Below are positions 1 to 64,000 of a stretch of 64,000 nucleotides of DNA, in pieces. A program made the position numbers and the translations under genes. This stretch comes from Muricoccus pecuniae (GTDB lineage Bacteria > Pseudomonadota > Alphaproteobacteria > Acetobacterales > Acetobacteraceae), in the NCBI RefSeq assembly GCF_014199205.1, contig NZ_JACIJD010000001.1, forward strand, positions 186,001 through 250,000. Reading direction: 5' to 3'. The stretch's first letter is position 1, and the number at the start of each line of letters is the position of its first letter. The notes beneath the pieces were generated by a model, which saw nothing but the letters and a program-made list of their open reading frames with translations, was not told the origin of the DNA and did no database searches.

Positions 1-992
1 CGCTGCTCGGCCCCGCCGGGGCGGGGAAGAGCGTCGCCCTCGATCTCGTCGCCGGCTTTCTCGAACCCGATGGCGGGCGCCTGCTCATCAAGGGGGAGAA
101 GCAGGCGGGCGTCCCGACCTGGCGCCGCGACATCGGCCTCGTCTCCGGCACCCCCGACCTCTTCCCGGAGATGACCGTCCTCGCCAACGCCGCCTTCGCC
201 CTGGAGGCCCGGGGCGTGGCGCGGGCCGAGCGGGAGGAACGGGCGGGCGCGATGCTGGAGCGCCTGGGCGTGCCGCCCAGCTTGAGCGCGGAGAGGCCGG
301 CGGGGCTGCCGCTCCCCATCGCGATGCGGGTCGCCCTTGCCCGCGCCCTCGTCCACGAGCCCGCGCTGCTGCTGCTGGACGACCCCCTCGGCGCGCTGGC
401 GGGGGAGGAGCGCGAGGCCCTGGCCGCGGACCTCGCCCGCCTCCACCGCGCGCTCGGCCTCACCGTGCTGCACGCCACGCGCGACGCCGCCCTGGCTCTT
501 GCCCTCTCGGACCGGGTGGCGGTGCTGGAGGGCGGCACCCTGCGCCAGGCCGGCACGCCGCGGGACCTCTACGAGCGCCCCGCCGATCCCCTGGTCGCGG
601 CGCTGACCGGCCCCTGCAACCGCCTGGGCGGGCGGGTCGTCTCGATGGAGGACGGGCTCTGCCGGGTGCGCCTGGATTGCGGCCCGACGGTGGAGGGCCT
701 GCCCGTGACGGGACCGGAGGGCTCGCCGAGGCCCGGCGGGCGCTGCCTCCTCGTGATCCGCCCGGAGGCGGTGGCCGTCGCCCCGCTCTCGGCCGAGGAG
801 ATGGGGGAGGACGCCCTTCCCGCGCGGCTGGTGGAGAACCGCTTCGCGGGCGGGCACCTCCGGTTGCGGCTGGAGGTCGGGGAGGGGGGCGAGCTGCTCG
901 CCCATCGCCCCCCCGACCTCGCCCTGCCCGCCGTGGGGGAGGACGCTGCCCTTGCCTGGGCCCTCGCGGCCGCGCGGGTCTATCCCGCCTGA
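1..992 (+). CDS. ABC transporter ATP-binding protein, polyamine type, 5' truncated by window edge, degenerate motifs
   Basis: The reading frame is open from base 3 and runs to a TGA at 990-992, so the N-terminus lies outside the window. Walker A (GPAGAGKS) is encoded at about 12-35 and Walker B reads LLLLDDP at about 367-390. A C-terminal TOBE-like region (about 600-980) is typical of PotA/FbpC-like importer ATPases. Three motifs deviate. The LSGGQ signature position reads LPLPI, the Walker B catalytic Glu is Asp, and the switch His of the usual THD is Arg (TRD). The gene precedes a binding protein and two permeases on the same strand, so it should be the energy subunit of that importer. Whether it still hydrolyses ATP well is doubtful. 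Confidence 0.85.
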   Translation, partial: LLGPAGAGKSVALDLVAGFLEPDGGRLLIKGEKQAGVPTWRRDIGLVSGTPDLFPEMTVLANAAFALEARGVARAEREERAGAMLERLGVPPSLSAERPAGLPLPIAMRVALARALVHEPALLLLDDPLGALAGEEREALAADLARLHRALGLTVLHATRDAALALALSDRVAVLEGGTLRQAGTPRDLYERPADPLVAALTGPCNRLGGRVVSMEDGLCRVRLDCGPTVEGLPVTGPEGSPRPGGRCLLVIRPEAVAVAPLSAEEMGEDALPARLVENRFAGGHLRLRLEVGEGGELLAHRPPDLALPAVGEDAALAWALAAARVYPA

Positions 993-1093
993 ACAACGAC
1001 CCCCGCGGAGGGGGGACTCGCCGCCGCGCCGCTTCCGCCGCATCATGCCGCGCCGCGCCGCACCATCACCGACCGGAAAGGCAGAGATCCGCG

Positions 1094-2164
1094 ATGCCCG
1101 GGCAGGAGACCCTTCCGGCCGGCCGCCTCACGCGCCGGGCTCTCGCCGCCGCCGCGCTGGCCGGCCCCGCCGCCCTGGCGGGCGGGCGGGCGCGGGCCCA
1201 GGCGCGCGACCTCACCGTGGTCTCCTGGGGCGGGGCCTACCAGGACGCCCAGCGCGAGGCGATGTTCCGCCCGTTCCAGCGCGTCACCGGCCAGCGCCTG
1301 CTGGAGGAGACCTGGGATGGGGGGATGGAGGCGCTGCGCGACCGCTCCCGCACCGCGCGCTGGGACCTCGTCCAACTGGAGGGCGACGAGCTGCTGATCG
1401 CCTGCGAGGAGGGGCTGCTGGAGCGCATCCATCCCGGCGAGGTCGGCGGCGCCGGCCGCTACATCCCGGGGACGCTAAGCGATTGCGGTGTCGGCGCCAT
1501 CCTCTACGGCTTCGTGCTCGCCTATCGCCGCGGCGGCGTGGCGCCGGAGGGCTGGGCGGATTTCTTCGACACCACCCGCTTCCCCGGCCCCCGCGCGATG
1601 CGGCGCGGCGCGAAGACGACGCTGGAGATCGCCCTTCTCTCAGACGGCGTCGCGCCCGAGGGCGTCTATCCCGCCCTGCGGACGGCGACGGGGGTGGACC
1701 GCGCCTTCCGCCGGCTGGAGACCATCCGCCCCGCCCTGCGCTGGTGGGAGCAGGGCAGCGAGCCGCCGCGTTTGCTCGGGGCCGGGGAGGTCTCGATGGC
1801 CGTCTCCTATAACGGCCGGATCGACGCGGCGAACCGGGAGGATTCGGCCGATCTCGGCATTGTCTGGGCCGGCCAGCTCCTGACCCAGGACAGCTGGGCC
1901 ATCCTGCGCGACAGCCCGAACCGGGAGAGGGCGATCGGCTTCCTGCGCTTCATCGGCAACCCCGCCGTCCAGGCCGGGCTGCCGCCGCGCATCCCCTACG
2001 GCGTCACCGCCCTCGGCGCTCAGGACGGGCTGCCGGACGAGGTGGCCGCCAACCTCCCCACCGCCCCGGAGAACATGCGCGGCGCGCTCCGGATCGACGA
2101 CGCCTTCTGGCACGAGAACCTGGCGCGGCTGGAGCGCCGCTTCGCGGCCTGGGCGGCGCGGTGA
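1094..2164 (+). CDS. Extracellular solute-binding protein of polyamine-type ABC transporter
   Basis: A 356-residue periplasmic binding protein of the PotD-like family (SBP_bac family). The N-terminus has a twin-arginine-like signal peptide (LTRRALAAAALAG, ending in an ARAQA cleavage region at about residue 37), then LTVVSWGGAYQDAQREA, the usual first strand and helix of polyamine-type binding proteins. The ATG at 1094 was chosen because the signal peptide starts just after it; the open frame upstream is only high-GC read-through. The stop overlaps the next gene's GTG start (GTGA at 2161-2164), indicating translational coupling with the permease. The ligand cannot be read from sequence; spermidine or putrescine is only the family precedent. 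Confidence 0.85.
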   Translation: MPGQETLPAGRLTRRALAAAALAGPAALAGGRARAQARDLTVVSWGGAYQDAQREAMFRPFQRVTGQRLLEETWDGGMEALRDRSRTARWDLVQLEGDELLIACEEGLLERIHPGEVGGAGRYIPGTLSDCGVGAILYGFVLAYRRGGVAPEGWADFFDTTRFPGPRAMRRGAKTTLEIALLSDGVAPEGVYPALRTATGVDRAFRRLETIRPALRWWEQGSEPPRLLGAGEVSMAVSYNGRIDAANREDSADLGIVWAGQLLTQDSWAILRDSPNRERAIGFLRFIGNPAVQAGLPPRIPYGVTALGAQDGLPDEVAANLPTAPENMRGALRIDDAFWHENLARLERRFAAWAAR

Positions 2165-3246
2165 GGCCCGGCCCCTTCCGCGCGGCGCTGCTCGTCGCGC
2201 CGCTCGTGCTGATGGTGCTGGCCGGATCGGTCGCGCCGCTGGGCGCCCTGCTCTGGCGCGCCGTGGCCGAGACGGAGGTGGCGCCCGCCCTGCCGCGCAC
2301 CCTGCGCGCGCTGCGCCTCTGGGACGGGCGGGGCCTGCCCGACGACGCCGCCTTCGAGGCGCTCGCCGCCGACCTCGCCGCCCTGCAGGCTGCCGGGCCG
2401 GAAGGCGCGGCGGCGCTGGAGCGCGCGGCGGACCGGCTCGGCGCCGATGTCCCCTCCCTCCGCGAGGCGCTGCCCGGCACGGCCGCGCGCGCCCCGGCCA
2501 CCATCACGAGCCGCGCCACCTCGGTCCTCGTCGCCGATCCCGTATGGGGCGAGGCGGAGAGCTGGGCTGCGCTGCGGCGGGCCGCGCCCCCGGTCTCGGG
2601 CTTCCACCTCCTCTCCGCCTTCGGCTTGCGGCAGGGGACGGAGGGCGGGCTGGAGGATACGGAGGGCGGCCCGCATGACCGCGCCCGCCTTGCGCGCGGC
2701 ATCGGCGGGGCGGCGCTGGCCGTGCTCGCGGGGCTTCCGCTCGCCTGGGCCCTGGCCCGGCTGATCGCGGAGGCCTCCTCCCGCCGCGCCGCCCTGCTCG
2801 CCGGCCTCGCCCTGCTGTCCTTGCTGGCCGGGGAGACGGGCCGGGCGGCGGGCGTGTCGCTCCTGCTGGGGCAGGGATTGGCGGCGGCCCTCGCGGCGCT
2901 GCTGCTCGGCGCCGTGCCGCTGATCGCCCTGCCCGTCGCGCTGAGCCTGCGCCGGGCCGGGCCGCGCCTGCCCCGCGCGGCGGCCGCGCTCGGCGCCCGG
3001 CCGGGGCGGGTCCTGCTGCGCGTCGGGCTGCCCCTGGCGCGGCGCGGCCTCGCCCTCGGCTGCGCCCTGGCCTTCGCGCAGGCGCTGGGGTCGGAGCTGC
3101 TGCCCGCCGCTCCCGGTGCCGCCAACGCCCTCGGCGCCGCCGCGGGGGTGGGGCAGTGGGGGGAGGCGGGGGCGACCGCCTTCTGGCTCCTGCTGCCCTC
3201 GGTGCTGGCCGCGCTCCTTCTCCTGCGCTGGGGAAGGCGGGCATGA
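2161..3246 (+). CDS. ABC transporter permease, PotB-like, divergent
   Basis: A 361-residue membrane protein with GTG start overlapping the binding-protein stop by 4 bp. One N-terminal membrane segment (residues about 8-32) is followed by a long soluble stretch containing WDGRGLPDDAAFEALAADL, typical of the first permease of this polyamine-like group. About five more hydrophobic segments follow. The cytoplasmic coupling loop is recognisable as AAALGARPGRVLLRVGLPLA near residue 280. The transmembrane part is shorter and more Ala/Leu/Gly-biased than usual, with few of the conserved family residues. It ends 4 bp into the second permease gene (ATGA at 3243-3246). Confidence 0.75.
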   Translation: MRPGPFRAALLVAPLVLMVLAGSVAPLGALLWRAVAETEVAPALPRTLRALRLWDGRGLPDDAAFEALAADLAALQAAGPEGAAALERAADRLGADVPSLREALPGTAARAPATITSRATSVLVADPVWGEAESWAALRRAAPPVSGFHLLSAFGLRQGTEGGLEDTEGGPHDRARLARGIGGAALAVLAGLPLAWALARLIAEASSRRAALLAGLALLSLLAGETGRAAGVSLLLGQGLAAALAALLLGAVPLIALPVALSLRRAGPRLPRAAAALGARPGRVLLRVGLPLARRGLALGCALAFAQALGSELLPAAPGAANALGAAAGVGQWGEAGATAFWLLLPSVLAALLLLRWGRRA

Positions 3247-3827
3247 GGCGGCTTCCCGGCATGGCGGTGCTGCTGGCGCTCCTGGTCCCGGTGGCCGCGC
3301 TCCCTCTCCTGGAGATGGCGGGCGGGGGAAGCATCGGCGGGCTGCCGGCCGCGGCGGCCGCGAGCCTCCTGGCCACCGTGCTCGGCACCGCGGCCGGGAC
3401 CGGGCTGCGGGCCGGCTTTCCCGGCCGCGGCATGGCCGCGGTGATCACCCTCCTGCCCTGGCTCCTGCCGCCGGCGATCTCGGCGGCTGCGCTGGCGCTC
3501 CTGGCCGGGGAGGAGGGGATCGCCCCCGTCGCGGGCGTCATCGTCGCGGAGGCGCTGCTCGGGGCGCCGGTCGTCGCGCTGGTCGTGTGGCTCGCGCTCG
3601 GGCGGGCCGATCCCGCACTGGCCCGCGCCGCCGCGGCCTGCGGGGCCCCGCCGGGGCTGGCCGCGCGCCGGTTCCTCCGTCCGGTGCTGCTGCGGGCCGC
3701 GGGTTGCGGCGCGGCGCTGGCCTTCGCGCTCTCGGCCGGGTCCGGCATGGCCGGCGCGGGGTCACTCATGGCGGCCGCCGCGGCCCTGGCCCTCGCCGTC
3801 CTGTTCCGGCCAGCGGCACGGGGGTGA
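3243..3827 (+). CDS. ABC transporter permease, PotC-like, short
   Basis: A 194-residue membrane protein whose ATG overlaps the previous stop (ATGA). It has an N-terminal membrane segment, then several hydrophobic stretches. A coupling-loop-like motif, AAACGAPPGLAARRFLRPVL, sits near residue 135. PotC-type permeases are usually about 260 residues, so this one is shortened. Together with the altered ATPase and the drifted first permease this suggests a transporter that has diverged or is decaying. The assignment rests mainly on gene order and the loop motif. Confidence 0.65.
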   Translation: MRRLPGMAVLLALLVPVAALPLLEMAGGGSIGGLPAAAAASLLATVLGTAAGTGLRAGFPGRGMAAVITLLPWLLPPAISAAALALLAGEEGIAPVAGVIVAEALLGAPVVALVVWLALGRADPALARAAAACGAPPGLAARRFLRPVLLRAAGCGAALAFALSAGSGMAGAGSLMAAAAALALAVLFRPAARG

Positions 3828-3927
3828 GATCCCGCCCCCTGAGCAATCGTCGGGGGCAACCGTCGGGGCCGAACCTCCTTACACCGAGCGGGCGCCGCCA
3901 TTCCGCCGCGCCGAGGAGAAGAGCGCC

Positions 3928-4659
<732 letters not shown>

Positions 4660-4663
4660 TCTC

Positions 4664-5362
4664 TCAGCCGATGGCGCTGGACTGGACGCGGCGCACCCCC
4701 GCCGCCTCCATCTCCGCCCAGGCCCTGGCTAGGCTGCCCCCGAGGTCGATGGCGCGGCAGGCATCCTCGATCACCGTCGCCTCGAAGCCGAGGCGGCGGG
4801 CGTCGAGCGCCGTCCAGGCAACGCAGAAATCGGTGGCGAGCCCGGCGATGAACACGTGCCGGATGCCTCGGCTGTTCAGGTAGCCGTCCAGCCCCGTCCT
4901 CGTGCTGCGGTCGGCTTCCAGGAAGGCGGAGTAGGAATCCACGGCCCGGTTGTAGCCCTTGCGGATCACCAACTGGGCATGGGGCACCGAGAGGTCCCGG
5001 TGCAGCGCGGCGCCCTCCGTGCCCATGACGCAGTGATCGGGCCAGAGCACCTGCGGGCCATAGGGCATGGAGACGGTCTCGAAAGGCTTCATCCCCGGGT
5101 GCTGCGAGGCGAAGGAGAGATGGTCCGCCGTGTGCCAGTCCTGGGTGAGGACGACATTGGCGAAGCGCGGGGCGAGGCGGTTGATCACGGGCACCACCGC
5201 CGCCCCGTCCGCCACGGCGAGCGAGCCGCCGGGGATGAAGTCGTTCTGAACGTCCACCGCGATCAGGGCGGTCTCATTCCCGGGCGTCATGGCCTGGCCC
5301 TCTCCTGTCATGAAGGGCAGCGCGGCGAGGGCGGTCAGGAGGGGGCGGCGCGTCGTGGGCAT
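4664..5362 (-). CDS. pncA: Nicotinamidase / isochorismatase-family cysteine hydrolase with possible signal peptide
   Basis: A 232-residue cysteine hydrolase of the nicotinamidase group, expected to convert nicotinamide to nicotinate in NAD salvage. Catalytic Asp is in AVDVQNDF (residue 37), the Lys in IRKGYNRA and the nucleophilic Cys in ATDFCVAW. The metal-binding Asp and two His are in DWHTADHLSFASQHPG. With the ATG at 5362 there is an N-terminal hydrophobic stretch (TTRRPLLTALAALPF, then EGQA) that looks like an export signal. A start at 5290 (MTPGNET) would give the usual cytoplasmic protein. It follows the M16 peptidase genes on the same strand and may be read with them. Pyrazinamidase activity often accompanies this family. 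Confidence 0.88.
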   Translation of the reverse strand: MPTTRRPLLTALAALPFMTGEGQAMTPGNETALIAVDVQNDFIPGGSLAVADGAAVVPVINRLAPRFANVVLTQDWHTADHLSFASQHPGMKPFETVSMPYGPQVLWPDHCVMGTEGAALHRDLSVPHAQLVIRKGYNRAVDSYSAFLEADRSTRTGLDGYLNSRGIRHVFIAGLATDFCVAWTALDARRLGFEATVIEDACRAIDLGGSLARAWAEMEAAGVRRVQSSAIG

Positions 5363-5423
5363 GGCGGGTCCTTCCTCGGCTGTGCGGCGGGAGCGATCAC
5401 GCCGCAAGCAAGGAACGCGCCCG

Positions 5424-6686
5424 CTACAGCCCCTCGGGCTTGCCCGCCACCGTCACCGCCAGCGCGTCCGGCTGCAGCACCCGCGCCGCCACCTCCGCCA
5501 GCTTCTCGCGCGAGAGCGCCGCGAGGCGGGCGGGACGGTTGGCGAGCCAGTCCAGCGGCCGGTTGTTCCGGCGCAGGGCCAGCAGGATGTTCGCCACCTG
5601 CCGCGTGGAGGTGAAGGAGAGGGGCTGGCTGCCCGTGAGATAGGCGACCGCCTCCTCCCGCTCGGCCTCGGTCGGGCCGGAAGCGGCCATGCGCGCCCAT
5701 TCCCCGCGCAGCACGGAAAGGGTCTCGGCCATGCGCGCGTTCTCGGTGGCAACGGAGCCGACGATCACGCTGCGCCCGGCCACCGGCTCCGGCCCCGCGC
5801 CGATGCCGTAGGCGAGGCCGCGCTCCACCCGCACCGCCTGCATCAGCCGAGAGGAGAAGCCGCCGCCCGCCAGCACGCGCAGCACCACGCCGGCCGCCTC
5901 CCAGTCCGGGTCGTCCACGGCGAGGCCGGGCTGGCCGAAGACCGCGGCCGATTGCGGGCTGTCCATCGTCAGCACCTGCACGCCGCGGGCGGAGAAGGGG
6001 GGCGGGGCGGGGACGCCCTCGGGCGCCTCGGCCGGCCAGTCGCCGAAGAGGGCGGCCAGCACGTCGCGGAGCTGGCCCGCGGTGATGGCGCCGGAGGCGG
6101 CGACGAGCAGGCCGCCGCGCCGGAACTGGCGGGCGGGCACCGACTTCAGCAGATCGCCCGGCAGGGTGGCGAGGCTCTCCGCCGTGCCACCGGGGGCGCG
6201 GCCAAGGGGGCCGGGCAGGGCGGCGGACCAGAAAGCGCGCCCGGCTTGGCCGCGCGGGTTCTCCAGCGCCTGCCGCGCGCCGGCGATGGCGCGGGCCCGC
6301 ACGCGCTCGATGTCACCCGCCTCCATGCGCGGCGCGGAGAGGGCGAAGCGGGCGAGGCGCGTGGCCTCGGGCAGCGCGTCGGTCAGGCAGCGGAAGCTGC
6401 CGGAGAACTCGTCCCGGTCCGCGGAGAAGTTGAAGGAGATGGCGGTGTCGCGCAGCAGCTCCTGGAAGGCGTTGGAGTCGAGATCGCCCGCGCCCTCGGT
6501 CAGCAGCGCGGCGGCCAGGGCGCAGGCGCCCTCCCGCCCCTCCGGGTCCAGCGCGGCGCCGCCGGGGATGGAGAAGGCGAGGGAGATGACGGGGACCGCG
6601 TGGTCCTCGGCGAGCCAGGCGGTGACGCCGCCCGCCTCCACCACCTGCACGGGGAGGGTGAAGCCGCTTGGAATCGTCCCGCTCAT
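5424..6686 (-). CDS. M16 insulinase-family protein, non-catalytic partner type
   Basis: A 420-residue peptidase M16 homologue. The N-terminal domain lacks the HxxEH zinc motif; the corresponding helix reads EGACALAAALLTEGAGD, as in the inactive subunit of paired M16 systems. The C-terminal half retains the FSSRLMQAVRVERGLAYGIGAG segment (near residue 290), which carries the conserved Arg-Tyr substrate-binding residues. Its ATG overlaps the stop of the upstream active M16 gene by 4 bp (ATGA at 6683-6686), consistent with making a stoichiometric heterodimer. The substrate is probably oligopeptides, by family. Confidence 0.9.
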   Translation of the reverse strand: MSGTIPSGFTLPVQVVEAGGVTAWLAEDHAVPVISLAFSIPGGAALDPEGREGACALAAALLTEGAGDLDSNAFQELLRDTAISFNFSADRDEFSGSFRCLTDALPEATRLARFALSAPRMEAGDIERVRARAIAGARQALENPRGQAGRAFWSAALPGPLGRAPGGTAESLATLPGDLLKSVPARQFRRGGLLVAASGAITAGQLRDVLAALFGDWPAEAPEGVPAPPPFSARGVQVLTMDSPQSAAVFGQPGLAVDDPDWEAAGVVLRVLAGGGFSSRLMQAVRVERGLAYGIGAGPEPVAGRSVIVGSVATENARMAETLSVLRGEWARMAASGPTEAEREEAVAYLTGSQPLSFTSTRQVANILLALRRNNRPLDWLANRPARLAALSREKLAEVAARVLQPDALAVTVAGKPEGL

Positions 6687-8173
6687 GGCGCGCGCAGGCC
6701 CTCGGGCAGCAGCCATCCCGTCGTGGAGGGGTGGGTGAAGACGGCGCGGGCGGCGGCCATCACGGCCTCCGGCGTCACGGCGCGGATGCGGGCGGGCCAG
6801 TGCTCCACGGCGTCGAGCGGCAGGCCGATGGCCAGCGCGCCGCCGAGCAGGCGCGGCGCGGCGCCGATGCCGTCGAGCGAGAGGAGGGCGCCGGCGGTGA
6901 GCTGGCGCTGGCTGCGCGCCACCTCCTCGGCCGTCACGCCCTGGTCGAGCAGGCGGGCGATCTCCTCCTCGGCCGCCGACTCCACCCGCGCGGGCGTCGT
7001 GTCGCCGCGGGGGGTGGCGTAGAGGGAGAAGGAGTCGGCGCCCAGCGCGTCGCTGTCGTAGCTCGCGGCGGCGTTGTTCGCGAGGCCGGTCTGCACCAGC
7101 GCCCGGTGCAGGCGCGAGCCGGGACCGCCGCCGAGGAGATGCGCCAGCACCTCCAGCGGGTGGGCGTGCTCCGTGGCCAGCCCCTCCCGGCCCCAGGTGA
7201 GGGTGGGGGCGATCCAGGCGCGGACCATCTGCGCCTCCCGCACCCCGGCATCGTTGCGGACGAGGCGGCCCTCCAGGGGGGCGGCAGGCGGCTCGGCGCG
7301 GCGGCGGATGATCGCCTCCCCACCCTCGGCGCCGCCATACTCGCTCTCCACCACGCGGCGCAGCGCCTCCTCCTCCACCGCGCCGGCGACGACGAGCACG
7401 GCATTGGCCGGCGCGTACCAGCGGCGGTGGAAGTCGAGCATGTCGTCGCGAGTGATGGCGCGGATGTCCTCCGGCCAGCCGATGATCGGGCGGCCGCGCC
7501 AGTGCTGGCGGCCCCACATGGCGGCGTCGAAGGCCTCGCGGAAGCGGGCGCGGGGGTTGCTGTCGGTGCGCTGGCGGCGCTCCTCCAGGATCACGGCGCG
7601 CTCGGGCTCCACTCCCTCGGCGGGGTAGAGGGGCGCGCGGAGGCGGTCGGCCTCCATCATCGCCACCAGCCCGAGACGGGTGGCCTCGACCGTCTGGTGG
7701 TAGGCGGTCACGTCGCGGGAGGTGAAGGCGTTGTCCTGCCCGCCCTCCCGCGCCACGCGGCGGGAGAACTCGCCGTCGGCCACGTGCTCGCTGCCCTTGA
7801 ACATCATGTGCTCGAGGAAGTGGGCGAGGCCGGACTTGCCGGCCGGGTCATCCCCGGCGCCGACGCCGTAGAAAAGATAATGCGCCACGACGGGCGCGCC
7901 GCGGGTGCGGACATGCGCGACGCGCAGCCCGTTCGGCATGCGCCAGAGAGTCGCGCCGAAGAGCGGGCGATCCGCGGGAATGGGTGGCGGGGCGGCGACG
8001 GCGGGCGGAGCCTGCACGGCCGGGGGGGTGGAGGCGGCCGCGCGCGTGGCGACGGCGGCCTGGGCCGCGGCGGCGGTGGCGAGGGCCGCGCGGCGGGTCA
8101 GGGACGGCATTCCGGGCATGTGGGGGTGCTGGGACGGCTCTGGAATGGCCGGACGGGTCTCTTTCTGCGGCAT
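6683..8173 (-). CDS. M16 insulinase-family zinc peptidase, exported catalytic subunit
   Basis: A 496-residue M16 peptidase. The inverted zinc motif HFLEH is at residues 118-122 and the distal Glu ligand at 198 (AVILEERRQR), the spacing expected for pitrilysin-type enzymes. An export signal with LTRRAALATAAAAQAAVATRAAA lies near residues 25-47, so the pair is probably periplasmic. The ATG at 8173 is preceded by GGGGAC; ATGs at 8119 and 8110 are also possible and would place the signal at the very N-terminus. The gene sits between the DUF3035 lipoprotein and the non-catalytic M16 partner, in the common alphaproteobacterial order after lspA. Confidence 0.9.
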   Translation of the reverse strand: MPQKETRPAIPEPSQHPHMPGMPSLTRRAALATAAAAQAAVATRAAASTPPAVQAPPAVAAPPPIPADRPLFGATLWRMPNGLRVAHVRTRGAPVVAHYLFYGVGAGDDPAGKSGLAHFLEHMMFKGSEHVADGEFSRRVAREGGQDNAFTSRDVTAYHQTVEATRLGLVAMMEADRLRAPLYPAEGVEPERAVILEERRQRTDSNPRARFREAFDAAMWGRQHWRGRPIIGWPEDIRAITRDDMLDFHRRWYAPANAVLVVAGAVEEEALRRVVESEYGGAEGGEAIIRRRAEPPAAPLEGRLVRNDAGVREAQMVRAWIAPTLTWGREGLATEHAHPLEVLAHLLGGGPGSRLHRALVQTGLANNAAASYDSDALGADSFSLYATPRGDTTPARVESAAEEEIARLLDQGVTAEEVARSQRQLTAGALLSLDGIGAAPRLLGGALAIGLPLDAVEHWPARIRAVTPEAVMAAARAVFTHPSTTGWLLPEGLRAP

Positions 8174-8191
8174 CCCGTCCGGGTCCCCATC

Positions 8192-8752
8192 CTAGAACAG
8201 CCCGTCCAGCAGGCCGCGCTGGCGGCGCTGGATGATCGGGGTCTCGCCATCCTCGGGCGAGCGGCCGAGGGCCGAGTTCTCGCGCAGGCGCTGCGCCTCC
8301 CGCTGGGGGTCGAGCACGGTGCCCGGGCGCGGCGGGTCCTGCCAGAACATCAGCCGCTCCACCACGTTCTGGCGGGGGCGGTCCAGGCGAAGGCTCTCCT
8401 CGTCCACCTGGCGGCGGATATTGCCCGTCGAACTGGCGCCGGAGGCGCGGCCCGCCTGGGCGAGCAGCGCGGCCTCGGCCCCGGTGGGGCGGCTGCGGCG
8501 GCCCTCCCCGAGGGCGGCGGCCGGGGCGAGCGTGCTCTCCCCGCTCTCGCGCGCCGTCAGCTCCTGCGGGCGCTGGGCGCCGGGGCGGGGCGTGGGCAGG
8601 TCGCCGATGCTGGGCGGGATGGAGAGGGGCGCGCGGGTGACGACCTGGAACTCGTCGGGCGCGTCGCGCGTGAGGCCGAGGGCGCGCGTCGTGTCGCTGC
8701 CGCAACCGGCCAGCAGGAGCAGGGGCAACAGGAGAAGGGGACGAGGGGTCAT
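8192..8752 (-). CDS. DUF3035 (BamF-like) lipoprotein
   Basis: A 186-residue lipoprotein. The signal peptide ends in a lipobox LLAGC with Cys at 17. APDEFQVVTRAPLSIPP near residue 31 is the hallmark of DUF3035 proteins, whose Caulobacter members are described as accessory subunits (BamF) of the outer-membrane beta-barrel assembly machine. The remainder is low-complexity and charged. It lies between lspA, which encodes the enzyme that would process its lipobox, and the M16 pair. Function in BAM is taken from family knowledge, not shown here. Confidence 0.85.
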   Translation of the reverse strand: MTPRPLLLLPLLLLAGCGSDTTRALGLTRDAPDEFQVVTRAPLSIPPSIGDLPTPRPGAQRPQELTARESGESTLAPAAALGEGRRSRPTGAEAALLAQAGRASGASSTGNIRRQVDEESLRLDRPRQNVVERLMFWQDPPRPGTVLDPQREAQRLRENSALGRSPEDGETPIIQRRQRGLLDGLF

Positions 8753-8818
8753 GGCAGCCGCCTTCTAGCAGGGCCCGGGGGGAAGCGGAAACAGGCGGGC
8801 GAGGGGGGATACCCTTCG

Positions 8819-9319
8819 TCACGACGCCCCCTGTTCCGAGGGGCGGGCCGTGACGGCCTCGATCAGCAGCACGGCCACCCCGAGCACGATGGCCGCGTCC
8901 GCCACGTTGAAGACGTACCAGTGCCAGCCCCAGGCATAGGCGTCCACGAAGTCCACCACCGCCCCGAAGCGGGCGCGGTCGATCACGTTGCCCACCGCCC
9001 CGCCGACGATGGCGCCGAGGGCGAGGGCGGTGCGGTTGTTCTCCGCCTTGGCCATCCAGCGGACGAGGAAGACGGCGATCGCCGCCGCCAGCGCCGCCAG
9101 CGCCCAGGCGTGCCAGGGCTCGCTGCCGGAGAGGAGGCCGAAGGTGACGCCCCGGTTCCAGACCATGGTGAGGTCCAGCCCGAAATCGCCGCCGCCGAGC
9201 AGCGGCACGTTGCGGCGGGCCGGTAGGTTCAGCACCTCCAGGATCCACCACTTGCTCGCCTGGTCGGCCAGCAGGACCAGCAGGGCGAGGGAGAGGCCGC
9301 GGCGGAGATGGGCGCTCAT
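8819..9319 (-). CDS. lspA: Lipoprotein signal peptidase (signal peptidase II)
   Basis: A 166-residue inner-membrane aspartyl protease that cleaves prolipoproteins after lipidation. Four membrane segments are visible. The family motifs are present: ADQASKWW near the N-terminus, MVWNRGVTFGLL, GNVIDRARFGAVVDF with one catalytic Asp, and the second Asp in VFNVADAAIV. The start codon shares one base with the ileS stop (TGATG at 9317-9321), so translation is coupled to ileS. The downstream DUF3035 gene encodes a likely substrate. Confidence 0.96.
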   Translation of the reverse strand: MSAHLRRGLSLALLVLLADQASKWWILEVLNLPARRNVPLLGGGDFGLDLTMVWNRGVTFGLLSGSEPWHAWALAALAAAIAVFLVRWMAKAENNRTALALGAIVGGAVGNVIDRARFGAVVDFVDAYAWGWHWYVFNVADAAIVLGVAVLLIEAVTARPSEQGAS

Positions 9320-12165
9320 CACGCGACCGCCGCCTCGCAGCGCAGGCAGAGGGTGGGGTGGGCGGCGGAGCGGCCGACTTCCGGCAGCACGCGCCAGCAG
9401 CGGTCGCATTTCTGACCGGGCGCCGGGGCGAAGCGGGCGGCGGCGTGCTCCCCTTCCTCCACCCCCTCGCCCTCGGGCTTCGTGCCGAGCAGGGTCAGGT
9501 CGGAGGTGATGCAGAGCTCGGCCCAGGGGAGGTCCGTCAGGTCGGCATAGGTTTCGCCAAGATAGAGTTCCGGCGCGGCCTGGAGGGAGCTGCCGATGGT
9601 GCCGGCCGCGCGCGCCTTCTCCAGCGCGGCGGTGACGAGGGAGCGCACGGCCCGCGCCCGCGCCCAGCGGGCCGCCAGCGCCTCGTCCCGCCACGCCGCC
9701 GGGATCTCGGGGAAGGTCTGCATGTGCACGCTGTCCGCAGCCTCGCCAAAGCGGGCGAGCCAGGCCTCTTCCGCGGTGAAGACGAGGACGGGGGCGAGCC
9801 AGGTGCAGAGGCAGCGGTGCAGCACGTCGAGCACCGTGCGCGCGCTCCGGCGGCGCGGGTCGTCCGCGCGGTCGCAGTAGAGGCTGTCCTTGCGAATGTC
9901 GAAGAGGAAGGCCGAGAGGTCGGAGGCGCAGAAGTTGTGGATCTCCGGCACCACGCCGGACCAGTCGTAATCCGCGGCGGCGCGGCGGATGCGCGCGTCG
10001 ATCTCCGCCACGCGGTGCAGGATGAAGCGCTCCAACTCCGGCAGTTCCGCGTGATCGACCCTCTCCGCCTCGGTGAAGCCGTCGAGACTGCCGAGCAGCC
10101 AGCGCAGCGTGTTGCGGATGCGGCGATACAGCTCCGCCTGCTGGCCGAGGATCGTCTTGCCGATGCGGAGGTCCTCGGCGAAGTCCGAGTTCATCACCCA
10201 GAGCCGCAGGATGTCCGCGCCGTAGTCCTTCATCACCTCCTGCGGGGCGGTGACGTTGCCGAGGGACTTGGACATCTTCCGCCCGGATTCATCGAGCACG
10301 AAGCCATGGGTCAGAATCGCCTTGAAGGGCGCCATGTCCCGCGTGCCGATCGCTTCCAGCAGGGAGGAGTGGAACCAGCCGCGATGCTGGTCCGAGCCCT
10401 CCAGGTACAGGTCTGCCGGGAAGGGCAGGTTGTGGTCGGGCAGGCAGAAGGCGTGGGTCGAGCCGGACTCGAACCACACGTCCACGATGTCCATCACCTG
10501 CTCGTACTCGTCCGGGTTCCGCTCGTTGCCGAGGAAACGCGCGGCGGCGCCGGGCTTGTACCAGGCATCGGCCCCTTCCTCGCGGAAGGCGCTCAGGATG
10601 CGCTCCATCACCTCGGGGTCGCGCAGCGGCTCGCCCGTGCGCTTCTCGACGAAGACGGCGATGGGCACGCCCCAGGCGCGCTGGCGGGAGATGCACCAGT
10701 CCGGGCGCGCCGCGACCATGGAGCCGATGCGGTTGCGCCCCTGGTCCGGCACGAACTGCGTCTCGGCGATGGCGGCCAGCGCCTTCGCCCGGATCCGGTT
10801 GGCGTCGTCCATGGCGATGAACCACTGGGGCGTCGCGCGGAAGATCACGGGCTTCTTGCTGCGCCAGGAATGCGGGTAGCTGTGCTTCAGCGTGCCGCGC
10901 GCGGCGAGCGTGCCCATCGTCTCCAGCGCGGCCATGACGGCCTCATGCGCCTTGAAGACGTGGGTGCCTGCGAAGCCCGCCGCCTGGACGGTGTAGGTGC
11001 CGTCGTCGCCCACCATCTCCGGCACGGGCAGGCCGTGCGCGCGGCCGAGGGCGAAGTCGTCCTCGCCGTGGCTGGGGGCGATGTGCACGAAGCCCGTGCC
11101 GGCTTCGGCCGTGACGAACTCGCCCGGCAGCATCGGCACGTCGTGGTCATAGGCGCCCTCGCCCGGCGCCCAGCCGCGCAGGGGGTGGGCGAGGATCGTG
11201 CCGGCGAACTCGGCCCCCTTGAAGACGCGCCGCAGCGAGTGCGCGGCGATGCCGGCCTCCTTCTCGAAGGCGGGGAGGAGCGAGAGGGCCACGATCAGGT
11301 CGTCGCCGGTGGCGAGGCGCGAGCCCTCCTCGATGCCGTCCACATGGATCAGCGCGTAGTCGATCTCCTCGCCATAGGCGACGGCGCGGTTGGCGGGGAT
11401 GGTCCAGGGGGTGGTGGTCCAGATCACCACCCGGGCCTCCTCCAGCTCCGGCACGCCCGTGCTCACCACGGGGAAGGCGGCGTGCAGCGTGGGGCTGGTG
11501 ACGTCGTGGTACTCGATCTCGGCGTCCGCCAGCGCGGTCTTCTCGACCGGGCTCCACATCACCGGGCGCAGGCCGCGGTAGAGGGAGCCGTTCATCAGGA
11601 ACTTCCCAATCTCCCCGGCGATCACCGCCTCCGAGGTGAAGTCCATGGTGGCGTAGCGGTTCTCCCAGTCGCCGAGCACGCCGAGGCGCTGGAACTCCTG
11701 GGACTGGATGCCGAGCCAGTGGCGGGCGTACTGCCGGCACTCCTCGCGGAACTCGAGGACTGGGACGGAATCCTTGTCCCGCTTCTTCGCGCGGTACTCC
11801 TCCTCGACCTTCCACTCGATCGGCAGGCCGTGGCAGTCCCAGCCCGGGACGTAGTCGGCGTCCCGCCCCGACATCTGGGCGGCGCGGTTGATCACGTCCT
11901 TCAGGATCTTGTTCAGCGCGTGGCCGATATGCAGCGGGCCGTTCGCATAGGGCGGGCCGTCATGAAGGACGAACTTCCGCAACCCGCGGGAGCGCTCACG
12001 GAGCTGCCCGCGGAGGTCCTGCGCCTTCCAGCGGGCGAGCGTCGCGGGCTCGCGCTTGGGCAGGTCGCCGCGCATGGGGAAGGGCGTCCGGGGCAGGAAG
12101 ACGGTGCTGCGGTAGTCGCGGCCCTCCTGCGCGCTGGCATTCTCGGGGGCAGGGGCGTCGGTCAT
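9319..12165 (-). CDS. ileS: Isoleucyl-tRNA synthetase
   Basis: A 948-residue class I aminoacyl-tRNA synthetase charging tRNA-Ile. The HIGH signature is at residues 79-82 (PPYANGPLHIGHALNK), the KMSKS loop near residue 630 (ESGRKMSKSLGN) and WCISRQRAWGVPI near 480. The C-terminus has a zinc-finger-like CDRCWR...CLRCE as in bacterial-type IleRS. Between HIGH and KMSKS lies the CP1 editing domain with TTPWTIPANRAVAYG. It heads the ileS-lspA-DUF3035-M16-M16 string. The 227 bp upstream (12166-12392) contains no gene; the ileS promoter must be there but no clear box was seen. Confidence 0.98.
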   Translation of the reverse strand: MTDAPAPENASAQEGRDYRSTVFLPRTPFPMRGDLPKREPATLARWKAQDLRGQLRERSRGLRKFVLHDGPPYANGPLHIGHALNKILKDVINRAAQMSGRDADYVPGWDCHGLPIEWKVEEEYRAKKRDKDSVPVLEFREECRQYARHWLGIQSQEFQRLGVLGDWENRYATMDFTSEAVIAGEIGKFLMNGSLYRGLRPVMWSPVEKTALADAEIEYHDVTSPTLHAAFPVVSTGVPELEEARVVIWTTTPWTIPANRAVAYGEEIDYALIHVDGIEEGSRLATGDDLIVALSLLPAFEKEAGIAAHSLRRVFKGAEFAGTILAHPLRGWAPGEGAYDHDVPMLPGEFVTAEAGTGFVHIAPSHGEDDFALGRAHGLPVPEMVGDDGTYTVQAAGFAGTHVFKAHEAVMAALETMGTLAARGTLKHSYPHSWRSKKPVIFRATPQWFIAMDDANRIRAKALAAIAETQFVPDQGRNRIGSMVAARPDWCISRQRAWGVPIAVFVEKRTGEPLRDPEVMERILSAFREEGADAWYKPGAAARFLGNERNPDEYEQVMDIVDVWFESGSTHAFCLPDHNLPFPADLYLEGSDQHRGWFHSSLLEAIGTRDMAPFKAILTHGFVLDESGRKMSKSLGNVTAPQEVMKDYGADILRLWVMNSDFAEDLRIGKTILGQQAELYRRIRNTLRWLLGSLDGFTEAERVDHAELPELERFILHRVAEIDARIRRAAADYDWSGVVPEIHNFCASDLSAFLFDIRKDSLYCDRADDPRRRSARTVLDVLHRCLCTWLAPVLVFTAEEAWLARFGEAADSVHMQTFPEIPAAWRDEALAARWARARAVRSLVTAALEKARAAGTIGSSLQAAPELYLGETYADLTDLPWAELCITSDLTLLGTKPEGEGVEEGEHAAARFAPAPGQKCDRCWRVLPEVGRSAAHPTLCLRCEAAVA

Positions 12166-12392
12166 GGTCGGTCCGGGTCTCGGGGCCGCGCGGGCCCGGA
12201 TCGGGGCCCGGCGCAGCGAAGGGGCTGGCGCGGCGGTTGTCTCCCGGCCCTCAGAGGAGGACCGGGCCGGGAATTCGCGCCCGCATGGGGGCTGTGCGCG
12301 GCCGGAGGAGCATGGGCGCCATATGCGGAGGCGGCGCGGGCGGGGTCAAGGAGCCCCCGGGGGCTCGGCCGGCCGCCGCGCCGCCACCGTGC

Positions 12393-12686
12393 TCAGCCCT
12401 CGGCGGGCTCGTCCCGGAGATAGGGCTCCACCTTTCCCTGCAGCTTCATCGTCATCGGCTTGCCCTTGCGGTCCAGCGCCTTGCCGACGGAGAGGCGCAC
12501 CCAGCCCTCGCTGACGCAGTACTCCTCCACGTTGTTCTTCTCGACGCCCTTGAAGCGGATGCCCACGCCCCGCTCCAGCAGCTCGGCGTTGAAATAGGGG
12601 CTGGCGGGGTCGGTCGAGAGGCGGTCGGGCATGGCGGGGGCGGTGTCGGCGGGGCCGGGCGCGGTGTCGGCGGTGTCGTCGGTCAT
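12393..12686 (-). CDS. DUF3297 family protein
   Basis: A 97-residue protein. Residues 19-90 match the DUF3297 pattern: MPDRLSTDPASPYFNAELLERG, GIRFKGVEKNNVEEYCVSEGWVR, and a basic KALDRKGKPMTMKLQGKVEPY tail. No catalytic function is established for the family. The first 18 residues are a Thr/Ala/Asp-rich extension (TADTAPGPADTAP); a start at 12632 (MPDRL) would give the compact domain alone. It is 35 bp downstream of the glycosyltransferase at 12722-14119 on the same strand. Confidence 0.85.
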   Translation of the reverse strand: MTDDTADTAPGPADTAPAMPDRLSTDPASPYFNAELLERGVGIRFKGVEKNNVEEYCVSEGWVRLSVGKALDRKGKPMTMKLQGKVEPYLRDEPAEG

Positions 12687-12721
12687 GTCGGCGGGCCTTG
12701 ATGGGCGTTCGGGTCGGGGTG

Positions 12722-14119
12722 TTAGCGAAGCGCGGGGGCGGAGTCCAAGACCGGTTCCGAGAACGGCGCCGGCGGGGCGCCCGGCTCGAACCGCACGCCG
12801 AGGCGGGCGTAGAGCTCGGAGAGTCGCCGCTCGTAGGCCTCGGCGCTGAAGAATCCTGCCTGGCGGCGGCCTTCCAGCGAGAGGCGCCCGCGCAGGTCGG
12901 CATCCGCGTCCAGCGCCCGGATGCCCTCGACCATCGCGCGGATGTCGTAGGGATTCACCTTCACGGCAGCGTCCCCGACCACTTCCGGCAGGGAGGAGGT
13001 GTCGGAGGTGAGGACGGGCGTGCCGAGGCTCATCGCCTCCAGCGCCGGTAGGCCGAAGCCCTCGTAGAGGGAGGGGAAGAGCACGGCCCTGGCGCCGCGG
13101 ATAAGGCTGACCAGCAGGCGGAAGGGCGCGTAGTCCAGCAGCACGATCTTGCGCCGCGTCACCAGCCGCCCGTTCTCCTGCGAGATGTACTTAATGTGGT
13201 CGTCGAAGAGAACCTTCAGCTCTTGGTCGCTCTTCCATGCCTGCTTGCCGACGATGACGAGCGGCAGATCGGAGCCGGAAGCGAGGAAGGCCTCGATCAT
13301 GCGGCCAACATTCTTCTTCGGCTCGATCGCGCCGAAGAACATGAAGTAGCCCTTCCAGTCCAGGCCGAAGGATCCCGCCACCTCGTCGCGCGCCATGTCC
13401 TCCGGCTTGTCGGCGAGTTTGGGCGGCAATTCCACCGACTGGTAAGTATTGGTCACCTTCTCCGGATCGGCGCCGAGGAGGTTGATGATGTCGCGACGCG
13501 AGGCCTCGCTGACCGTGACTATATGGTCTGCCTGGGCGAGGAGCGTCATGCAGAGCCGGTAGTAACGTCGCTTGTGGTCCAGCGTGGTGAAGGGCAGGCG
13601 CAGCGGCACGAGGTCGTGGAAGCAGTAGATGTTCTTTGCACCCTGGATCCGCAGCGGGAGCGGATAGGTCCAGTGCACCAGTTCCGGCGAGTTCGCCGGG
13701 CTGGGCAGGGGGATCACTCTCTTGAAGATCTTAAAGTTGTTGTGGGAGCGGGTGAACACGTCCTCCACGTTCCACAGCCGGTCGAAATGCGGCATGCGCG
13801 CGGAGAAGGTGTCCGTCACCACATTTCCCGTGACCGGCACCTCGACCACTTTCTCGTTGAAGCCGGCGAGGAGCATCTGGCGGAGTTGCCGGGCGGGGCG
13901 GATGTTCATCATGCGCTGGGATGGATCGTCGAAGAAGGTGACCTCCCGCAGCAGCGGCTTCAGCTTTGGGCTGACGGGCCGGCCGTAAAGCACCTCCACC
14001 TCGGCTCCCATCGTGCCGAGCCGGTAGGAGAGGTTCCGCGCATAGGTGGACACGCCGGTGCCCTGTTCCAGCGCGAGGTTGAAGCCATCGATGAGAATCC
14101 GTGGGCGCATCCCGTTCAT
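12722..14119 (-). CDS. Glycosyltransferase family 4, edge of capsule locus
   Basis: A 465-residue GT-B glycosyltransferase. The N-terminal Rossmann part begins RILIDGFNLALEQGTGVSTYARNL, the usual donor-independent start with the GTGV loop. The C-terminal nucleotide-sugar site has FGAIEPKKNVGRMIEAF (about residue 260) and the Glu-containing motif FPSLYEGFGLPALEAMSLGTPV (about residue 365). The start was set at 14119 (MNGMRPRIL); 14110 is a close alternative, and upstream codons lack homology. Parts of the 5' half use more A/T in wobble positions than flanking genes, which could reflect transfer. It is divergent from the TPR glycosyltransferase and probably adds a sugar to the capsule or an associated glycan. 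Confidence 0.88.
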   Translation of the reverse strand: MNGMRPRILIDGFNLALEQGTGVSTYARNLSYRLGTMGAEVEVLYGRPVSPKLKPLLREVTFFDDPSQRMMNIRPARQLRQMLLAGFNEKVVEVPVTGNVVTDTFSARMPHFDRLWNVEDVFTRSHNNFKIFKRVIPLPSPANSPELVHWTYPLPLRIQGAKNIYCFHDLVPLRLPFTTLDHKRRYYRLCMTLLAQADHIVTVSEASRRDIINLLGADPEKVTNTYQSVELPPKLADKPEDMARDEVAGSFGLDWKGYFMFFGAIEPKKNVGRMIEAFLASGSDLPLVIVGKQAWKSDQELKVLFDDHIKYISQENGRLVTRRKIVLLDYAPFRLLVSLIRGARAVLFPSLYEGFGLPALEAMSLGTPVLTSDTSSLPEVVGDAAVKVNPYDIRAMVEGIRALDADADLRGRLSLEGRRQAGFFSAEAYERRLSELYARLGVRFEPGAPPAPFSEPVLDSAPALR

Positions 14120-14213
14120 TCTAGGCGAGATGGCCGCGGGCAGGAACCGGGGGTTGCGCGCTGGCCTTGCAATACCCGCCACCGCATGCTCCGCCATGCG
14201 CGACGGGGATCGG

Positions 14214-16439
14214 ATGCGAGGGGGACCGGGCGTGAGCGGGAATGGTGGGGAGGATCCGGGCGAGCTGCTGTCGCGGGGCGATGCCGCGCGCGACGCGGGC
14301 GATTGGGCCGAGGCGGCGGAGGCCTATGGCGCCTTCCTCCGCCTGCGGCCGGACGATCCCGGCATCCTCGTCCAGCGCGGCCACTGCCTGAAGGAGGATG
14401 GCGACCCGGCGGCGGCCCTCGCCCTCTACCGCCGCGCCGAGGCGCTGAGGCCCGACGAGGCCGACATCCCCCTCCAGATCGGCCACGCGCTGAAGCTGCT
14501 CGGGCGGCGGGGCGCGGCGGCGGAGGCCTATGGGCGGGCGCTCGCCCTCGCGCCGCTGGAGACGGATCCCTGGAACGAGTGGCGTGCCCTCCTGCCCCAT
14601 CTCACCGCCGCGCCGGCCGACGGGCCCGTGCTCGACCTCTCCGACCTCGTGAGCTGGTACGGCCACCGGCGGGCGCCGAGCGGCATCCAGCGCGTGCAGG
14701 CCGAGATCGCGGCCGTGGCCGGGGGCGCGACGCTCTGCGCCATGCATCCCGAGGACGGCGTGTGGCGCGTGCTGCCCCTCGGCCTCTTCCGCCGCCTGCA
14801 CGCGCTGTCCCGCAGCGGGGCGGACCCGGAGGAGCCCGCATGGAGGGAGGCGCTGTCCGTCCTCGGCGCCTGGCGCCGCGAGGGGGCGGCGCTGCGGCCG
14901 GGGCCGGGCGCCGTCATCATCACCCTCGGCAGCGCCTGGTGGCTGCCGCGCTACGCCACGGCCCTCCGCGCGGCCCGGGCGGCGGGGGCGCGCCACGTGC
15001 CCGTGCTGCATGACTGCGGCCCGCTGGTGCTCCCCGGCCAGGTCGACGAGGCGACGCGGGCCGATTTCGGGCGCTGGTTCTCCGGCCTGCCCGCGCTGGC
15101 GGACGGGGTGATCGCCGTCTCCGGGGCCACCGCCGCCGAGTACCGCCGCCTGATGGCGCGCTACCTGCCGGACTGGCCCGCGCCCCCCGTCACCGTCGTC
15201 CCGCCGGACGGAAGGCCCGCCACGGTAGAGGCGGAGGAGGAGCCGGAGCCGCCGCCGACCGTGGCGGCCACCCCGGCCGCCGGCGCCCTTCGCCTCGCCG
15301 GATTGTCCCGCCGCCGCGCGGCGCCCCTGGCGCTCCAGGCCGCCCGCGCCGCCGGGCGCGTCCATCCCGACCTGCCGGAGGAGCCCTTCGTCCTCCTCGT
15401 CTCCAGCCTGGAGCCGCGCAAGAACCACCTCCTGGCCCTCGCCGCCTGGCGCATGCTGCTCGACCGCCGGGGCGCCGGGGGCACGCCGCGCCTCGTCCTC
15501 GCCGGGCGGCGCGCGCCGGGGGACGGGCCGGTGATGGACGCGCTGGCCGCCGACCCCGCCCTGGCGGAGCGGGTGACGCTGCTTCACGAGCTGGACGACG
15601 CGGCGCTCTCCCGACTCTACCGCGGCTGCCTCTTCACCCTCTATCCCAGCCGGCACGAGGGATGGGGGCTGCCCGTCTCGGAGTCCCTCTTCCACCGGCG
15701 GGTGCCGCTCGTCTCCGAGATCCCGGCGCTGATGGAGAGCGGCCGCAAGGGCGCGGTGTTCTTCACCCCGAACAGCGCGGAGGACCTGGCCACGGCGGCG
15801 GAGGGGCTGATCGCGGACCCCGCGCGGCTGGCCGCGCTCGCGGCCCGCATCCCGCGGCACGGCGGGCTGCGTCCCTGGGCCAAGGTGGCGGAGGACCTTC
15901 TCGCCGCGGCCCGGCGCCTGGCCGCCACGCCGCGGGAGGCCCCGCCCGCCCTGGTGCCCTGCGTTCCCGTCGCGCTCGGCCACGCGCACGCCATCGGCCC
16001 CGATCCCGCGCTCACCCGCGCGGAGTCCGTGCAGAGCGGCGGCGGCTGGTACCCCGTGGAGGACTGGGGCGTGTGGACGCGGGCGGGCCGGGCGGTGATG
16101 CACCTCCTCGCACCCTCCTCGGGGCCGGCCCGGCTGGCCCTCGTCTTCCGCTGGCCCCCCGGGGCACAAGGGCTGCTGCGGATCACGCTCGGCCGGGCCG
16201 GCGCGCCGGTCTCGGCCGCCGAGCTGCGGCCCGGCGTGCGGGAGGAGATCGCGCTGGAGATCGGGGCGGGCGACCCCGAGCTACACCTCGCCCTCGAATG
16301 CCTGCCCGGCACGCGCCTGCCCGAGGGACGGGAGGCGGGGGTGGGCGTCGTCTCGGTGGCGGTGATGGCGGGCGGCTCGCCGGCCGACCGCGTGGCCTTC
16401 CTCGAGAACCGGGTCCTCGTGCCCGCGATCCCGGGCTGA
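14214..16439 (+). CDS. TPR-glycosyltransferase family 4 fusion with C-terminal beta domain
   Basis: A roughly 741-residue protein in three parts. Residues about 15-115 contain about three tetratricopeptide repeats (GDWAEAAEAYGAFLRLRPDD and following). A GT-B domain (about 135-580) opens with VLDLSDLVSWYGHRRAPSGIQRVQ. It has SSLEPRKNHLLALAAWRML near 400 and LYPSRHEGWGLPVSESL near 475, the nucleotide-sugar site with its Glu. The last 150 residues, from GWYPVEDWGVWTRAGRAVMHL, look like a beta-sandwich often appended to polysaccharide glycosyltransferases. ATG 14214 follows GGGGAT; 14196 and GTG 14232 are alternatives. It shares the APSGIxRV entry motif with the glycosyltransferase at 34182-35522. 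Confidence 0.85.
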   Translation: MRGGPGVSGNGGEDPGELLSRGDAARDAGDWAEAAEAYGAFLRLRPDDPGILVQRGHCLKEDGDPAAALALYRRAEALRPDEADIPLQIGHALKLLGRRGAAAEAYGRALALAPLETDPWNEWRALLPHLTAAPADGPVLDLSDLVSWYGHRRAPSGIQRVQAEIAAVAGGATLCAMHPEDGVWRVLPLGLFRRLHALSRSGADPEEPAWREALSVLGAWRREGAALRPGPGAVIITLGSAWWLPRYATALRAARAAGARHVPVLHDCGPLVLPGQVDEATRADFGRWFSGLPALADGVIAVSGATAAEYRRLMARYLPDWPAPPVTVVPPDGRPATVEAEEEPEPPPTVAATPAAGALRLAGLSRRRAAPLALQAARAAGRVHPDLPEEPFVLLVSSLEPRKNHLLALAAWRMLLDRRGAGGTPRLVLAGRRAPGDGPVMDALAADPALAERVTLLHELDDAALSRLYRGCLFTLYPSRHEGWGLPVSESLFHRRVPLVSEIPALMESGRKGAVFFTPNSAEDLATAAEGLIADPARLAALAARIPRHGGLRPWAKVAEDLLAAARRLAATPREAPPALVPCVPVALGHAHAIGPDPALTRAESVQSGGGWYPVEDWGVWTRAGRAVMHLLAPSSGPARLALVFRWPPGAQGLLRITLGRAGAPVSAAELRPGVREEIALEIGAGDPELHLALECLPGTRLPEGREAGVGVVSVAVMAGGSPADRVAFLENRVLVPAIPG

Positions 16440-16446
16440 AAGACGC

Positions 16447-16469
16447 GGGCGGCGCGCGCGGCGCCGCCC
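16447..16469. terminator. Candidate bidirectional hairpin terminator
   Basis: Perfect 8-bp GC stem (GGGCGGCG/CGCCGCCC) with a 7-base loop, lying exactly between two converging genes (ends at 16439 and 16484). There is no run of T on either side, so it is not a classical intrinsic terminator. Confidence 0.45.
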
Positions 16470-16483
16470 GGAGGCCTCCGCCG

Positions 16484-18253
16484 TTACTGGAAGACGCGGG
16501 CGGAGAGGGCCGTCTGATAGATGAGCTGAAGCACGTCCCGCGTCACCTGGAACAGCTTGGGGTCCAGGCGGGGGAGGGCGATCAGCTCGTCGCCGGGGCG
16601 CGGGCCCTCGCGCGGCTCCAGCACCAGCTCGCCGCTCGCGCGGCGGATCATGATGTTGGAGAGGTTGCCGCGCTGGGTGAAGCCGCCGGCCTGGCGGACA
16701 TAGTCCTCAATCCGCAGGTTCGGGCGCCAGAGCACGGCCTGGGGCGCGGAGACCTCGCCGGCCACCAGCACCACCTCGCTGCGCTCGGGGACCACGACGG
16801 TGTCGCCATCCTCGAGCCGGGTGTCGGTGCAGCGGCCGGAGCTGTCGGAGACCACCAGCCGCCCCTCCGGCCGGATGCGGCGCCCGCGCGAGATGTACTG
16901 CGAGACGAGCTGCGCCTCGCTCGCGCGGATCTCGGCGACGCCCGTGGTGGTGGAGGTGGCGCTGAAGAGCTGCCGCTCCAGCCGGTCCAGCGTCTCGTTG
17001 ATCGTGCGCTGCTGCTGGGCCGCGATGCGCGGGCGCAGCAGGAAGACCGATTTCGTGTCCGCCAGCACGGGATCGACCGCCACATGGTCGAGGAGCTGGC
17101 AGAGGCCGATGTCGCGGTCCGCGATCAGCACGGAGGGGCCGATGCGGCTGCCCTCGATCGTCACGCGGATGGTCTGGGCCGGCGCGTCGGTGATGAAGCT
17201 GGCCACGTCCTGGTCGAGCAGCTGGATGCGGCGCAGCTCGGCCACCGTGGTGTAGCGGGACCAGGGCGCGCCGTTGCGCGTGCCGCGCACGACGACGTTG
17301 GTGGCCGAGGGCAGCGGGCCGGCGAGCCCGATCAGCTCCTCGCCCGTCATGGCGCGGCCCGGCACCTCGAAGAGGTAGTTGTTGCGGATCGCGCCCTCCA
17401 CGCTGACCAGCGCGCCCTGCTTGGCGACGACGATCGTGTCGCCCTCTTGGAAGAGGAAGCGCGGCAGGCGGCCGGTGAGGAGGAAGGGGTAGAGGTCCAC
17501 CGTCTGCACGGTGCGGCCGCCGCGCTGGATCTGGATGTCGCGGAAGGAGCCGCGCGCGGGGTCCACGCCGCCGGCCCGCAGGAGGTAGTCCAGCACGCTC
17601 TCCATCCCCGTGCCGACATGGCGGCCGGGCGCGCGAACGAAGCCGGTGACGAAGACGCCGATCCGGTTGACGTTCAGCAGCACGGCATAGACCTGCACCT
17701 GCTGCGTGTAGATGCGGCGCACCTCCCCCTCGACCACGCGCTGGAGGTCGCCCGAGCGGGTGCCGGCGATCTTGATCGGGCCGATCGAGGGCAGGAACAG
17801 GTTGCCGTCCGCATCCACCTGGCCGATCGCCTCGGACTCCACCGCGCCCCAGACGCGGACGGAGACGCGGTCGCCCACGGCGATCACGTAGTTCGGGTTC
17901 GGCGCGTCGGAGGAAACGGGCGCGCCCCGCGTGAAGAGGCTCGCGCCGAAGACGGTGGTGGAGGGGCCGGGCGCGCGCTGCGGCTCGCCCAGCGGGCCGG
18001 AGATGGTGGGCCCGCCCTCCGCCTCGGTGGTGGTGCCGGGGCGGGAGAGAGTGCTCGCATCCGGCAGGATGGAATCGAGGGTCTGCACGGGCGCCGCCTG
18101 GGCGAGCAGCGGCCCGAGGCGGCCGGGAACCGGCTGCTGCAGCACGCTCCCGGCCTGCGCCGAGGCGGCGGCCGGCGACAGGACCGGCAGGGCCGCGGCG
18201 AGCAGGGCGAGGGCGAGGAAAGGCCCGCGAGGCTTGCGGTGTTCAGGCTGCAT
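16484..18253 (-). CDS. kpsD: Capsule polysaccharide export outer-membrane/periplasmic protein, KpsD/Wza family
   Basis: A 589-residue polysaccharide export protein. A signal peptide (FLALALLAAALPVLSPAAASAQA) is followed by a Pro/Ala-rich linker. The Poly_export domain starts at NYVIAVGDRVSVRVWGAVE (about residue 120). SLBB-type repeats follow, for example VFVTGFVRAPGRHVG, VVAKQGALVSVEGAIRNN and VVLVAGEVSAPQAVLWRP. This is the KpsD-like channel partner of the KpsMTE exporter. The ATG at 18253 lies inside the kpsE gene (11-bp overlap with its end), so expression is coupled. A GTG two codons earlier is also possible. No lipobox is visible, consistent with KpsD rather than Wza. Confidence 0.9.
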   Translation of the reverse strand: MQPEHRKPRGPFLALALLAAALPVLSPAAASAQAGSVLQQPVPGRLGPLLAQAAPVQTLDSILPDASTLSRPGTTTEAEGGPTISGPLGEPQRAPGPSTTVFGASLFTRGAPVSSDAPNPNYVIAVGDRVSVRVWGAVESEAIGQVDADGNLFLPSIGPIKIAGTRSGDLQRVVEGEVRRIYTQQVQVYAVLLNVNRIGVFVTGFVRAPGRHVGTGMESVLDYLLRAGGVDPARGSFRDIQIQRGGRTVQTVDLYPFLLTGRLPRFLFQEGDTIVVAKQGALVSVEGAIRNNYLFEVPGRAMTGEELIGLAGPLPSATNVVVRGTRNGAPWSRYTTVAELRRIQLLDQDVASFITDAPAQTIRVTIEGSRIGPSVLIADRDIGLCQLLDHVAVDPVLADTKSVFLLRPRIAAQQQRTINETLDRLERQLFSATSTTTGVAEIRASEAQLVSQYISRGRRIRPEGRLVVSDSSGRCTDTRLEDGDTVVVPERSEVVLVAGEVSAPQAVLWRPNLRIEDYVRQAGGFTQRGNLSNIMIRRASGELVLEPREGPRPGDELIALPRLDPKLFQVTRDVLQLIYQTALSARVFQ

Positions 18254-19433
18254 GTTCACGGAACCCGGCGAAGATCAGGGAGGCAATGCCATAGAAGACG
18301 CAGAGCACGGCGAAGACGCTGCCCACGGCGAAGGCCGCCTTGGGATACTGCGCGCTCTCCGCGATCTGTGGCTGGGTGATGCGGGCGAGGTAGAGCTGCT
18401 GGCGCGCCACGTCGACGCGCGCGGATTCGAGGCTGGCGACGGCGGAGGCGAGCTGCTTGTCCGCGAACTCCCGCTCCAGCATCAGCCGCTCGTAGCCGGC
18501 GAGCTGCTGCGGCGCGGCCTGGTTCCCGCCCGTCAGGCGCTGGCGCTCGTTGGCGATGCCGGCCTCCAGCGCGGCGATCCGGTTGCGGAGGACGCCGATC
18601 TGAGGGTTGTCCGGCCGCATGTAGCCGGACTTCTCGCGCAGCTCGGCGCGCGCCTGGGTCAGGGCGCCCTCCATGGTGCTGACATTCCCCACATTCGCCG
18701 CGATCTCGCGAGAGGGGTCGATGGCCTGCTCGCCCTGGCGGAAGGTCTTCAGCGCCTCGTGCGAGGCGACGACCCGGCGCTCGGCGATTTCCACCTCGTG
18801 CCGCGCCACCCCGAGCGTGTCGTTGCGCTGCCGCTCGCTCAGGCGGTTGACGAGGTTCTCGGCGATGCGGAGCAGGCCCTCGGTCAGCGCCTTGGAGTCC
18901 TCGGGCCGGAAGCTGCGGACCTGGAGGTTCACCGTGCTCGCCTCCGAATCGTACTCCGCCGTCACCATGCGCCGGTAGTAGCGGGTGAGCTGCTCGATCG
19001 TCGGCTCGCTCATCCAGAGCATGGCGGGAAGATCGGCCTCCGGCCGGCGCCAGATCGAGACGAGGTCGACCGACTGCCGCAGCTCGCGCACCGCGTCCTG
19101 GGAGTGGAGGAAGTCGCGGACCGCCATCGCCTCCTCCTGCACCGGCTTGAAGCCGGCGCTGCCGAGGGCCGAGCCCAGCAGGCTCATCGAGCTGCTGGCG
19201 GAGGATGAGCCGCGCACGAGGAAGCGCGCCTCGCTGGCGTACTGGCCGGCGGCGATGCCGTAGTAGTAGGTGGCCACCAGAGCGGTCGGCAGCGCCACGG
19301 CCAGCAGGAAGCCGCGCCACTTGCGCAGCCCCCTGGCGAGGCGCGACGGGCGGCGCGGCGCGGCGATGGACGCGCCGGCCGGGGCCGCCTCAAAGGCTTT
19401 GATAGACGGCAATACCTTCATCGAGGTCCTCAT
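18243..19433 (-). CDS. kpsE: Capsule export inner-membrane protein KpsE (PCP/Wzz-like)
   Basis: A 396-residue polysaccharide co-polymerase-type protein bridging the ABC exporter to KpsD. It has an N-terminal membrane segment (GFLLAVALPTALVATYYYGI, about residues 41-60) and a large periplasmic region with coiled-coil-forming stretches (about 170-345). A second membrane segment lies near the C-terminus (AAFAVGSVFAVLCVFYGIASLIF). The RFLVRGSSS segment after TM1 is typical of KpsE. Start at 19433 overlaps kpsT by 44 bp; ATG 19421 would overlap by 32 bp. The order kpsM-kpsT-kpsE-kpsD fits group 2 capsule loci. Confidence 0.92.
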   Translation of the reverse strand: MRTSMKVLPSIKAFEAAPAGASIAAPRRPSRLARGLRKWRGFLLAVALPTALVATYYYGIAAGQYASEARFLVRGSSSASSSMSLLGSALGSAGFKPVQEEAMAVRDFLHSQDAVRELRQSVDLVSIWRRPEADLPAMLWMSEPTIEQLTRYYRRMVTAEYDSEASTVNLQVRSFRPEDSKALTEGLLRIAENLVNRLSERQRNDTLGVARHEVEIAERRVVASHEALKTFRQGEQAIDPSREIAANVGNVSTMEGALTQARAELREKSGYMRPDNPQIGVLRNRIAALEAGIANERQRLTGGNQAAPQQLAGYERLMLEREFADKQLASAVASLESARVDVARQQLYLARITQPQIAESAQYPKAAFAVGSVFAVLCVFYGIASLIFAGFREHAA

Positions 19434-20040
19434 ACAGCTCGAGGAGGCCGTTCCGGAGCACGACGGCGGTGCGGCAGTACTGCCTGATGTGATCGGCGAA
19501 GTGCGAGACCATGAGGAGCGAGGCGTTTCCGAGCCGCTCCTCGAGCATGGTCTGGCACCTCTGGACGAAGCGCTGGTCGCCGGCGGAGATGATCTCGTCG
19601 ACGAGGTAGCAGTCGAACTTCACGGCGAAGGACAGGCCCATGAGGAGCCGGCCCATCATGCCCGCGGAGTAGGTGCGGACGGGTTCGTGGAAGTACTGGC
19701 CGATCTCGGAGAAGGACTGCACGAAGTCCAGCGTCTCGCGCACGTCCTGGCCGTAGATGCGCGCGATGAAGCGCGCGTTGTCCGCCCCGCTGAGGCTCGC
19801 CTGCAGGCCGAAGCCCGAGCCGAGCGGCCAGGAGACCGACATCTCCCGCCGCACGCGGCCCTGGGTGGGCGATTCCACGCCGGACATGACGCGCATGAGG
19901 GTGGACTTGCCCGCGCCGTTCCGCCCGAGGATGCCGACCGCGTCGCCGCGCTCGATCACCGCGTTGATGCCGCGCAGGATGTCCCGCCGCCCGCCGCGGA
20001 CGGGATAGGACTTCCAGACGTTCTCGAGGATGAGTGCCAT
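19390..20040 (-). CDS. kpsT: Capsule polysaccharide ABC exporter, ATP-binding protein
   Basis: A 216-residue ATPase energising export of the lipid-linked capsule chain across the inner membrane. Walker A is GRNGAGKST (residues 39-47). The signature helix reads YSAGMMGRLLMGLSFA, the variant typical of KpsT-type polysaccharide exporters. Walker B is FDCYLVDE and the switch His is in LLMVSHFADHI. Length is normal for KpsT (about 220). It starts 18 bp after the kpsM stop and its 3' end lies within kpsE. Confidence 0.96.
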   Translation of the reverse strand: MALILENVWKSYPVRGGRRDILRGINAVIERGDAVGILGRNGAGKSTLMRVMSGVESPTQGRVRREMSVSWPLGSGFGLQASLSGADNARFIARIYGQDVRETLDFVQSFSEIGQYFHEPVRTYSAGMMGRLLMGLSFAVKFDCYLVDEIISAGDQRFVQRCQTMLEERLGNASLLMVSHFADHIRQYCRTAVVLRNGLLELYEDLDEGIAVYQSL

Positions 20041-20058
20041 GGGAGGTGCGCGGCCGGC

Positions 20059-20886
20059 TCAGAAGATCTCGAGCTTGCGGCGCGCGGTGCGCAGCGCGAG
20101 CATGCCGAGGAGGTTCACGACCAGGATCCACTGGCCGACATAGAAGAGGTCGTAATAGGACGGGAACGCGTCGCCGAAGATCCCGTGCCGGATCGCCTCG
20201 TGGATGCTCACGAGCGGGTTCCACAGCAGCAGCTCGCGGATCCCCGGCGACATCCAGTGCAGCGCGAAGAAGGCGCCGGAGAGCGGCATCATCAGGTAGG
20301 TGATGGGATGGATCAGCCGCTCCGCGCTGTCCCAGCGGGAGCTGGCCGCGGCCACCAGCAGCGACGCGCCGTGGCAGAGCAGGAACAGGAGCGCGAGGGT
20401 GCCCGCGATCAGCCCGGGATTCGCCGGCAGGATCTCCGCGAACCAGGCGGCGACGGTCAGGATGATGGCGATCACCCCGACGACGGCCACCGCCTCCAGC
20501 AGGTTGCGCGCGATCATGACATCGGCCGGCGTGACCTGCCGGTGGAAGAGCAGGGTGAGGTTCGCGTGAATCGCGCTGCCGGCCCGGTTCACGATGGAAC
20601 GGAACATGAAGAAGGGCACGTAGCCCACGATGCTGAAGATGAAGGGGTCCGCCCCGCCCGGCAGGCGCTGGCCGTGCGCGAGGTGCATCACCCCGACCAT
20701 GGAGCCGAGGAAGAGGGGCTCGAAGAACAGCCAGAGGAAGCCGAGGTTGTGCCGGCCGAACCGCGTCTGCATCTCGCGCATGACGAGGGCGCCGATCACG
20801 CGGCCCTGCGTCGCCATGCCCTCGATGATCCAATGACCCTTCTCCCGCCGCTCTGGCGGGATCGGCACCGTGCCGGTCGCGCTCAC
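20059..20886 (-). CDS. kpsM: Capsule polysaccharide ABC exporter, permease
   Basis: A 275-residue ABC-2 type permease with six predicted membrane segments, forming the channel for capsule polysaccharide with KpsT. The cytoplasmic N-terminus contains ALVMREMQTRFGRHNLGFLW, the conserved amphipathic entry of KpsM proteins, and FFALHWMSPGIRELLLWNPLV lies before the last helices. The GTG at 20886 was chosen because it overlaps the upstream lipoprotein stop as GTGA. The longer frame beyond it lies inside that gene. Confidence 0.95.
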   Translation of the reverse strand: MSATGTVPIPPERREKGHWIIEGMATQGRVIGALVMREMQTRFGRHNLGFLWLFFEPLFLGSMVGVMHLAHGQRLPGGADPFIFSIVGYVPFFMFRSIVNRAGSAIHANLTLLFHRQVTPADVMIARNLLEAVAVVGVIAIILTVAAWFAEILPANPGLIAGTLALLFLLCHGASLLVAAASSRWDSAERLIHPITYLMMPLSGAFFALHWMSPGIRELLLWNPLVSIHEAIRHGIFGDAFPSYYDLFYVGQWILVVNLLGMLALRTARRKLEIF

Positions 20887-21377
20887 GGGCGATAGACCGC
20901 CCCGCCGCGCAGCAAGGCCCGTGCCGCGACCCATCCCTGCGAGGGGTCGTTGCAATAGGTCGCGCCCGGCGCGCCGCCGGCGATGCCGGAAGGCCCGAAC
21001 TGCAGCTCGCGGCACTCCCGCCCGGAGGCGGCGTTGTAGGCGCGCACCATGCGGGCGGAGACGACGCCCTGCGGCAGCTGCACGCTCTCCGCCTGGCCCT
21101 GCCGGGCACGCGCGGCGAAGGCAGCGAGGGGATCGGCGGCGCGGGCGGGCAGCACGACATCCGTTGCGGGCGGCGGCGACTGGGGGGCGGGGCCGATGCC
21201 GGCCGGGTTCCACCAGCTGCTCTCCGCCGTGCTCCGCGCGCAGCCGGCGAGCATCGGGCCGGCGAGCGCGAGGAGGAGCGCGAGGGGGCGGATCGCTGCC
21301 GCGACGCGGACCGTCGTCGGGCGTGTCGGGCACTTCCGCCGGGCACTGGCCGGGCCGGTAAGCATGGCTTCCATCAT
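20883..21377 (-). CDS. Uncharacterised lipoprotein translationally coupled to kpsM
   Basis: A 164-residue lipoprotein. A hydrophobic segment (LALLLALAGPML) ends in lipobox LAGC with Cys46. The 45-residue leader is long, so a later start is possible, but no in-frame one is obviously better. The mature part is Pro/Ala-rich, then has VVSARMVRAYNAASGRECREL and ATYCNDPSQGWVAA. The pair Cys122/Cys142 could form a disulfide. The RECREL pattern resembles small lipoproteins that often neighbour capsule exporters (a DVU3141-like family, from memory). It heads the export operon and shares a GTGA overlap with kpsM, suggesting a role in capsule assembly or surface attachment; no function is known. Confidence 0.75.
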   Translation of the reverse strand: MMEAMLTGPASARRKCPTRPTTVRVAAAIRPLALLLALAGPMLAGCARSTAESSWWNPAGIGPAPQSPPPATDVVLPARAADPLAAFAARARQGQAESVQLPQGVVSARMVRAYNAASGRECRELQFGPSGIAGGAPGATYCNDPSQGWVAARALLRGGAVYRP

Positions 21378-21421
21378 GCGATCACATTAACGTAAGCGCG
21401 CAAACGGAGCAAAAGGTCTCC
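21378..21421. promoter_or_regulatory. Divergent promoter region, capsule export operon / kpsC
   Basis: A 44-bp gap between the lipoprotein start (minus) and the kpsC start (plus). It is relatively A/T-rich for this genome and includes CACATTAACGTAAGCG. Promoters for both directions must lie here or extend into the genes. No confident -35/-10 pair was assigned. Confidence 0.4.
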
Positions 21422-23206
21422 ATGACCCCGACGCACGCGCAGGGCGACCTGTTGCATTCTTGCTGCCATCCCCGGTTGCTGTCGCGCTGGCCGCACCTTC
21501 CCGCCTTCTGGCCCGAGCGCGGGGGCGATGCCCCGACCCTTCCTCACTTCTCTCTCGCTCCCTTCGCGCCGCCCCGCTTCGGAGGCCGCGACGCCCCGCC
21601 CCTGGTCCTGACGGAGACGGAATCCCCCCTCCTGCCGGGCGAGGCGGAGGCGCTCCCCGCGCTGATCGCGCGCGCGCGGCTTGGCGGGCCGCCGGGCCTG
21701 CCCGATCCCGGCGCGGCGGCGCTCGGCTGGCCCCTCGGCGCGGCGCTGGTGCTGGACCCCTGCGATCCCGCGCGGCGCGGCAGGGCGGAGGGGGCGCTGG
21801 CCGCCGCGCGCGCCACCGGCCGGCCGGTGGTCCTCGCGCGCGATCCCTTCGCCGATCCCGCCGCCGCCCCCGTGCTCGACGATGCCGGCCTTCCAACCGC
21901 CGGGGCGCCGCTCTCCCCCTGGACGCTGCTCGACGCCGCGGCCTCGCTGCACGGGGCACGCCCCTTCATGGCCGCGCTGGCCGAGGCGGCGGGCGTCGCG
22001 CATGACAGGCCGGGGGGGCATCTCCTCCCGCTGCTCCGGCGCATTCGCGCGGCCGATCCCTTCCGCTCCCGGCCCTGGAGCCGCGCGGAGGGTTTCGCGC
22101 TGCTCGCGGATTGGGTTGCGGCGGAGCGCGCCAACCGCGGCGTCTCCGCCCTCATCGGCATCGCGCGCTGGAAGCGGCGGCAGGTTGCCGCGCTGCTCGC
22201 GCATGAGGGCGGCGTGCCGGCTTTCGAGCGCAGCGCCCTCCGCGCGGCGGCGCGGGCGCGGGCCGAGGGCGGGGCGGTGGTTGCCTGGGCCGCTTCCTGC
22301 CCGGAGGGATTGGCCGAGAAGCTGCGCGCGCAGGGTGTTCCGCTAAGGCTGCTGGAAGATGGCTTCGTGCGCTCGCGCGGGCTCGGCGCGCGCTTCCTCC
22401 CCGGCGCCTCCTACAGCCTCGACACGCGCGGCGCCTATTACGATCCCCGCCAGCCCTCGGACCTGGAGATGCTGCTGACGGAGGGCGGCTTCGGGCCGGA
22501 ACTCCTCGCGCGCGCGGCGGCGCTGCGGTCGGAGATCGTCCGGCGTGGCGTCTCGAAATACAATCTCGCCGGGGGCGGCGCGCTGCCGGAGATCCCGCGC
22601 GGGCGGCGCGTCGTGCTCGTGCCCGGGCAGGTGGAGGACGACGCCTCCGTCCGCCTGGGCGGCGGGGCGATCCGCTCCAATCTCGGGCTGCTGCGCGCCG
22701 TCAGGGAGGCGGAGCCCGATGCCTTCATCCTCTACAAGCCGCATCCCGACCTGGAGGCGGGCTTCCGCCGGGGCCGGCTGCGCGCCGAAGACGTTGCCGG
22801 CCTCGCGGACGCGGTGGTGGGCGGCGTGCCGCTGCCAGCGCTGCTGCCGCGGATCGACGCGCTGCACACCCTCACCTCCCTCTCGGGATTCGAGGCGCTG
22901 CTGCGCGGCGTGGCCGTGACCTGCTGGGGTCAGCCCTTCTATGCCGGATGGGGGCTGACGGCGGACCGCGCGCCCCTCCCGCCCGGGCGGCGCGACGTCC
23001 CGCGCAGGGTGGACGAGCTGGTCGCCGCCGCCCTCATCCTCTACCCCCGCTACATCGATCCCGTGACGCTGCTGCCCTGCCCGCCGGAGGTGATGATGGA
23101 GCGGCTGGAGGACTCCTCCGCCTGGCGGGTCTCGCCGCTCACCATCCATCGCGGAATAGAGGGCTTCCTGCGCGGCGCCCTCGCGCGGGTCGGCCGGCGC
23201 CGGTAG
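21422..23206 (+). CDS. kpsC: Capsule polysaccharide biosynthesis protein KpsC (Kdo transferase), single complete GT module
   Basis: A 594-residue KpsC homologue. In group 2 capsules KpsC extends the poly-Kdo linker on the lipid acceptor and has two glycosyltransferase modules. Here the C-terminal module is clear: GIARWKRRQVAALL (about residue 250), LEDGFVRSRGLGARFLPG with Glu at 312, YYDPRQPSDLEMLL, VPGQVEDDASVRLGG, YKPHPDLEAG, and FEALLRGVAVTCWGQPFYAGWGLT. The N-terminal 230 residues lack an EDGFxRS copy and look like a shrunken or decayed first module. Start ATG 21422. It converges with kpsS (12 bp between stops). Confidence 0.9.
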   Translation: MTPTHAQGDLLHSCCHPRLLSRWPHLPAFWPERGGDAPTLPHFSLAPFAPPRFGGRDAPPLVLTETESPLLPGEAEALPALIARARLGGPPGLPDPGAAALGWPLGAALVLDPCDPARRGRAEGALAAARATGRPVVLARDPFADPAAAPVLDDAGLPTAGAPLSPWTLLDAAASLHGARPFMAALAEAAGVAHDRPGGHLLPLLRRIRAADPFRSRPWSRAEGFALLADWVAAERANRGVSALIGIARWKRRQVAALLAHEGGVPAFERSALRAAARARAEGGAVVAWAASCPEGLAEKLRAQGVPLRLLEDGFVRSRGLGARFLPGASYSLDTRGAYYDPRQPSDLEMLLTEGGFGPELLARAAALRSEIVRRGVSKYNLAGGGALPEIPRGRRVVLVPGQVEDDASVRLGGGAIRSNLGLLRAVREAEPDAFILYKPHPDLEAGFRRGRLRAEDVAGLADAVVGGVPLPALLPRIDALHTLTSLSGFEALLRGVAVTCWGQPFYAGWGLTADRAPLPPGRRDVPRRVDELVAAALILYPRYIDPVTLLPCPPEVMMERLEDSSAWRVSPLTIHRGIEGFLRGALARVGRRR

Positions 23207-23218
23207 CGCCCGCCCGCC

Positions 23219-24469
23219 TCAGCCGCGGCCCGGCAACACCGGCCGGTTCACGAGGCGGTTGTGCAGGCGGTGGACGGCCGCCTCCACCGCCGCGTCCAGC
23301 CCGGGCTGCGCGTAGTAGACGCCACGGATCTGCAGGCACCAGGCGATGCCGCGCAGGAAGGCCTCGCGCAGCTCGGGATCGGGCGGGCGGCCCTCGGTCC
23401 AGAAGCGGTCGAGCGGGCCGTCATGGGTCAGGCCGGGGATCTTGTAGAGGGCCTCGCCCAGCGCGTGGGTGGGCAGCCGGTCCACGATGGCGCGCAGCCC
23501 GACCGTGCTGTTGATGGTGATGACGCCCTGCACGCTTTCGGTGATGTCGCCGAGGTTGCCGCCGCCGAGATAGTGGACGCGCTCCGCCACCCCGGCGCGC
23601 CCGGCGATCCGCGTCACGCGGCGGCGCCAGTTCTTCATCGCGGGGTCCAGCGGATGGACCTTGAACAGGAGTTGCGCGTCGGCCGGCGCATGGGCGGCGA
23701 AGGAGCGCGTCACCTCCTCAATCGCCGTGTCGAGGTCGGAATAGGCGGAATAGGCGCGGACGGAGAAGTCCGTCTCCATCTGCATCGCCATGAGGAAAAG
23801 CGGGCCGCGCCCCTTCAGCCGCGCGATGATGCCGTCCGCCCGGCGATTGGCCCGGCGCCGCGTGAGGATGCGCGAGAGCGTGCCGAGATAGACCTGGAGG
23901 GGATGGTAGATCTGGTGGCTCTCGTAGTGGCGGAAGAAGCCGGGAATGAGCGAGACGAAGTGGTAGGCCACGTCCCAGGCGGCCTGGTTGAGGAAGCTGT
24001 CGCGGTAGCGCGTCGCCAGGTCGGGCGGCGGCAGATCCTCGGCCAGGGCGAGGATGGCGGCGGGGTCGCGCGGGAAGAGGCTGTCGCGGCCGAGCCCGTT
24101 GAACTCGAAGGTGATCCAGTCCGGGCGGATGTAGCCGAAATCCGTCGCCACCACCGCGATGCCGCGCGCCCTGGCGGCCGCGATGGCCTCCCGGTGGTAG
24201 AGGCGCTGCTCGCCGAGCAGGACGATGTCGGTGATCCCGTGGCGGTCGAGGAAGGCTGCGATGTAAGCGGGCCAGTCGCCCGGGCGGCCGGTGAAGTCCA
24301 CCGCCCCCGGCCCGCGCCAGCTCAGCTTGTCGCCGAGGCAGAGGTTGATGCGGTGCACGCCGTGGCCGAGCTCGCGCAGCCGCGCGCCCATCCGAGTGAA
24401 GAAAGGGGTGATAGGGCCCTGCAGGAACAGGAATTCCCGTCGCGCGGTGCTCTCGGTTTCCTGTCGCAC
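23219..24469 (-). CDS. kpsS: Capsule polysaccharide biosynthesis protein KpsS (Kdo transferase)
   Basis: A 416-residue KpsS homologue, the enzyme that places the first Kdo on the lysophospholipid-type acceptor in known group 2 systems. Matching segments are FLFLQGPITPFFTRMGARLRE at the N-terminus, DFTGRPGDW, VATDFGYIRPDWITFEFNGL, LFLMAMQMETDFSVRAYS, KVHPLDPAMKNW and TINSTVGLRAI. It lies 98 bp downstream of the formyltransferase gene on the same strand, so it is probably the last gene of the PKS operon. That placement links lipid synthesis to the first sugar transfer. Confidence 0.93.
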   Translation of the reverse strand: MRQETESTARREFLFLQGPITPFFTRMGARLRELGHGVHRINLCLGDKLSWRGPGAVDFTGRPGDWPAYIAAFLDRHGITDIVLLGEQRLYHREAIAAARARGIAVVATDFGYIRPDWITFEFNGLGRDSLFPRDPAAILALAEDLPPPDLATRYRDSFLNQAAWDVAYHFVSLIPGFFRHYESHQIYHPLQVYLGTLSRILTRRRANRRADGIIARLKGRGPLFLMAMQMETDFSVRAYSAYSDLDTAIEEVTRSFAAHAPADAQLLFKVHPLDPAMKNWRRRVTRIAGRAGVAERVHYLGGGNLGDITESVQGVITINSTVGLRAIVDRLPTHALGEALYKIPGLTHDGPLDRFWTEGRPPDPELREAFLRGIAWCLQIRGVYYAQPGLDAAVEAAVHRLHNRLVNRPVLPGRG

Positions 24470-24567
24470 CCTCGTTCCTTATGCGCCACGGGGGGCCAGG
24501 ACAATCCTGTGCGGCAGCGGACCGGTGAATCCGCGGGCGGGCGTGCCCGGGGTGTGGCGTCGAGGGC

Positions 24568-25395
24568 TCAGAGCCGCGCGCGCAGCGCCGCCCGGAGATC
24601 GCCGAGGCCGACGAGGCGCAGCCCACGGCGCCGCGCCTCGTGCAGCGCGGCCCGGGAGGGAAAGGGGCAGTAGGGCAGCACCTCGACGACGCGCCCCTCC
24701 TCGACGGCGCCCGTGCCGAGGCGTGCCAGCACCTCGCGCGCCAGCGGCACGGCCGCACGGTGCAGCAGCCGCGCGGCGGCGGAGGCGGTGGTGCCCGGCG
24801 GGAGGGGAATGGCGCGCTGCGCGAGGATCGCCCCCGCATCGATCCGCGGCGCGAGGCGGTGGACCGTGACCCCATGCGACGGCACGCTCTCCATCCCCGC
24901 CCAGAAGGTCGGCACGGGGCCGCGATGGCGCGGCAGGAGGGAGGGGTGGATGTTGATCCCGCCCATCGGCGCGAGGGCGAGGGTCTCGGCCGAGAGGATC
25001 GCGTCGAAGTGGAAGGTGACGATGAGGTCCGGCCGCGCCGCGCGCAGGGCCGCGTGGAAGCCGGGCCCGTTCACGTCATCCACCTCCAGCACCGGCACCC
25101 CCCGCGCGCCGAGCGCCCGGGCGAGCGGCCCCGGCCCCCGGCGCAGCGCGGCGGCGAGGCGCGGCAGGGCCATGTTCACCGCGAGATAGAGGAGGAAGCG
25201 CGGCCCGGAGCGGCGCAGGTGGCGCCAGGCCTGGCCGACCGCGCCGCCCGCCGCGCGGCGGTAGGGGTTCGAGAGGCCGAGGAGGACGATCCTCTCCCGC
25301 TCGGCCGCGGCGAACTCCGCCACCGCCTCCGCGCTCGCGGCGCCGGGCAGGGTGAGCAGGGCGATGCGCGGCGGCCGGGGCGCCCCTTCCGTCAG
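24568..25395 (-). CDS. Formyltransferase-family protein in capsule-lipid operon, probable CTG start
   Basis: A 275-residue Formyl_trans_N protein. The catalytic Asn, His and Asp of 10-formyl-THF-dependent transferases are present: INIHPSLLPRHRGPVPTFW (Asn148, His150) and RIDAGAILAQ (Asp186). The conserved first strand RIALLTLPG lies upstream of the first GTG (25323). The only in-frame start that includes it is CTG at 25395, which overlaps the oxoamine synthase stop as CTGA. GGAGGG at 25402-25407 is six bases upstream. A formyl transfer to an amine is the family reaction. In this operon the amine made by the oxoamine synthase is a plausible acceptor; a nucleotide-sugar amine is the alternative. 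Confidence 0.82.
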   Translation of the reverse strand: MTEGAPRPPRIALLTLPGAASAEAVAEFAAAERERIVLLGLSNPYRRAAGGAVGQAWRHLRRSGPRFLLYLAVNMALPRLAAALRRGPGPLARALGARGVPVLEVDDVNGPGFHAALRAARPDLIVTFHFDAILSAETLALAPMGGINIHPSLLPRHRGPVPTFWAGMESVPSHGVTVHRLAPRIDAGAILAQRAIPLPPGTTASAAARLLHRAAVPLAREVLARLGTGAVEEGRVVEVLPYCPFPSRAALHEARRRGLRLVGLGDLRAALRARL

Positions 25396-26711
25396 CCCGC
25401 GCCCTCCGCCGGCCCGGTGCCCGCCGCCGCCTCGGCCACGATGCCGAGGGCGCGGTCGATCTGCTCCTCCGTGTGGTCGGCGGAGAGGAAGAAGCGCAGC
25501 CGCGCCGCGCGCTCGGGCACGGCGGGGAAGGTGATGGGCTGCACGTTCAAGCCGCGCCGGAACAGCTCGGCCGAGAGGCGGCCGGCCCGCACGGAGGAAC
25601 CCGTCATCAGCGGCACGATGGCGTGGCCGGCCGAGGCGCCGGCATCCAGCCCGCGCGCGCGCAGCCCGTCGCGGAAGCGGGTGGCGTTCGCGTTCAGCCT
25701 TGCCACCCGCCAGGGCTCCTCCCCGAGGATGCGCAGGGATTCGAGGGCGGAGGCCGCCAGCACGGGGGCGAGGCCGACGGAGTAGACGAAGCCGGGCGCG
25801 GTGTGGCGCAGCCAGTCGATGAGCTGCCGCCGCGCCGCGACATAGCCGCCGCAGGAGGAGAGCGTCTTCGACAGCGTGCCCATCCAGATATCGACGCCCG
25901 AGGGATCGACGCCCTGGAGTTCCGCGATGCCGTGGCCGGTGGGGCCGAGCACGCCCATGGAATGCGCCTCGTCCACCATGAGCCAGCCGTCGTGGCGGCG
26001 CGCGATCTCAATGAAGCGCGCGAGGTCGGGCACGTCGCCATCCATCGAGTAGTGGCCCTCGATGAGAATGAGGGCGCGGCCGGCGGCGCGGCGCGCGGCG
26101 GCCAGCTCGCGCTCGGCGGCCTGATGGTCGTTATGCGCGAAGGGAATGCGCCGCGCCCCGGAGAGTCGCGCGCCCTCGATGCAGGAATTATGGATCGTCG
26201 CGTCGTGCAGGATCACGTCGCGCGGGCCCATGAGATGGCCGATGACCGTCACATTCGTCGCATGGCCGGAGACGAGGGTGAGCGCGGCCTCCGCGCCGTA
26301 ATGCGCGGCCAGCGCCGCTTCCAGCTCCGCATGCAGCGGCCGCTCGCCCGAGACGATGCGGGACGCGGAGGCCGAGACGCCGTAGCGGTCGATCGCCGCA
26401 TGGGCCGCGGCCTTCACGCGCGGATCGGCGTTGAGGCCGAGATAGTTGTAGGAGGAGAAGTTCAGGTACTCCGCCCCCTCGATCACCGTGGTGGCCGAGG
26501 CCGCGCCCGCATGGGGGCGGAAGAACGGGTTGGGAAGGTCGAGCGCCTCCATCGCCGTCTTCATCAGCTCGAAGTCGCGCAGCGCCGGCAGCTCGGCGAA
26601 GGAGCTGCCGCCCCCCTCGGCGCCGCTCTCCTCCTGCCGCGCGCGGCGCTTGGTGAGGCGCTGGAGAAGGGCGAGGCGGGCGGTGGCGGTGAGGCCCTGG
26701 CCCTGGGTCAA
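25392..26711 (-). CDS. Alpha-oxoamine synthase (RkpG/KBL/AONS-like), probable TTG start
   Basis: A 439-residue PLP enzyme of the alpha-oxoamine synthase group, which condenses an acyl thioester with an amino acid, losing CO2 to give a 2-amino ketone. Landmarks are NFSSYNYLGL, the SASASRIVSG and SGHATNVT loops, DEAHSMGVLGPTGHG and the PLP lysine Lys282 in MGTLSKTLSSCGGY. The TTG at 26711 overlaps the PKS stop (TTGA) and has GGAG at 26720-26723, eight bases upstream. The first 50 residues are an extension relative to AONS. It resembles RkpG of rhizobial K-antigen loci. As its substrate is probably the PKS ACP-bound acyl chain, it would act as the offloading enzyme. Confidence 0.9.
   Translation of the reverse strand: MTQGQGLTATARLALLQRLTKRRARQEESGAEGGGSSFAELPALRDFELMKTAMEALDLPNPFFRPHAGAASATTVIEGAEYLNFSSYNYLGLNADPRVKAAAHAAIDRYGVSASASRIVSGERPLHAELEAALAAHYGAEAALTLVSGHATNVTVIGHLMGPRDVILHDATIHNSCIEGARLSGARRIPFAHNDHQAAERELAAARRAAGRALILIEGHYSMDGDVPDLARFIEIARRHDGWLMVDEAHSMGVLGPTGHGIAELQGVDPSGVDIWMGTLSKTLSSCGGYVAARRQLIDWLRHTAPGFVYSVGLAPVLAASALESLRILGEEPWRVARLNANATRFRDGLRARGLDAGASAGHAIVPLMTGSSVRAGRLSAELFRRGLNVQPITFPAVPERAARLRFFLSADHTEEQIDRALGIVAEAAAGTGPAEGAG
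25402..25407 (-). promoter_or_regulatory. Ribosome binding site supporting the CTG start at 25395
   Basis: GGAGGG on the minus strand, six bases before the CTG codon. No ATG, GTG or TTG in the same frame lies between here and GTG 25323. The site decides the start of the formyltransferase. Confidence 0.5.
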
Positions 26712-29700
26712 GCGGGGTTCTCCATCGAAGCGGTGGCCGAACCCGCGCCGGGGGGCAGCGTGGCCGCGTCCGCCGGGGTCGGCTCCGGCGTAGGTGGTGT
26801 CGCCGCCCCCGGTTCGAAACTGTCGAGCAGCGCGTCGATCCCGGCCTCGCGCCCGCCTCCCGAGAGTCCCTCGGCGACGCGCGCGGCGAGGCCGGCGACG
26901 GTGAGGTCCTCGGTGACGGCGGAGAGGGGCACGGTCATGCCCAGCCGCGCCTCCAGCGCCCCGCGCAGCTCCAGCCCGCCGAGGCTGTCGAGGCCCAGCC
27001 GCGCGACCGGCGCGTCGGGCGCGATGCTCTCGGGCGGCAGGCGCAGGATGCGGCCCAGCTCCTCCGCGCCGATGCGGGTGAGCAGCGCCCGCGCCTCGGC
27101 CGCCGGCAGGGCGGCGAGATGGGCGCGCATGTCGGCGATATCGGCATCCGCCTCCTCCGCCCGGCCGCGCAGGGCGGCGAAGGCGGGCTCGCGCAGCACG
27201 GGGAGGGCGGCGCCCACGCGCTTCCAGGCGACGCGGGCGAGGGAGATCGCGGGCACGCCCGAGGCGATGAGCGCGGGCAGGGCCTCCAGGGATTCGCGGG
27301 CCGCCATCGGCTCCACGCCGAGGCGGCGGCCGAGGGTGCGCGCCGTCTCGGCGTCGCGCGCCAGGATGCCGGCATCCCCGATCGGGCCCCAGCCGATGGC
27401 GAGCGCCGGGCGCCCGGCGGCGCGGCGCCGGCGGGCCAGGGCCTCCAGCCCCGCATTCGCCGCGACGTAGTTCGCCTGGCCCGGATTGCCGAGCGCGGTC
27501 GTTGCCGAGGAGAAGAGGAGGAAGAGGTCGAGCGGGTCGCCCGCCGTCAGCCGGTCCAGGTTCTCCGCCGCCGAGAGCTTGGGCGCGAGCACGCGGGCGA
27601 AGCGGGCGGCGTTCATCGCCGTGGCCGCGCCGTCGTCGAACACGGCGGCGGCGTGGACGACGCCGGTGACCGGCCCCTCCTCCCGCAGCTCCGCCAGCAC
27701 GGCGGCGAGCGCCGCCTCGTTCGAGGCATCGACGGCGTGCAGGCTGGCCCGCGCGCCGAGGGCGGCCAGCGCCGTCACCGCCTCCGCCGCGCCCGGGGTG
27801 GCGGGGCCGCGGCGGGAGAGCAGGGCGAGGCGCGACGCCCCGCCCGCGGCCAGCCACTTCGCGCATTCCAGCCCGAAGCCGGAGGCGCCGCCCGTGACGA
27901 GGATCGTCCCGCCCCCGCGCGGCGACCAGTCCGGCACGGGCTGCGCGTCGCCCCGGGGCGGGGTGAGGACGATCTTGCCGATATGCCCGCTCGCCTGGAG
28001 CAGCCGGAAGGCGCCCTCCGCATCCTCGGCCGCGCGCCGGGCATAGGGCAGGGGGCGGAGGTCGCCGATGGCGAGCCGCCCGCGGATGGCCTCCAGCAGC
28101 CGCGCGGCCTCGGCCGGGCGCGCGCGGGGAAGCTGGTCCACATCCACGCCGAAATAGGTGATGTTGCGGCGGAAGGGGCGCACCGCCACGCGGCGGTCCT
28201 CGGCATAGTCGCGCTTGCCCAGCTCGACGAAGCGGCCGAAGGGCCGGAGCAGGGCGAGGGAGCGCTCCATCGCCTCCCCGGCCAGGGAGTTGAGCACGAC
28301 GTCCACCCCCTCCGGCCAGTGCCGGCGCAGCGCGTCGTCGAAGCCCGCCGCGCGGCTGTCGAGCACGAGGTCGGCGCCGGCCGCGCGCAGGAAGGCGCGC
28401 TTGGCCGGGGTGCCCGCGGTCATCGCCACCTGCGCGCCCGCGGCCCCCGCCACCTGCAGCGCGGCGAGGCCGACCGCCCCGGCGCCACCATGGATCAGCA
28501 CCCGCTCCCCCGGAAGGAGGCGCGCGCAGCTCTCCAGCGCGTAGACGGCGGTGAGGAAGGCGACGGGGATGGTGGCGGCGGCGGCGGGGCTCAGCCCCTC
28601 CGGGACGGGAACCACGGCCTCGGCGCGGGTGAGCACGCGGCTGGCCAGCGCGCGGGGCGCGAAGCCGAAGACGCGCGTGCCCGGATGCAGCAGGACGCCG
28701 GGCCCCGCCGCCTCCACCACCCCCGCGCATTCCATGCCGAGGCCGGCGCCGGCGAAGCCGTCCTTCAGCGTCTCCTCCGGCAGCAGGCCCTGAGCCCACA
28801 TGAGGTCGCGGAAGTTGAGGCCGGCCGCCTCCACCCGGATCCGCACCTCCCCCGGGCCGGGGGCGGGCAGGGGCTCCATCGGCTCCCAGCCGAGGGAGGA
28901 GAGGGCGCCCGGCTGGCGCACGGCCAGGCGCGCGGGCAGGGCCGGGCCGGGCGGCTGGCCCGTGACGATCCGCGGCACGCGCCGGGCGGAGAGGCCGAGG
29001 ACGAGCTCCGGCTCGGCCCCTGGCGCGGCTTCGGCCGCCGTCTCCGCTCCGGAAGTCAGCAATTCCGGCAGCAGGCGCCGCGCCGCGGCGGCGGGGGCGA
29101 GGGCCGCGTCCACGGTGATCCGGCGCGGCGCGAGGTCCGGCATCTCGTTGGCGAGCACGCGGCCGAGGGCGCGCACCGCCTCGGCCGCGGGGCAGGCCGG
29201 GTCGCCCTGGGCGACGAGGGCGAGGCTGCGGGCCGCGCCGGAAGCGGCCCCGGCAAGGCTGGACAGGCCCGCCAGGGTTGTCGGGAGCGCGAGGGGGGCC
29301 GGGTTGGCGAGGGCCACCACGGCGGCATCCCGCAGCAGGCGCGGGGGAAGGGAGGCCGCGTCCTCCAGCCGGTGGATCTCCACCGCCGCCCCGGAGGCCG
29401 ACAGCGCGGCGGCCAGGGCCTCGCCCAGCGGCGCCGCGCCGGAATCGGCGAGGAGGACGTGCCGGCGCGGCGGCGCTGCCGTCGGGGTGGCGGGGACGGG
29501 GGTGGGGCGCTGCGCGGCGAGGATCGCGGCGGGCCAGGGGGAGGCCTGCAGCGCCTCCACCCGCGCGGCGGCCCAGCCCTCGGCGGCCAGCGCGCCGCGC
29601 CAGGCGTCCAGGCCGGGCAGGGGCGGGGCGGAACGGCTCCCGGCCTCCTGGCCCCGCGCGAAGTCGATCACGCGCCCGGGCAGGGGCTCGGCCAGGAGCA

Positions 29701-32700
29701 GGAGCCCGCCCTCGGCCAGCGCGGCGGCGAGGCCGGGGAGGAGGCCGGTGCCCGCCCCGCCGCGCATGGCCGGGGCGACGCCGACCACGAGATCCGCCGT
29801 GAGGGGGGGCGGCGCGCCGCCCGCGGGGTCCCAGTCGAGAGGGACCACCTCCAGCGTCGGCTGCGGGGCCGGGGCGGGGCGCGTGGGGCCAGCCAGCACC
29901 TGCTGCACGCGGCGGCCCGCGCGGGCGAGGGCGGTGGCGAGGTGGCGGGTGAGCGCCGCGCCGCCGAGGTCGAGCACGCGAAGCGGGCGCTCGGCCGGCC
30001 AGGCGGCGGCGACCGCGCCGGCGGCGTCGGCCAGGACCTGGGCCAGCCGGTCGGCGGCGGCGGACTCCTCCGGGAGGCCGGGCGCGGCGTCCTCCGGCGG
30101 GAGATGGCCGGCCAGGGCATCGGGCAGGCGCTCGGCCGCCAGGGCGAGGGCGGCGAGGTCCCCCGCCAGGGCCGGGCGCTCGATCAGGACAGAGCGCCAG
30201 ATCTCCCCGGGCGCGGGCAGGTCGTCGGCGGGCAGCAGCCGCCAGCCGGCGCCCTCCCGCTCGGCCAGCCCGTCCTCCTCCAGCGCGCGGAGTAGGGCGG
30301 CGGCATAGGGGGTGGCGGGCAGGACGGGCCGGGGGGACGCGCCATCCCGGCCATCGTCTCCGGAGAAGGCGGCCATCGCCGCAGCGGCGACATAGCCTTC
30401 CAGCAGGAGGGCGGTCTCGGAGAGGTCCAGCGACTCGTCCCGCGCGCCGGCCGCGGCCATGGCGAGGTCGAGGAGGCGACCCCCCTCGGGCGGGGGCAGG
30501 GCGGGGTCGGCCGCGGGCACGTCCTCCAGCCGGAAGACCGCCGCCTCCGCGGCCTCGGCCCGGCCGAGGCGGGCGCGCTGGAACCACACGCCCTCGGCCA
30601 CCGCCACCGGGCGACCGGCGGCGTCGCCGAGGACCATGCGGGCCTCGGCCGCGCGCTCCCCGGCATGGGTGAGGGCGAGGGCGGCGCGGGTGGCCGGGGC
30701 GGCGTCCCGCCGCACGACGAGGCGCTCGAAGCGCACGGGAACCAGGGCCTCGCCGGCGGGGGAGGCGCGGCGGTCGGCGAGCAGGCCGATCAGCCCCTGC
30801 ATGGCGCCGTCCAGCCGGACGGGGTGCAGCAGGAAGGGCGCGTCCTCCGGCGCCCCGGCGGGAAGGCCGAGCGCCACCTCGGCCGCGCGGCCGGACGGGG
30901 CGAGATCCACGTGGAGCACGGGGCGGAAGGCGGGGCCGTAGTCGAGGCCGCAGCGGGCCGCGGCGGCGTGCAGGGCGGTCTCCTCCACCCGGCGGCCAGC
31001 GGGGGGCGGGGGCGGCAGGGCGGGGAGGGCCTCGGCGGTGGCGGGGCGCAGCAGCCCGCGCGCGTGGAGCGACCAGGCCTCGCCCGTCATCCGGCGGCGG
31101 GATTCGAGGCGGAACACGCCGTCGTCGCCCAGACGGAAGCGCACCTCCTGGCTCCCGGCCCCGGGCTCGGCGCCGGGGATGGGCAGGGGGCGGAGGATCT
31201 GGAGCGTCGAAACCTCAAGCGCCTCGGCCTCGGGGAAGCGGCGGAGGCCGGCGGCGAGGGCCATCTCGACCATGGCGGCGGCGGGCAGCACCGCCTCCTC
31301 CCCCAGCCGGTGGTCGCCGAGCCAGGGCAGCAGGGCCGCGTCCAGGTCACGTGTCCAGGTGGCGAAGCCGGCCTCGGCCGCATCCGCCTCTCGCCGGAAG
31401 CCCAGGAGGGGGTGGTCCAGCACGGGGTCGTGCAGGCGGTGGGTCTCGGGCGTGGCCGGGAACCAGTGGCGCCGGCGGGCATAGGGCGTGCGGGGCAGGC
31501 CGCGGCGGAGGGCCGGGCCGGCGAAGGCGGGGCCGGTGCGGGGATCGGCGCCCAGCGCCGTCGCGCGGTCCGCGATGGCGGGGACCGGGTCGCCCGGCGG
31601 GTCCCGGCGCGAGAGGCTGGCGAGGATCGGCGCCTCGCTCCCGCCAGGACGCAGGGCCTCACGCAGGGCCTCCCGGAGATAGGATTGCAGGATCGGGTTG
31701 GGGCCGATCTCGATGACGGGACGCGCGCCGAGCCGCCCGGCCTCGGCGGCGGCCTCGGCGAAGCGGACGGGCGCGCGGAGGTTGCGCCACCAGTACTCCG
31801 CATCCGCCGGGGCATCGAGGAGCGTGCCGGTGACGGCGGAGAGGAAGGGGATGCGCGGCGCCGCCGGCCGCAGCCCGGCCAGGGACTCCCGCAGCAGCCC
31901 CTCCACCTCGTCCATCGCGGCGGAGTGGAAGGCGTAGTCGAGGTCGAGCGGGACGAAGGACAGGCGCCCCTGCCGGGCCGCGACGGCGAGGCGGGCGATC
32001 GCCTCGGCCGGGCCGGCGACGGTGAGGGCGCGGGGCGCGTTGCGGGCGGCGATCTCGAGCCCCGGCCCGCAGGCGGCGAGCAGCGGCGCCGCCTCGGCCT
32101 CGGTGGCGTTGAGGGCGGCCATGCGCCCCTTGCCGCGCGTGCGCGCCTGGGCCGCCGAGCGGGCGACGATCAGCCGCGCCGCCCCGGGAAGATCCAGGAT
32201 GCCCGCCGCCAGCGCCGCGGCGACCTCGCCGACGGAATGGCCGAGGACGAGGGCGGGGGCGATGCCCTCCCCGGCCAGGGCGGCGACGAGCCCGTGCTGC
32301 ACGGCGAAGAGCGCGGGCTGGGCCACCTCCGTCGCGGCCAGGGCCTCGGCGGTCAGGCCATCGGCCAGGGCGGCGGCGACGGACCAGCCGAGATGCGGCG
32401 CCATCTCGGCATCCGCGGCCTCGACCGCCTCGCGGAAGGCGCGGGAGCCGGCCATGGCGTCCCGCGCCATGCCCGGAAACTGGGAGCCGTTGCCGGAGAA
32501 GGCGAAGACGGGGCCGGGGGCGGGAAGGGCGGGGGCGGTGCCCTGCACCCCCCGGGGCTCGCCCGCCGCGAAGCCCTCCAGCGCCTCCGCCAGCCCCTCG
32601 GCATCCCCGGCGCGCAGCACGAGGCGATGCGGGGCGAGGTCGCGGTGGCGGGCGAGGCCGCGCAGCAGGGCCGGGGCGCGCCCGGGTGCCGCGCGGAGCG

Positions 32701-34105
32701 CCTCGGCCCAGGCGGCGGCGGCGCGGGGAAGCGCCTCGGCGGAGCGGGCGGAGAGGAGCAGGGGCGGCAGGGCCGCGGCCTCCGTCTCGGGCGCGGCATC
32801 CACGGGCGGAGGCGCGGCGAGGAGGAGGGAGGCGTTGGTGCCGCCGAAGCCGAAGGAGTTCACCCCGATCACCGGCTCATCGCCCGGCAGGGGCTCCGGC
32901 GCGGTGGGCACGCGGATTCCGAGGCCGGCGAAGTCGATCCGCGGGTTCGGGGTGCCGAGATGCAGGTTCGGCGGGATCACCCGCCTCTCCAGCATCAGCA
33001 GCGCCTTGAGCAGCCCGGCCATGCCGGAGGCGGTCTCCAGATGGCCGATATTCGACTTCACCGAACCCACGGGCAGAGGCGAGCCACGGTCTCCGGCGCC
33101 GGGCATGGCCAGCGCCTCGCCGATCGCCTGCGCCTCCACGGGGTCGCCGGCCTGGGTGCCGGTGCCATGGGCCTCGAAGTAACCCACCCGCCCGGCGGGC
33201 AGGCCGGCCTCGGCCAGCACCTTGCGCAGCAGCGCAGCCTGGGCTTGCGGATCGGGCAGGGAGAGGCCGATGGAGCGGCCGACCGCGTTCACCCCGGCAG
33301 CCAGGATCACGCCGCGCACGGGGTCCCCCGCCGCCAGCGCGGCGGAGAGGGGCTTGAGGACGACCATCCCCGCGCCCTCGCCGCGCACATAGCCGTCGGC
33401 CGCCGCGGAGAAGACATGGCAGCGCCCGCTGGGCGAGAGCATCGAGGCCCGGGAGAAGCCGGTGAAGGCGTAGGGCGAGAGGAGCAGCTGCACCCCGCCC
33501 ACCAGCGCCGCCTCCACCCGCCCCGCGCGGAGCGAGTCCACGGCGAGAGAGAGGGCGACGAGGGAGGAGGAGCAGGCGGTGTCGATCGTCTGCGCCCCGC
33601 CGCGGAGGTCGAGAACGTTGGTGATCCGGTTCCCCAGAATGGAGAGGGTGTTGCCGGTCATGAAGTAGCGGTCGGCGCCCGAGGGATCGGAGAGGCGCAG
33701 CTCGGCGTAGTCGGTCGAGGAGCCGCCGACAAAGACGCCGATCTCGCGCCCCGCCACGGAGGAGGCGGGCCAGCCCGCATCCTCCAGCGCTTCCCAGGCA
33801 ACCTCGAGAAGGAGGCGCTGCTGCGGGTCGGCCTCCGCGGCCTCGCGCGGGGAGAGGCCGAAATGCGCGGGGTCGAAGCCCGCGATGTCGCCGAGATGGC
33901 CGGCGGCGAAGCTGTAGGAGCGCCCGGCCTCCTCCCTGCGGGGATGGTGGAACCAGTCCTGGTTGAAGCGGTCCGCCGGCAGGGTGGAGACGGCGTCCCG
34001 CCCCTCGGCCAGGAGGGACCAGAAGGCATCGAGATCCGGCGCACCGGGGAAACGGCAGGCCGCGCCGAGGATGGCGATCGGCTCGGCGGGAGGCGTGCGG
34101 GGCAT
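26708..34105 (-). CDS. Type I polyketide/fatty-acid synthase, RkpA-like, KS-AT-DH-(MT-like)-ER-KR-ACP
   Basis: A 2465-residue multidomain synthase. KS has active Cys178 (DTACSSS), then EAHGTGTQAGDP and KSNIGHLETASG. AT has Ser624 (GHSVGEV). DH has His932 (DHRLGEEAVLP) and the HPVRLDGAMQ motif. About residues 1250-1500 resemble a C-methyltransferase fold but its SAM loop reads LRVLDLGGAAL. ER has LIHGGAGAVGLAA near 1873, KR has TGGASGFG near 2072 and Tyr2213 (GQANYVAAN), and the ACP Ser is 2374 (LGLDSLGG). All reducing domains look active, so an iterative module would make a saturated chain. There is no thioesterase; release is assigned to the overlapping oxoamine synthase. ATG 34105 precedes PRTPPAEPIAILGAACRFPG. 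Confidence 0.95.
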   Translation of the reverse strand: MPRTPPAEPIAILGAACRFPGAPDLDAFWSLLAEGRDAVSTLPADRFNQDWFHHPRREEAGRSYSFAAGHLGDIAGFDPAHFGLSPREAAEADPQQRLLLEVAWEALEDAGWPASSVAGREIGVFVGGSSTDYAELRLSDPSGADRYFMTGNTLSILGNRITNVLDLRGGAQTIDTACSSSLVALSLAVDSLRAGRVEAALVGGVQLLLSPYAFTGFSRASMLSPSGRCHVFSAAADGYVRGEGAGMVVLKPLSAALAAGDPVRGVILAAGVNAVGRSIGLSLPDPQAQAALLRKVLAEAGLPAGRVGYFEAHGTGTQAGDPVEAQAIGEALAMPGAGDRGSPLPVGSVKSNIGHLETASGMAGLLKALLMLERRVIPPNLHLGTPNPRIDFAGLGIRVPTAPEPLPGDEPVIGVNSFGFGGTNASLLLAAPPPVDAAPETEAAALPPLLLSARSAEALPRAAAAWAEALRAAPGRAPALLRGLARHRDLAPHRLVLRAGDAEGLAEALEGFAAGEPRGVQGTAPALPAPGPVFAFSGNGSQFPGMARDAMAGSRAFREAVEAADAEMAPHLGWSVAAALADGLTAEALAATEVAQPALFAVQHGLVAALAGEGIAPALVLGHSVGEVAAALAAGILDLPGAARLIVARSAAQARTRGKGRMAALNATEAEAAPLLAACGPGLEIAARNAPRALTVAGPAEAIARLAVAARQGRLSFVPLDLDYAFHSAAMDEVEGLLRESLAGLRPAAPRIPFLSAVTGTLLDAPADAEYWWRNLRAPVRFAEAAAEAGRLGARPVIEIGPNPILQSYLREALREALRPGGSEAPILASLSRRDPPGDPVPAIADRATALGADPRTGPAFAGPALRRGLPRTPYARRRHWFPATPETHRLHDPVLDHPLLGFRREADAAEAGFATWTRDLDAALLPWLGDHRLGEEAVLPAAAMVEMALAAGLRRFPEAEALEVSTLQILRPLPIPGAEPGAGSQEVRFRLGDDGVFRLESRRRMTGEAWSLHARGLLRPATAEALPALPPPPPAGRRVEETALHAAAARCGLDYGPAFRPVLHVDLAPSGRAAEVALGLPAGAPEDAPFLLHPVRLDGAMQGLIGLLADRRASPAGEALVPVRFERLVVRRDAAPATRAALALTHAGERAAEARMVLGDAAGRPVAVAEGVWFQRARLGRAEAAEAAVFRLEDVPAADPALPPPEGGRLLDLAMAAAGARDESLDLSETALLLEGYVAAAAMAAFSGDDGRDGASPRPVLPATPYAAALLRALEEDGLAEREGAGWRLLPADDLPAPGEIWRSVLIERPALAGDLAALALAAERLPDALAGHLPPEDAAPGLPEESAAADRLAQVLADAAGAVAAAWPAERPLRVLDLGGAALTRHLATALARAGRRVQQVLAGPTRPAPAPQPTLEVVPLDWDPAGGAPPPLTADLVVGVAPAMRGGAGTGLLPGLAAALAEGGLLLLAEPLPGRVIDFARGQEAGSRSAPPLPGLDAWRGALAAEGWAAARVEALQASPWPAAILAAQRPTPVPATPTAAPPRRHVLLADSGAAPLGEALAAALSASGAAVEIHRLEDAASLPPRLLRDAAVVALANPAPLALPTTLAGLSSLAGAASGAARSLALVAQGDPACPAAEAVRALGRVLANEMPDLAPRRITVDAALAPAAAARRLLPELLTSGAETAAEAAPGAEPELVLGLSARRVPRIVTGQPPGPALPARLAVRQPGALSSLGWEPMEPLPAPGPGEVRIRVEAAGLNFRDLMWAQGLLPEETLKDGFAGAGLGMECAGVVEAAGPGVLLHPGTRVFGFAPRALASRVLTRAEAVVPVPEGLSPAAAATIPVAFLTAVYALESCARLLPGERVLIHGGAGAVGLAALQVAGAAGAQVAMTAGTPAKRAFLRAAGADLVLDSRAAGFDDALRRHWPEGVDVVLNSLAGEAMERSLALLRPFGRFVELGKRDYAEDRRVAVRPFRRNITYFGVDVDQLPRARPAEAARLLEAIRGRLAIGDLRPLPYARRAAEDAEGAFRLLQASGHIGKIVLTPPRGDAQPVPDWSPRGGGTILVTGGASGFGLECAKWLAAGGASRLALLSRRGPATPGAAEAVTALAALGARASLHAVDASNEAALAAVLAELREEGPVTGVVHAAAVFDDGAATAMNAARFARVLAPKLSAAENLDRLTAGDPLDLFLLFSSATTALGNPGQANYVAANAGLEALARRRRAAGRPALAIGWGPIGDAGILARDAETARTLGRRLGVEPMAARESLEALPALIASGVPAISLARVAWKRVGAALPVLREPAFAALRGRAEEADADIADMRAHLAALPAAEARALLTRIGAEELGRILRLPPESIAPDAPVARLGLDSLGGLELRGALEARLGMTVPLSAVTEDLTVAGLAARVAEGLSGGGREAGIDALLDSFEPGAATPPTPEPTPADAATLPPGAGSATASMENPA

Positions 34106-34181
34106 GGTGCTGCGGAGATCGGTTCCGGTCGGGCGCGCTGCGGCGGGCCGCCTCACCGGCGTGCCTCGGGCGGGCGTGGGA

Positions 34182-35522
34182 TCAAGGGGTGGCGCGGTCC
34201 ACCTGGGCGGCGCGGGCGCCGAGCCAGCCCGGCACGGAGGAACGGGCCGGGCGGAAACCGCGCTGCGGCAGGGAGGCTAGCATCTCGTCCACCGCCGCGA
34301 AATGCGCTTCCCACCGCGGCGGCCGCCAGCTGGCCAGGCGCTCGATCTGGGCCGTGCGGGAGCCGCTGGTGGGCTCGGCATAGTCGAGGATGGCGTTGCG
34401 CCAGGCCGGGCCGTCCAGCGGGTCGAGATAGTCGGGCACGGTGCCGCCGACCTCCCGCAAGGCGGGAAGGTCCGAGCAGATGGCGGGAACGCCGAGCGCG
34501 AGCGCCTCGGCCAGCGGCAGGCCGTAGCCCTCCGCGAAGGAGGGGAAGAGAAGGGCGCGGGCGCCGCGCAGGATCTCCCAGACCTCCCGGTCCGGCACCT
34601 GCCCCACCTCGCGCACCGTGCCGCGGAGGACGTCGCAGCGCTCGAGGATGTCGACGATGTTCTCGTTCTCCCATCCCCGGCGGCCGACGATGAGGAGGTG
34701 CGGCGTGCGTCCCCCCATCCGGGCGGCCAGGTCGCGCCAGAGATGGAGGAGCAGGAGGTGGTTCTTGCGCGGCTCGATCGTGCCGAGAACCACGAAGTAG
34801 GGCTCCGCCGGCAGGGCCGGGGCCGGGGCGGGCGGCGGCTCGATGCCGAGCGGGGCCACGATGACGGGCGGCGGGGTCGTGCGCACGCGCAGATGGGGCC
34901 GCAGCGCCGCAGCGGTATGGGCGGAGTTGACGATGACGGCGTCCGCCAGGGTGGCGGTGGTGCCGATGCGCCGGAGGTGCCGGTCGGCCTGCCCGGGGCG
35001 GGCGTATTCCGGATGCGTCGCGGGGATGAGGTCGTGGATGAGGGGAATGAAGGCGCAGCCGGCCTCGCGCATCGCTTGTATCGGGCGGGGGCGCTCCAAC
35101 GCGCGGTGGGACACGAGCAGGAAGGCCTTTGGCCCCGTCTCCTGCAACCGTCGCGCGAGTTGCCGGTGGCCGAGCCCGGCCATCACCCGCCAGCGCAGGG
35201 CGATGGAGATGCGCCGTGCGCGCCGCGCGGCCTTGCTGCCCGGATCGCCCTGGCCCCAGGCCTTGGACAGTTGGGCGACAAAGCCCACCACGGCCCGCCA
35301 GGGCAGCGCGACATAGTCCCCGGTCAGTCGCTGGGCGACGAAAGTGCAGCGATCCTCGGGCATTGTTGCCCATCGGCGGGCATAGGCCATCTCGACCCGG
35401 TCGATGCCGGAAGGGGCAGCCTTGCTGCCGCAGACGAGCAGGCGGGAGATGTCGAGGATGACATGGGGCGCCGGGGCTGGGAGCGCCTTGCGGAGCGTCG
35501 GATACCCCTCGCCTCGTGGCAC
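34182..35522 (-). CDS. Glycosyltransferase family 4, first gene of the PKS/kpsS operon
   Basis: A 446-residue GT-B glycosyltransferase. It opens with VILDISRLLVCGSKAAPSGIDRVEMAYA. FIPLIHDLIPATHPEY lies in the acceptor half. The nucleotide-sugar site is VLGTIEPRKNHLLLLHLWRDL and FPSFAEGYGLPLAEALALGVP. The start was set to GTG 35522 because GGAGG (35528-35532) is five bases upstream and the conserved part begins soon after. Longer readings from 35693 enter an A/T-rich non-coding stretch. It precedes the PKS by 76 bp on the same strand, so it likely glycosylates the same lipid-linked product. Confidence 0.87.
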   Translation of the reverse strand: MPRGEGYPTLRKALPAPAPHVILDISRLLVCGSKAAPSGIDRVEMAYARRWATMPEDRCTFVAQRLTGDYVALPWRAVVGFVAQLSKAWGQGDPGSKAARRARRISIALRWRVMAGLGHRQLARRLQETGPKAFLLVSHRALERPRPIQAMREAGCAFIPLIHDLIPATHPEYARPGQADRHLRRIGTTATLADAVIVNSAHTAAALRPHLRVRTTPPPVIVAPLGIEPPPAPAPALPAEPYFVVLGTIEPRKNHLLLLHLWRDLAARMGGRTPHLLIVGRRGWENENIVDILERCDVLRGTVREVGQVPDREVWEILRGARALLFPSFAEGYGLPLAEALALGVPAICSDLPALREVGGTVPDYLDPLDGPAWRNAILDYAEPTSGSRTAQIERLASWRPPRWEAHFAAVDEMLASLPQRGFRPARSSVPGWLGARAAQVDRATP

Positions 35523-35527
35523 TGTCG

Positions 35528-35532
35528 CCTCC
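35528..35532 (-). promoter_or_regulatory. Ribosome binding site fixing the GTG start at 35522
   Basis: GGAGG on the minus strand, five bases before GTG 35520-35522. Upstream in-frame ATGs at 35618 and 35693 have no comparable site and fall in non-coding-looking A/T-rich sequence. Confidence 0.65.
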
Positions 35533-35616
35533 GTGAACACAACTTTAACGGGTTTACTGCAATTGCTAACGAACGCGCCAGCCTCATTCCCGGATTCGAG
35601 AGAACTTCCGTATGTC

Positions 35617-35729
35617 ATCTCAAAAATGGACAAGAGTCCTGAATTAATTGCCAGAACGAACTCTTGGGCTGGCTCGCGGCAGGGTGGTATCACTCATTCG
35701 TGATAACGTGCACGTCTCTTGTTTGAGAT
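35617..35729. repeat. Interrupted 14-bp inverted repeat with a third copy of the CAAGAG core
   Basis: ATCTCAAA (35617-35624) and CAAGAG (35631-35636), separated by six bases, together form the reverse complement of CTCTTGTTTGAGAT at 35716-35729. A third CTCTTG occurs at 35661-35666, inside a second inverted pair with CAAGAGT at 35631-35637. It could be repeated regulator sites or element ends. Confidence 0.5.
35688..35705. repeat. Short hairpin TATCAC-6-GTGATA
   Basis: Perfect 6-bp inverted repeat with loop TCATTC inside the A/T-rich island. Its position, about 170 bp from both divergent starts, suits an operator, but the size allows chance. Confidence 0.35.
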
Positions 35730-35854
35730 CGCAATGATGGAGGCGTGATCTCCACGTTCGCTCGCCGAAGGCTTTCACGGACCCACCCTCCCTCGACGAC
35801 GCGCAAGGGGGCATCCTGTCCCCAGCACCGCGCTGGAGCGGTGGGGAGAGGTGG

Positions 35855-36616
35855 ATGAGCGAGCGGCGGATCCTGATCACGGGCGCATCGAGCGGGATCG
35901 GCGCGGCCACCGCGCGGGCGATGGCGGTGCCGGGCGCCTCGATCGCTGTCCATTGCCGCGCGAATCGCGCGGGCGCCGAGGCGGTGGCGGTCGAGCTGCG
36001 CGCGGCGGGCGCCGCTGCGCTGGTGCTGCAGGGGGACCTGGCCGACCCGGATACGCCCGCGCGGCTGGTGGCCGAGGCGGTCGATGCCTTCGGCGGGCTG
36101 GAGGTGGTGGTCGCCAATGCGGGCTTCGCCGACCGCACCGCCCTCGCCGAGATGACCGACGAGACCTTCGCCCGCAGCGCCGACGCGGTGCTCTGGGGCT
36201 TCATGCGGCTGGCGCGCGCCGCCGGGCCGCATCTGCAACGCGCGGGGCGGGAGGGCGGCCTCGCCCGGCTTGTCGCAGTATCCTCCTTCGTCGCTCATCT
36301 CTTCCGAACGGACACCGCCCTCTTTCCCGCCAGCGCGGCGGCCAAGGCGGGGGTGGAGGCGCTGGCGCGATCGCTCGCGGTGGAATGGGCACCGGACGTG
36401 ACGGTCAACGCCGTCGTGCCCGGCTTCACCCGCAAGGATCCGGGAACCCATGTGGCGCTGGAGCCCGCGGCATGGGATGCGATCCTGGCCCGCATCCCGC
36501 TGCGGCGCCTGGGCCAGCCCGCCGACGTCGCGGCGGCGGTGGCGTTCCTCGCTTCGCCCGGGGCGGGCTACGTCACGGGGCAGTGCCTGCATGTCAGCGG
36601 CGGGGTGGTGATCTAG
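35855..36616 (+). CDS. Short-chain dehydrogenase/reductase-family protein lacking the catalytic tyrosine
   Basis: A 253-residue Rossmann-fold SDR. The cofactor loop is TGASSGIGAATA (residues 9-20), with ANAG at 87-90 and the Ser region AVSS at 141-144. Where YxxxK is expected the sequence reads SAAAK (Ser160, Lys164), so the catalytic Tyr is replaced although Lys is kept. The C-terminus (VTGQCLHVSGGVVI) is typical of FabG-like proteins. GGGGAGAGGTGG precedes the ATG. It is 42 bp upstream of a crotonase gene on the same strand. It may be non-catalytic or use a different chemistry; it is not clearly the RkpH counterpart of K-antigen loci. Confidence 0.85.
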   Translation: MSERRILITGASSGIGAATARAMAVPGASIAVHCRANRAGAEAVAVELRAAGAAALVLQGDLADPDTPARLVAEAVDAFGGLEVVVANAGFADRTALAEMTDETFARSADAVLWGFMRLARAAGPHLQRAGREGGLARLVAVSSFVAHLFRTDTALFPASAAAKAGVEALARSLAVEWAPDVTVNAVVPGFTRKDPGTHVALEPAAWDAILARIPLRRLGQPADVAAAVAFLASPGAGYVTGQCLHVSGGVVI

Positions 36617-36658
36617 AACCGGCGGCGCGGCCGCGCGGCGACAAGGGAGAGGAAAGAA

Positions 36659-37468
36659 ATGATCGACGAGAGCCCGCTGCTGGTCACGCGGTCGGGCGGC
36701 GTGGTGCGCGCCGTGCTGAACCGGCCCTCCCGCCGCAACGCGCTGAACGCGGCGCTGTCCGAGGCGCTGGACGGGTTGTTGGCCGAGTTGCGGGAGGACC
36801 GTTCGGCGCGCGTCCTCGTGCTCTCCGGCGCGGGCGGGCATTTCTGCGCCGGGCTGGACCTCGGCGAGGTCGGCGGCGAGACCGGCACGCCGGAACAGCG
36901 CCGGGCCGCGCAGCTTGAGCGGAACCGGCGCATCGGCGCGCGCTTCGCGGCCCTCTCCGCCCTGCCGCAGGTGGTGGTCTGCGCGGTGGAGGGCTCGGCC
37001 TTCGCGGGCGGGCTGGGCTTCGTCTGCGCCGCCGACATCGCGCTCGCCTCGGCGGATGCGCGCTTCGCGGCGCTGGAGGTGCGGCGCGGGCTGGTGGCGG
37101 CGCAGATCCTGCCATGGATCGCCCATCGCGCGGGGCGCAGCCAGGCGGCGCGGATGGTGCTGCAGGGCCATGTGCTGGGCGCGGCCGAGGCCGGGCGGAT
37201 CGGGCTGGTGCACGACGTCGCGCCGGACGCCGCGGCGCTGGGCGCGATGGTGGACGCCGTGGTGACCGACGTGCTGCAGGGCGCGCCGGGGGCGATCGCG
37301 GAGACGAAGGCGATGCTCGCCGCCCTCGGCAGGGCCTTGCCCGAGGGCTATGCGGAGGCCGGCGCCGCGGCCTTCGCCCGCTGCGCGGCGAGCGGCGAGG
37401 CGGAGGAGGGCATCGCCGCCTTCCGGGAGCGCCGCCCGCCTGCCTGGTTCTCCACTCAGTCCTCGTAG
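36659..37468 (+). CDS. Enoyl-CoA hydratase/isomerase family protein
   Basis: A 269-residue crotonase-fold protein. The oxyanion-hole segments are [15 protein letters not shown] (about residues 58-72) and [20 protein letters not shown] (about 111-130). In the second segment the hydratase Glu144 position is Gly or Leu (GGLGF), whereas ALEVRRGL keeps an acidic residue near the Glu164 position. It is therefore a crotonase-superfamily enzyme whose exact reaction on acyl-CoA is not readable. GGGAGAGGA precedes the ATG. The 3' end overlaps the convergent SDR gene by 13 bp. Confidence 0.85.
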
Positions 37469-38163
37469 ATCATCTTCCGCGTCATCCCGCCGTCGGAGAC
37501 GAACTCGGCCCCGGTGACGAAGCCGCTCTCCGGGCCGAGGAGCCAGGCGGCGAGGGAGGCGATGTCCTCCGGCCGCCCGACGCGGCCGGCGGGGTGCTGG
37601 GCGTTGTCCGCCTCGCTCAGCCTCTCGTCCCGCACGTTGATCCAGCCGGGCGAGATGACGTTGGCGCGCACGTCGGGGCCGAGGCTGATGGCGAGCGCGT
37701 GGGTGAGGGCGAGGAGGCCGCCCTTGGAGGCCGCGTAGCTCTCGGTATCCGGCTCGGACTGGTGGGCGCGGGTGGAGGCGATGGTGAGGATCGCTCCCTT
37801 TGCCCGGCGCAGCATCGGCTCCGCCGCGCGCGCGAGCAGGTAGGTGCTGGTGAGGTTGGTGCCGATGACGCGGGACCATTCCTCCAGGCCGAGGTCGCGC
37901 AGCGGCTTTCGCACCATGATGCCGGCGTTGCAGACGAGGCCGTCCAGCCGCGCCTCCTGCCCCGCAATGCCCTCCACCAGCGCGCGCACCGCCGCCTCGT
38001 CGGCGATGTCGGCCCGGACATGGCGCGCTGCCTCTTCGGGCCCGTTCGCCTCGGTATCGGCGGTGACGACGTGCCAGCCATCGGCGGCGAGGCGCTTCGC
38101 GATGCCCTGGCCGATGCCCCTCGCCCCGCCCGTGACCAGCGCGACGCGCTTCCCTTCCGCCAT
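37456..38163 (-). CDS. Short-chain dehydrogenase/reductase
   Basis: A 235-residue classical SDR with [13 protein letters not shown] (cofactor loop), CNAGIM, the catalytic Ser in LTIASTRAH and [10 protein letters not shown] with catalytic Tyr and Lys. ISPGWINV and a C-terminal [11 protein letters not shown] complete the pattern. The start ATG 38163 follows GGAGGGCGG; the open frame upstream to 38217 is proline-rich and unconvincing. The substrate is unknown. It converges with the crotonase gene, so it may or may not belong to the same pathway. Confidence 0.9.
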
Positions 38164-38337
38164 GACCCGCCCTCCGGAGATGCCGGTTGGCAACGCGGGA
38201 GGCGGGGGCGGGTTCATGCTCCTCGCCTTCCCAGCGGCATCCCCGCTCCGGTGGCCGGTGTGCCCGGCTCGTTCCCGTCCTCGCGGGACCGTTGGTGCCG
38301 GAAGCGACCGCGCGCGTTCCGCAGGGCGTTAGCCGTT

Positions 38338-38383
38338 CGTTCAGGAAGCGCGGTGCATAGGGGTCGCCTGCGGCTCCTGAACG
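38338..38383. promoter_or_regulatory. 9-bp inverted repeat upstream of the YfiR-like/TonB receptor genes
   Basis: CGTTCAGGA (38338-38346) and its exact reverse complement TCCTGAACG (38375-38383), separated by 28 bases. They lie about 75 bp before the ATG of the YfiR-like gene, in the divergent region 38164-38455. Candidate operator or looped RNA structure; the regulator is unknown. Confidence 0.4.
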
Positions 38384-38455
38384 CATGTGACCGGGACACC
38401 CTCCCGGGCAGCGGGGAAGGCCGGCAGCAGGTCGACATCTCGGGGCTCCGGCAAA

Positions 38456-39049
38456 ATGCACGCCCAGCACATCGCGCCTTCCGGCAGGAGGTATGGTGGG
38501 TGGCTCAGCCGCCGCCATCTGCTCGCCCTGGGTCCCGCTATTCTTGGTGGAGGCCTTGGGACGCCGCGCCCGGCACGGGCCGCCGCGCAGCCGACGCCGC
38601 GTGACCTGCGTGTTGTCACCAAGGCTGTCGGATTCCTGCATCCCCCGCCCGGCAGCACGGTGCAGATCGCGCTCGCCTACGGGGATGCGGCCGGCCCCGG
38701 CCGCATCGCGGCCGAGCAACTCGCCGAGGCTTCCGAGGGTCTTGCCCGCGTTGGCGGGCTGAGCCCCCAGTTCCGGGCGGTCTCGCTCGAGCAACTAAGA
38801 TCCGGCGTCATGCCCGCGGTGGTGGTGCTGGCCGAGGCGCTGCCCAGCGATGCTGGCCTGCTGGCCGGTCTCGTTCGCGGGCGTGGCGTGCTGACGATCA
38901 CCTCGGACCCGGCCCTGGTGCGCGCCGGCCTGCTGGTAATGGCCGTGCGGAGCGAGCCCCGGGTCGAAATCCTCGTCAGTCGCGTCGCGGAGCAGGCGGC
39001 GGGGGTCACCTTCGCCCCAGCCTTCCGCATGATGATCCAGGAGCAATAA
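38456..39049 (+). CDS. YfiR/DUF4154-like periplasmic protein
   Basis: A 197-residue exported protein. The N-terminus has a twin-arginine-like signal (LSRRHLLALGPAILGGGL, then ARAAA). The mature part follows the YfiR-like pattern: a KAVGFLHPPPG segment, LTITSDPALVRAGLLVMAV, and the C-terminal RVEILVSRVAEQAAGVTFAP. Such proteins are periplasmic and in the YfiBNR system repress a membrane diguanylate cyclase; no cyclase gene is adjacent here. The stop is six bases before the TonB receptor ATG, so the two are one operon. Similarity is by pattern only; other small periplasmic families are possible. Confidence 0.65.
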   Translation: MHAQHIAPSGRRYGGWLSRRHLLALGPAILGGGLGTPRPARAAAQPTPRDLRVVTKAVGFLHPPPGSTVQIALAYGDAAGPGRIAAEQLAEASEGLARVGGLSPQFRAVSLEQLRSGVMPAVVVLAEALPSDAGLLAGLVRGRGVLTITSDPALVRAGLLVMAVRSEPRVEILVSRVAEQAAGVTFAPAFRMMIQEQ

Positions 39050-39054
39050 GCCCC

Positions 39055-41073
39055 ATGTCTCGCCATGCCGAGCAGCCCGTGACTTCGCGCCCGGTGCGGA
39101 GGGCGGGCCGTATCGCCGCGGTGCTGTGCCTGATGCTGCCGGCCGCCGCCGCCGCCCAGGGGGTCGACTACGGCGCCCTGGAGGCACTTTTCGACGAGCC
39201 GGCGACGACCAGCGCCACGGGCAAGCCGCAGCGCGCGTCGGATGTTCCCGTCGACATGGAGATCATCACGGCCGAGCAGATCCGCCGCTCGGGCGCGCAC
39301 GACATCCCGGCGGTGCTGGCGCGCTACACCTCGCTGGACGTGCACCAGTACAACGCGCACGACTTCTCCGTCGGGGTGCGCGGGTTCACCACGCCGCAGG
39401 TGCCGCGGATGCTCGTGCTGGTGAACGGACGGCAAGTCTATCTCGACCACTACGCCTACACCTCCTGGGATTCCGTTCCAGTCCAGCTTTCCGAGATCCG
39501 CCAGATCGAGGTGGTGAAAGGGCCCAACAGCGCCCTGTTCGGCTTCAACGCGGCGTCGGGCGTGATCAACATCATCACCTTCGACGCAGCGAGGGACCGC
39601 ATGTCGACGGGCATCCTGCGCGCGGGCACCGGGCGGTATCGCGAGGCGTCCGGGATGACCTCTGCACCGATAGGCGATGGCGGCGGCATCCGCGTTTCCG
39701 CGGGCCTGAGGGGAGAGGATGCCTGGCGCCGCGGCTTCACCGACTTCGAGGTGCAGGAGCTGGATGCGCGGCGCGGGCCGACGCGGGCCCAGGCCGCGGC
39801 CGAGGGCGTGTTCCGTCTCGCCCCCGGGCTTCGCGGCTCCGTCGATGCCAGCTACAGCCGCGCCATCGGCGGCGACATGCTGGACTACGGCCAGTTCTGG
39901 CGGGAGGACAAGCGGATCTGGAGCCTGCGCGGCCGTATGCTGGCCGACACCGCTTTCGGCTTTGTCGAGGCGCAGGTCTATCACAACGCCCTAAAGGCCA
40001 CCTACGCCGCTACGCTGCATCCCACCGATAGCGCCCTCACCGTTGCCGACCTGAGCAGCACGGTGAAGCTCAGCGCCGCGCATACCGTCCGGCCGTTGCT
40101 GCAGCTCCGGCAGGCCAGCATGAGCGTGATTCCCGGCACGGAAATCCGCTACCGCGTGCTCGGCCTGGGCGGCATGTGGGACTGGAAGCTGGCCGAGCCG
40201 CTCGAGCTGACGACGTCCCTTCGCTACGACCATCTATGGCTCGGTGCCAAGGGTTATGACGATCCGGCCTATCCCTATGGGGACCGCGATTACGACCGAT
40301 CCTTCGGCGAGCCTTCCTGGAACATCGGGCTGGTGTGGCGCGCCACGCCCTGGGACACGGTCCGGCTCAGTGGTGGGCGCGGCATCAGCCTGCCCAGCCT
40401 GTCGGATTACGGGTGGCGCGACTCCTATCCGGCCTTCGGATACCAGGACACGGGCACCCCGACCCTGGCCCCCACTGTGGTGGAGAGCGCAGAGGCCGGA
40501 TACACGCGCAGGGTCGACAGCATCGACGGAAGGCTGGGGCTGAGCGCTTTCGCGCAGCGCTACCGCGGCTTCAGCAGCGGCCTGTCCACGGTCACCTTCG
40601 CGCCGCCCCTCGTGCCGCTCGACACCTACACGCCCTACAATCTCGGCACGGCGCATATCGTGGGACTGGAAGCGTCGGCCGAGGGGAGAACCGCCGGTGG
40701 GCTGAGCCTGGGGGCGAAGTACCGGCTCTCCGCTGTTTCCAGCGAGCTCGCGCCGTCGAGCCTCGATCCCAAGCGGGCTTCGCCGCGCCACCTCGTCTCG
40801 GTTCGGGCGGGCTGGGCCAACGGCCCGCTCGAACTCGACCTGTTCGGGCGGTACAGCACGCTGGTGCGCGGCTACCGCGTGAATGGCGTGGACGAAGCCA
40901 CGCTTGTCGAGGTGAAGGACTACGCCTCGCTCGCCGTTCGGGCCGGCTACCGCCTGACTGAGACGCTGACCGTGGCGCTGGAAGGCGAGAACATGCTGCA
41001 CGGCCGCCAGCAGCAAGGAATCGGTGCGCAAGCGGCCAGGCGCATCTATCTGTCCTTGCGCGCGGACTTCTGA
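39055..41073 (+). CDS. TonB-dependent outer-membrane receptor
   Basis: A 672-residue TonB-dependent transporter. A signal peptide (AAVLCLMLPAAAAAQG) is followed by a plug domain (about residues 55-165) with DVPVDMEIITAEQIRRSGAHDIPAVLARY and EVVKGPNSALFGFNAASGVINIIT. A beta-barrel continues to the C-terminal aromatic residue (LSLRADF). AGGAG lies 11 bases before the ATG. Ligand unknown; siderophore, vitamin or oligosaccharide are all open. Pairing with a YfiR-like protein is seen in many proteobacteria. Codon use is slightly less GC-biased than in the neighbouring transporter genes. Confidence 0.92.
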   Translation: MSRHAEQPVTSRPVRRAGRIAAVLCLMLPAAAAAQGVDYGALEALFDEPATTSATGKPQRASDVPVDMEIITAEQIRRSGAHDIPAVLARYTSLDVHQYNAHDFSVGVRGFTTPQVPRMLVLVNGRQVYLDHYAYTSWDSVPVQLSEIRQIEVVKGPNSALFGFNAASGVINIITFDAARDRMSTGILRAGTGRYREASGMTSAPIGDGGGIRVSAGLRGEDAWRRGFTDFEVQELDARRGPTRAQAAAEGVFRLAPGLRGSVDASYSRAIGGDMLDYGQFWREDKRIWSLRGRMLADTAFGFVEAQVYHNALKATYAATLHPTDSALTVADLSSTVKLSAAHTVRPLLQLRQASMSVIPGTEIRYRVLGLGGMWDWKLAEPLELTTSLRYDHLWLGAKGYDDPAYPYGDRDYDRSFGEPSWNIGLVWRATPWDTVRLSGGRGISLPSLSDYGWRDSYPAFGYQDTGTPTLAPTVVESAEAGYTRRVDSIDGRLGLSAFAQRYRGFSSGLSTVTFAPPLVPLDTYTPYNLGTAHIVGLEASAEGRTAGGLSLGAKYRLSAVSSELAPSSLDPKRASPRHLVSVRAGWANGPLELDLFGRYSTLVRGYRVNGVDEATLVEVKDYASLAVRAGYRLTETLTVALEGENMLHGRQQQGIGAQAARRIYLSLRADF

Positions 41074-41089
41074 AAGCGAGGGACATGGC

Positions 41090-41132
41090 CCGGTGGGACG
41101 TCGGGGAGCATCGGCGCTCTCGACCCCACCGG
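41090..41132 (+). terminator. Candidate hairpin terminator after the TonB receptor gene
   Basis: CCGGTGGG (41090-41097) pairs with CCCACCGG (41125-41132), extended by GTCG/CGAC with a two-base bulge. It starts 17 bp after the stop at 41073. There is no T-run. Confidence 0.4.
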
Positions 41133-41213
41133 TAGCCGATGGTGATCGAGGCAGAGAGCCAAGCCTTCGCCGCGCCGCGCAGGGGCAAGGAGGCCTTGAC
41201 CGGGCCGGGCTCC

Positions 41214-41232
41214 GCCGGCGAAACCTGCCGGC
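41214..41232 (-). terminator. Candidate hairpin downstream of urtE
   Basis: GCCGGC repeated as an inverted pair with a 7-base loop, about 30 bp beyond the urtE stop on the minus strand. Short and without a T-run, so only weak support. Confidence 0.25.
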
Positions 41233-41260
41233 GATCAGCCCGGGCCGTTTCCATGCGGGC

Positions 41261-41953
41261 TCAGACCGTCAGCAGGCGCCGGACGGATTCCTCCTCCAGT
41301 GCCTGCGCCTCTCCCTCCAGCGCCACCTCGCCGCGAACCATGACGGTGATGCGGTCGGCAAGGTCGCGCGCGAACTCGAAATACTGCTCGACCAGCACCA
41401 CCGCCATGCCGCGGTCCTTCGCCAAGTGGCGGATGACGCGCGCGATGTCCTTGATGACGCTGGGTTGGATGCCCTCGGTGGGCTCGTCGAGGATCAGCAG
41501 GCGCGGGCGGGCGGTCAGCGCGCGGGCGATGGCGAGCTGCTGCTGCTGCCCGCCGGAGAGGTCGCCCCCGCGGCGGCGCAGGAACTGGCGGAGGATGGGG
41601 AAGAGGTCGAAGACCTCGGAGGATACCTTGCTGCCGCGCGGGGCGGCTGCCAGCGCCGTCTCCAGGTTCTCCTGCACGGTGAGAAAGGGGAAGATCTCGC
41701 GGCCCTGGGGCACGTAGCCGATGCCGGCGCGGGCGCGGTCGGCCGGGGAGAGGGCAGCGATGTCCCGCCCCTCCCACTCGATGCGCCCTCCGCTGATGCG
41801 CTCCACCCCCATGATCGAGCGCATGAGGGAGGACTTGCCCACGCCGTTGCGGCCGAGGACGCAGGTGATGCGCCCGGGATCGGCGGCGAGGTTCACGCCG
41901 CGCAGGCACAGGCTGGCGCCGTAGGAGAGGCGGAGGTCGGTGGCGCGGAGCAT
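41261..41953 (-). CDS. urtE: Urea ABC transporter, ATP-binding protein UrtE
   Basis: A 230-residue ATPase of the branched-chain/urea importer class. Walker A is GRNGVGKSS, the signature LSGGQQQQLAIARAL, and Walker B LLILDEPTEGIQPSVIKDI; the last phrase is characteristic of UrtE. The switch His position is in VVLVEQYFEFAR, with Gln as is normal for the LivF/UrtE type. It is the last gene of urtABCDE, three bases after urtD. Confidence 0.95.
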   Translation of the reverse strand: MLRATDLRLSYGASLCLRGVNLAADPGRITCVLGRNGVGKSSLMRSIMGVERISGGRIEWEGRDIAALSPADRARAGIGYVPQGREIFPFLTVQENLETALAAAPRGSKVSSEVFDLFPILRQFLRRRGGDLSGGQQQQLAIARALTARPRLLILDEPTEGIQPSVIKDIARVIRHLAKDRGMAVVLVEQYFEFARDLADRITVMVRGEVALEGEAQALEEESVRRLLTV

Positions 41954-41956
41954 GGT

Positions 41957-42694
41957 TCAGCGGCCCAGATAGACTTCGATGACACGGGGATCGTTCTGCA
42001 CGGTGTCGATGGACCCCTCGGAGAGCAGCGTGCCCTCGTGCAGCACCGTCACCTTGCTGCCGAGAGCGCGAACAAATTCGAGATCGTGCTCCACCACTAC
42101 AACGCTGCGCGTCCCGGCGATGCGGCGGAGAAGGGCGGCGGTGTGCTCCGTCTCCTGGTCCGTCATCCCGGCCACGGGCTCGTCGACGAGCAGGAGGTCG
42201 GGGTCCTGCATCAGCAGCATGCCGATCTCCAGCCATTGCCGCTGGCCGTGGGAGAGGATGGCGGCCGGATCGCCCGCGCGGGAAGCGAGGCCGATCTCCT
42301 CCGTCACGGCCTCGATCCGCTTGCGCGCGGTGTTCTCCAGCTTCCACCGCAGGCAGGACCAGGGATCACGCGGAGCCTTGAGCGCGAGCTCGAGGTTCTC
42401 GAACACGGTCAGCGCGTCGAAGACGGTCGGCTTCTGGAACTTGCGGCCGATGCCGAGATTGGCGATCCGCGCCTCGTCCATGCGGGTGAGGTCGTGCTCG
42501 CCGAAGGTCACCGTGCCCGCGGTGGGGCGGGTCTTGCCGGTGATGACGTCCATCATCGTCGTCTTGCCCGCGCCGTTCGGGCCGATCACGGCGCGCAGCT
42601 CCCCGGGATCGACGATGAGGGAAAGGTTGTTCAGCGCCCGGAAGCCGTCGAAGACGACGGAGACGCCATCGAGGTAGAGACCGGGCCCCTTCAC
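41957..42694 (-). CDS. urtD: Urea ABC transporter, ATP-binding protein UrtD
   Basis: A 245-residue LivG-like ATPase. Walker A is GPNGAGKTT; GIGRKFQKPTVFDALTVFENLELAL is the UrtD/LivG Q-loop region. The signature is ILSHGQRQWLEIGMLL, Walker B LLLVDEPVAGMTDQET, and the switch His is in VVVVEHDLEFVR. The GTG start overlaps the urtC stop as GTGA (42691-42694). Frame upstream of this GTG lies inside urtC. Confidence 0.95.
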   Translation of the reverse strand: MKGPGLYLDGVSVVFDGFRALNNLSLIVDPGELRAVIGPNGAGKTTMMDVITGKTRPTAGTVTFGEHDLTRMDEARIANLGIGRKFQKPTVFDALTVFENLELALKAPRDPWSCLRWKLENTARKRIEAVTEEIGLASRAGDPAAILSHGQRQWLEIGMLLMQDPDLLLVDEPVAGMTDQETEHTAALLRRIAGTRSVVVVEHDLEFVRALGSKVTVLHEGTLLSEGSIDTVQNDPRVIEVYLGR

Positions 42695-43788
42695 TTCGTG
42701 CGCCCCCGGAAAAGGCCGGCGAGGCCGCGCGGCAGGAAGAGGGTGACGGCGACGAAGAGGCTGCCGAGGACGAAGAGCCAGAGGTCCGGCGCGAAGGAGG
42801 TGAGCCAGGTCTTCAGCGCGTTCACCGAGAAGGCGCCGAGGATGGCGCCGACCAGCGTGCCGCGGCCGCCGACCGCCACCCAGATCACCGCCTCGATCGA
42901 GTTGCCCGGCGCGAACTCGCCGGGGTTGATGATGCCCACCAGCGGCACGTAGAGCGCGCCCGCCAGCCCCGCCAGCACGGCGGAGAGGGTAAAGACGGAG
43001 AGCTTGAAGGAGGTGACGGAGTAGCCGAGGAAGCGCACCCGGCTCTCGGCGTCGCGCACCGCGACGAGGACGCGGCCGAGCTTCGTGCTGGTGATGTGTC
43101 GGCAGAGGATGAGCGAGCCCGCGAGCAGGATGAGGGCGGCGTAGAACAGCCCCGCCCGCGCGCCCTGCGTGTTCAGCGGCACGCCGAGCAGCTCCTTGAA
43201 GTCGGTGAAGCCGTTGTTCCCGCCGAATCCCATGTCGTTGCGGAAAAAGGCGAGCATCAGCGCGTAGGTCATCGCCTGGGTGATGATGGAGAAATAGACG
43301 CCCGTGATGCGGCTGCGGAAGGAGAGCCAGCCGAGGAGGAAGGCGAGCGCGCCGGGCACCAGCATCGCCATCAGGATCGCGTAGGGGAAGTGGTCGAAGC
43401 CCAGCCAGTACCAGGGCAGTTCCTTGTAGCCGAGGAAGACCATGAAGTCCGGCAGCACGGGATGCCCGTAGACGCCGCGCGGCCCGATGAGACGCATGAG
43501 GTGCATCCCCATGGCATAGCCGCCGAGGGCGAAGAAGGCGCCGTGGCCGAGCGAGAGGATGCCCGCATAGCCCCAGGCGAGGTCGATCGCGAGCGCCAGC
43601 ACGCCGTAGCAGATCCACTTGCCCGTGACGGCCACGGTGAAGTCCGAGACGCGGAGGGCACTTCCGGCGGGCAGCGTGTTCAGCACGGGAAGCAGGGCGA
43701 GCAGGGCGATGGCGGCGATGACCGCGCCGCGGATCAGCAGGCGCGCGGGGATGCCGCGGGGGGCGGGGGCGGCGGTGATGTCGCTCAT
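42691..43788 (-). CDS. urtC: Urea ABC transporter, permease UrtC
   Basis: A 365-residue branched-chain-type permease with about nine membrane segments. DLAWGYAGILSLGHGAFFALGGYAMGMHLMR and GVYFSIITQAMTYALMLAFFRND are typical UrtC stretches, and RVLVAVRDAESRVRFLGYSV is the coupling region. ATG 43788 overlaps the urtB stop (ATGA). Length matches UrtC (about 360-380). Confidence 0.94.
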   Translation of the reverse strand: MSDITAAPAPRGIPARLLIRGAVIAAIALLALLPVLNTLPAGSALRVSDFTVAVTGKWICYGVLALAIDLAWGYAGILSLGHGAFFALGGYAMGMHLMRLIGPRGVYGHPVLPDFMVFLGYKELPWYWLGFDHFPYAILMAMLVPGALAFLLGWLSFRSRITGVYFSIITQAMTYALMLAFFRNDMGFGGNNGFTDFKELLGVPLNTQGARAGLFYAALILLAGSLILCRHITSTKLGRVLVAVRDAESRVRFLGYSVTSFKLSVFTLSAVLAGLAGALYVPLVGIINPGEFAPGNSIEAVIWVAVGGRGTLVGAILGAFSVNALKTWLTSFAPDLWLFVLGSLFVAVTLFLPRGLAGLFRGRTK

Positions 43789-45338
43789 GCGTCGGCGGCC
43801 CGGCCCTTGAGGGCGAAGAGGCCGCGCGGGCGGCGCTGGATGAAGAGCATGATGAGCACCAGCACGGCCACCTTGGCCAGCACGGCGCCGGCCCATGGCT
43901 CGATGATCTTGTTCAGCACGCCGAGCCCCATGGCGCCGACGAGGGTGCCGACGAGGCTGCCCACGCCGCCGAAGACGACGACCATGAAGCTGTCGATGAT
44001 GTAGCCCGTGCCGAGATTGGGGGAGACGTTGTCGATCTGGCTGAGCGCCACCCCCGCCATGCCCGCGATCCCCGAGCCGAAGGCGAAGGTCAGCGCGTCC
44101 ACCCGCCCCGTGCGAATGCCCATGGTGGCGGCGGTGCGGCGGTTCTGCACCACCGCGCGCATCTCCAGCCCGAAGCGGGTGAGGCGGATGGCCGCGAAGG
44201 CGAGGGCGAGGACGAGAAGGGAGAAGACGATCACCCAGAGCCGGTTCTGCGTGATCAGGATGCCGCCAGGAAGCGAGAGGGTGCCCTGCATCCAGGCGGG
44301 GGAGAGGACTTCCCGGTTCTGCGCGCCGAAGGCGAGCCGCACGGCCTGCTGCAGGATCATGCCGACGCCGAAGGTCATCAGCAGCGTCTCCAGCGGGCGG
44401 CCGTAGAGGTGGCGGATCAGCCCGCGCTCCAGCACCGCGCCCGCGAGGCCGGCGACGAGGAAGGCGGCGGGGACGGAGAGGGGAAGGGACCAGGGCAGCA
44501 GCCAGGGAATGCCGCGGAGGGCCTCCTGCACCATGAAGGTGGTGTAGGCGCCGAGCATGACGAACTCGCCATGGGCCATGTTGATCACGCCCATCACGCC
44601 GAAGGTGATGGCGAGGCCGAGCGCGGCCAGCAGCAGCACGGAGCCGAGCGAGAGGCCCTGGAACAGCGTCTCCGCGGCGCGCTTGAAGGCGAGGCGCCCG
44701 TCGATGGCGGCGACGGCGGCATCCACCTCGGCGGCGAGGTCGGGATTGGTGGCGCGGGCCTCCAGCAGCAGGGCGCGCGCGTCCTCCGAGGAGGCGCCGC
44801 CGAGCGTCGCGATGCCCTGGCGCTTCACCGCCGCATCGGGCGCGACGAGGCGGGAGGCGGCGAGCGCCAGCTCCTGCCGCTCCCGCACGCGGGGGACGGA
44901 TTCCCGGGCGATGGCGGCCTCCAGCGGCGCGATATTCTCGGCGCTTCGGCTGCGGAAGACGGAATCGGCGGCGGCCAGGCGCTCATCGGGGTTGGCGGAA
45001 ACGAGCTGGAGGCGGCCCAGCGCCCCGCGCAGCGCGGCGCGGACGCGGTTGTTGATGCGGACCGTCTCGGCGCCCGCCGCATCCGCGGGCTGGCCGGTCG
45101 CGGCATCCGTGCCGTTGGGGAGGATGATGAGGGTGTCGCGCTTGCGGAGCTGGCCGTCGGAGAGGGCGCGCAGCACGGGGAGGGCGCGCGGGTCGCCGCC
45201 GGCGCCGAGGCGCTCCACCGCCTCCGCCTGGGTGCCGAAAGCCCCGGCAAGGCCGGGCAGGGCTTCGATGAAGGCATCCTGCGCCGCGGCGGGAAGCGCG
45301 CCGGCGAGGAAGGCGAGCAGGAGGAGGATGCGGAGCAT
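43785..45338 (-). CDS. urtB: Urea ABC transporter, permease UrtB
   Basis: A 517-residue permease with the UrtB-specific layout. A signal peptide (ILLLLAFLAGALPAAAQ) and about 200 residues of helical extracytoplasmic domain are followed by a LivH-like membrane domain. That domain starts near LFQGLSLGSVLLLAALGLAITFGVMGVINMAHGEF and contains VQNRRTAATMGIRTGRVDALTFAFGSGIAG. The long N-terminal domain is normal for UrtB and absent in LivH. It starts 41 bp after the urtA stop. Confidence 0.94.
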   Translation of the reverse strand: MLRILLLLAFLAGALPAAAQDAFIEALPGLAGAFGTQAEAVERLGAGGDPRALPVLRALSDGQLRKRDTLIILPNGTDAATGQPADAAGAETVRINNRVRAALRGALGRLQLVSANPDERLAAADSVFRSRSAENIAPLEAAIARESVPRVRERQELALAASRLVAPDAAVKRQGIATLGGASSEDARALLLEARATNPDLAAEVDAAVAAIDGRLAFKRAAETLFQGLSLGSVLLLAALGLAITFGVMGVINMAHGEFVMLGAYTTFMVQEALRGIPWLLPWSLPLSVPAAFLVAGLAGAVLERGLIRHLYGRPLETLLMTFGVGMILQQAVRLAFGAQNREVLSPAWMQGTLSLPGGILITQNRLWVIVFSLLVLALAFAAIRLTRFGLEMRAVVQNRRTAATMGIRTGRVDALTFAFGSGIAGMAGVALSQIDNVSPNLGTGYIIDSFMVVVFGGVGSLVGTLVGAMGLGVLNKIIEPWAGAVLAKVAVLVLIMLFIQRRPRGLFALKGRAADA

Positions 45339-45379
45339 GGTGGTGCGGGCGGCGGGTTGTCCCCGCCGCCCCTTTCCTG

Positions 45380-46615
45380 TCAGCCGCGGCGGCTGGCGTT
45401 CTCGGGGATGAAGGGGGACCAGTTCTCGGCCGCGATGGCGGTCGGCGTCTTGTGGACGATGTTGAACTGGCCGTTCTCCTGCACCTCGCCGATCATCACC
45501 GGCTTGGTGAGGTGATGGTTGGGCCGCATCTCCTCCTCATAGCCGCAGGGCGCCATGACCTTCTGGCCGTACATCGCCTGGCGCACCGCATCGACCGCGG
45601 TGGTGCCGGCCTTCTGCACGGCCTGCGTCCACATGCGGAAGCCGGTGTAGGTGGCCTCCATCGGGTCGTTCGTCACGCGCTTGTCGTTCTTGATGTAGGC
45701 GCGCCACATCGCCTTGAACTCGTCGTTTGGCGCGCCGGGGACGGACATGAAGTAGTTCCAGGCGGCGAGATGGCCGACCAGCGGCTTCGTGTCGATGCCC
45801 GCCAGCTCCTCCTCGCCCACGGAGAAGGCGACGCAGGGGATGTCCTCGGCCTTGATGCCCTGGTTGCCCAGCTCGCGGTAGAAGGGGACGTTCGCGTCGC
45901 CGTTGATGGTGGAGACGATGGCGGTGCGCTTGCCCTCGCCCGCGAAGCGCTTCACGCGGGAGACGATGCCCTGCCAGTCGGAATGGCCGAAGGGCGTGTA
46001 CTCCTCCATGATGTCGGCGTCGCTGATCCCCTTGCTGTTGAGATAGGCGCGGAGAATGCGGTTGGTGGTGCGGGGATAGACGTAGTCGGTGCCGAGAAGG
46101 GCGATGCGCTTCGCCTCGCCGCCATCCTTGCCCATCAGGTACTCAACGGCCGGGATCGCCTGCTGGTTCGGCGCGGCGCCGGTGTAGAAGACGTTCCTGC
46201 TCTGCTCCTCGCCCTCGTACTGCACGGGGTAGAAGAGAAGCCCGTTCAGCTCCTCGAAGACGGGGAGGACGGACTTGCGGGAGACCGAGGTCCAGCAGCC
46301 GAAGGTCACGTCCACCTTGGACACGGCCAGCAGCTCGCGCGCCTTCTCGGCAAAGAGCGGCCAGTTGGAGGCGGGATCGACGACCACGGGCTCCAGGCGC
46401 CGGCCGAGCACGCCGCCCTTCGAATTGGCCCATTCGATCATCATCAGCACGGTGTCGCGCAGCGCCGTCTCGCTGATGGCCATGGTGCCGGAGAGGGAGT
46501 GGAGCACGCCCACCTTGATGGGCGACCCCTGGGCGAAGGAGGGGCGGATCGCCGGCATCGCCAGCGCGCCGCCCAGGCCGGCCAGCGCGGCGCGGCGGGT
46601 GAGATTCAGGCTCAT
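45380..46615 (-). CDS. urtA: Urea ABC transporter, substrate-binding protein UrtA
   Basis: A 411-residue periplasmic urea-binding protein. A twin-arginine-like signal (LTRRAALAGLGGALAMPAI, ending SFAQG) is followed by IKVGVLHSLSGTMAISE, VFGCWTS-type and LLFYPVQYEGEEQSRNVFYTGAAPNQQ segments that are diagnostic for UrtA. ATG 46615 was chosen over the longer frame to 46789 because the signal peptide begins there and a sigma-54 promoter match lies about 70 bp upstream, inside the longer frame. Confidence 0.95.
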   Translation of the reverse strand: MSLNLTRRAALAGLGGALAMPAIRPSFAQGSPIKVGVLHSLSGTMAISETALRDTVLMMIEWANSKGGVLGRRLEPVVVDPASNWPLFAEKARELLAVSKVDVTFGCWTSVSRKSVLPVFEELNGLLFYPVQYEGEEQSRNVFYTGAAPNQQAIPAVEYLMGKDGGEAKRIALLGTDYVYPRTTNRILRAYLNSKGISDADIMEEYTPFGHSDWQGIVSRVKRFAGEGKRTAIVSTINGDANVPFYRELGNQGIKAEDIPCVAFSVGEEELAGIDTKPLVGHLAAWNYFMSVPGAPNDEFKAMWRAYIKNDKRVTNDPMEATYTGFRMWTQAVQKAGTTAVDAVRQAMYGQKVMAPCGYEEEMRPNHHLTKPVMIGEVQENGQFNIVHKTPTAIAAENWSPFIPENASRRG

Positions 46616-46682
46616 TGTTTCGTCCCACAGAGGCCGGTGCGCCCGCGGATTCCCCCCGCGACTGGCCGGACCCTGCTGGGTT

Positions 46683-46698
46683 TGCGAGAAGCGTGCCA
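46683..46698 (-). promoter_or_regulatory. Candidate sigma-54 (RpoN) promoter of urtABCDE
   Basis: On the minus strand TGGCACGCTTCTCGCA matches the sigma-54 consensus TGGCACG-N4-TTGCW with one mismatch and exact GG(-24)/GC(-12) spacing. Predicted transcription start is near 46672, leaving a leader of about 57 bases before the urtA ATG. Urea import is commonly nitrogen-controlled through NtrC/RpoN. No clear NtrC box was identified upstream. Confidence 0.7.
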
Positions 46699-46810
46699 TC
46701 CACCCCCCTGGCCGCGGCCCGGCCGTTCCCTGTCGGGGCTGGCGCGGGCTTAGGCATTCCAGGGGCGGCGCTGCGCTTTTCCGTGGCAAGGCGGAACGGA
46801 CCGCCCGGCC

Positions 46811-48118
46811 TCAGAGGTCTCCCATCCAGCGGGGCAGGGCCAGGGCGATCTCCGGGACGAAGGTGACGGCCAGCATCACCGCCGTCATCGCCAGGAGGAA
46901 CCACCAGACCCAGACCATGGTGCTCTCCATGCTGCAGCCGGCGATGCGGCAGGTGACCATCAGGTTCACCGCCGTGGGCGGCGTGAAGGCGCCGATGGCG
47001 ACGTTCATGGTCATGATCACCCCGAACCAGGTGAGGTCCCAGTGGAACAGGGCCGCGATGGGCAGGAGGATGGGCAGGAAGATGAGATAGGTGGAGATGG
47101 CGTCCAGCGCCGTGCCCGCGATCATCAGCAGCACGGTGATGGCGAGCAGCATCACCACCTCGTTGTCCGTCAGGCCGATCAGCATCCCGGCGAGCGCGTC
47201 GAAGATGCCGGCCGCGCTGCCGGCATGGGCGTAGATGGCGGCCAGGGCGATGATGAGGAGGACGACGGCGGAGATCTCCGCGCTGTCGCGCAGCACCTCG
47301 TAGAGATCGCGCCAGGTGAGGCTGCGATAGATCACGGCGCCGACGAAGAGGCCGTAGAAGACGGCGACGACGGCGGCCTCGGTCGGCGTGAAGGCGCCGG
47401 AGCGGAGGCCGCCGAGGATCACCACCGGCGCGGCGAGGCCCCAGACGGCGTCGAGGAAGGAGCGCCAGAGCCGCGCGGCCGTGAGCGGCGGGCGGGCCGC
47501 GCGCGGCTCGGGCAGGCCGAAGCCGCCGCGCCGCGCGAGCCACACGGCCGGCACTATGAGGGCAAGGCCGGAGAGGATGCCGGGCACGACCCCCGCGAGG
47601 AACAGCGCGGGCACGGAGACGCCCGGCACGAGCACGGCATAGACGATGAAGGGGATGGAGGGCGGGATGAGCACGTCGGTGGACCCGCCCGCCGCGGTGA
47701 GGGAGGCGACATAGGGCGCGGGATAGCCCTGCTTCAGCATGGGCGGCACCATCACCGCGGCCACGGCGGCGGCATCCGCCGCGCCCGACCCGCTGACGCC
47801 GCCGAGGATCATGCAGAGCAGCACGGCCACGATCGCCAGCGCCCCCGTGCGATTGCCGACGAGGAGCTGGGCGAAGCCGACGAGGCGCGCGGCAACCCCC
47901 GCCCGCTCGAAGACCAGCCCGGCGAGGACGAACATGGGCAGAGCCAGCAGCGGATACTTCGCGATGCCCGTCCAGATGTTCGTGGGCAGGGCCATGACGC
48001 CCATGCCCTCCATCGCGATGACGAGGAAGCCGGTGAGCCCCATGGCGACGCCGATGGGCACGCCCACCAGCATCAGCAGGATGAAGAGCCCGACGAGGAG
48101 GAGGATCGCCAGCGTCAC
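46811..48118 (-). CDS. TRAP transporter large permease (DctM-like)
   Basis: A 435-residue membrane protein of the DctM family with about 12 membrane segments; it carries the sodium-coupled transport pathway. GGVSGSGAADAAAVAAVMVPPMLKQGY and GGSTDVLIPPSIPFIVYAV match the family's signature loops, as do FTPTEAAVVAVFYGLFVG and FTPPTAVNLMVTCRIAG. The GTG start overlaps the small-permease stop as GTGA (48115-48118). Confidence 0.94.
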   Translation of the reverse strand: MTLAILLLVGLFILLMLVGVPIGVAMGLTGFLVIAMEGMGVMALPTNIWTGIAKYPLLALPMFVLAGLVFERAGVAARLVGFAQLLVGNRTGALAIVAVLLCMILGGVSGSGAADAAAVAAVMVPPMLKQGYPAPYVASLTAAGGSTDVLIPPSIPFIVYAVLVPGVSVPALFLAGVVPGILSGLALIVPAVWLARRGGFGLPEPRAARPPLTAARLWRSFLDAVWGLAAPVVILGGLRSGAFTPTEAAVVAVFYGLFVGAVIYRSLTWRDLYEVLRDSAEISAVVLLIIALAAIYAHAGSAAGIFDALAGMLIGLTDNEVVMLLAITVLLMIAGTALDAISTYLIFLPILLPIAALFHWDLTWFGVIMTMNVAIGAFTPPTAVNLMVTCRIAGCSMESTMVWVWWFLLAMTAVMLAVTFVPEIALALPRWMGDL

Positions 48119-48624
48119 GCGCGGATCACCCGGACCATGCGGCCGAGCAGCCGCGCGCAAATGACGAGCGACATGAGCGGCATCCACCCCGTATAAAGCC
48201 ATTGCGGCACGCCGAGGCCGGGGGAGAGGACCTCGAAGCGGTACTCGTCCCATGTGTAGAAGGCGCCGTACCAGGCAAGCGGGACGAAAACGGCGAGGCC
48301 GCAGAGAAGGACCAGCACCTCCACCCCGCGCGCGGCGCGCAGCGAGAGCTTCTCGGTGAAGTAGGTCACACGGATATGGCGGTCCGCGCCGAAGGCGGCG
48401 GCGCTGCCGAGGAAGGTCATCACCACCATGATCGCGACCGAGTACTCCTCGGTGAAGGCGAGGGAGACGTCGGTGAAGTAGCGCGTGAGCACGTTCGCCA
48501 TGGTGATGACGGCCAGCACGGCCATGGCGGCGGCGGCAAGCGCGCCCTCCAGCGTGACGGGGATGCGCGGCGGGGCTTCCCCGAGCTGGAGGCCGGGGGC
48601 CTGGATATCGGCGTGTTCGGTCAT
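48115..48624 (-). CDS. TRAP transporter small permease (DctQ-like)
   Basis: A 169-residue membrane protein with four segments. VLTRYFTDVSLAFTEEYSVAIMVVMTFLGSAAAFGADRHIRVTYF is the DctQ core. Start ATG 48624 (MTEHADIQ) was chosen; ten further residues upstream have no support. It lies 49 bp downstream of the binding-protein gene and overlaps the large permease gene. Confidence 0.92.
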   Translation of the reverse strand: MTEHADIQAPGLQLGEAPPRIPVTLEGALAAAAMAVLAVITMANVLTRYFTDVSLAFTEEYSVAIMVVMTFLGSAAAFGADRHIRVTYFTEKLSLRAARGVEVLVLLCGLAVFVPLAWYGAFYTWDEYRFEVLSPGLGVPQWLYTGWMPLMSLVICARLLGRMVRVIRA

Positions 48625-48673
48625 GGTGCTTTTCAGGACGTGGCGGGGCGGCACGGCGCCGCCCCGGGAAATC

Positions 48674-49717
48674 TCAGCTCACGCGGGCGATGACGGCCTC
48701 GGCCTGGCGGACGAGGTCGGTGCCGATGGTGCCCGCCCACTTGTCGAAGACGGGGCGGGTGGCGCGGGCGAAGGCCGCCTTCTCGGCCGCGGAGAGGTCG
48801 ATCACCTCCACCCCGCGCCGCGCGCACTCCTCCAGGGAGGAGCGGTCGCCGTTCATCCCCAGCCCCTTGCGGGCGGCGTTGTTGCCGGCCTGCCCGGCCT
48901 CCCGCGCGGCCTCGACCACGATCTCACGGTCCCGCGGCTCGAAGCCCGACAGCGCCGCCTTGCTGATAGCGACGATGCCCGCATCGGCGCAGTAGTTCCA
49001 CAGGGTCAGGTGCTTCTGCGCCAGCGTGTCCATGCGGAAGCCGAGGAAGAGGTTCACCGGGTTCTCCTGCCCGTCCACCGCGCCCGTCGAGAGGGCGGGC
49101 TGGAGGTCGGCGAAGGACATCTGCACGGGGTTGGCGCCGAGGGCCGTGTAGATCTCGGAGAAGATGGCGCCGGCGGCGAAGCGGATCTTCAGCCCGCGCA
49201 GGTCGCCCGGCGCGCGGATGGGGCGCTTGGAGTTGCTGATCTCGCGGAAGCCGTTCTCGCCCCAGGCCAGCGGCTCGATGTCGCGGGCCGCGAGGGTGCG
49301 GAAGAGCGCCGCCCCGACCTCGCTCCCCACCAGCGCGTCGAAGGCGGCGGTGCCGGGCATGAGGAAGGGGAGGGAGAAGAGGTTCATCTCCCTGATCTGG
49401 GGGGAGATGTTGATGGTGGAGAAGACGGCGCCGTCGATCACGCCCTGGCGGATCGCCACCAGCTCCCGCGTCTGGTCGCCGCCGACGAGGGAGGAGCCGG
49501 GATAGACCTTGAAGTTCAGCCGCCCCTCGGAGCGCTGGTTCACCAGATCGGCCCAGACGAAGGCGGATTCCGAGAGGGCGATCGGCCGGTTGCCGACCAC
49601 CGTGATCTTGTACTCCGGCTTGTAGCGCGGCTGGGCCCGGCCGATCGCGGGCAGGGCCAGCACGGGGAGGGCGGCGCCCGCGGAGAGCAGGGCGCGGCGG
49701 TTCACGCGCAGGGTCAT
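48674..49717 (-). CDS. TRAP transporter substrate-binding protein (DctP-like)
   Basis: A 347-residue periplasmic binding protein with a twin-arginine-like signal (VNRRALLSAGAALPVLALPAIGRAQ). VYPGSSLVGGDQTRELVAIRQGVIDG is the usual first lobe motif. LRGLKIRFAAGAIFSEIYTALGANPVQMSFADLQPALSTGAVDGQENP contains the Arg-bearing ligand segment of DctP-type proteins. The ligand is probably a carboxylate, by family. First gene of the PQM-ordered TRAP operon; ATG 49717. Confidence 0.92.
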   Translation of the reverse strand: MTLRVNRRALLSAGAALPVLALPAIGRAQPRYKPEYKITVVGNRPIALSESAFVWADLVNQRSEGRLNFKVYPGSSLVGGDQTRELVAIRQGVIDGAVFSTINISPQIREMNLFSLPFLMPGTAAFDALVGSEVGAALFRTLAARDIEPLAWGENGFREISNSKRPIRAPGDLRGLKIRFAAGAIFSEIYTALGANPVQMSFADLQPALSTGAVDGQENPVNLFLGFRMDTLAQKHLTLWNYCADAGIVAISKAALSGFEPRDREIVVEAAREAGQAGNNAARKGLGMNGDRSSLEECARRGVEVIDLSAAEKAAFARATRPVFDKWAGTIGTDLVRQAEAVIARVS

Positions 49718-49859
49718 GGACGTCTTTCCCCCAAAGGCTTCACTTCTGGTTGCGCGCACTCTGGAAGAGCGGGGCGGGGGCGGCAAGGGGCGGCGCGGCC
49801 CGCCCCGTGACGAAGGCGAGCGGAGCGCGCCCGCAAACCACGATCGGCCGCCCGGCCCG

Positions 49860-49876
49860 CTGCCCCACGGGGGCAG
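49860..49876 (-). terminator. Candidate hairpin after the dipeptide-type ABC operon
   Basis: CTGCCCC-ACG-GGGGCAG, a 7-bp perfect stem with a 3-base loop, 14 bp beyond the last stop (49890) on the minus strand. No T-run. Confidence 0.45.
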
Positions 49877-49889
49877 TGCGGGCGCGGGG

Positions 49890-50648
49890 CTAGGTGCCCT
49901 CCAGCTCGTGCGAGAGGCGGATGAGGTCCTGGGTGTGGGGGTGCACGGCCCGGCCGGCGCGGAGCGCGGCCTCGTCCATCACCTCCACGATCCGCCCGCC
50001 CTGCATCACCGCCAGCCGGCCGCAGAGATGCGCGACGACGGCGAGGTTGTGGGAGACGAGGATGCAGGTGAGGCCGCGCGCGGCGCGCAGGTCGGCCAGG
50101 AGGTTCAGCACCTCCGCCTGGACGGAGACGTCGAGCGCGCTGGTCGGCTCGTCCAGCAGCAGCACGCGGGGATCGGCGACGAGGGCGCGGGCGATGGCCA
50201 CGCGCTGGCGCTGCCCGCCCGAGAGCTGGTGGGGGTAGCGGAAGCGGGCGGTGCGCGGCAGCGCCACTTCCTCCAGCGCGCGGGCGATGCGCGCCTCCGC
50301 GTCCGGTACGCCGTGGACGACCAGCGGCTCGGAGAGGATGCGGTCCACCGTCTGCCGGGGATGGAGGGAGCCGTAGGGGTCTTGGAACACCATCTGGACC
50401 GTGCGGAAGAAGGCGCGGTCGCGCTTGCGGCCGAGGGCGCGCCCGTCCACCGAGATCCGCCCCGTCCATTCCGTGATCAGGCCGGCGATGGCGCGCAGCA
50501 CGGTGGACTTGCCGCTGCCGCTCTCCCCCACCAGCCCGAAGGTCTCGCCCTCGGCGACGTCGAACGAGACCCCGCGCACGGCGTGGTTACTGCCGAAGCG
50601 CACGTCGAGATCCGAGGCGCTGATCATGGGCGCAGCTCCGGCGGTCAT
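49890..50648 (-). CDS. Dipeptide/oligopeptide-type ABC transporter ATP-binding protein (OppF/DppF-like)
   Basis: A 252-residue ATPase. Walker A is [32 protein letters not shown] is the Opp-type Q-loop region. The signature is LSGGQRQRVAIARAL, Walker [17 protein letters not shown], and the switch His is in ILVSHNLAVV. ATG 50648 overlaps the previous stop (ATGA). Paired with the DppD-like ATPase it powers the importer encoded upstream. Confidence 0.93.
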   Translation of the reverse strand: MTAGAAPMISASDLDVRFGSNHAVRGVSFDVAEGETFGLVGESGSGKSTVLRAIAGLITEWTGRISVDGRALGRKRDRAFFRTVQMVFQDPYGSLHPRQTVDRILSEPLVVHGVPDAEARIARALEEVALPRTARFRYPHQLSGGQRQRVAIARALVADPRVLLLDEPTSALDVSVQAEVLNLLADLRAARGLTCILVSHNLAVVAHLCGRLAVMQGGRIVEVMDEAALRAGRAVHPHTQDLIRLSHELEGT

Positions 50649-51508
50649 GCGCGCGGCGCCAGCCAGGAGGGATCGCGCCTGAGCGTGGGCAGGCGCTCCC
50701 GGCGCTCCTCCAGGCTCGGCAGGCATTCCAGCAGCCCGCGCGTGTAGCCGTGGGTAGCCCGGTGGAGATCGGCGGCCGGCAGCTCCTCCATCACCTGCCC
50801 GGCATACATCACGGCCACGCGGTCGCAGAAGCGGGAGACCAGGGGAAGGTCGTGGCTGATGAGCATCAGCGCCATGCCGCGGCTGTCCACCTGCTCCTCG
50901 ATCAGGGAGAGGATCTCGGCCTGCACGCTGGCATCCAGCGCCGAGGTCGGCTCGTCCGCGATCAGCAGCTCGGGGTTGGGGGCGAGCATCATGGCGATCA
51001 TCACACGCTGGCCCATGCCGCCGGAGAGCTCGTGCGGATAAGCGTCGTGGACGCGGCGGGGATCGCGGATCTTGACGGATTCGAGCAGGTTCAGCGCGGC
51101 CTCGCGCGCCTCCCTGCGGCCGAGCTTCGTGTGCGCCCGCAACGCCTCGGCGATCTGGGCGCCCGCCGTCATCACGGGGTTGAGGCTGTATTTCGGGTCC
51201 TGGAGGATGAGCCCGATGCGGCCGCCGCGGAGCGCGCGCATCTCGGCCTCCGAGGCGTGGAGGATGTCCGTCGTGCCGAAGCGCAGCGCATCGGCGCGCA
51301 CCCTCGCGCTGCCGGGCAGGAGCCGCATCAGCGCGCGCCCCGTGACGGACTTGCCCGACCCGCTCTCCCCCACGATGCCGAGCTTCTCCCGCCCGATGGC
51401 GAAGGAGACGCCGCGCACGGCCTGGGTGACGCCGGTGGCGGAGGGGAAATCGACGTGGAGGTTCCGCACGGCGACCAGGGGCTCGCCGGGCAACACGGTT
51501 CTCGTCAT
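50645..51508 (-). CDS. Dipeptide/oligopeptide-type ABC transporter ATP-binding protein (OppD/DppD-like)
   Basis: A 287-residue ATPase. Walker A is [33 protein letters not shown] and [40 protein letters not shown] carry the signature and Walker B. The C-terminal tail [21 protein letters not shown] is the OppD/DppD extension, which in some relatives binds an Fe-S cluster, but the Cys set is not present here. ATG 51508 overlaps the permease stop (ATGA). Confidence 0.93.
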
Positions 51509-52521
51509 CGCTGCTTCGGGTCCAGCACGTCGCGTAACCCGTCGCCGAGCAGGTTGAAGGCGAGGGAGGCGGCGAAGATGGCGATGCCGGGCATCACGGC
51601 CACCCACCACTGCTCCAGGATGAAGCGCCGGGCGGTCGCGATCATCGTGCCCCATTCCGGCAGTGGCGGTTGCGCGCCGAGGCCGAGGAAGCCGAGGCCG
51701 GCGGCGGTGAGGATGATGGAGGACATGTCCAGCGTCACGCGCACGGCCAGGGAGGGAAGGCACATCGGCATGACGTGGCGCAGCACGACGCGCGCGGGGG
51801 AGGCGCCCGTCATGCGCGCCGCGGCGACGTAGTCCGTGCGGCGGATGGTGAGCGTCTCCGCGCGGGCTAGGCGGGCATAGGGCGGCCAGGCCGTGAGGGC
51901 GATGGCGATCACCGCGCTCTCCACCCCCGGCCTCATCGCGGCGACGAAGGCGAGCGCGAGGATCAGCCGGGGGAAGGCGAGGAAGACGTCCGTGACCCGC
52001 ATCAGCAGCCGGTCCCACAGCCCGCCCGCATAGCCTGCGACGCAGCCGACGAGCAGGCCGAGCGGCGCGACGAGCAGCACCACGGCCACCACCATCCCCA
52101 GCGTGACGCGCCCGCCATAGAGCAAGCGGGACCAGACATCGCGCCCCAGCTCGTCCGTGCCGAGCCAGTGGGCGGCGGAGGGGACGGCGAGGCGGTTGCC
52201 GAGCTGCTGGATGCCGGGATCATGGGTGGCGAGCACGGGCGCCAGCAGGATCAGCAGCAGCATCACGAGGATCACCGCCAGCCCCGCCACCGCCAGCGGG
52301 TTGCGCCGGAAGGCGAGCCAGGCCTGGTAGCGCCGGCCCCAGGCAGCCTGGGAGCGGGAGGCCGGGGCATCGGTGAGCAGCCAGTCCCGCCGGCGGGGCA
52401 CGGCGCCGGGCTGAGGCGGCGGGGGCGCGCCGGCGGGCGCAGTCTCGTCCGGCACGGGCTCCAGGGCCGCGGTCGCGGTGGCGGCGTCGGCCATGGGGCT
52501 CCCGGGGGTTGGTCCGCTCAT
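51505..52521 (-). CDS. Dipeptide/oligopeptide-type ABC transporter permease (OppC/DppC-like)
   Basis: A 338-residue permease. A Pro/Ala-rich cytoplasmic N-terminus of about 70 residues is followed by WLAFRRNPLAVAGLAVILVMLLLILLAPVLA and AAHWLGTDELGRDVWSRLLYGGRVTL, the OppC hallmark. The coupling loop is YVAAARMTGASPARVVLRHVMP. ATG 52521 overlaps the oppB-like stop (ATGA); ATG 52494 (MADAAT) is an alternative start. Confidence 0.92.
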   Translation of the reverse strand: MSGPTPGSPMADAATATAALEPVPDETAPAGAPPPPQPGAVPRRRDWLLTDAPASRSQAAWGRRYQAWLAFRRNPLAVAGLAVILVMLLLILLAPVLATHDPGIQQLGNRLAVPSAAHWLGTDELGRDVWSRLLYGGRVTLGMVVAVVLLVAPLGLLVGCVAGYAGGLWDRLLMRVTDVFLAFPRLILALAFVAAMRPGVESAVIAIALTAWPPYARLARAETLTIRRTDYVAAARMTGASPARVVLRHVMPMCLPSLAVRVTLDMSSIILTAAGLGFLGLGAQPPLPEWGTMIATARRFILEQWWVAVMPGIAIFAASLAFNLLGDGLRDVLDPKQR

Positions 52522-53549
52522 CGCGTGCGGGGGTCCAGCAGGCGGTAGAGAAGGTCGGCGAAGAGGTTCAGCACGACGTAGATCAGCCCGACGACGAGGG
52601 TGGCGCCGAGGACGGCGTTCATGTCCGCATTCAGCAGCGAGACGGTGAGGTACTGGCCGAGGCCGGGCCAAGCGAAGATCGTCTCGGTCAGCACCGCGCC
52701 CTCCAGCAGCCCGGCATAGGTGAGGAAGATCACCGTCACCAGCGGGACGAGCGTGTTGCGGAAGGCGTGGCGCCAGACGATGCGGGCGTTGGACAGCCCT
52801 TTGGCGCGGGCGGTGGTGACGTACTCGCTGCGGAGTTCCGCCAGCATGAAGGCGCGCGTCATGCGCGCGATATAGGCGAGGGAGAAGAAGGCGAGGATGC
52901 CGGCGGGCTGGACGAGGTGCAGCACCGCGTCCCAGAAGGCCGGCCAGTCATTCGCCAGCGCGGCGTCCAGCGTCAGCAGCCCCGTCACCGGCTCCACCAT
53001 GTCCTGGTAGACGATGCCCTGGCGCCCGGGGCCGGGCAGCCAGCCGAGCCAGGCGTAGAAGACGAGCAGCGAGACGAGGCCGAGCACGAAGACCGGCAGG
53101 GAATGGCCGGCGAGGCAGAAGACGCGCACGGCCTGGTCCACCCAGCTTCCCTGCCGCGTCGCTGCCAGCACGCCGAGCCCGATGCCGAGGACGGCGGCGA
53201 TGATGATGGCCAGCGTCGCCAGCTCGAAGGTGGCGGGGAAGAAGCGCGCGATGTCCTCCCACACCGGGTTGGAGGTCATGACGGAGCGGCCGAGATTGCC
53301 GGTCACGATGTCCGTCAGGTAGCGCCAGAACTGCATGGGCAGCGGCTGGTCCAGCCCCAGCTCCACCCGCGCGCGCGCCACCACGTCGGCCGGGGCGCGG
53401 TCTCCCACCACGGCCAGCACGGGGTCGATCGGCACCACGCGCCCGATGAAGAAGGTGACGAGGGCGAGGCCGAGCAGCGTGATGGGGATGCTGGCGGCGG
53501 TGGCCGCCAGCGATCCCCATTGCCGTGATATCAGACGCGCGCGGGGCAA
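52518..53549 (-). CDS. Dipeptide/oligopeptide-type ABC transporter permease (OppB/DppB-like), TTG start
   Basis: A 343-residue permease with six membrane segments. LGLDQPLPMQFWRYLTDIVTGNLGRSV is the characteristic OppB periplasmic loop. EYVTTARAKGLSNARIVWRHAFRNTLVPLVT is the coupling loop, and LLEGAVLTETIFAWPGLGQYL follows. The only suitable start before the first membrane helix is TTG at 53549, three bases after the binding-protein stop, with no strong SD. Translation probably depends on coupling with the upstream gene. Confidence 0.9.
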   Translation of the reverse strand: MPRARLISRQWGSLAATAASIPITLLGLALVTFFIGRVVPIDPVLAVVGDRAPADVVARARVELGLDQPLPMQFWRYLTDIVTGNLGRSVMTSNPVWEDIARFFPATFELATLAIIIAAVLGIGLGVLAATRQGSWVDQAVRVFCLAGHSLPVFVLGLVSLLVFYAWLGWLPGPGRQGIVYQDMVEPVTGLLTLDAALANDWPAFWDAVLHLVQPAGILAFFSLAYIARMTRAFMLAELRSEYVTTARAKGLSNARIVWRHAFRNTLVPLVTVIFLTYAGLLEGAVLTETIFAWPGLGQYLTVSLLNADMNAVLGATLVVGLIYVVLNLFADLLYRLLDPRTR

Positions 53550-53552
53550 GGC

Positions 53553-55160
53553 TCAGGCCTTGGCGATGGAGGCGTATTCCGTCCGGTCGTTCAGCACGCC
53601 GATCCGGAAGCCGCGCACCCCGCTGCGGACCACCGCCACCTCCACGTCCTGCAGCATGATGGCGAAGGGGCTCTGCTGCTGATGGTCGCGCTGCAACTGC
53701 TCATACATGTCCACGCGCTTCTCCGCGTCCGTCTCCTTCACGGCCGCCAGGGTGCGCGCGGTCAGCTCGGGGATCTCCCAGCCCGAGCGCCAGGCGAGGG
53801 TCTTGTTGCGCGCATCGTCCCCGTTGTCGGGGTTCATGCTGAAGGCCTCGGCATTGCTGTGCGGGTCGAAATAGTCGGAGCCCCAGCGCAGGAGGGCGAG
53901 CTCGTGCCCGCGCGCGCGGGTTTTGGTGATGACGGCGCGCATCTCGCCCGGCAGCATGCGCGCGCGGATGCCGATGGCGGCGAGGTTCGCCTGCACGGCC
54001 TGCGCGATGTCGCCCACGGGTGCGCCGGAGAAGAAGTCGAAGGAGCACTCGAAACCATCGGGATGCCCGGCCTCGGCCAGCAGGCGCTTGGCCCCGGCCA
54101 CGTCCATCTTGAAGGGCTTCTCCGTCAGAGCGCCGGGCAGGCCCTCCGGCAGGAAGGCCTGGTGGACGGCGTAGTTGCTGGGGACGATGTTGCTCTGGAT
54201 GCCTTCGTAATCGATCGCCATCTTGATCGCCTGCCGCACCCCGGGCTTCGACAGGATCGGGTGCTTCTGGTTCATCGCGATGTAGAGCACGCCGGCCTTG
54301 CGCTGCGTGACCACGGTATAGCGGCTGTCGCCCGCCACGCCCTTGATCTGGTCGGAGGCGAGGTTGCGCGCGATGTCGTAGTCCCCGCGCTGCAGGCCGA
54401 GGAGCTGCGCCGAGGGGTCGGCGACGTGGCGCATGATGATCCGGCGCGTGGCGGGCGCCTCGGCCGCGTTCGGGTTCGCCTGCAGCGTCACCGCCTCGCT
54501 CGCGCGCCAGGAGACGATGCTGTAGGAGCCCGAGCCCGCGGAGTTCGTCTTCAGCCAGCCATTGCCCCAGTCATCCCCCTGGACGCGGGCGGAGAGGGTC
54601 GCCTTCTCCACGATGCTGCCGACCGCCGCGGACAGGCAGTAGAGCAGGAAGGAGGTCGCGGTCGGCTCGGCGGTGGTCAGCACCACGGTGCGGGGGTCGG
54701 TGGCGCGAATGGTCTGCGCCATGTTGCCGCGGTTGAAGCCGAACTGGTTGATGATGAAGGCCGGGCTCTTGTTCAGCGCCACCACGCGCTGGAGGGAGTA
54801 GACCACGTCCTCCGCCGTCGCCTCCTTGCCGCTGGCGAACTTCTGGCCGGTCTTCAGGCGGAAGGTGAAGGTCTTCGCGTCGTCGCCCGCCGTCCAGCTC
54901 TCGGCGAGGTCGCCGATGAGGCGGGCGGGATCGTCGTTCGGGGTGGAGACGAGGCGCTGGTAGACGTTCCCCGAGATCTCGGCGCCCGTGTACTCGAAGC
55001 TCTCGGCGGGATCGAGGGTGATGAGGTCGTCGAGCTGCTTGGCCATCACGATCACGCCCGGCGGCGTCTGGGCCTGGGCAGAGCGGATCACCGTGTTCCA
55101 GGAGAGGGCGGCGCCGGAGGCGGCCCCGAGGCCGGTCAGGAGGGTGCGGCGGGTCGTCAT
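53553..55160 (-). CDS. ABC transporter substrate-binding protein, family 5 (OppA/DppA-like)
   Basis: A 535-residue periplasmic binding protein with a twin-arginine-like signal (TTRRTLLTGLGAASGAAL, then AQAQT). DDLITLDPAESFEYTGAEISGNVYQRLV and TFRLKTGQKFASGKEATAEDVVYSLQR are SBP_bac_5 landmarks. ATG 55160 places the signal at the N-terminus. Ligand not readable: peptides, nickel or other small molecules are all handled by the family. First gene of a five-gene operon with 3-bp gap or 4-bp overlaps. Confidence 0.92.
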   Translation of the reverse strand: MTTRRTLLTGLGAASGAALSWNTVIRSAQAQTPPGVIVMAKQLDDLITLDPAESFEYTGAEISGNVYQRLVSTPNDDPARLIGDLAESWTAGDDAKTFTFRLKTGQKFASGKEATAEDVVYSLQRVVALNKSPAFIINQFGFNRGNMAQTIRATDPRTVVLTTAEPTATSFLLYCLSAAVGSIVEKATLSARVQGDDWGNGWLKTNSAGSGSYSIVSWRASEAVTLQANPNAAEAPATRRIIMRHVADPSAQLLGLQRGDYDIARNLASDQIKGVAGDSRYTVVTQRKAGVLYIAMNQKHPILSKPGVRQAIKMAIDYEGIQSNIVPSNYAVHQAFLPEGLPGALTEKPFKMDVAGAKRLLAEAGHPDGFECSFDFFSGAPVGDIAQAVQANLAAIGIRARMLPGEMRAVITKTRARGHELALLRWGSDYFDPHSNAEAFSMNPDNGDDARNKTLAWRSGWEIPELTARTLAAVKETDAEKRVDMYEQLQRDHQQQSPFAIMLQDVEVAVVRSGVRGFRIGVLNDRTEYASIAKA

Positions 55161-55254
55161 GCGTCGTCTCCGGTGGATGGGGTGGCGAATGCCCGTGCGC
55201 CGGGCCTTCCGCAAGGCTGGACCAGGGGGGCAGGCCGTGCCAAGCGCGAAAGCC

Positions 55255-55923
55255 ATGGAGTTCTGGCAGAGATTTGAGCCCGCCCCGGACGCGCCGCCCT
55301 ATCGGGAGAGCATGGCGGCGCCGATGCCGGACGGATCGGCCCTCCGCCTGCCGCTCCGCGACTACGGCGAGGTCGCGGTCGGCGGGCTGATCGTCAACCA
55401 AGCCTCCTTCGCCGTGCTGCGGCGCCTCGCCGCCTGGATGGCCGAGGCCGCGCGGCCGCTCGGCGCCGAGGTGGTCTGCGGGCTGCCGACCCTCGGCCAC
55501 GCCCTCGCGCCCCTCGTGGCCGAGGTGCTGGGCCATCCGAACTGGGTCGCGGCCGGCTACTCGCGCAAGCGCTGGTACGAGGAGGTCCTCTCCGCCCCCG
55601 TCTCATCCTCCACCACGCCGGGGGAGCGGCGGATCTGGCTGGACCCGCGCATCCTCCCGCGCCTCGAAACCCGCCGCGTGCTGCTGGTGGACGACGTGGT
55701 CAGCACGGGCAGCTCCGCGCGGGCGGGGCTGGAACTGCTGGACAGGGCGGGGGTGAGGCCCGTGGGGTTCCTCGTGGCCATGGCTCAGGGGGATCGCTGG
55801 GTCCCGTCCTGGCCCGCGGAGCTGCCCGTCGTGGCAGCCTTCGCCACGCCCCTTCTCCGGCGCGGGCCGCAGGGCTGGGTGCCGGACCCGGCGACGCAAC
55901 CAAAGGTGGTGCTGCCGGGCTGA
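55255..55923 (+). CDS. Phosphoribosyltransferase-family protein
   Basis: A 222-residue type I PRTase-like protein. The PRPP-binding motif VLLVDDVVSTGSSARAG lies at about residues 145-161. IVNQASFAVLRRLAAWMAE and VVCGLPTLGHALAPLVAEVLGHPNWVAAGYSRKRWY match a proteobacterial group that begins MEFWQ. ATG 55255 was chosen to match that start; GTG 55237, with a GGGGGG run upstream, would add six residues. Substrate base unknown. It is divergent from the ABC operon, with about 95 bp between starts. Confidence 0.87.
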   Translation: MEFWQRFEPAPDAPPYRESMAAPMPDGSALRLPLRDYGEVAVGGLIVNQASFAVLRRLAAWMAEAARPLGAEVVCGLPTLGHALAPLVAEVLGHPNWVAAGYSRKRWYEEVLSAPVSSSTTPGERRIWLDPRILPRLETRRVLLVDDVVSTGSSARAGLELLDRAGVRPVGFLVAMAQGDRWVPSWPAELPVVAAFATPLLRRGPQGWVPDPATQPKVVLPG

Positions 55924-56009
55924 CAAGCGCGTGCGCCGTGACAAAAGCGTTGCACCCGCCCCGACCGGCCTGATCTGATGAGTGGACCACTGGCGCGAGG
56001 ACGTGTTCC

Positions 56010-56726
56010 ATGCGGCGACGGTCCCTTCTCGCGGCCAGCGGCGCCGCGGTCATCCCCGCGGCGCGGCCGCGCGCGGCGGAAGGCGTGGACCTTCTCCTCG
56101 TGCTCGCCGTGGATGTCTCCCGATCGATCGACGACGACGAGGCCCGGCTCCAGCGCGAGGGCTATCGCAGCGCGATCACCGATGCGCGCGTGATGGAGGC
56201 GATCCGCTCGGGCATGATGGGCGCGATCGCGGTGGCCTATGTCGAATGGGCCGGCTCGGATTACCAGCGGCTCGTCATCCCCTGGACCCATATCGGCAGC
56301 GGCGCGGAGGCCGAGGCCTGGGCGGCCGAGCTGGGGCGCGCGCCCCGTGTGGCCCTCTCCTGGACCTCGATCTCCGGCGGGCTCGACTTCTCCATGCGCG
56401 TGCTGTCCGAGGCGCCCTTCGAGGGGACGCGGCGCGTGATCGACGTCTCGGGCGACGGGGTGAACAACAGCGGCATGCCCGTCGAGACCGTGCGGGACCG
56501 CGTCGCGGCCGAGGGCGTGACGATCAACGGGCTGCCGATCATGAACGACCGGCCTACCTTCGGGCGGCCCTCGCCGGTGCCGCTCGACCAGTACTACCGC
56601 GATTCCGTCATCGGCGGGGACGGGGCCTTCCTCGTCGCGGCGGAGGACTTCGAATCCTTCGGCAATGCCGTGCGCCGCAAGCTCGTGCGCGAGATCGCGG
56701 CGCTGCCGGGGCCGGTCGTGACCTGA
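56010..56726 (+). CDS. DUF1194 protein with von Willebrand factor A fold
   Basis: A 238-residue exported protein: short signal (RRRSLLAASGAAVIPAA), then VDLLLVLAVDVSRSIDDDEARLQREGYRSA with the metal-site DxSxS motif of vWA domains. AYVEWAGSDYQRLVIPWT and TRRVIDVSGDGVNNSGMP (second metal-site Asp) complete the DUF1194 pattern. It likely binds Mg and a protein partner; no role is known. The 86 bp from the PRTase stop leaves room for its own promoter. Confidence 0.88.
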   Translation: MRRRSLLAASGAAVIPAARPRAAEGVDLLLVLAVDVSRSIDDDEARLQREGYRSAITDARVMEAIRSGMMGAIAVAYVEWAGSDYQRLVIPWTHIGSGAEAEAWAAELGRAPRVALSWTSISGGLDFSMRVLSEAPFEGTRRVIDVSGDGVNNSGMPVETVRDRVAAEGVTINGLPIMNDRPTFGRPSPVPLDQYYRDSVIGGDGAFLVAAEDFESFGNAVRRKLVREIAALPGPVVT

Positions 56727-56748
56727 CCGGCGCCCGGCCACGCCGGGT

Positions 56749-57159
56749 TCAGCGCTCGATCTCCTCCACGACGATCCCGAAGGCGGCGAGCCCTTCGGCC
56801 AGCAAGTCGCCGAGCAGGTTCAAGCCCATGAGGTGGCCTGCGGGATCGGCCTCCTCTCGCTCGCGCGCGGCGGCCAACGCCTCCTCCCACTCGTCCGGCT
56901 CGTAGTCGCCATGGCCAATCCAGGCGAGGGCGAGGAGCGAGGCCTGCTCATCCTCGTTCAGCTCGTCGATCAGCGTCTCGAGATCCCCGCCGGCCGCATC
57001 GGCCTTGGCGCCGTCCTCGTCCTCGGCGTCGTCATCCGTCTCGTCGGCGCGGGCGGCATCGATGATGTTCGCGACGGCCCGCAGGCTGATGCCGAGATCG
57101 ACGTCCTCCTCGTCGTCGTCACGGGAAGGGCCAGGATTTCCGCGCCGCTTGTCGCTCAT
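56749..57159 (-). CDS. DUF3775 family acidic protein
   Basis: A 136-residue, strongly acidic protein. GISLRAVANIIDAARADE is followed by a Asp/Glu-rich insert. LIDELNEDEQASLLALAWIGHGDYEPDEWEEALAAARER and a C-terminal DPAGHLMGLNLLGDLLAEGL correspond to DUF3775. Function unknown. ATG 57159 begins MSDKRRGN; the upstream frame to 57276 is Arg-rich shadow. It converges with the DUF1194 gene. Confidence 0.85.
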   Translation of the reverse strand: MSDKRRGNPGPSRDDDEEDVDLGISLRAVANIIDAARADETDDDAEDEDGAKADAAGGDLETLIDELNEDEQASLLALAWIGHGDYEPDEWEEALAAAREREEADPAGHLMGLNLLGDLLAEGLAAFGIVVEEIER

Positions 57160-57299
57160 GGAGGAGGTCCCGATCGCCTGTGTGAGTTGGTGCCGCCCGC
57201 CCAACGCTTGATCGGCCCTTCGGCTTCGCGAAACCGCCGTCCCGACTCGGCGTTCATTCCGCAGAGGGTGGCGCAAGAACCCGGTCTAAATAGTTGATT

Positions 57300-57321
57300 T
57301 GAATCAGAACCTACTGATTCA
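57300..57321. promoter_or_regulatory. 8-bp perfect inverted repeat in the leader of the small secreted protein gene
   Basis: TGAATCAG and CTGATTCA separated by six bases, in a short A/T-rich stretch 11 bp before the ATG at 57333 and just upstream of its GAGGGGG ribosome site. It could be an operator or an mRNA hairpin controlling translation. Confidence 0.5.
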
Positions 57322-57332
57322 CAAGAGGGGGT

Positions 57333-57671
57333 GTGATGATGATTAAGACAGGCACGATCGCACTCCTCGGCCTCCTGGCGATGGCGCCCCTGGCCCATGC
57401 CGCCGACACGCCGGCCTTCGTGACCGCCACGATGTGCGACGCGGCGGCCCCGATCGCGGCGGGAGAGGCCGTCTTCTCGCGCAAGATCCGGGCAGAGCGC
57501 CCCGTTGCCCGCCAGGCCGCCCCGGCCCGCCGGCGCGCGCGCAACGCCCGCCCCGCCGCCCCGGCGGCGCAGCCGGAGCCGCAGGCCGCCGAGATCGATT
57601 CGATGCTGCGCCCGGCCGTGCATTTCTGCATGTCGCCCGCGGGCTTCGCGGACCGCGTGCGCTACACCTGA
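57333..57671 (+). CDS. Small secreted Ala/Arg/Pro-rich protein, unknown function
   Basis: A 112-residue protein. A classical signal peptide (MIKTGTIALLGLLAMAPLAHA, cleavage near residue 23) is followed by DTPAFVTATMCDAAAPIAAGE, a low-complexity Arg/Ala/Pro core, then EIDSMLRPAVHFCMSPAGFADRVRY. The two Cys (about residues 35 and 99) bracket the core and could form a disulfide. GAGGGGG precedes tandem ATGs. No family was recognised. Confidence 0.7.
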   Translation: MMMIKTGTIALLGLLAMAPLAHAADTPAFVTATMCDAAAPIAAGEAVFSRKIRAERPVARQAAPARRRARNARPAAPAAQPEPQAAEIDSMLRPAVHFCMSPAGFADRVRYT

Positions 57672-57693
57672 GGCGCGGCCCGGCCGGTCGCCG

Positions 57694-58521
57694 TCAGGCC
57701 GACCAGTCCGGCGCGAAATCCGGCTTCACGAAGCGCTGGTCCTTCGGCAGCGCATCGATCTCCGCGATGTCAGCCTCGGTGAGCCTCTGCGCGAGAGACA
57801 GCGCTTCCAGGTTGGACCGCTGGCTCTCCGGCCGCGCGGCTTTCGGGATCACGGCCACGCCGTCCTGCCGCAGCAGCCAGGCGAGCGCGACCTGCGCCGC
57901 GCTGACCCCGTGCCGTTCCGCGATGGCGAGGAGCTTCGGGTCGCTCGCGAGCCTTCCCTGGCCGAGCGGCGAGTAGGCCGTCAGCACGATCCCGTTGGGC
58001 CGCGTGATCTCCAGCAGCCGGTCCTGCGAGAGCAGCGCGTGGTACTCCACCTGGTTCGTCGCGATCGGCACGCCCGTCTCGATGGCGCGCTTCAGCAGGC
58101 CGGGCGGGAAGTTCGCGACGCCGATGGCGCGGGCCAGCCCTTCCTTGCGCAGCCGTGCCATGTCCCCCATCACGCGCGGCAGATCCATCCCGGCCGCGGG
58201 CCAGTGAATGAGGTAGAGGTCGAGGTAATCCGTGCCGAGACGCTCCAGCGAGGCCTCGCAATGCGCGCGGATCTCCTCGGGGCCGAGATGCGTCCACCAC
58301 ACCTTGCTCGTGACGAAGACCTCGCCGCGCGGCAGGCCCGAGGCCTTCAGCCCCGCGCCGACCTCGGCCTCGTTGCCGTACATCTCCGCGGTGTCGAGGG
58401 CGCGGTAGCCGAGGGAGAGGGCGGATTCCACCGCCGCCTGGCCCTCGGCCCCGGAGAGGCGCCAGGTGCCGTAGCCCAGGCGCGGAATGGAGATCAGGGG
58501 TGTGTCGATGCGTTCGCTCAT
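57694..58521 (-). CDS. Aldo/keto reductase
   Basis: A 275-residue AKR-family NADPH oxidoreductase, TIM barrel, similar in length to 2,5-diketo-D-gluconate reductases. The catalytic tetrad is visible: Asp and Tyr in RALDTAEMYGNEAEV, Lys in FVTSKVWW, His in YLIHWPA. The cofactor end has VIPKAARPESQRSNLEA, in which the usual Lys-Ser region is retained. Physiological substrate unknown. It ends 22 bp from the end of the convergent small secreted protein gene and lies 21 bp downstream of the WD40 gene. Confidence 0.93.
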   Translation of the reverse strand: MSERIDTPLISIPRLGYGTWRLSGAEGQAAVESALSLGYRALDTAEMYGNEAEVGAGLKASGLPRGEVFVTSKVWWTHLGPEEIRAHCEASLERLGTDYLDLYLIHWPAAGMDLPRVMGDMARLRKEGLARAIGVANFPPGLLKRAIETGVPIATNQVEYHALLSQDRLLEITRPNGIVLTAYSPLGQGRLASDPKLLAIAERHGVSAAQVALAWLLRQDGVAVIPKAARPESQRSNLEALSLAQRLTEADIAEIDALPKDQRFVKPDFAPDWSA

Positions 58522-58542
58522 GCGGCGGAGGGTGGGGACGCT

Positions 58543-59583
58543 CTAGCGCTTCGCCAAGTCAAGAAGCGCGGCGAAGCCGGTTTCCGTGCCGAAGGCGAGA
58601 TGCGTGCCGGCCGGATTCCAGGCAAGCGCCGAGACCGCGCCGCGCCCGGGCGCGGCGACCGGCACGACCTTGCCCGAGCCGATCTCCGCCATCAGCACCA
58701 GCCCGTCCTGAAAACCGGCCACCACCACCTCGTGCTGCGGATGGCAGGCGACGCGGGTGCAGATCACTTGGTCTCCACCCGCGATCTCCGTCGGCGCCTT
58801 GCCCATGGGACCGCCGCCGAAGAAAGGCCAGAGCACGACGGAATCCGCACCCGACGAGGCGAGCCAGCGCCCCTTGGCGGTGAAGGAGAGGGAGGAAGTC
58901 TTCGCGGGATAGCCGGACATGCGCATGTGCTGGCTGTCCGTCAGCCGCCATCCGTGCAGCGCGTTCTCCTGCATCGCCGTCACGACGTTCTGCCCATCGG
59001 GGGAGATGGCGACGGCGTGGTGGCTTCCCTTCCACTCCAGCACGCGCGGCTTGTCCGCCTTCGCCGCGACGAACCAGGAGGAAACGCCGTTGTAGTGGGT
59101 GGCGAAGACGCGCTTGCCCTTCGCATCGATCGCCACGCCGCCGACGGTGGAGGGGTGTGGACCCAGCACCTTCAGCTTCGCGCCCTTGCCGTCGAAAAGA
59201 TGGACGTTCTTGCCCACCGCTACCGCGCGCAGCCCGGAAGGATGGGTGGCGAGGTGCTCCACCCACTTCATCATGCCGAACTCGGCCAGAGCCTCCATGC
59301 CTCCATCCGGCGCGATGCGGACGAGCCTGCCGTCATCGCCGCCGGAGAGGAGGCCATCCACCGCATCGGGCACGAGGGACTGGCCCGTGCCGTCATGTGC
59401 CTCCAGCCGCCGCCACGCCGCCGCATGGTCGGCGGGATCGGCGAGATGGACCGTGCCGTCCGAGAGGGCGAAGCCGGCGAGGCGGCCCTCCCGCCCGAAG
59501 GCGGCGCCGACCACCCAGGCCCCGAGGTCGCGGCCCGTGCCGCGCTGGTCCAGCAGGAAATCCGCTTCGGCAACACCCGACAT
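58543..59583 (-). CDS. WD40 repeat protein downstream of COG0523 GTPase
   Basis: A 346-residue beta-propeller-type protein with about six or seven degenerate WD40 blades, such as LAGFALSDGTVHLADP, HAVAISPDGQNVVTAMQENALHGWRL and SSLSFTAKGRWLASSGADSVVLWPF. No signal peptide; probably cytoplasmic scaffold. It starts four bases after the GTPase stop, so the two are co-expressed. The close link suggests a shared role in metal delivery. Confidence 0.88.
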   Translation of the reverse strand: MSGVAEADFLLDQRGTGRDLGAWVVGAAFGREGRLAGFALSDGTVHLADPADHAAAWRRLEAHDGTGQSLVPDAVDGLLSGGDDGRLVRIAPDGGMEALAEFGMMKWVEHLATHPSGLRAVAVGKNVHLFDGKGAKLKVLGPHPSTVGGVAIDAKGKRVFATHYNGVSSWFVAAKADKPRVLEWKGSHHAVAISPDGQNVVTAMQENALHGWRLTDSQHMRMSGYPAKTSSLSFTAKGRWLASSGADSVVLWPFFGGGPMGKAPTEIAGGDQVICTRVACHPQHEVVVAGFQDGLVLMAEIGSGKVVPVAAPGRGAVSALAWNPAGTHLAFGTETGFAALLDLAKR

Positions 59584-59587
59584 CGCG

Positions 59588-60556
59588 TCAGGCCGCCGTG
59601 GATTCGAAGCCGCGGCGCAGCTTCGGGCGGTTCAGGTCGCGGCCGATGAAGACGATGCGCGACTTGCGCGGGTCCCCTTCCTTCCACGGGCCGATGTAGT
59701 CGCCGTCGGCGATCATGTGCACGGCCTGGAAGGCGAAACGGCGGTCATCGCCCTGGTAGTGCAGGATGCCCTTGGTCCGCAGCAGGTCCTGGCCCTTGGT
59801 CTGGAGCAGCTCGCCGATCCAGGCGTTGAACTTCTCGGCGTCCACGGGGCGGTCCAGCTCGAAGGAGACGGACTGCACGTTGCTGTCATGGCTATGGTCG
59901 TCGTCGCCCGAGAGGAACTCGGGCTCGCGGGCGAGGATGCGGTCGAGGCGGAAGGCGTCGCGGCCGATCACCGCGTCCAGCGGCACGTCTGACTTGGTGG
60001 CGCGGCGGATCTCCACCGTCGGGTTGATGGCGCGGATCCGGCGCTCGACCTCGTCCGCCTCCTCGTTGGAAACGAGGTCCATCTTGTTCAGCACGATCAC
60101 GTCGGCGAAGGCGACCTGCTCCTCGGCCTCCGGGCTGTCGCCCAGGCGGGTGAGGAGGTGCTTGGCGTCCACCACCGTCACGATCGCGTCCAGCCGCGTC
60201 GCGCGCTTCACGTCCTCGTCCACGAAGAAGGTCTGGGCGACGGGGGCGGGATTCGCCAGGCCGGTCGTCTCGACGATGATGCCGTCGAACTTGTCCTTGC
60301 GCTTCATCAGCCCGCCGAGGATGCGGATGAGGTCCCCGCGCACGGTGCAGCAGATGCAGCCGTTGTTCATCTCGAACACCTCCTCGTCGGCGTCGATGAC
60401 GAGGTCCTGGTCCACCCCCATCTCGCCGAACTCGTTGATCACCACCGCGAACTTGCGGCCGTGATTCTCGGTGAGGATGCGGTTGAGGAGGGTGGTCTTG
60501 CCGGCGCCGAGATAGCCGGTGAGGACGGTGACGGGGGTGGGCAGGGTGTCGGACAT
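59588..60556 (-). CDS. COG0523 (CobW/ZNG1-like) metallochaperone GTPase
   Basis: A 322-residue G3E GTPase. Walker A is [10 protein letters not shown] (residues 13-22). NEFGEMGVD, the metal-site CICC ([11 protein letters not shown], near residue 68), [11 protein letters not shown] and the base-recognition NKMD follow. A CobW C-terminal domain lies at about 215-300 ([19 protein letters not shown]). An Asp/His stretch DDDHSHDSN near residue 207 could bind zinc. A Zur-like box upstream and no cobalamin genes nearby favour a zinc role over CobW proper. Confidence 0.92.
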
Positions 60557-60593
60557 GCGCTTCCTCGGGGGGGAGGGGAGGTCGGGTTCGCGG

Positions 60594-60608
60594 CGTTATA
60601 TGGTATCA
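60594..60608 (-). promoter_or_regulatory. Zur-box-like site upstream of the COG0523 GTPase
   Basis: Minus strand TGATACCATATAACG agrees at 11 of 15 positions with a proteobacterial Zur palindrome of the form TGTTATANTATAACA, compared from memory. It lies 38-52 bp before the ATG at 60556, in an otherwise very GC-rich stretch. It would mean zinc-repressed expression of the GTPase and WD40 pair. The TATAAC part could alternatively be a plain -10 element. Confidence 0.45.
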
Positions 60609-60707
60609 GGGCGGGGGCGGGCCATGGGGGGTGCCGGCCGCGGCGGTGGAAGCCGCCATGCGGGTTCCGCGTTGTTCCGGTATCCAATCCATGAGAGGGC
60701 CGGTCCC

Positions 60708-61070
60708 ATGCCACGGGGCGACAAGTCCGCCTATACCGACAAGCAGAAGCGCATGGCGGAGCATATCGAGCAGGGCTACGAGGCCCGCGGCGTGCCGGAG
60801 GACGAGGCCGAGCGCCGGGCATGGGCGACCGTCAACAAGGAGACGGGCGGGGGCAAGAGGAGCGGTTCCGGCCGCGGCAGGCCGATGAACACCGAGCCGT
60901 CGAAGACCGGCGGCAAGCGCGGCGGGGCGGCCTCCGCGGCCCGGCCGGCGAGCGCCCGCTCGGCCTCGGCCGTGAAGGCGGCGGCGAGCCGCACGCCGGA
61001 GGAGCGCTCCGCCTCCGCGCGCAAGGCCGCGGCCACGCGCAAGCGGAATGCCGAGCGCAAGGGCGCCTGA
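60708..61070 (+). CDS. Small basic protein of the group often named plasmid stabilization protein
   Basis: A 120-residue protein. The conserved N-terminal segment is MPRGDKSAYTDKQKRMAEHI, then YEARGVPEDEAERRAWATVNKETGGGK. A Lys/Ala/Ser/Arg-rich tail with SASAVKAAASRTPEERSASARKAAATRKRN resembles histone-H1-like DNA-binding tails. Database names for this group are not supported by function, and it is chromosomal here. The ATG at 60708 matches the conserved start. It converges with the AI-2E transporter gene (5-bp gap). Confidence 0.78.
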   Translation: MPRGDKSAYTDKQKRMAEHIEQGYEARGVPEDEAERRAWATVNKETGGGKRSGSGRGRPMNTEPSKTGGKRGGAASAARPASARSASAVKAAASRTPEERSASARKAAATRKRNAERKGA

Positions 61071-61075
61071 TCCGG

Positions 61076-63082
61076 TCAGCCCGGAAGCGGCTTCTCCAGA
61101 ACCGCCTTCGCCGCGCCCGTCTCCTGCGCGCCGGAGGCGGCGACCCTCAGGCAGGCCGTGACGGCGTCGTGGAGCGAGGAGGTGTAGTGGTCGGCGCCCA
61201 CGGCCTTCGCCTGGGCCTCGTCCGTCAGCACCGCCTCCCCCTCCGGCCAGAGGCCGACGAGCAGCGGCACCCCCGGCATGCGCTGGCGCAGGCGGCGGAG
61301 GAGGTAGCGGAGATGCGCGGGGCTGCCGGAGATATCGAGATAGGAGATGCAGACCATCGCGACGCCCGACGTGTCCAGCCGACCGACCTGCTGGCGCGAG
61401 CTGGCCTCGTGCGGGATCACGCGCGCGCCCAGCCCGTGCTTCGTGAGCAGCTGGGCGAGCATGGCCGAGGCCGCCTCGTCCAGCGGGCCGCGCCCGGCGA
61501 GGCAGAGCACGGGGGTCTCCGATCCCCAGTTGCCCGCCCGCTCCTCCCGCGGGGGGAGGGGCACGTCGGGGGCGGGCTGGGCGGGCACGGCCTTCTCGGC
61601 GACCGTCGTGCTCGTCAGCTCCGGGTCCTCCTTGTGCGATTTCTCCGGCGGATCCCTGTCCGGCACCTCGACGAGGTCGTTCACCAGGCCGGAGACGGCG
61701 TTCTTGATGCGCTCCAGCCTCTGCGGGCGCAGCACGCCGCGCTCGGCGTCGTTCGCGGCCAGGCGCAGGCCCTTGAGCGCGACCTCGTCGTAATAGGAGG
61801 TGAGGGAGCGCTCCTGCAGCAGCGTCTCGGCCTGGGACAGGGCCTCGTCCGTGTCCCCGGCCAGGATGCGCTGGTAGAAGTTCTCCACGGGGGTGAGGGC
61901 CGGGCGGTCGCCCAGCATGACATCCAGGAATTCCAGCCGCTCCACATGCCGCCCGAGCACGACGAGGCAGAGGGTGAGGGGGGTGGCGAGGATCAGCCCG
62001 ATCGGGCCCCAGAGCCAGGTCCAGAAGATGGCGGCGATGATGACCGAGACGGGCGAGAGGCCGGTGCTGTGGCCGTAGACCATGGGCTCGACGACCTGCC
62101 CCATCAGCGGCTCGGTCACGAGGAAGAGGGCGGCGGTCCAGCCCACCATGGTCCAGCCGGGCTCGGTGCCCGCGGCGAGCACGATGGGGAAGGCGGCCGC
62201 GAGAATGGAGCCGACATAGGGCACGAAGCGGAACAGCGCGGCGAGGATGCCCCAGACCACCGGGCTGGGCACGCCGATGAAGTAGAGCCCGATCGCGATC
62301 ATCACGCCGAAGGCGCTGTTCAGCATGAGCTGGGCGAGGAAGTACTTGCTCAGCCGCCGCCCGGCCTCGTCCAGCGCCTCGGTGGTGCGGTGCAGGTCGC
62401 TTGAGCCGAAGAGGCGGATGAGCCTGTCCCGCAGGTCCGCCTGCTGGAGCAGGATGAAGACGGAGACGATGAAGACGATGAAGGTCGTCTCCAGCGGGCC
62501 GAGCACGGGCGAGACGAATTTCTGGATCAGTTCGAAGCCCGAGGCCTCGGCCTGCCTGATCTCCACGGGCACGGGGCGGCGATCGCCTTCCGTGCCGGGC
62601 AGGGTGGGCTCGGGACGCGCGGCCGGCGGGGGCACGCCGGGGGCGTCCGCCGGGACAGGGGGAGCCGCCTCGTTGTTCAGGCGCTTGGAGATCTCGTTGA
62701 TGCGGCCGAGGACCGATCCCTGCGCCGTCTGCACCTTCTCCTGGATGGCGCTCTGGTAGCGAGGGGCGTCCCGCGCCAGCCCCGCGATCTGCACGCCGAT
62801 GATGGCGCCGATGAGGCTGATGACCCCGATCGCCAGCATCACCGAGAGCAGCACGGCCGGCACGCGGGGCAGCTTGAAGCGCCGGAGCTGCATCACCACG
62901 GGGGCGAGAACGAAGGAGAGGAGGATGGCGAGGGTGATCGGGATCAGCACCTCGCGCGCGAGATAGAGCGCGGCCACCGTCACGACGGAGACCACCACGG
63001 TCAGCAGATGGGACATGTCCGGGCTCGCCGCGGGCTGGACCTCGGCCGGTGGGCGCGGCTCGGGCGCGGTGGTGGTGCTCAT
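61076..63082 (-). CDS. AI-2E family transporter with extra C-terminal Rossmann-like domain
   Basis: A 668-residue membrane protein. The AI-2E exporter/permease domain has paired N-terminal helices, a large loop (about residues 120-210) and C-terminal helices containing YFIGVPSPVVWGILAALFRFVPYVGSILAAAFP and EPMVYGHSTGLSPVSVIIAAIFWTWLWGP. After about residue 390 comes a cytoplasmic helical region, then from VLCLAGRGPLDEAASAMLAQLL (about 510) a Rossmann-like domain resembling a cobalamin-binding fold without the B12 His motif. The transported compound is unknown; the family name does not prove autoinducer transport. ATG 63082 chosen; 63145 possible. Confidence 0.88.
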   Translation of the reverse strand: MSTTTAPEPRPPAEVQPAASPDMSHLLTVVVSVVTVAALYLAREVLIPITLAILLSFVLAPVVMQLRRFKLPRVPAVLLSVMLAIGVISLIGAIIGVQIAGLARDAPRYQSAIQEKVQTAQGSVLGRINEISKRLNNEAAPPVPADAPGVPPPAARPEPTLPGTEGDRRPVPVEIRQAEASGFELIQKFVSPVLGPLETTFIVFIVSVFILLQQADLRDRLIRLFGSSDLHRTTEALDEAGRRLSKYFLAQLMLNSAFGVMIAIGLYFIGVPSPVVWGILAALFRFVPYVGSILAAAFPIVLAAGTEPGWTMVGWTAALFLVTEPLMGQVVEPMVYGHSTGLSPVSVIIAAIFWTWLWGPIGLILATPLTLCLVVLGRHVERLEFLDVMLGDRPALTPVENFYQRILAGDTDEALSQAETLLQERSLTSYYDEVALKGLRLAANDAERGVLRPQRLERIKNAVSGLVNDLVEVPDRDPPEKSHKEDPELTSTTVAEKAVPAQPAPDVPLPPREERAGNWGSETPVLCLAGRGPLDEAASAMLAQLLTKHGLGARVIPHEASSRQQVGRLDTSGVAMVCISYLDISGSPAHLRYLLRRLRQRMPGVPLLVGLWPEGEAVLTDEAQAKAVGADHYTSSLHDAVTACLRVAASGAQETGAAKAVLEKPLPG

Positions 63083-63241
63083 GGCCGGCGGGCGCGGCTC
63101 CCTGTCGTTCTGGACGGGGAACGCGCCGGGCCCTCTCTCGTCCACGCCCGGGAGGCCCCGCGGGGGGACACGGCTTCGTTAGTAGCTTTCGGGAAGGCCC
63201 GCACCGCCCGCGGCCGGAGCCTTCCTCTCGGGTGCCGCCGG

Positions 63242-64000
63242 TCAGGCGATGGCGTGGATCGCGTCGGCCAGCGTGCCCATCATGCGGTCCACATGCGGCT
63301 TCTCCACGATCAGCGGGGGGGAGAGGGCCACGATATCGCCGGTGACGCGGATGAGCACGCCCTCGTCGAAGCAGCGGCGGAAGACGTCCATAGCGCGGGC
63401 GCCGGGCTTGCCCTCGCGCGGGGCCAGCTCGATCCCGGCGATGAGGCCGAAGTTGCGGATGTCCACCACCCCCGGCGCGCTGCGAAGGGAGTGCGCCGCC
63501 TCCTCCCAATAGGGCTCGATGGCCCGCGCCCGGCCGGGCAGGTCCTCCTCCCGGTGGAGGGCCAGGGTGGCGATGGCCGCCGCCGAGGCGAGGGGATGGC
63601 CGGAATAGGTGTAGCCGTGGAACAGCTCGATCCCGGCGGGGGAGCCCTCCACCACGGTCTCGTAAACCTCGTTGGTGGTGGCGACGGCCCCCATGGGCAC
63701 GGCGGCGTTGGTCAGCCCCTTGGCCATGGTCATGATGTCGGGCGCGACGCCCAGGCGCTCGGCACCGAAATCCGTGCCGAGGCGGCCGAAGCCGGTGATG
63801 ACCTCGTCATAGATCAGCAGGATGCCGTGCTTGTCGCAGAGCTCGCGGAGGCGCTGGAGATAACCCTTCGGCGGCACGAGCACGCCGGTGGAGCCGGCGA
63901 CGGGCTCCACCATCACCGCCGCAATGGTGTCGCCGTGCAGGGCGACGAGGTCTTCCAGCTTGTTCGCCAGCTCCGCCCCGTGCTCCGGCATGCCCTTGGT
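63242..64000 (-). CDS. Class III aminotransferase (omega-amino acid:pyruvate type), truncated by window edge
   Basis: The last 252 codons of a PLP aminotransferase; the frame remains open to base 64000. VMVEPVAGSTGVLVPPKGYL, LLIYDEVITGFGRLG (PLP-contacting Asp) and the Schiff-base Lys in TMAKGLTNAAVPMGAV are present. GYTYSGHPLASAAAIATL and the carboxylate-binding Arg region GLIAGIELAPREG follow. The pattern is closest to beta-alanine/omega-amino acid:pyruvate transaminases. Its partner genes lie outside the window. Confidence 0.92.
   Translation of the reverse strand, partial: TKGMPEHGAELANKLEDLVALHGDTIAAVMVEPVAGSTGVLVPPKGYLQRLRELCDKHGILLIYDEVITGFGRLGTDFGAERLGVAPDIMTMAKGLTNAAVPMGAVATTNEVYETVVEGSPAGIELFHGYTYSGHPLASAAAIATLALHREEDLPGRARAIEPYWEEAAHSLRSAPGVVDIRNFGLIAGIELAPREGKPGARAMDVFRRCFDEGVLIRVTGDIVALSPPLIVEKPHVDRMMGTLADAIHAIA

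Follow-up and report, generated by a model that had tools for sequence, protein, structure and literature searches.

Capsule loci that combine a polyketide synthase (PKS), an alpha-oxoamine synthase (AONS) and KpsS are already known as rkpA/rkpG in rhizobia and wcbR/wcbT in Burkholderia, and have long been suspected of making a capsule lipid. The available excerpt of PMC3557214 mentions that rkpA and rkpGHIJ possibly make a lipid carrier or anchor of the capsule. Among the matches listed in the open-licence PMC literature, as far as their excerpts go, no paper joins capsule PKS-AONS pairs to sphingoid lipids, the N-formyl/sphinganine part of this search being weak. Since the 1990s these genes have been known from the capsule loci of both symbionts and pathogens, and no identification of the rkpA/rkpG or wcbR/wcbT product was found in the literature.

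The window (the whole stretch of 64,000 nt that was analysed) contains an operon of this kind from a Roseomonas-like member of the Acetobacteraceae, set in a group 2-type (kps) capsule locus (Table 1). Its cluster shares with the RkpA/RkpG (WcbR/WcbT) cassette a monomodular PKS without thioesterase, an overlapping downstream AONS and a KpsS-like gene. In S. meliloti rkp-1, whose genes we take by their order to be those named rkpA, rkpG, rkpH, rkpI and rkpJ, the PKS and AONS also share a 4-bp overlap and a KpsS-like gene comes after them. The proteins of the two loci are 52% identical for the AONS, 46% for KpsS, and from 27% (DH) to 52% (ER) for the individual PKS domains. In rkp-1, unlike in the window, AONS and KpsS are separated by SDR and LTA-synthase-like genes, and a formyltransferase or GNAT match was not found in that interval. 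An RkpH-type SDR is absent from the window's locus, which has no room for one between KpsC and KpsS, and the best RkpH homologue in the genome (41%) is at G000:C1:279669, 58 kb away. A search of the same genome for an RkpI-type LTA-synthase-like protein, run without a positive control, gave no match. RkpH was also considered as a CerR homologue, and no similarity was seen. Four loci from Burkholderia and Paraburkholderia (L198, L205, L226, L231), where the two genes presumably go by the names wcbR and wcbT, have the same PKS-AONS pair as the window, but in L198 and L205 Pfam places an LpxC-family gene between the two.

The rhodobacterial sphingolipid pathway (aasR, acpR, spt, cerR, cerS; Caulobacter, E. 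coli BL21) likewise uses an AONS-family condensation, and a homologue of its CerS sits in the same operon slot in relatives of the window. The window differs from this pathway in the PKS acyl supply and in a predicted formyl cap. Its AONS is 37% identical to BL21 Spt and has KBL, SPT and BioF as its nearest solved relatives. It misses the equivalog cut-offs of all of them: those for SPT (NF047600, 292 against 640 bits; NF047599, 287 against 500; NF047603, 225 against 670) and those for BioF and KBL (TIGR00858, 351 against 426 bits; NF005394, 316 against 460). Fum8 and other PKS-releasing oxoamine synthases are PLP enzymes that off-load a reduced polyketide chain; the Fum8 pathway is fungal and has no capsule link.

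Table 1. Capsule locus and PKS domains, with positions in the window
Feature	Position	Strand	Basis
GT4-family glycosyltransferase, directly upstream of PKS, exact start uncertain	34182..35693	-	PF00534, 62 bits
Monomodular fully reducing type I PKS, RkpA/WcbR-like, no thioesterase	26708..34105	-	Pfam
PKS, KS domain	32690..34084	-	PF00109/PF02801/PF16197
PKS, AT domain	31610..32509	-	PF00698
PKS, DH domain	30572..31414	-	PF21089/PF14765
PKS, ER domain	27965..28858	-	PF08240/PF00107/PF13602
PKS, KR domain	27377..27910	-	PF08659
PKS, ACP domain	26876..27064	-	PF00550
AONS, RkpG/WcbT-like, TTG start over PKS stop (TTGA)	25392..26711	-	PF00155, 179 bits
Formyltransferase (FMT), N10-formyl-THF type, CTG start over AONS stop (CTGA)	24568..25395	-	PF00551, 75 bits
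KpsS-like capsule glycosyltransferase	23219..24469	-	PF05159, 238 bits
KpsC-like capsule glycosyltransferase	21422..23206	+	PF05159, 126 bits
KpsM-like ABC-2 permease ORF	20059..21333	-	PF01061; domain about 20176-20796
KpsT-like ATPase	19390..20040	-	PF00005
KpsE-like inner-membrane protein	18243..19433	-	Place and homologues in same place; no Pfam match
KpsD-like polysaccharide export protein	16484..18259	-	PF02563 and SLBB
TPR and GT4 glycosyltransferase, probably capsule	14046..16439	+	Pfam
GT4 glycosyltransferase, probably capsule	12722..14197	-	Pfam

According to Pfam and the ORFs of the window, the genes for GT4, PKS, AONS, FMT and KpsS follow each other in this order on one strand. The initial annotation had described a PKS without thioesterase, an oxoamine synthase, a formyltransferase and kpsS inside a group 2 capsule locus, and Pfam confirms this layout. 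The PKS domains are in the order KS, AT, DH, ER, KR, ACP, with no thioesterase among the 14 Pfam families listed for the protein, and homologues of KpsC, KpsS, KpsM, KpsT and KpsD occur together, KpsE being assigned by place only. The 4-bp overlaps that had been noted among the first three genes are present in the sequence and require the TTG start of the AONS and the CTG start of the FMT. In a relative (G402) the position aligned with this CTG is occupied by an ATG, and in the window the first common start of the FMT is a GTG 24 codons further in. KpsS starts 98 bp past the FMT stop, so that these two genes do not overlap. The PKS start is the ATG at 34105, with a GTG at 34156 also possible, and the true start of the KpsM-like ORF is probably downstream of the listed GTG. 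A GT4 homologue is also upstream of the PKS in many of the fetched loci of relatives. Two SDRs of the window (35855-36616 and 37456-38217), together with an enoyl-CoA hydratase encoded between them, were excluded from the operon, since they belong to a different unit upstream of the GT4; most fetched stretches stop at the GT4. Genes were called with a home-made ORF/GC3 filter, which small or low-GC genes may escape.

The AONS is regularly paired with a PKS. In the class survey all 13 upper AONS loci (from 12 genomes, tblastn at or above 356 bits) have the gene directly behind such a PKS, which argues that the pairing is not chance. A PKS ketoreductase match is present in 76 of the 80 named AONS loci, which are the best 80 of at least 584 confirmed stretches; in one of them (L172) it is on the other strand.

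The FMT fits the N10-formyl-THF formyltransferases in its PF00551 domain and its Asn-His-Asp residues. N148, H150 and D186, which we take to be the catalytic triad, are the same in all 19 aligned homologues, and the 36 residues from H to D are the usual spacing in this family. Among solved structures its nearest relative is the sugar formyltransferase ArnA, followed by further sugar formyltransferases and Fmt. Although the domain and the N-H-D residues are common to ArnA, Fmt and the window protein, the latter falls below the equivalog cut-offs for ArnA, Fmt and sugar N-formyltransferases (NF005414, 93 against 316 bits; NF005998, 86 against 777; TIGR00460, 77 against 201.5; NF005755, 26 against 238), and with 275 aa it is presumably too short for the C-terminal domains of ArnA and Fmt. 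Among 200 genomes of the order, 62 have the AONS and 33 the FMT, and all 33 FMT genomes are AONS-positive (Fisher p 7e-21, ignoring kinship, as do the order, class and phylum draws alike). In 33 of the 36 fetched loci with both genes, the FMT follows immediately after the AONS and has the same orientation (30 of 33 when three duplicate contigs are removed). In four genomes (G505, G458, G545, G571) the two genes are on different contigs; the FMT then has a histidinol-dehydrogenase-family gene as neighbour in each case and is followed by an SDR match in two. In the phylum draw, the FMT exceeds 330 bits in 6 of 398 genomes, namely the window's own and five of one other genus. This second lineage is Methylobacterium-like; the AONS is present, KpsC is near and the FMT abuts an RkpH-type SDR in 5/5 genomes, and KpsS is seen in 4/5.

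What is new here is the occupant of the slot behind the AONS, an FMT or, in relatives, a CerS/YghO-like GNAT. The GNAT protein takes the place of the FMT in 13 other AONS genomes among the 200 of the order. The family as a whole is common (139/200 genomes); the slot type, defined by a score above 470 bits, is found in 13/200, all AONS-positive and none FMT-positive. The GNAT is directly behind the AONS in 17 of 17 GNAT loci (one contig counted twice), and none has both FMT and GNAT; the pairs L123/L169, L125/L168, L126/L174 and L148/L171, whose contigs are equally long, were taken as the same contigs entered twice. A tree of the AONS by a quick method (83 of 145 rows) has seven FMT/GNAT exchanges, and its starred branches force at least six changes of the GNAT label; most rows without a label were left out of the tree, and the FMT genome G723 was lost, its copy L278 being kept unlabelled. 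Compared with YghO, the slot GNAT is by sequence a full-length homologue of the bacterial ceramide synthase CerS/YghO. The L034 protein is 36% identical to YghO of E. coli BL21 over 376 residues, and hhalign of a ten-member GNAT alignment with YghO gives a probability of 100%, E 1e-59 and 32% identity. The available parts of PMC9386255 and PMC11324152 describe yghO and CC_1154 as ceramide N-acyltransferase genes. A phmmer match of the GNAT to a heavy-metal exporter (E 5e-5) is taken as chance, the YghO homology being far stronger. In the fragmented genome G578, where the AONS was not found, a truncated GNAT (299 bits) lies beside PF05159 and was not counted as slot-type.

Since the FMT always occurs with the AONS and the slot otherwise holds a CerS/YghO-type protein, the simplest joint role for them is to cap the amine of a sphingoid-like product. 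This strengthens the earlier proposal of oxoamine release of a PKS chain, perhaps with N-formylation; the anchor role proposed with it is one that we infer from linkage. The cap is not universal, since the FMT is missing from 29 of the 62 AONS genomes of the order and 16 have neither FMT nor slot-type GNAT. The exchange at one slot predicts the lipid class, an N-capped sphingoid or amino ketone, and makes the question of the product testable by targeted lipid MS.

The operon is probably a sphingoid-lipid pathway dedicated to the capsule. Judging from its domains, the iterative PKS would use its own ACP to build a saturated acyl chain and, having no thioesterase, pass the chain to the overlapping AONS. 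By the chemistry of its family, the AONS would condense the chain decarboxylatively with serine, glycine or alanine to a long-chain alpha-amino ketone, and the FMT may put a formyl group from N10-formyl-THF on the amine, a step for which close relatives would use a CerS-type N-acyltransferase instead. The ketone may be reduced by an RkpH-type SDR, which is in the locus of many relatives; here the SDR 58 kb away is only a candidate. KpsS, perhaps together with the upstream GT4, would start the capsule linker on this lipid rather than on lyso-phosphatidylglycerol, as their linkage suggests. The same genome has a separate SPT / LptF-LptG / CerS cluster (L244), and the simplest reading is that the capsule lipid pathway stands apart from this canonical sphingolipid cluster of the cell. 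Tentatively, in alpha-, beta- and gammaproteobacteria many capsules of the group 2 type may be built on a dedicated sphingoid lipid made by a PKS. This would be a second sphingolipid pathway, separate from membrane sphingolipids and with an exchangeable amine cap, N-formyl in Roseomonas- and Methylobacterium-like bacteria and N-acyl via CerS paralogues in their sisters. If true, this would extend the anchor chemistries of ABC-exported capsules beyond the phosphatidylglycerol and Vi types and would provide a natural example of an N-formyl lipid.

It is improbable that the substrate of the FMT is a nucleotide-activated amino sugar of the capsule repeat, with the lipid made by PKS and AONS only. 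ArnA and other sugar formyltransferases, beside Fmt, are its nearest solved relatives, and three strong PF01041 sugar aminotransferases are encoded elsewhere in the genome, but none is found in the 64,000-nt window and the scores are far under the ArnA and dTDP-sugar formyltransferase cut-offs. The overlap of the FMT gene with the AONS gene, its exchange with a CerS homologue, the absence of any FMT genome without AONS among the 200 of the order and the pairing with an RkpH-type SDR in the other lineage also argue for the capped lipid. It is very unlikely that the genes are just an ordinary secondary-metabolite operon which has ended up among capsule genes. A PKS, an AONS and a tailoring enzyme do resemble natural-product logic, as with Fum8, but the PKS-AONS pair recurs in alpha-, beta- and gammaproteobacteria (best 80 of at least 584 confirmed stretches), and kps genes accompany it in S. 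meliloti rkp-1 and at most of the named loci with full flanks (see below). Titles cited in PMC7902896 and PMC3557214 indicate that rkp genes are needed for capsular polysaccharide.

The N-capped amino ketone or sphingoid could also serve as a carrier or a signal, or be a free membrane lipid, rather than form the covalent capsule anchor, which we consider rather unlikely, though less so than sugar formylation. As to co-occurrence with capsule genes, which the initial annotation had proposed to check by a genome survey, PF05159 is found in 55 of the 62 AONS genomes of the order and absent from 7, and 31 of the 53 named AONS loci with full flanks have a kps gene, with none within about 10 kb in the other 22 (best 80 of at least 584; kps genes in distant loci were detected by HMMs built from our own matches). 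The lipid therefore need not always anchor a kps capsule. PKS-AONS fusion ORFs on a Planktothrix plasmid and, in shorter form, on a Streptomyces plasmid would also suit a lipid that is not an anchor. Against this, KpsS is the next gene after the FMT on the same strand in 16 of the 27 fetched loci with both FMT and AONS (on the other strand in 7, outside the stretch in 4) and the next same-strand gene in 12 of 13 GNAT loci of the order. Nor are the FMT genes mostly away from capsule loci, as would have spoken against the initial annotation, PF05159 being present in 31 of the 33 FMT genomes.

Rhodovarius lipocyclicus keeps AONS, FMT and KpsS together, with no PKS within the 20-kb stretch. Such a locus speaks for the tie between FMT and AONS, while its lack of a PKS in reach is a point against the proposed pathway. 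A formate-THF ligase gene (PF01268) lies 1 kb upstream and would supply the formyl donor.

The capsule locus of the window (GC 73%, host genome 4.9 Mb) carries on its minus strand genes for a GT4 glycosyltransferase, a monomodular type I polyketide synthase (PKS), an alpha-oxoamine synthase (AONS), a formyltransferase (FMT) and KpsS. KpsM-, KpsT-, KpsE- and KpsD-like genes follow on that strand, and KpsC is encoded on the plus strand (Pfam; the KpsE label is by place only). The PKS (~2,465 residues) has the domain order KS-AT-DH-ER-KR-ACP and no thioesterase in the Pfam table, and 4-bp overlaps, via TTG and CTG starts, join it to AONS and AONS to FMT. This confirms the arrangement described in the initial annotation, a PKS lacking a thioesterase with AONS, FMT and KpsS in a capsule locus. 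AONS retains K282, presumably the PLP lysine, within its GTLSK motif, plus many further invariant residues (alignment of 21 sequences), and FMT retains N148, H150 and D186, as in 19/19 aligned sequences.

FMT is rare, being found in 2/372 genomes of the class (E <= 1e-25) and 33/200 of the order (E <= 1e-20). AONS is present in 62 of the 200 order genomes (E <= 1e-85), including all 33 with FMT, and 31 of these 33 also have PF05159, the family of KpsS/KpsC capsule glycosyltransferases; the FMT contigs of the other two, G513 and G576, are only 4.4 and 4.3 kb long. FMT lies directly behind AONS in 33 of the 36 fetched loci with both genes (30/33 after removal of duplicate contigs). The same slot is filled in many AONS genomes without FMT by a protein of 350-380 residues, for which the Pfam GNAT model, run on ten members, gave two matches above cut-off, three below, and nothing or an unrelated weak match for five. 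One such protein (L034) is 36% identical to YghO of E. coli BL21 over 376 residues, and hhalign pairs an alignment of ten members with YghO at a probability of 100% (E 1e-59, 367 columns). YghO and Caulobacter CC_1154 are the N-acyltransferases (CerS) described for ceramide synthesis in bacteria (PMC9386255, PMC11324152).

The GNAT family at large occurs in 139/200 order genomes, including that of the window, and members above 470 bits in 13 (next best 378 bits). All 13 genomes are AONS-positive, PF05159-positive and FMT-negative, and coordinates place each gene ~150 bp or less from AONS. GNAT is directly behind AONS in 17/17 loci holding both, and no fetched locus has FMT and GNAT together. 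FMT is present in three of the five genomes drawn from the window's genus, and the slot GNAT in the other two. A quick-method tree of 83 AONS rows has seven FMT/GNAT exchanges, and its starred branches force at least six changes of the GNAT label. Since two unrelated amine-acylating families repeatedly exchange at one place, the pattern is best explained if both share one substrate, which would be the amine made by AONS.

FMT appears tied to AONS rather than to the PKS, since AONS, FMT and KpsS lie together in Rhodovarius lipocyclicus (L168, also fetched as L125; G485) with no PKS match within the 20-kb stretch; the PKS is therefore not always at hand. Upstream of this AONS are an ExoD-family gene and a formate-tetrahydrofolate ligase that would make the formyl donor. 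Counting against the proposed pathway, FMT and AONS are on different contigs in four genomes (G505, G458, G545, G571), where a histidinol-dehydrogenase-family gene adjoins FMT in 4/4 and an SDR match follows it directly in two. In the phylum draw, FMT matches above 330 bits occur in 6/398 genomes, namely the window's own and five that share another genus; the remaining 19 matches reach at most 134 bits in frames of 668-1013 residues, a length that suggests ArnA-like proteins. The second lineage is Methylobacterium-like, since the SDR and FMT of Methylobacterium bullatum, which has the same gene group, are 98% and 90% identical to those of G283, one of its members; the gene group of M. crusticola is similar. 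AONS is present in all five genomes, with KpsC near FMT in each and KpsS seen in four loci (L035, L274, L275, L276; not in L277). FMT abuts an SDR like RkpH of the rhizobial rkp-1 region in 5/5, so FMT keeps company with genes for lipid modification even outside the slot behind AONS.

The chemistry proposed in the initial annotation, a PKS chain released by AONS and perhaps N-formylated, gains independent support from the FMT/CerS-like exchange and FMT-AONS co-occurrence, as far as sequence can indicate. Alternatively, FMT would formylate a nucleotide-activated amino sugar of the capsule repeat, with the PKS and AONS alone making the lipid. The nearest solved FMT relatives are sugar formyltransferases and PF01041 aminotransferases are present elsewhere in the genome, but none lies inside the window, and we consider this role unlikely.

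An AONS-derived lipid, perhaps N-formylated, is likely the capsule anchor, judging from linkage. The weakest links of the mechanism are the amino acid used by AONS, ketone reduction, and use of the lipid as acceptor by KpsS. G402 and G577, both close relatives, encode an RkpH-type SDR between KpsS and KpsC; in the window's genome the best candidate is 58 kb from the locus (41% identity). The E. coli background is a lyso-phosphatidylglycerol capsule anchor and the biochemistry of KpsS and KpsC. A phosphatidylglycerol anchor is described for group 2 and 3 capsules (PMC13410964). Also counting against the model, among the 62 AONS genomes of the order seven have no PF05159, 29 no FMT and 16 neither FMT nor slot-type GNAT. 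Named AONS loci longer than 20 kb (n=53) have KpsS or KpsC in 25 and any of KpsS, C, M, E and D in 31, with no Kps gene within ~10 kb in 22. The lipid would have another use in genomes without PF05159, which include G448, G554, G429 and G444; in the first two (L162, L163) a PKS and an RkpH-like SDR are near AONS.

The capsule operon is predicted to be a second, parallel set and not the host's sole sphingolipid pathway, because contig 8 has a separate cluster that encodes an SPT (50% identity with Spt of BL21), two LptF/LptG permeases (PF03739) and a CerS (45% identity with YghO). Its composition resembles the Caulobacter region described in PMC11324152.

Locations of the capsule locus and of related features
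Feature	Location	Strand	Match or position
Capsule locus	~12.7-35.7 kb of window		
Canonical-looking sphingolipid cluster, own genome, contig 8	L244:296-10808		
Formate-tetrahydrofolate ligase	L168:7356-9029	opposite to AONS	PF01268, 878 bits; 1 kb upstream of AONS-FMT-KpsS
LpxC-family deacetylase	L198:8887-9804		PF03331, 226 bits
LpxC-family deacetylase	L205:8890-9804		PF03331, 225 bits
PF00884-type membrane protein	L181:17818-19515; L133:10507-12126; L282:13433-14662		
PhyH-type dioxygenase	L038:10748-11656		behind AONS
GST-like protein	L042:10730-11353; L044:10725-11345		behind AONS
PKS and AONS in one ORF	L283:2554-10152		
KS-AT-AONS ORF	L284:7338-12161		

The link between PKS, AONS and capsule is already known, from recurring loci, the S. 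meliloti rkp-1 order and published rkp/wcb descriptions. A class survey (385 genomes, tblastn) gave 13 AONS loci of at least 356 bits from 12 genomes besides the window's, with the PKS directly upstream in 13/13 (one cut by a contig end) and absent beside the next three matches (L047-L049, 297-330 bits). A named scan took the best 80 of at least 584 AONS loci, with alpha-, beta- and gammaproteobacteria as well as a few other groups represented; of these 80, Pararoseomonas indoligenes (88%) and Roseomonas sp. KE2513 (86%) have the AONS nearest to that of the window. A PKS ketoreductase matched in 76 of the 80, once on the opposite strand, and not in L168, L173 (contig end), L217 or L243. Sinorhizobium meliloti has the same 4-bp PKS/AONS overlap as the window, and AONS is followed by an SDR, a PF00884-like membrane protein and a KpsS homologue, the rkp-1 order. 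The rkpA and rkpGHIJ genes are described as responsible for the synthesis, modification and transport of a lipophilic molecule, possibly a carrier or anchor (PMC3557214), and wcbR/rkpA as PKS genes within capsule clusters (PMC3908369, PMC4245539). In the searched text of a 2025 review on capsule attachment, neither 'rhizobi' nor 'fatty acid synth' occurs, and no publication identifying the cassette's product was found in the open-licence PMC literature.

The PF00884 (LTA-synthase-like) membrane protein, whose S. meliloti counterpart occupies the RkpI position, recurs near the cassette (BLAST cluster in 38/146 loci, Pfam on two members) and could add a phospho head group to the lipid; a search without positive control gave no match in the window's genome. 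Burkholderia loci have an LpxC-family gene, probably wcbS, between PKS and AONS, which gives this operon a further amide-acting enzyme; a similar-looking ORF is present in Paraburkholderia (L226). Further slot occupants are a PhyH-type dioxygenase in one class genome and a GST-like protein in two. A Planktothrix agardhii plasmid has PKS and AONS fused beside glycosyltransferase genes, and a Streptomyces anthocyanicus plasmid has a shorter fusion. The AONS of L047 (G334) adjoins an RkpH-like SDR and a CerS-like GNAT, a group that is perhaps related or ancestral to the cassette.
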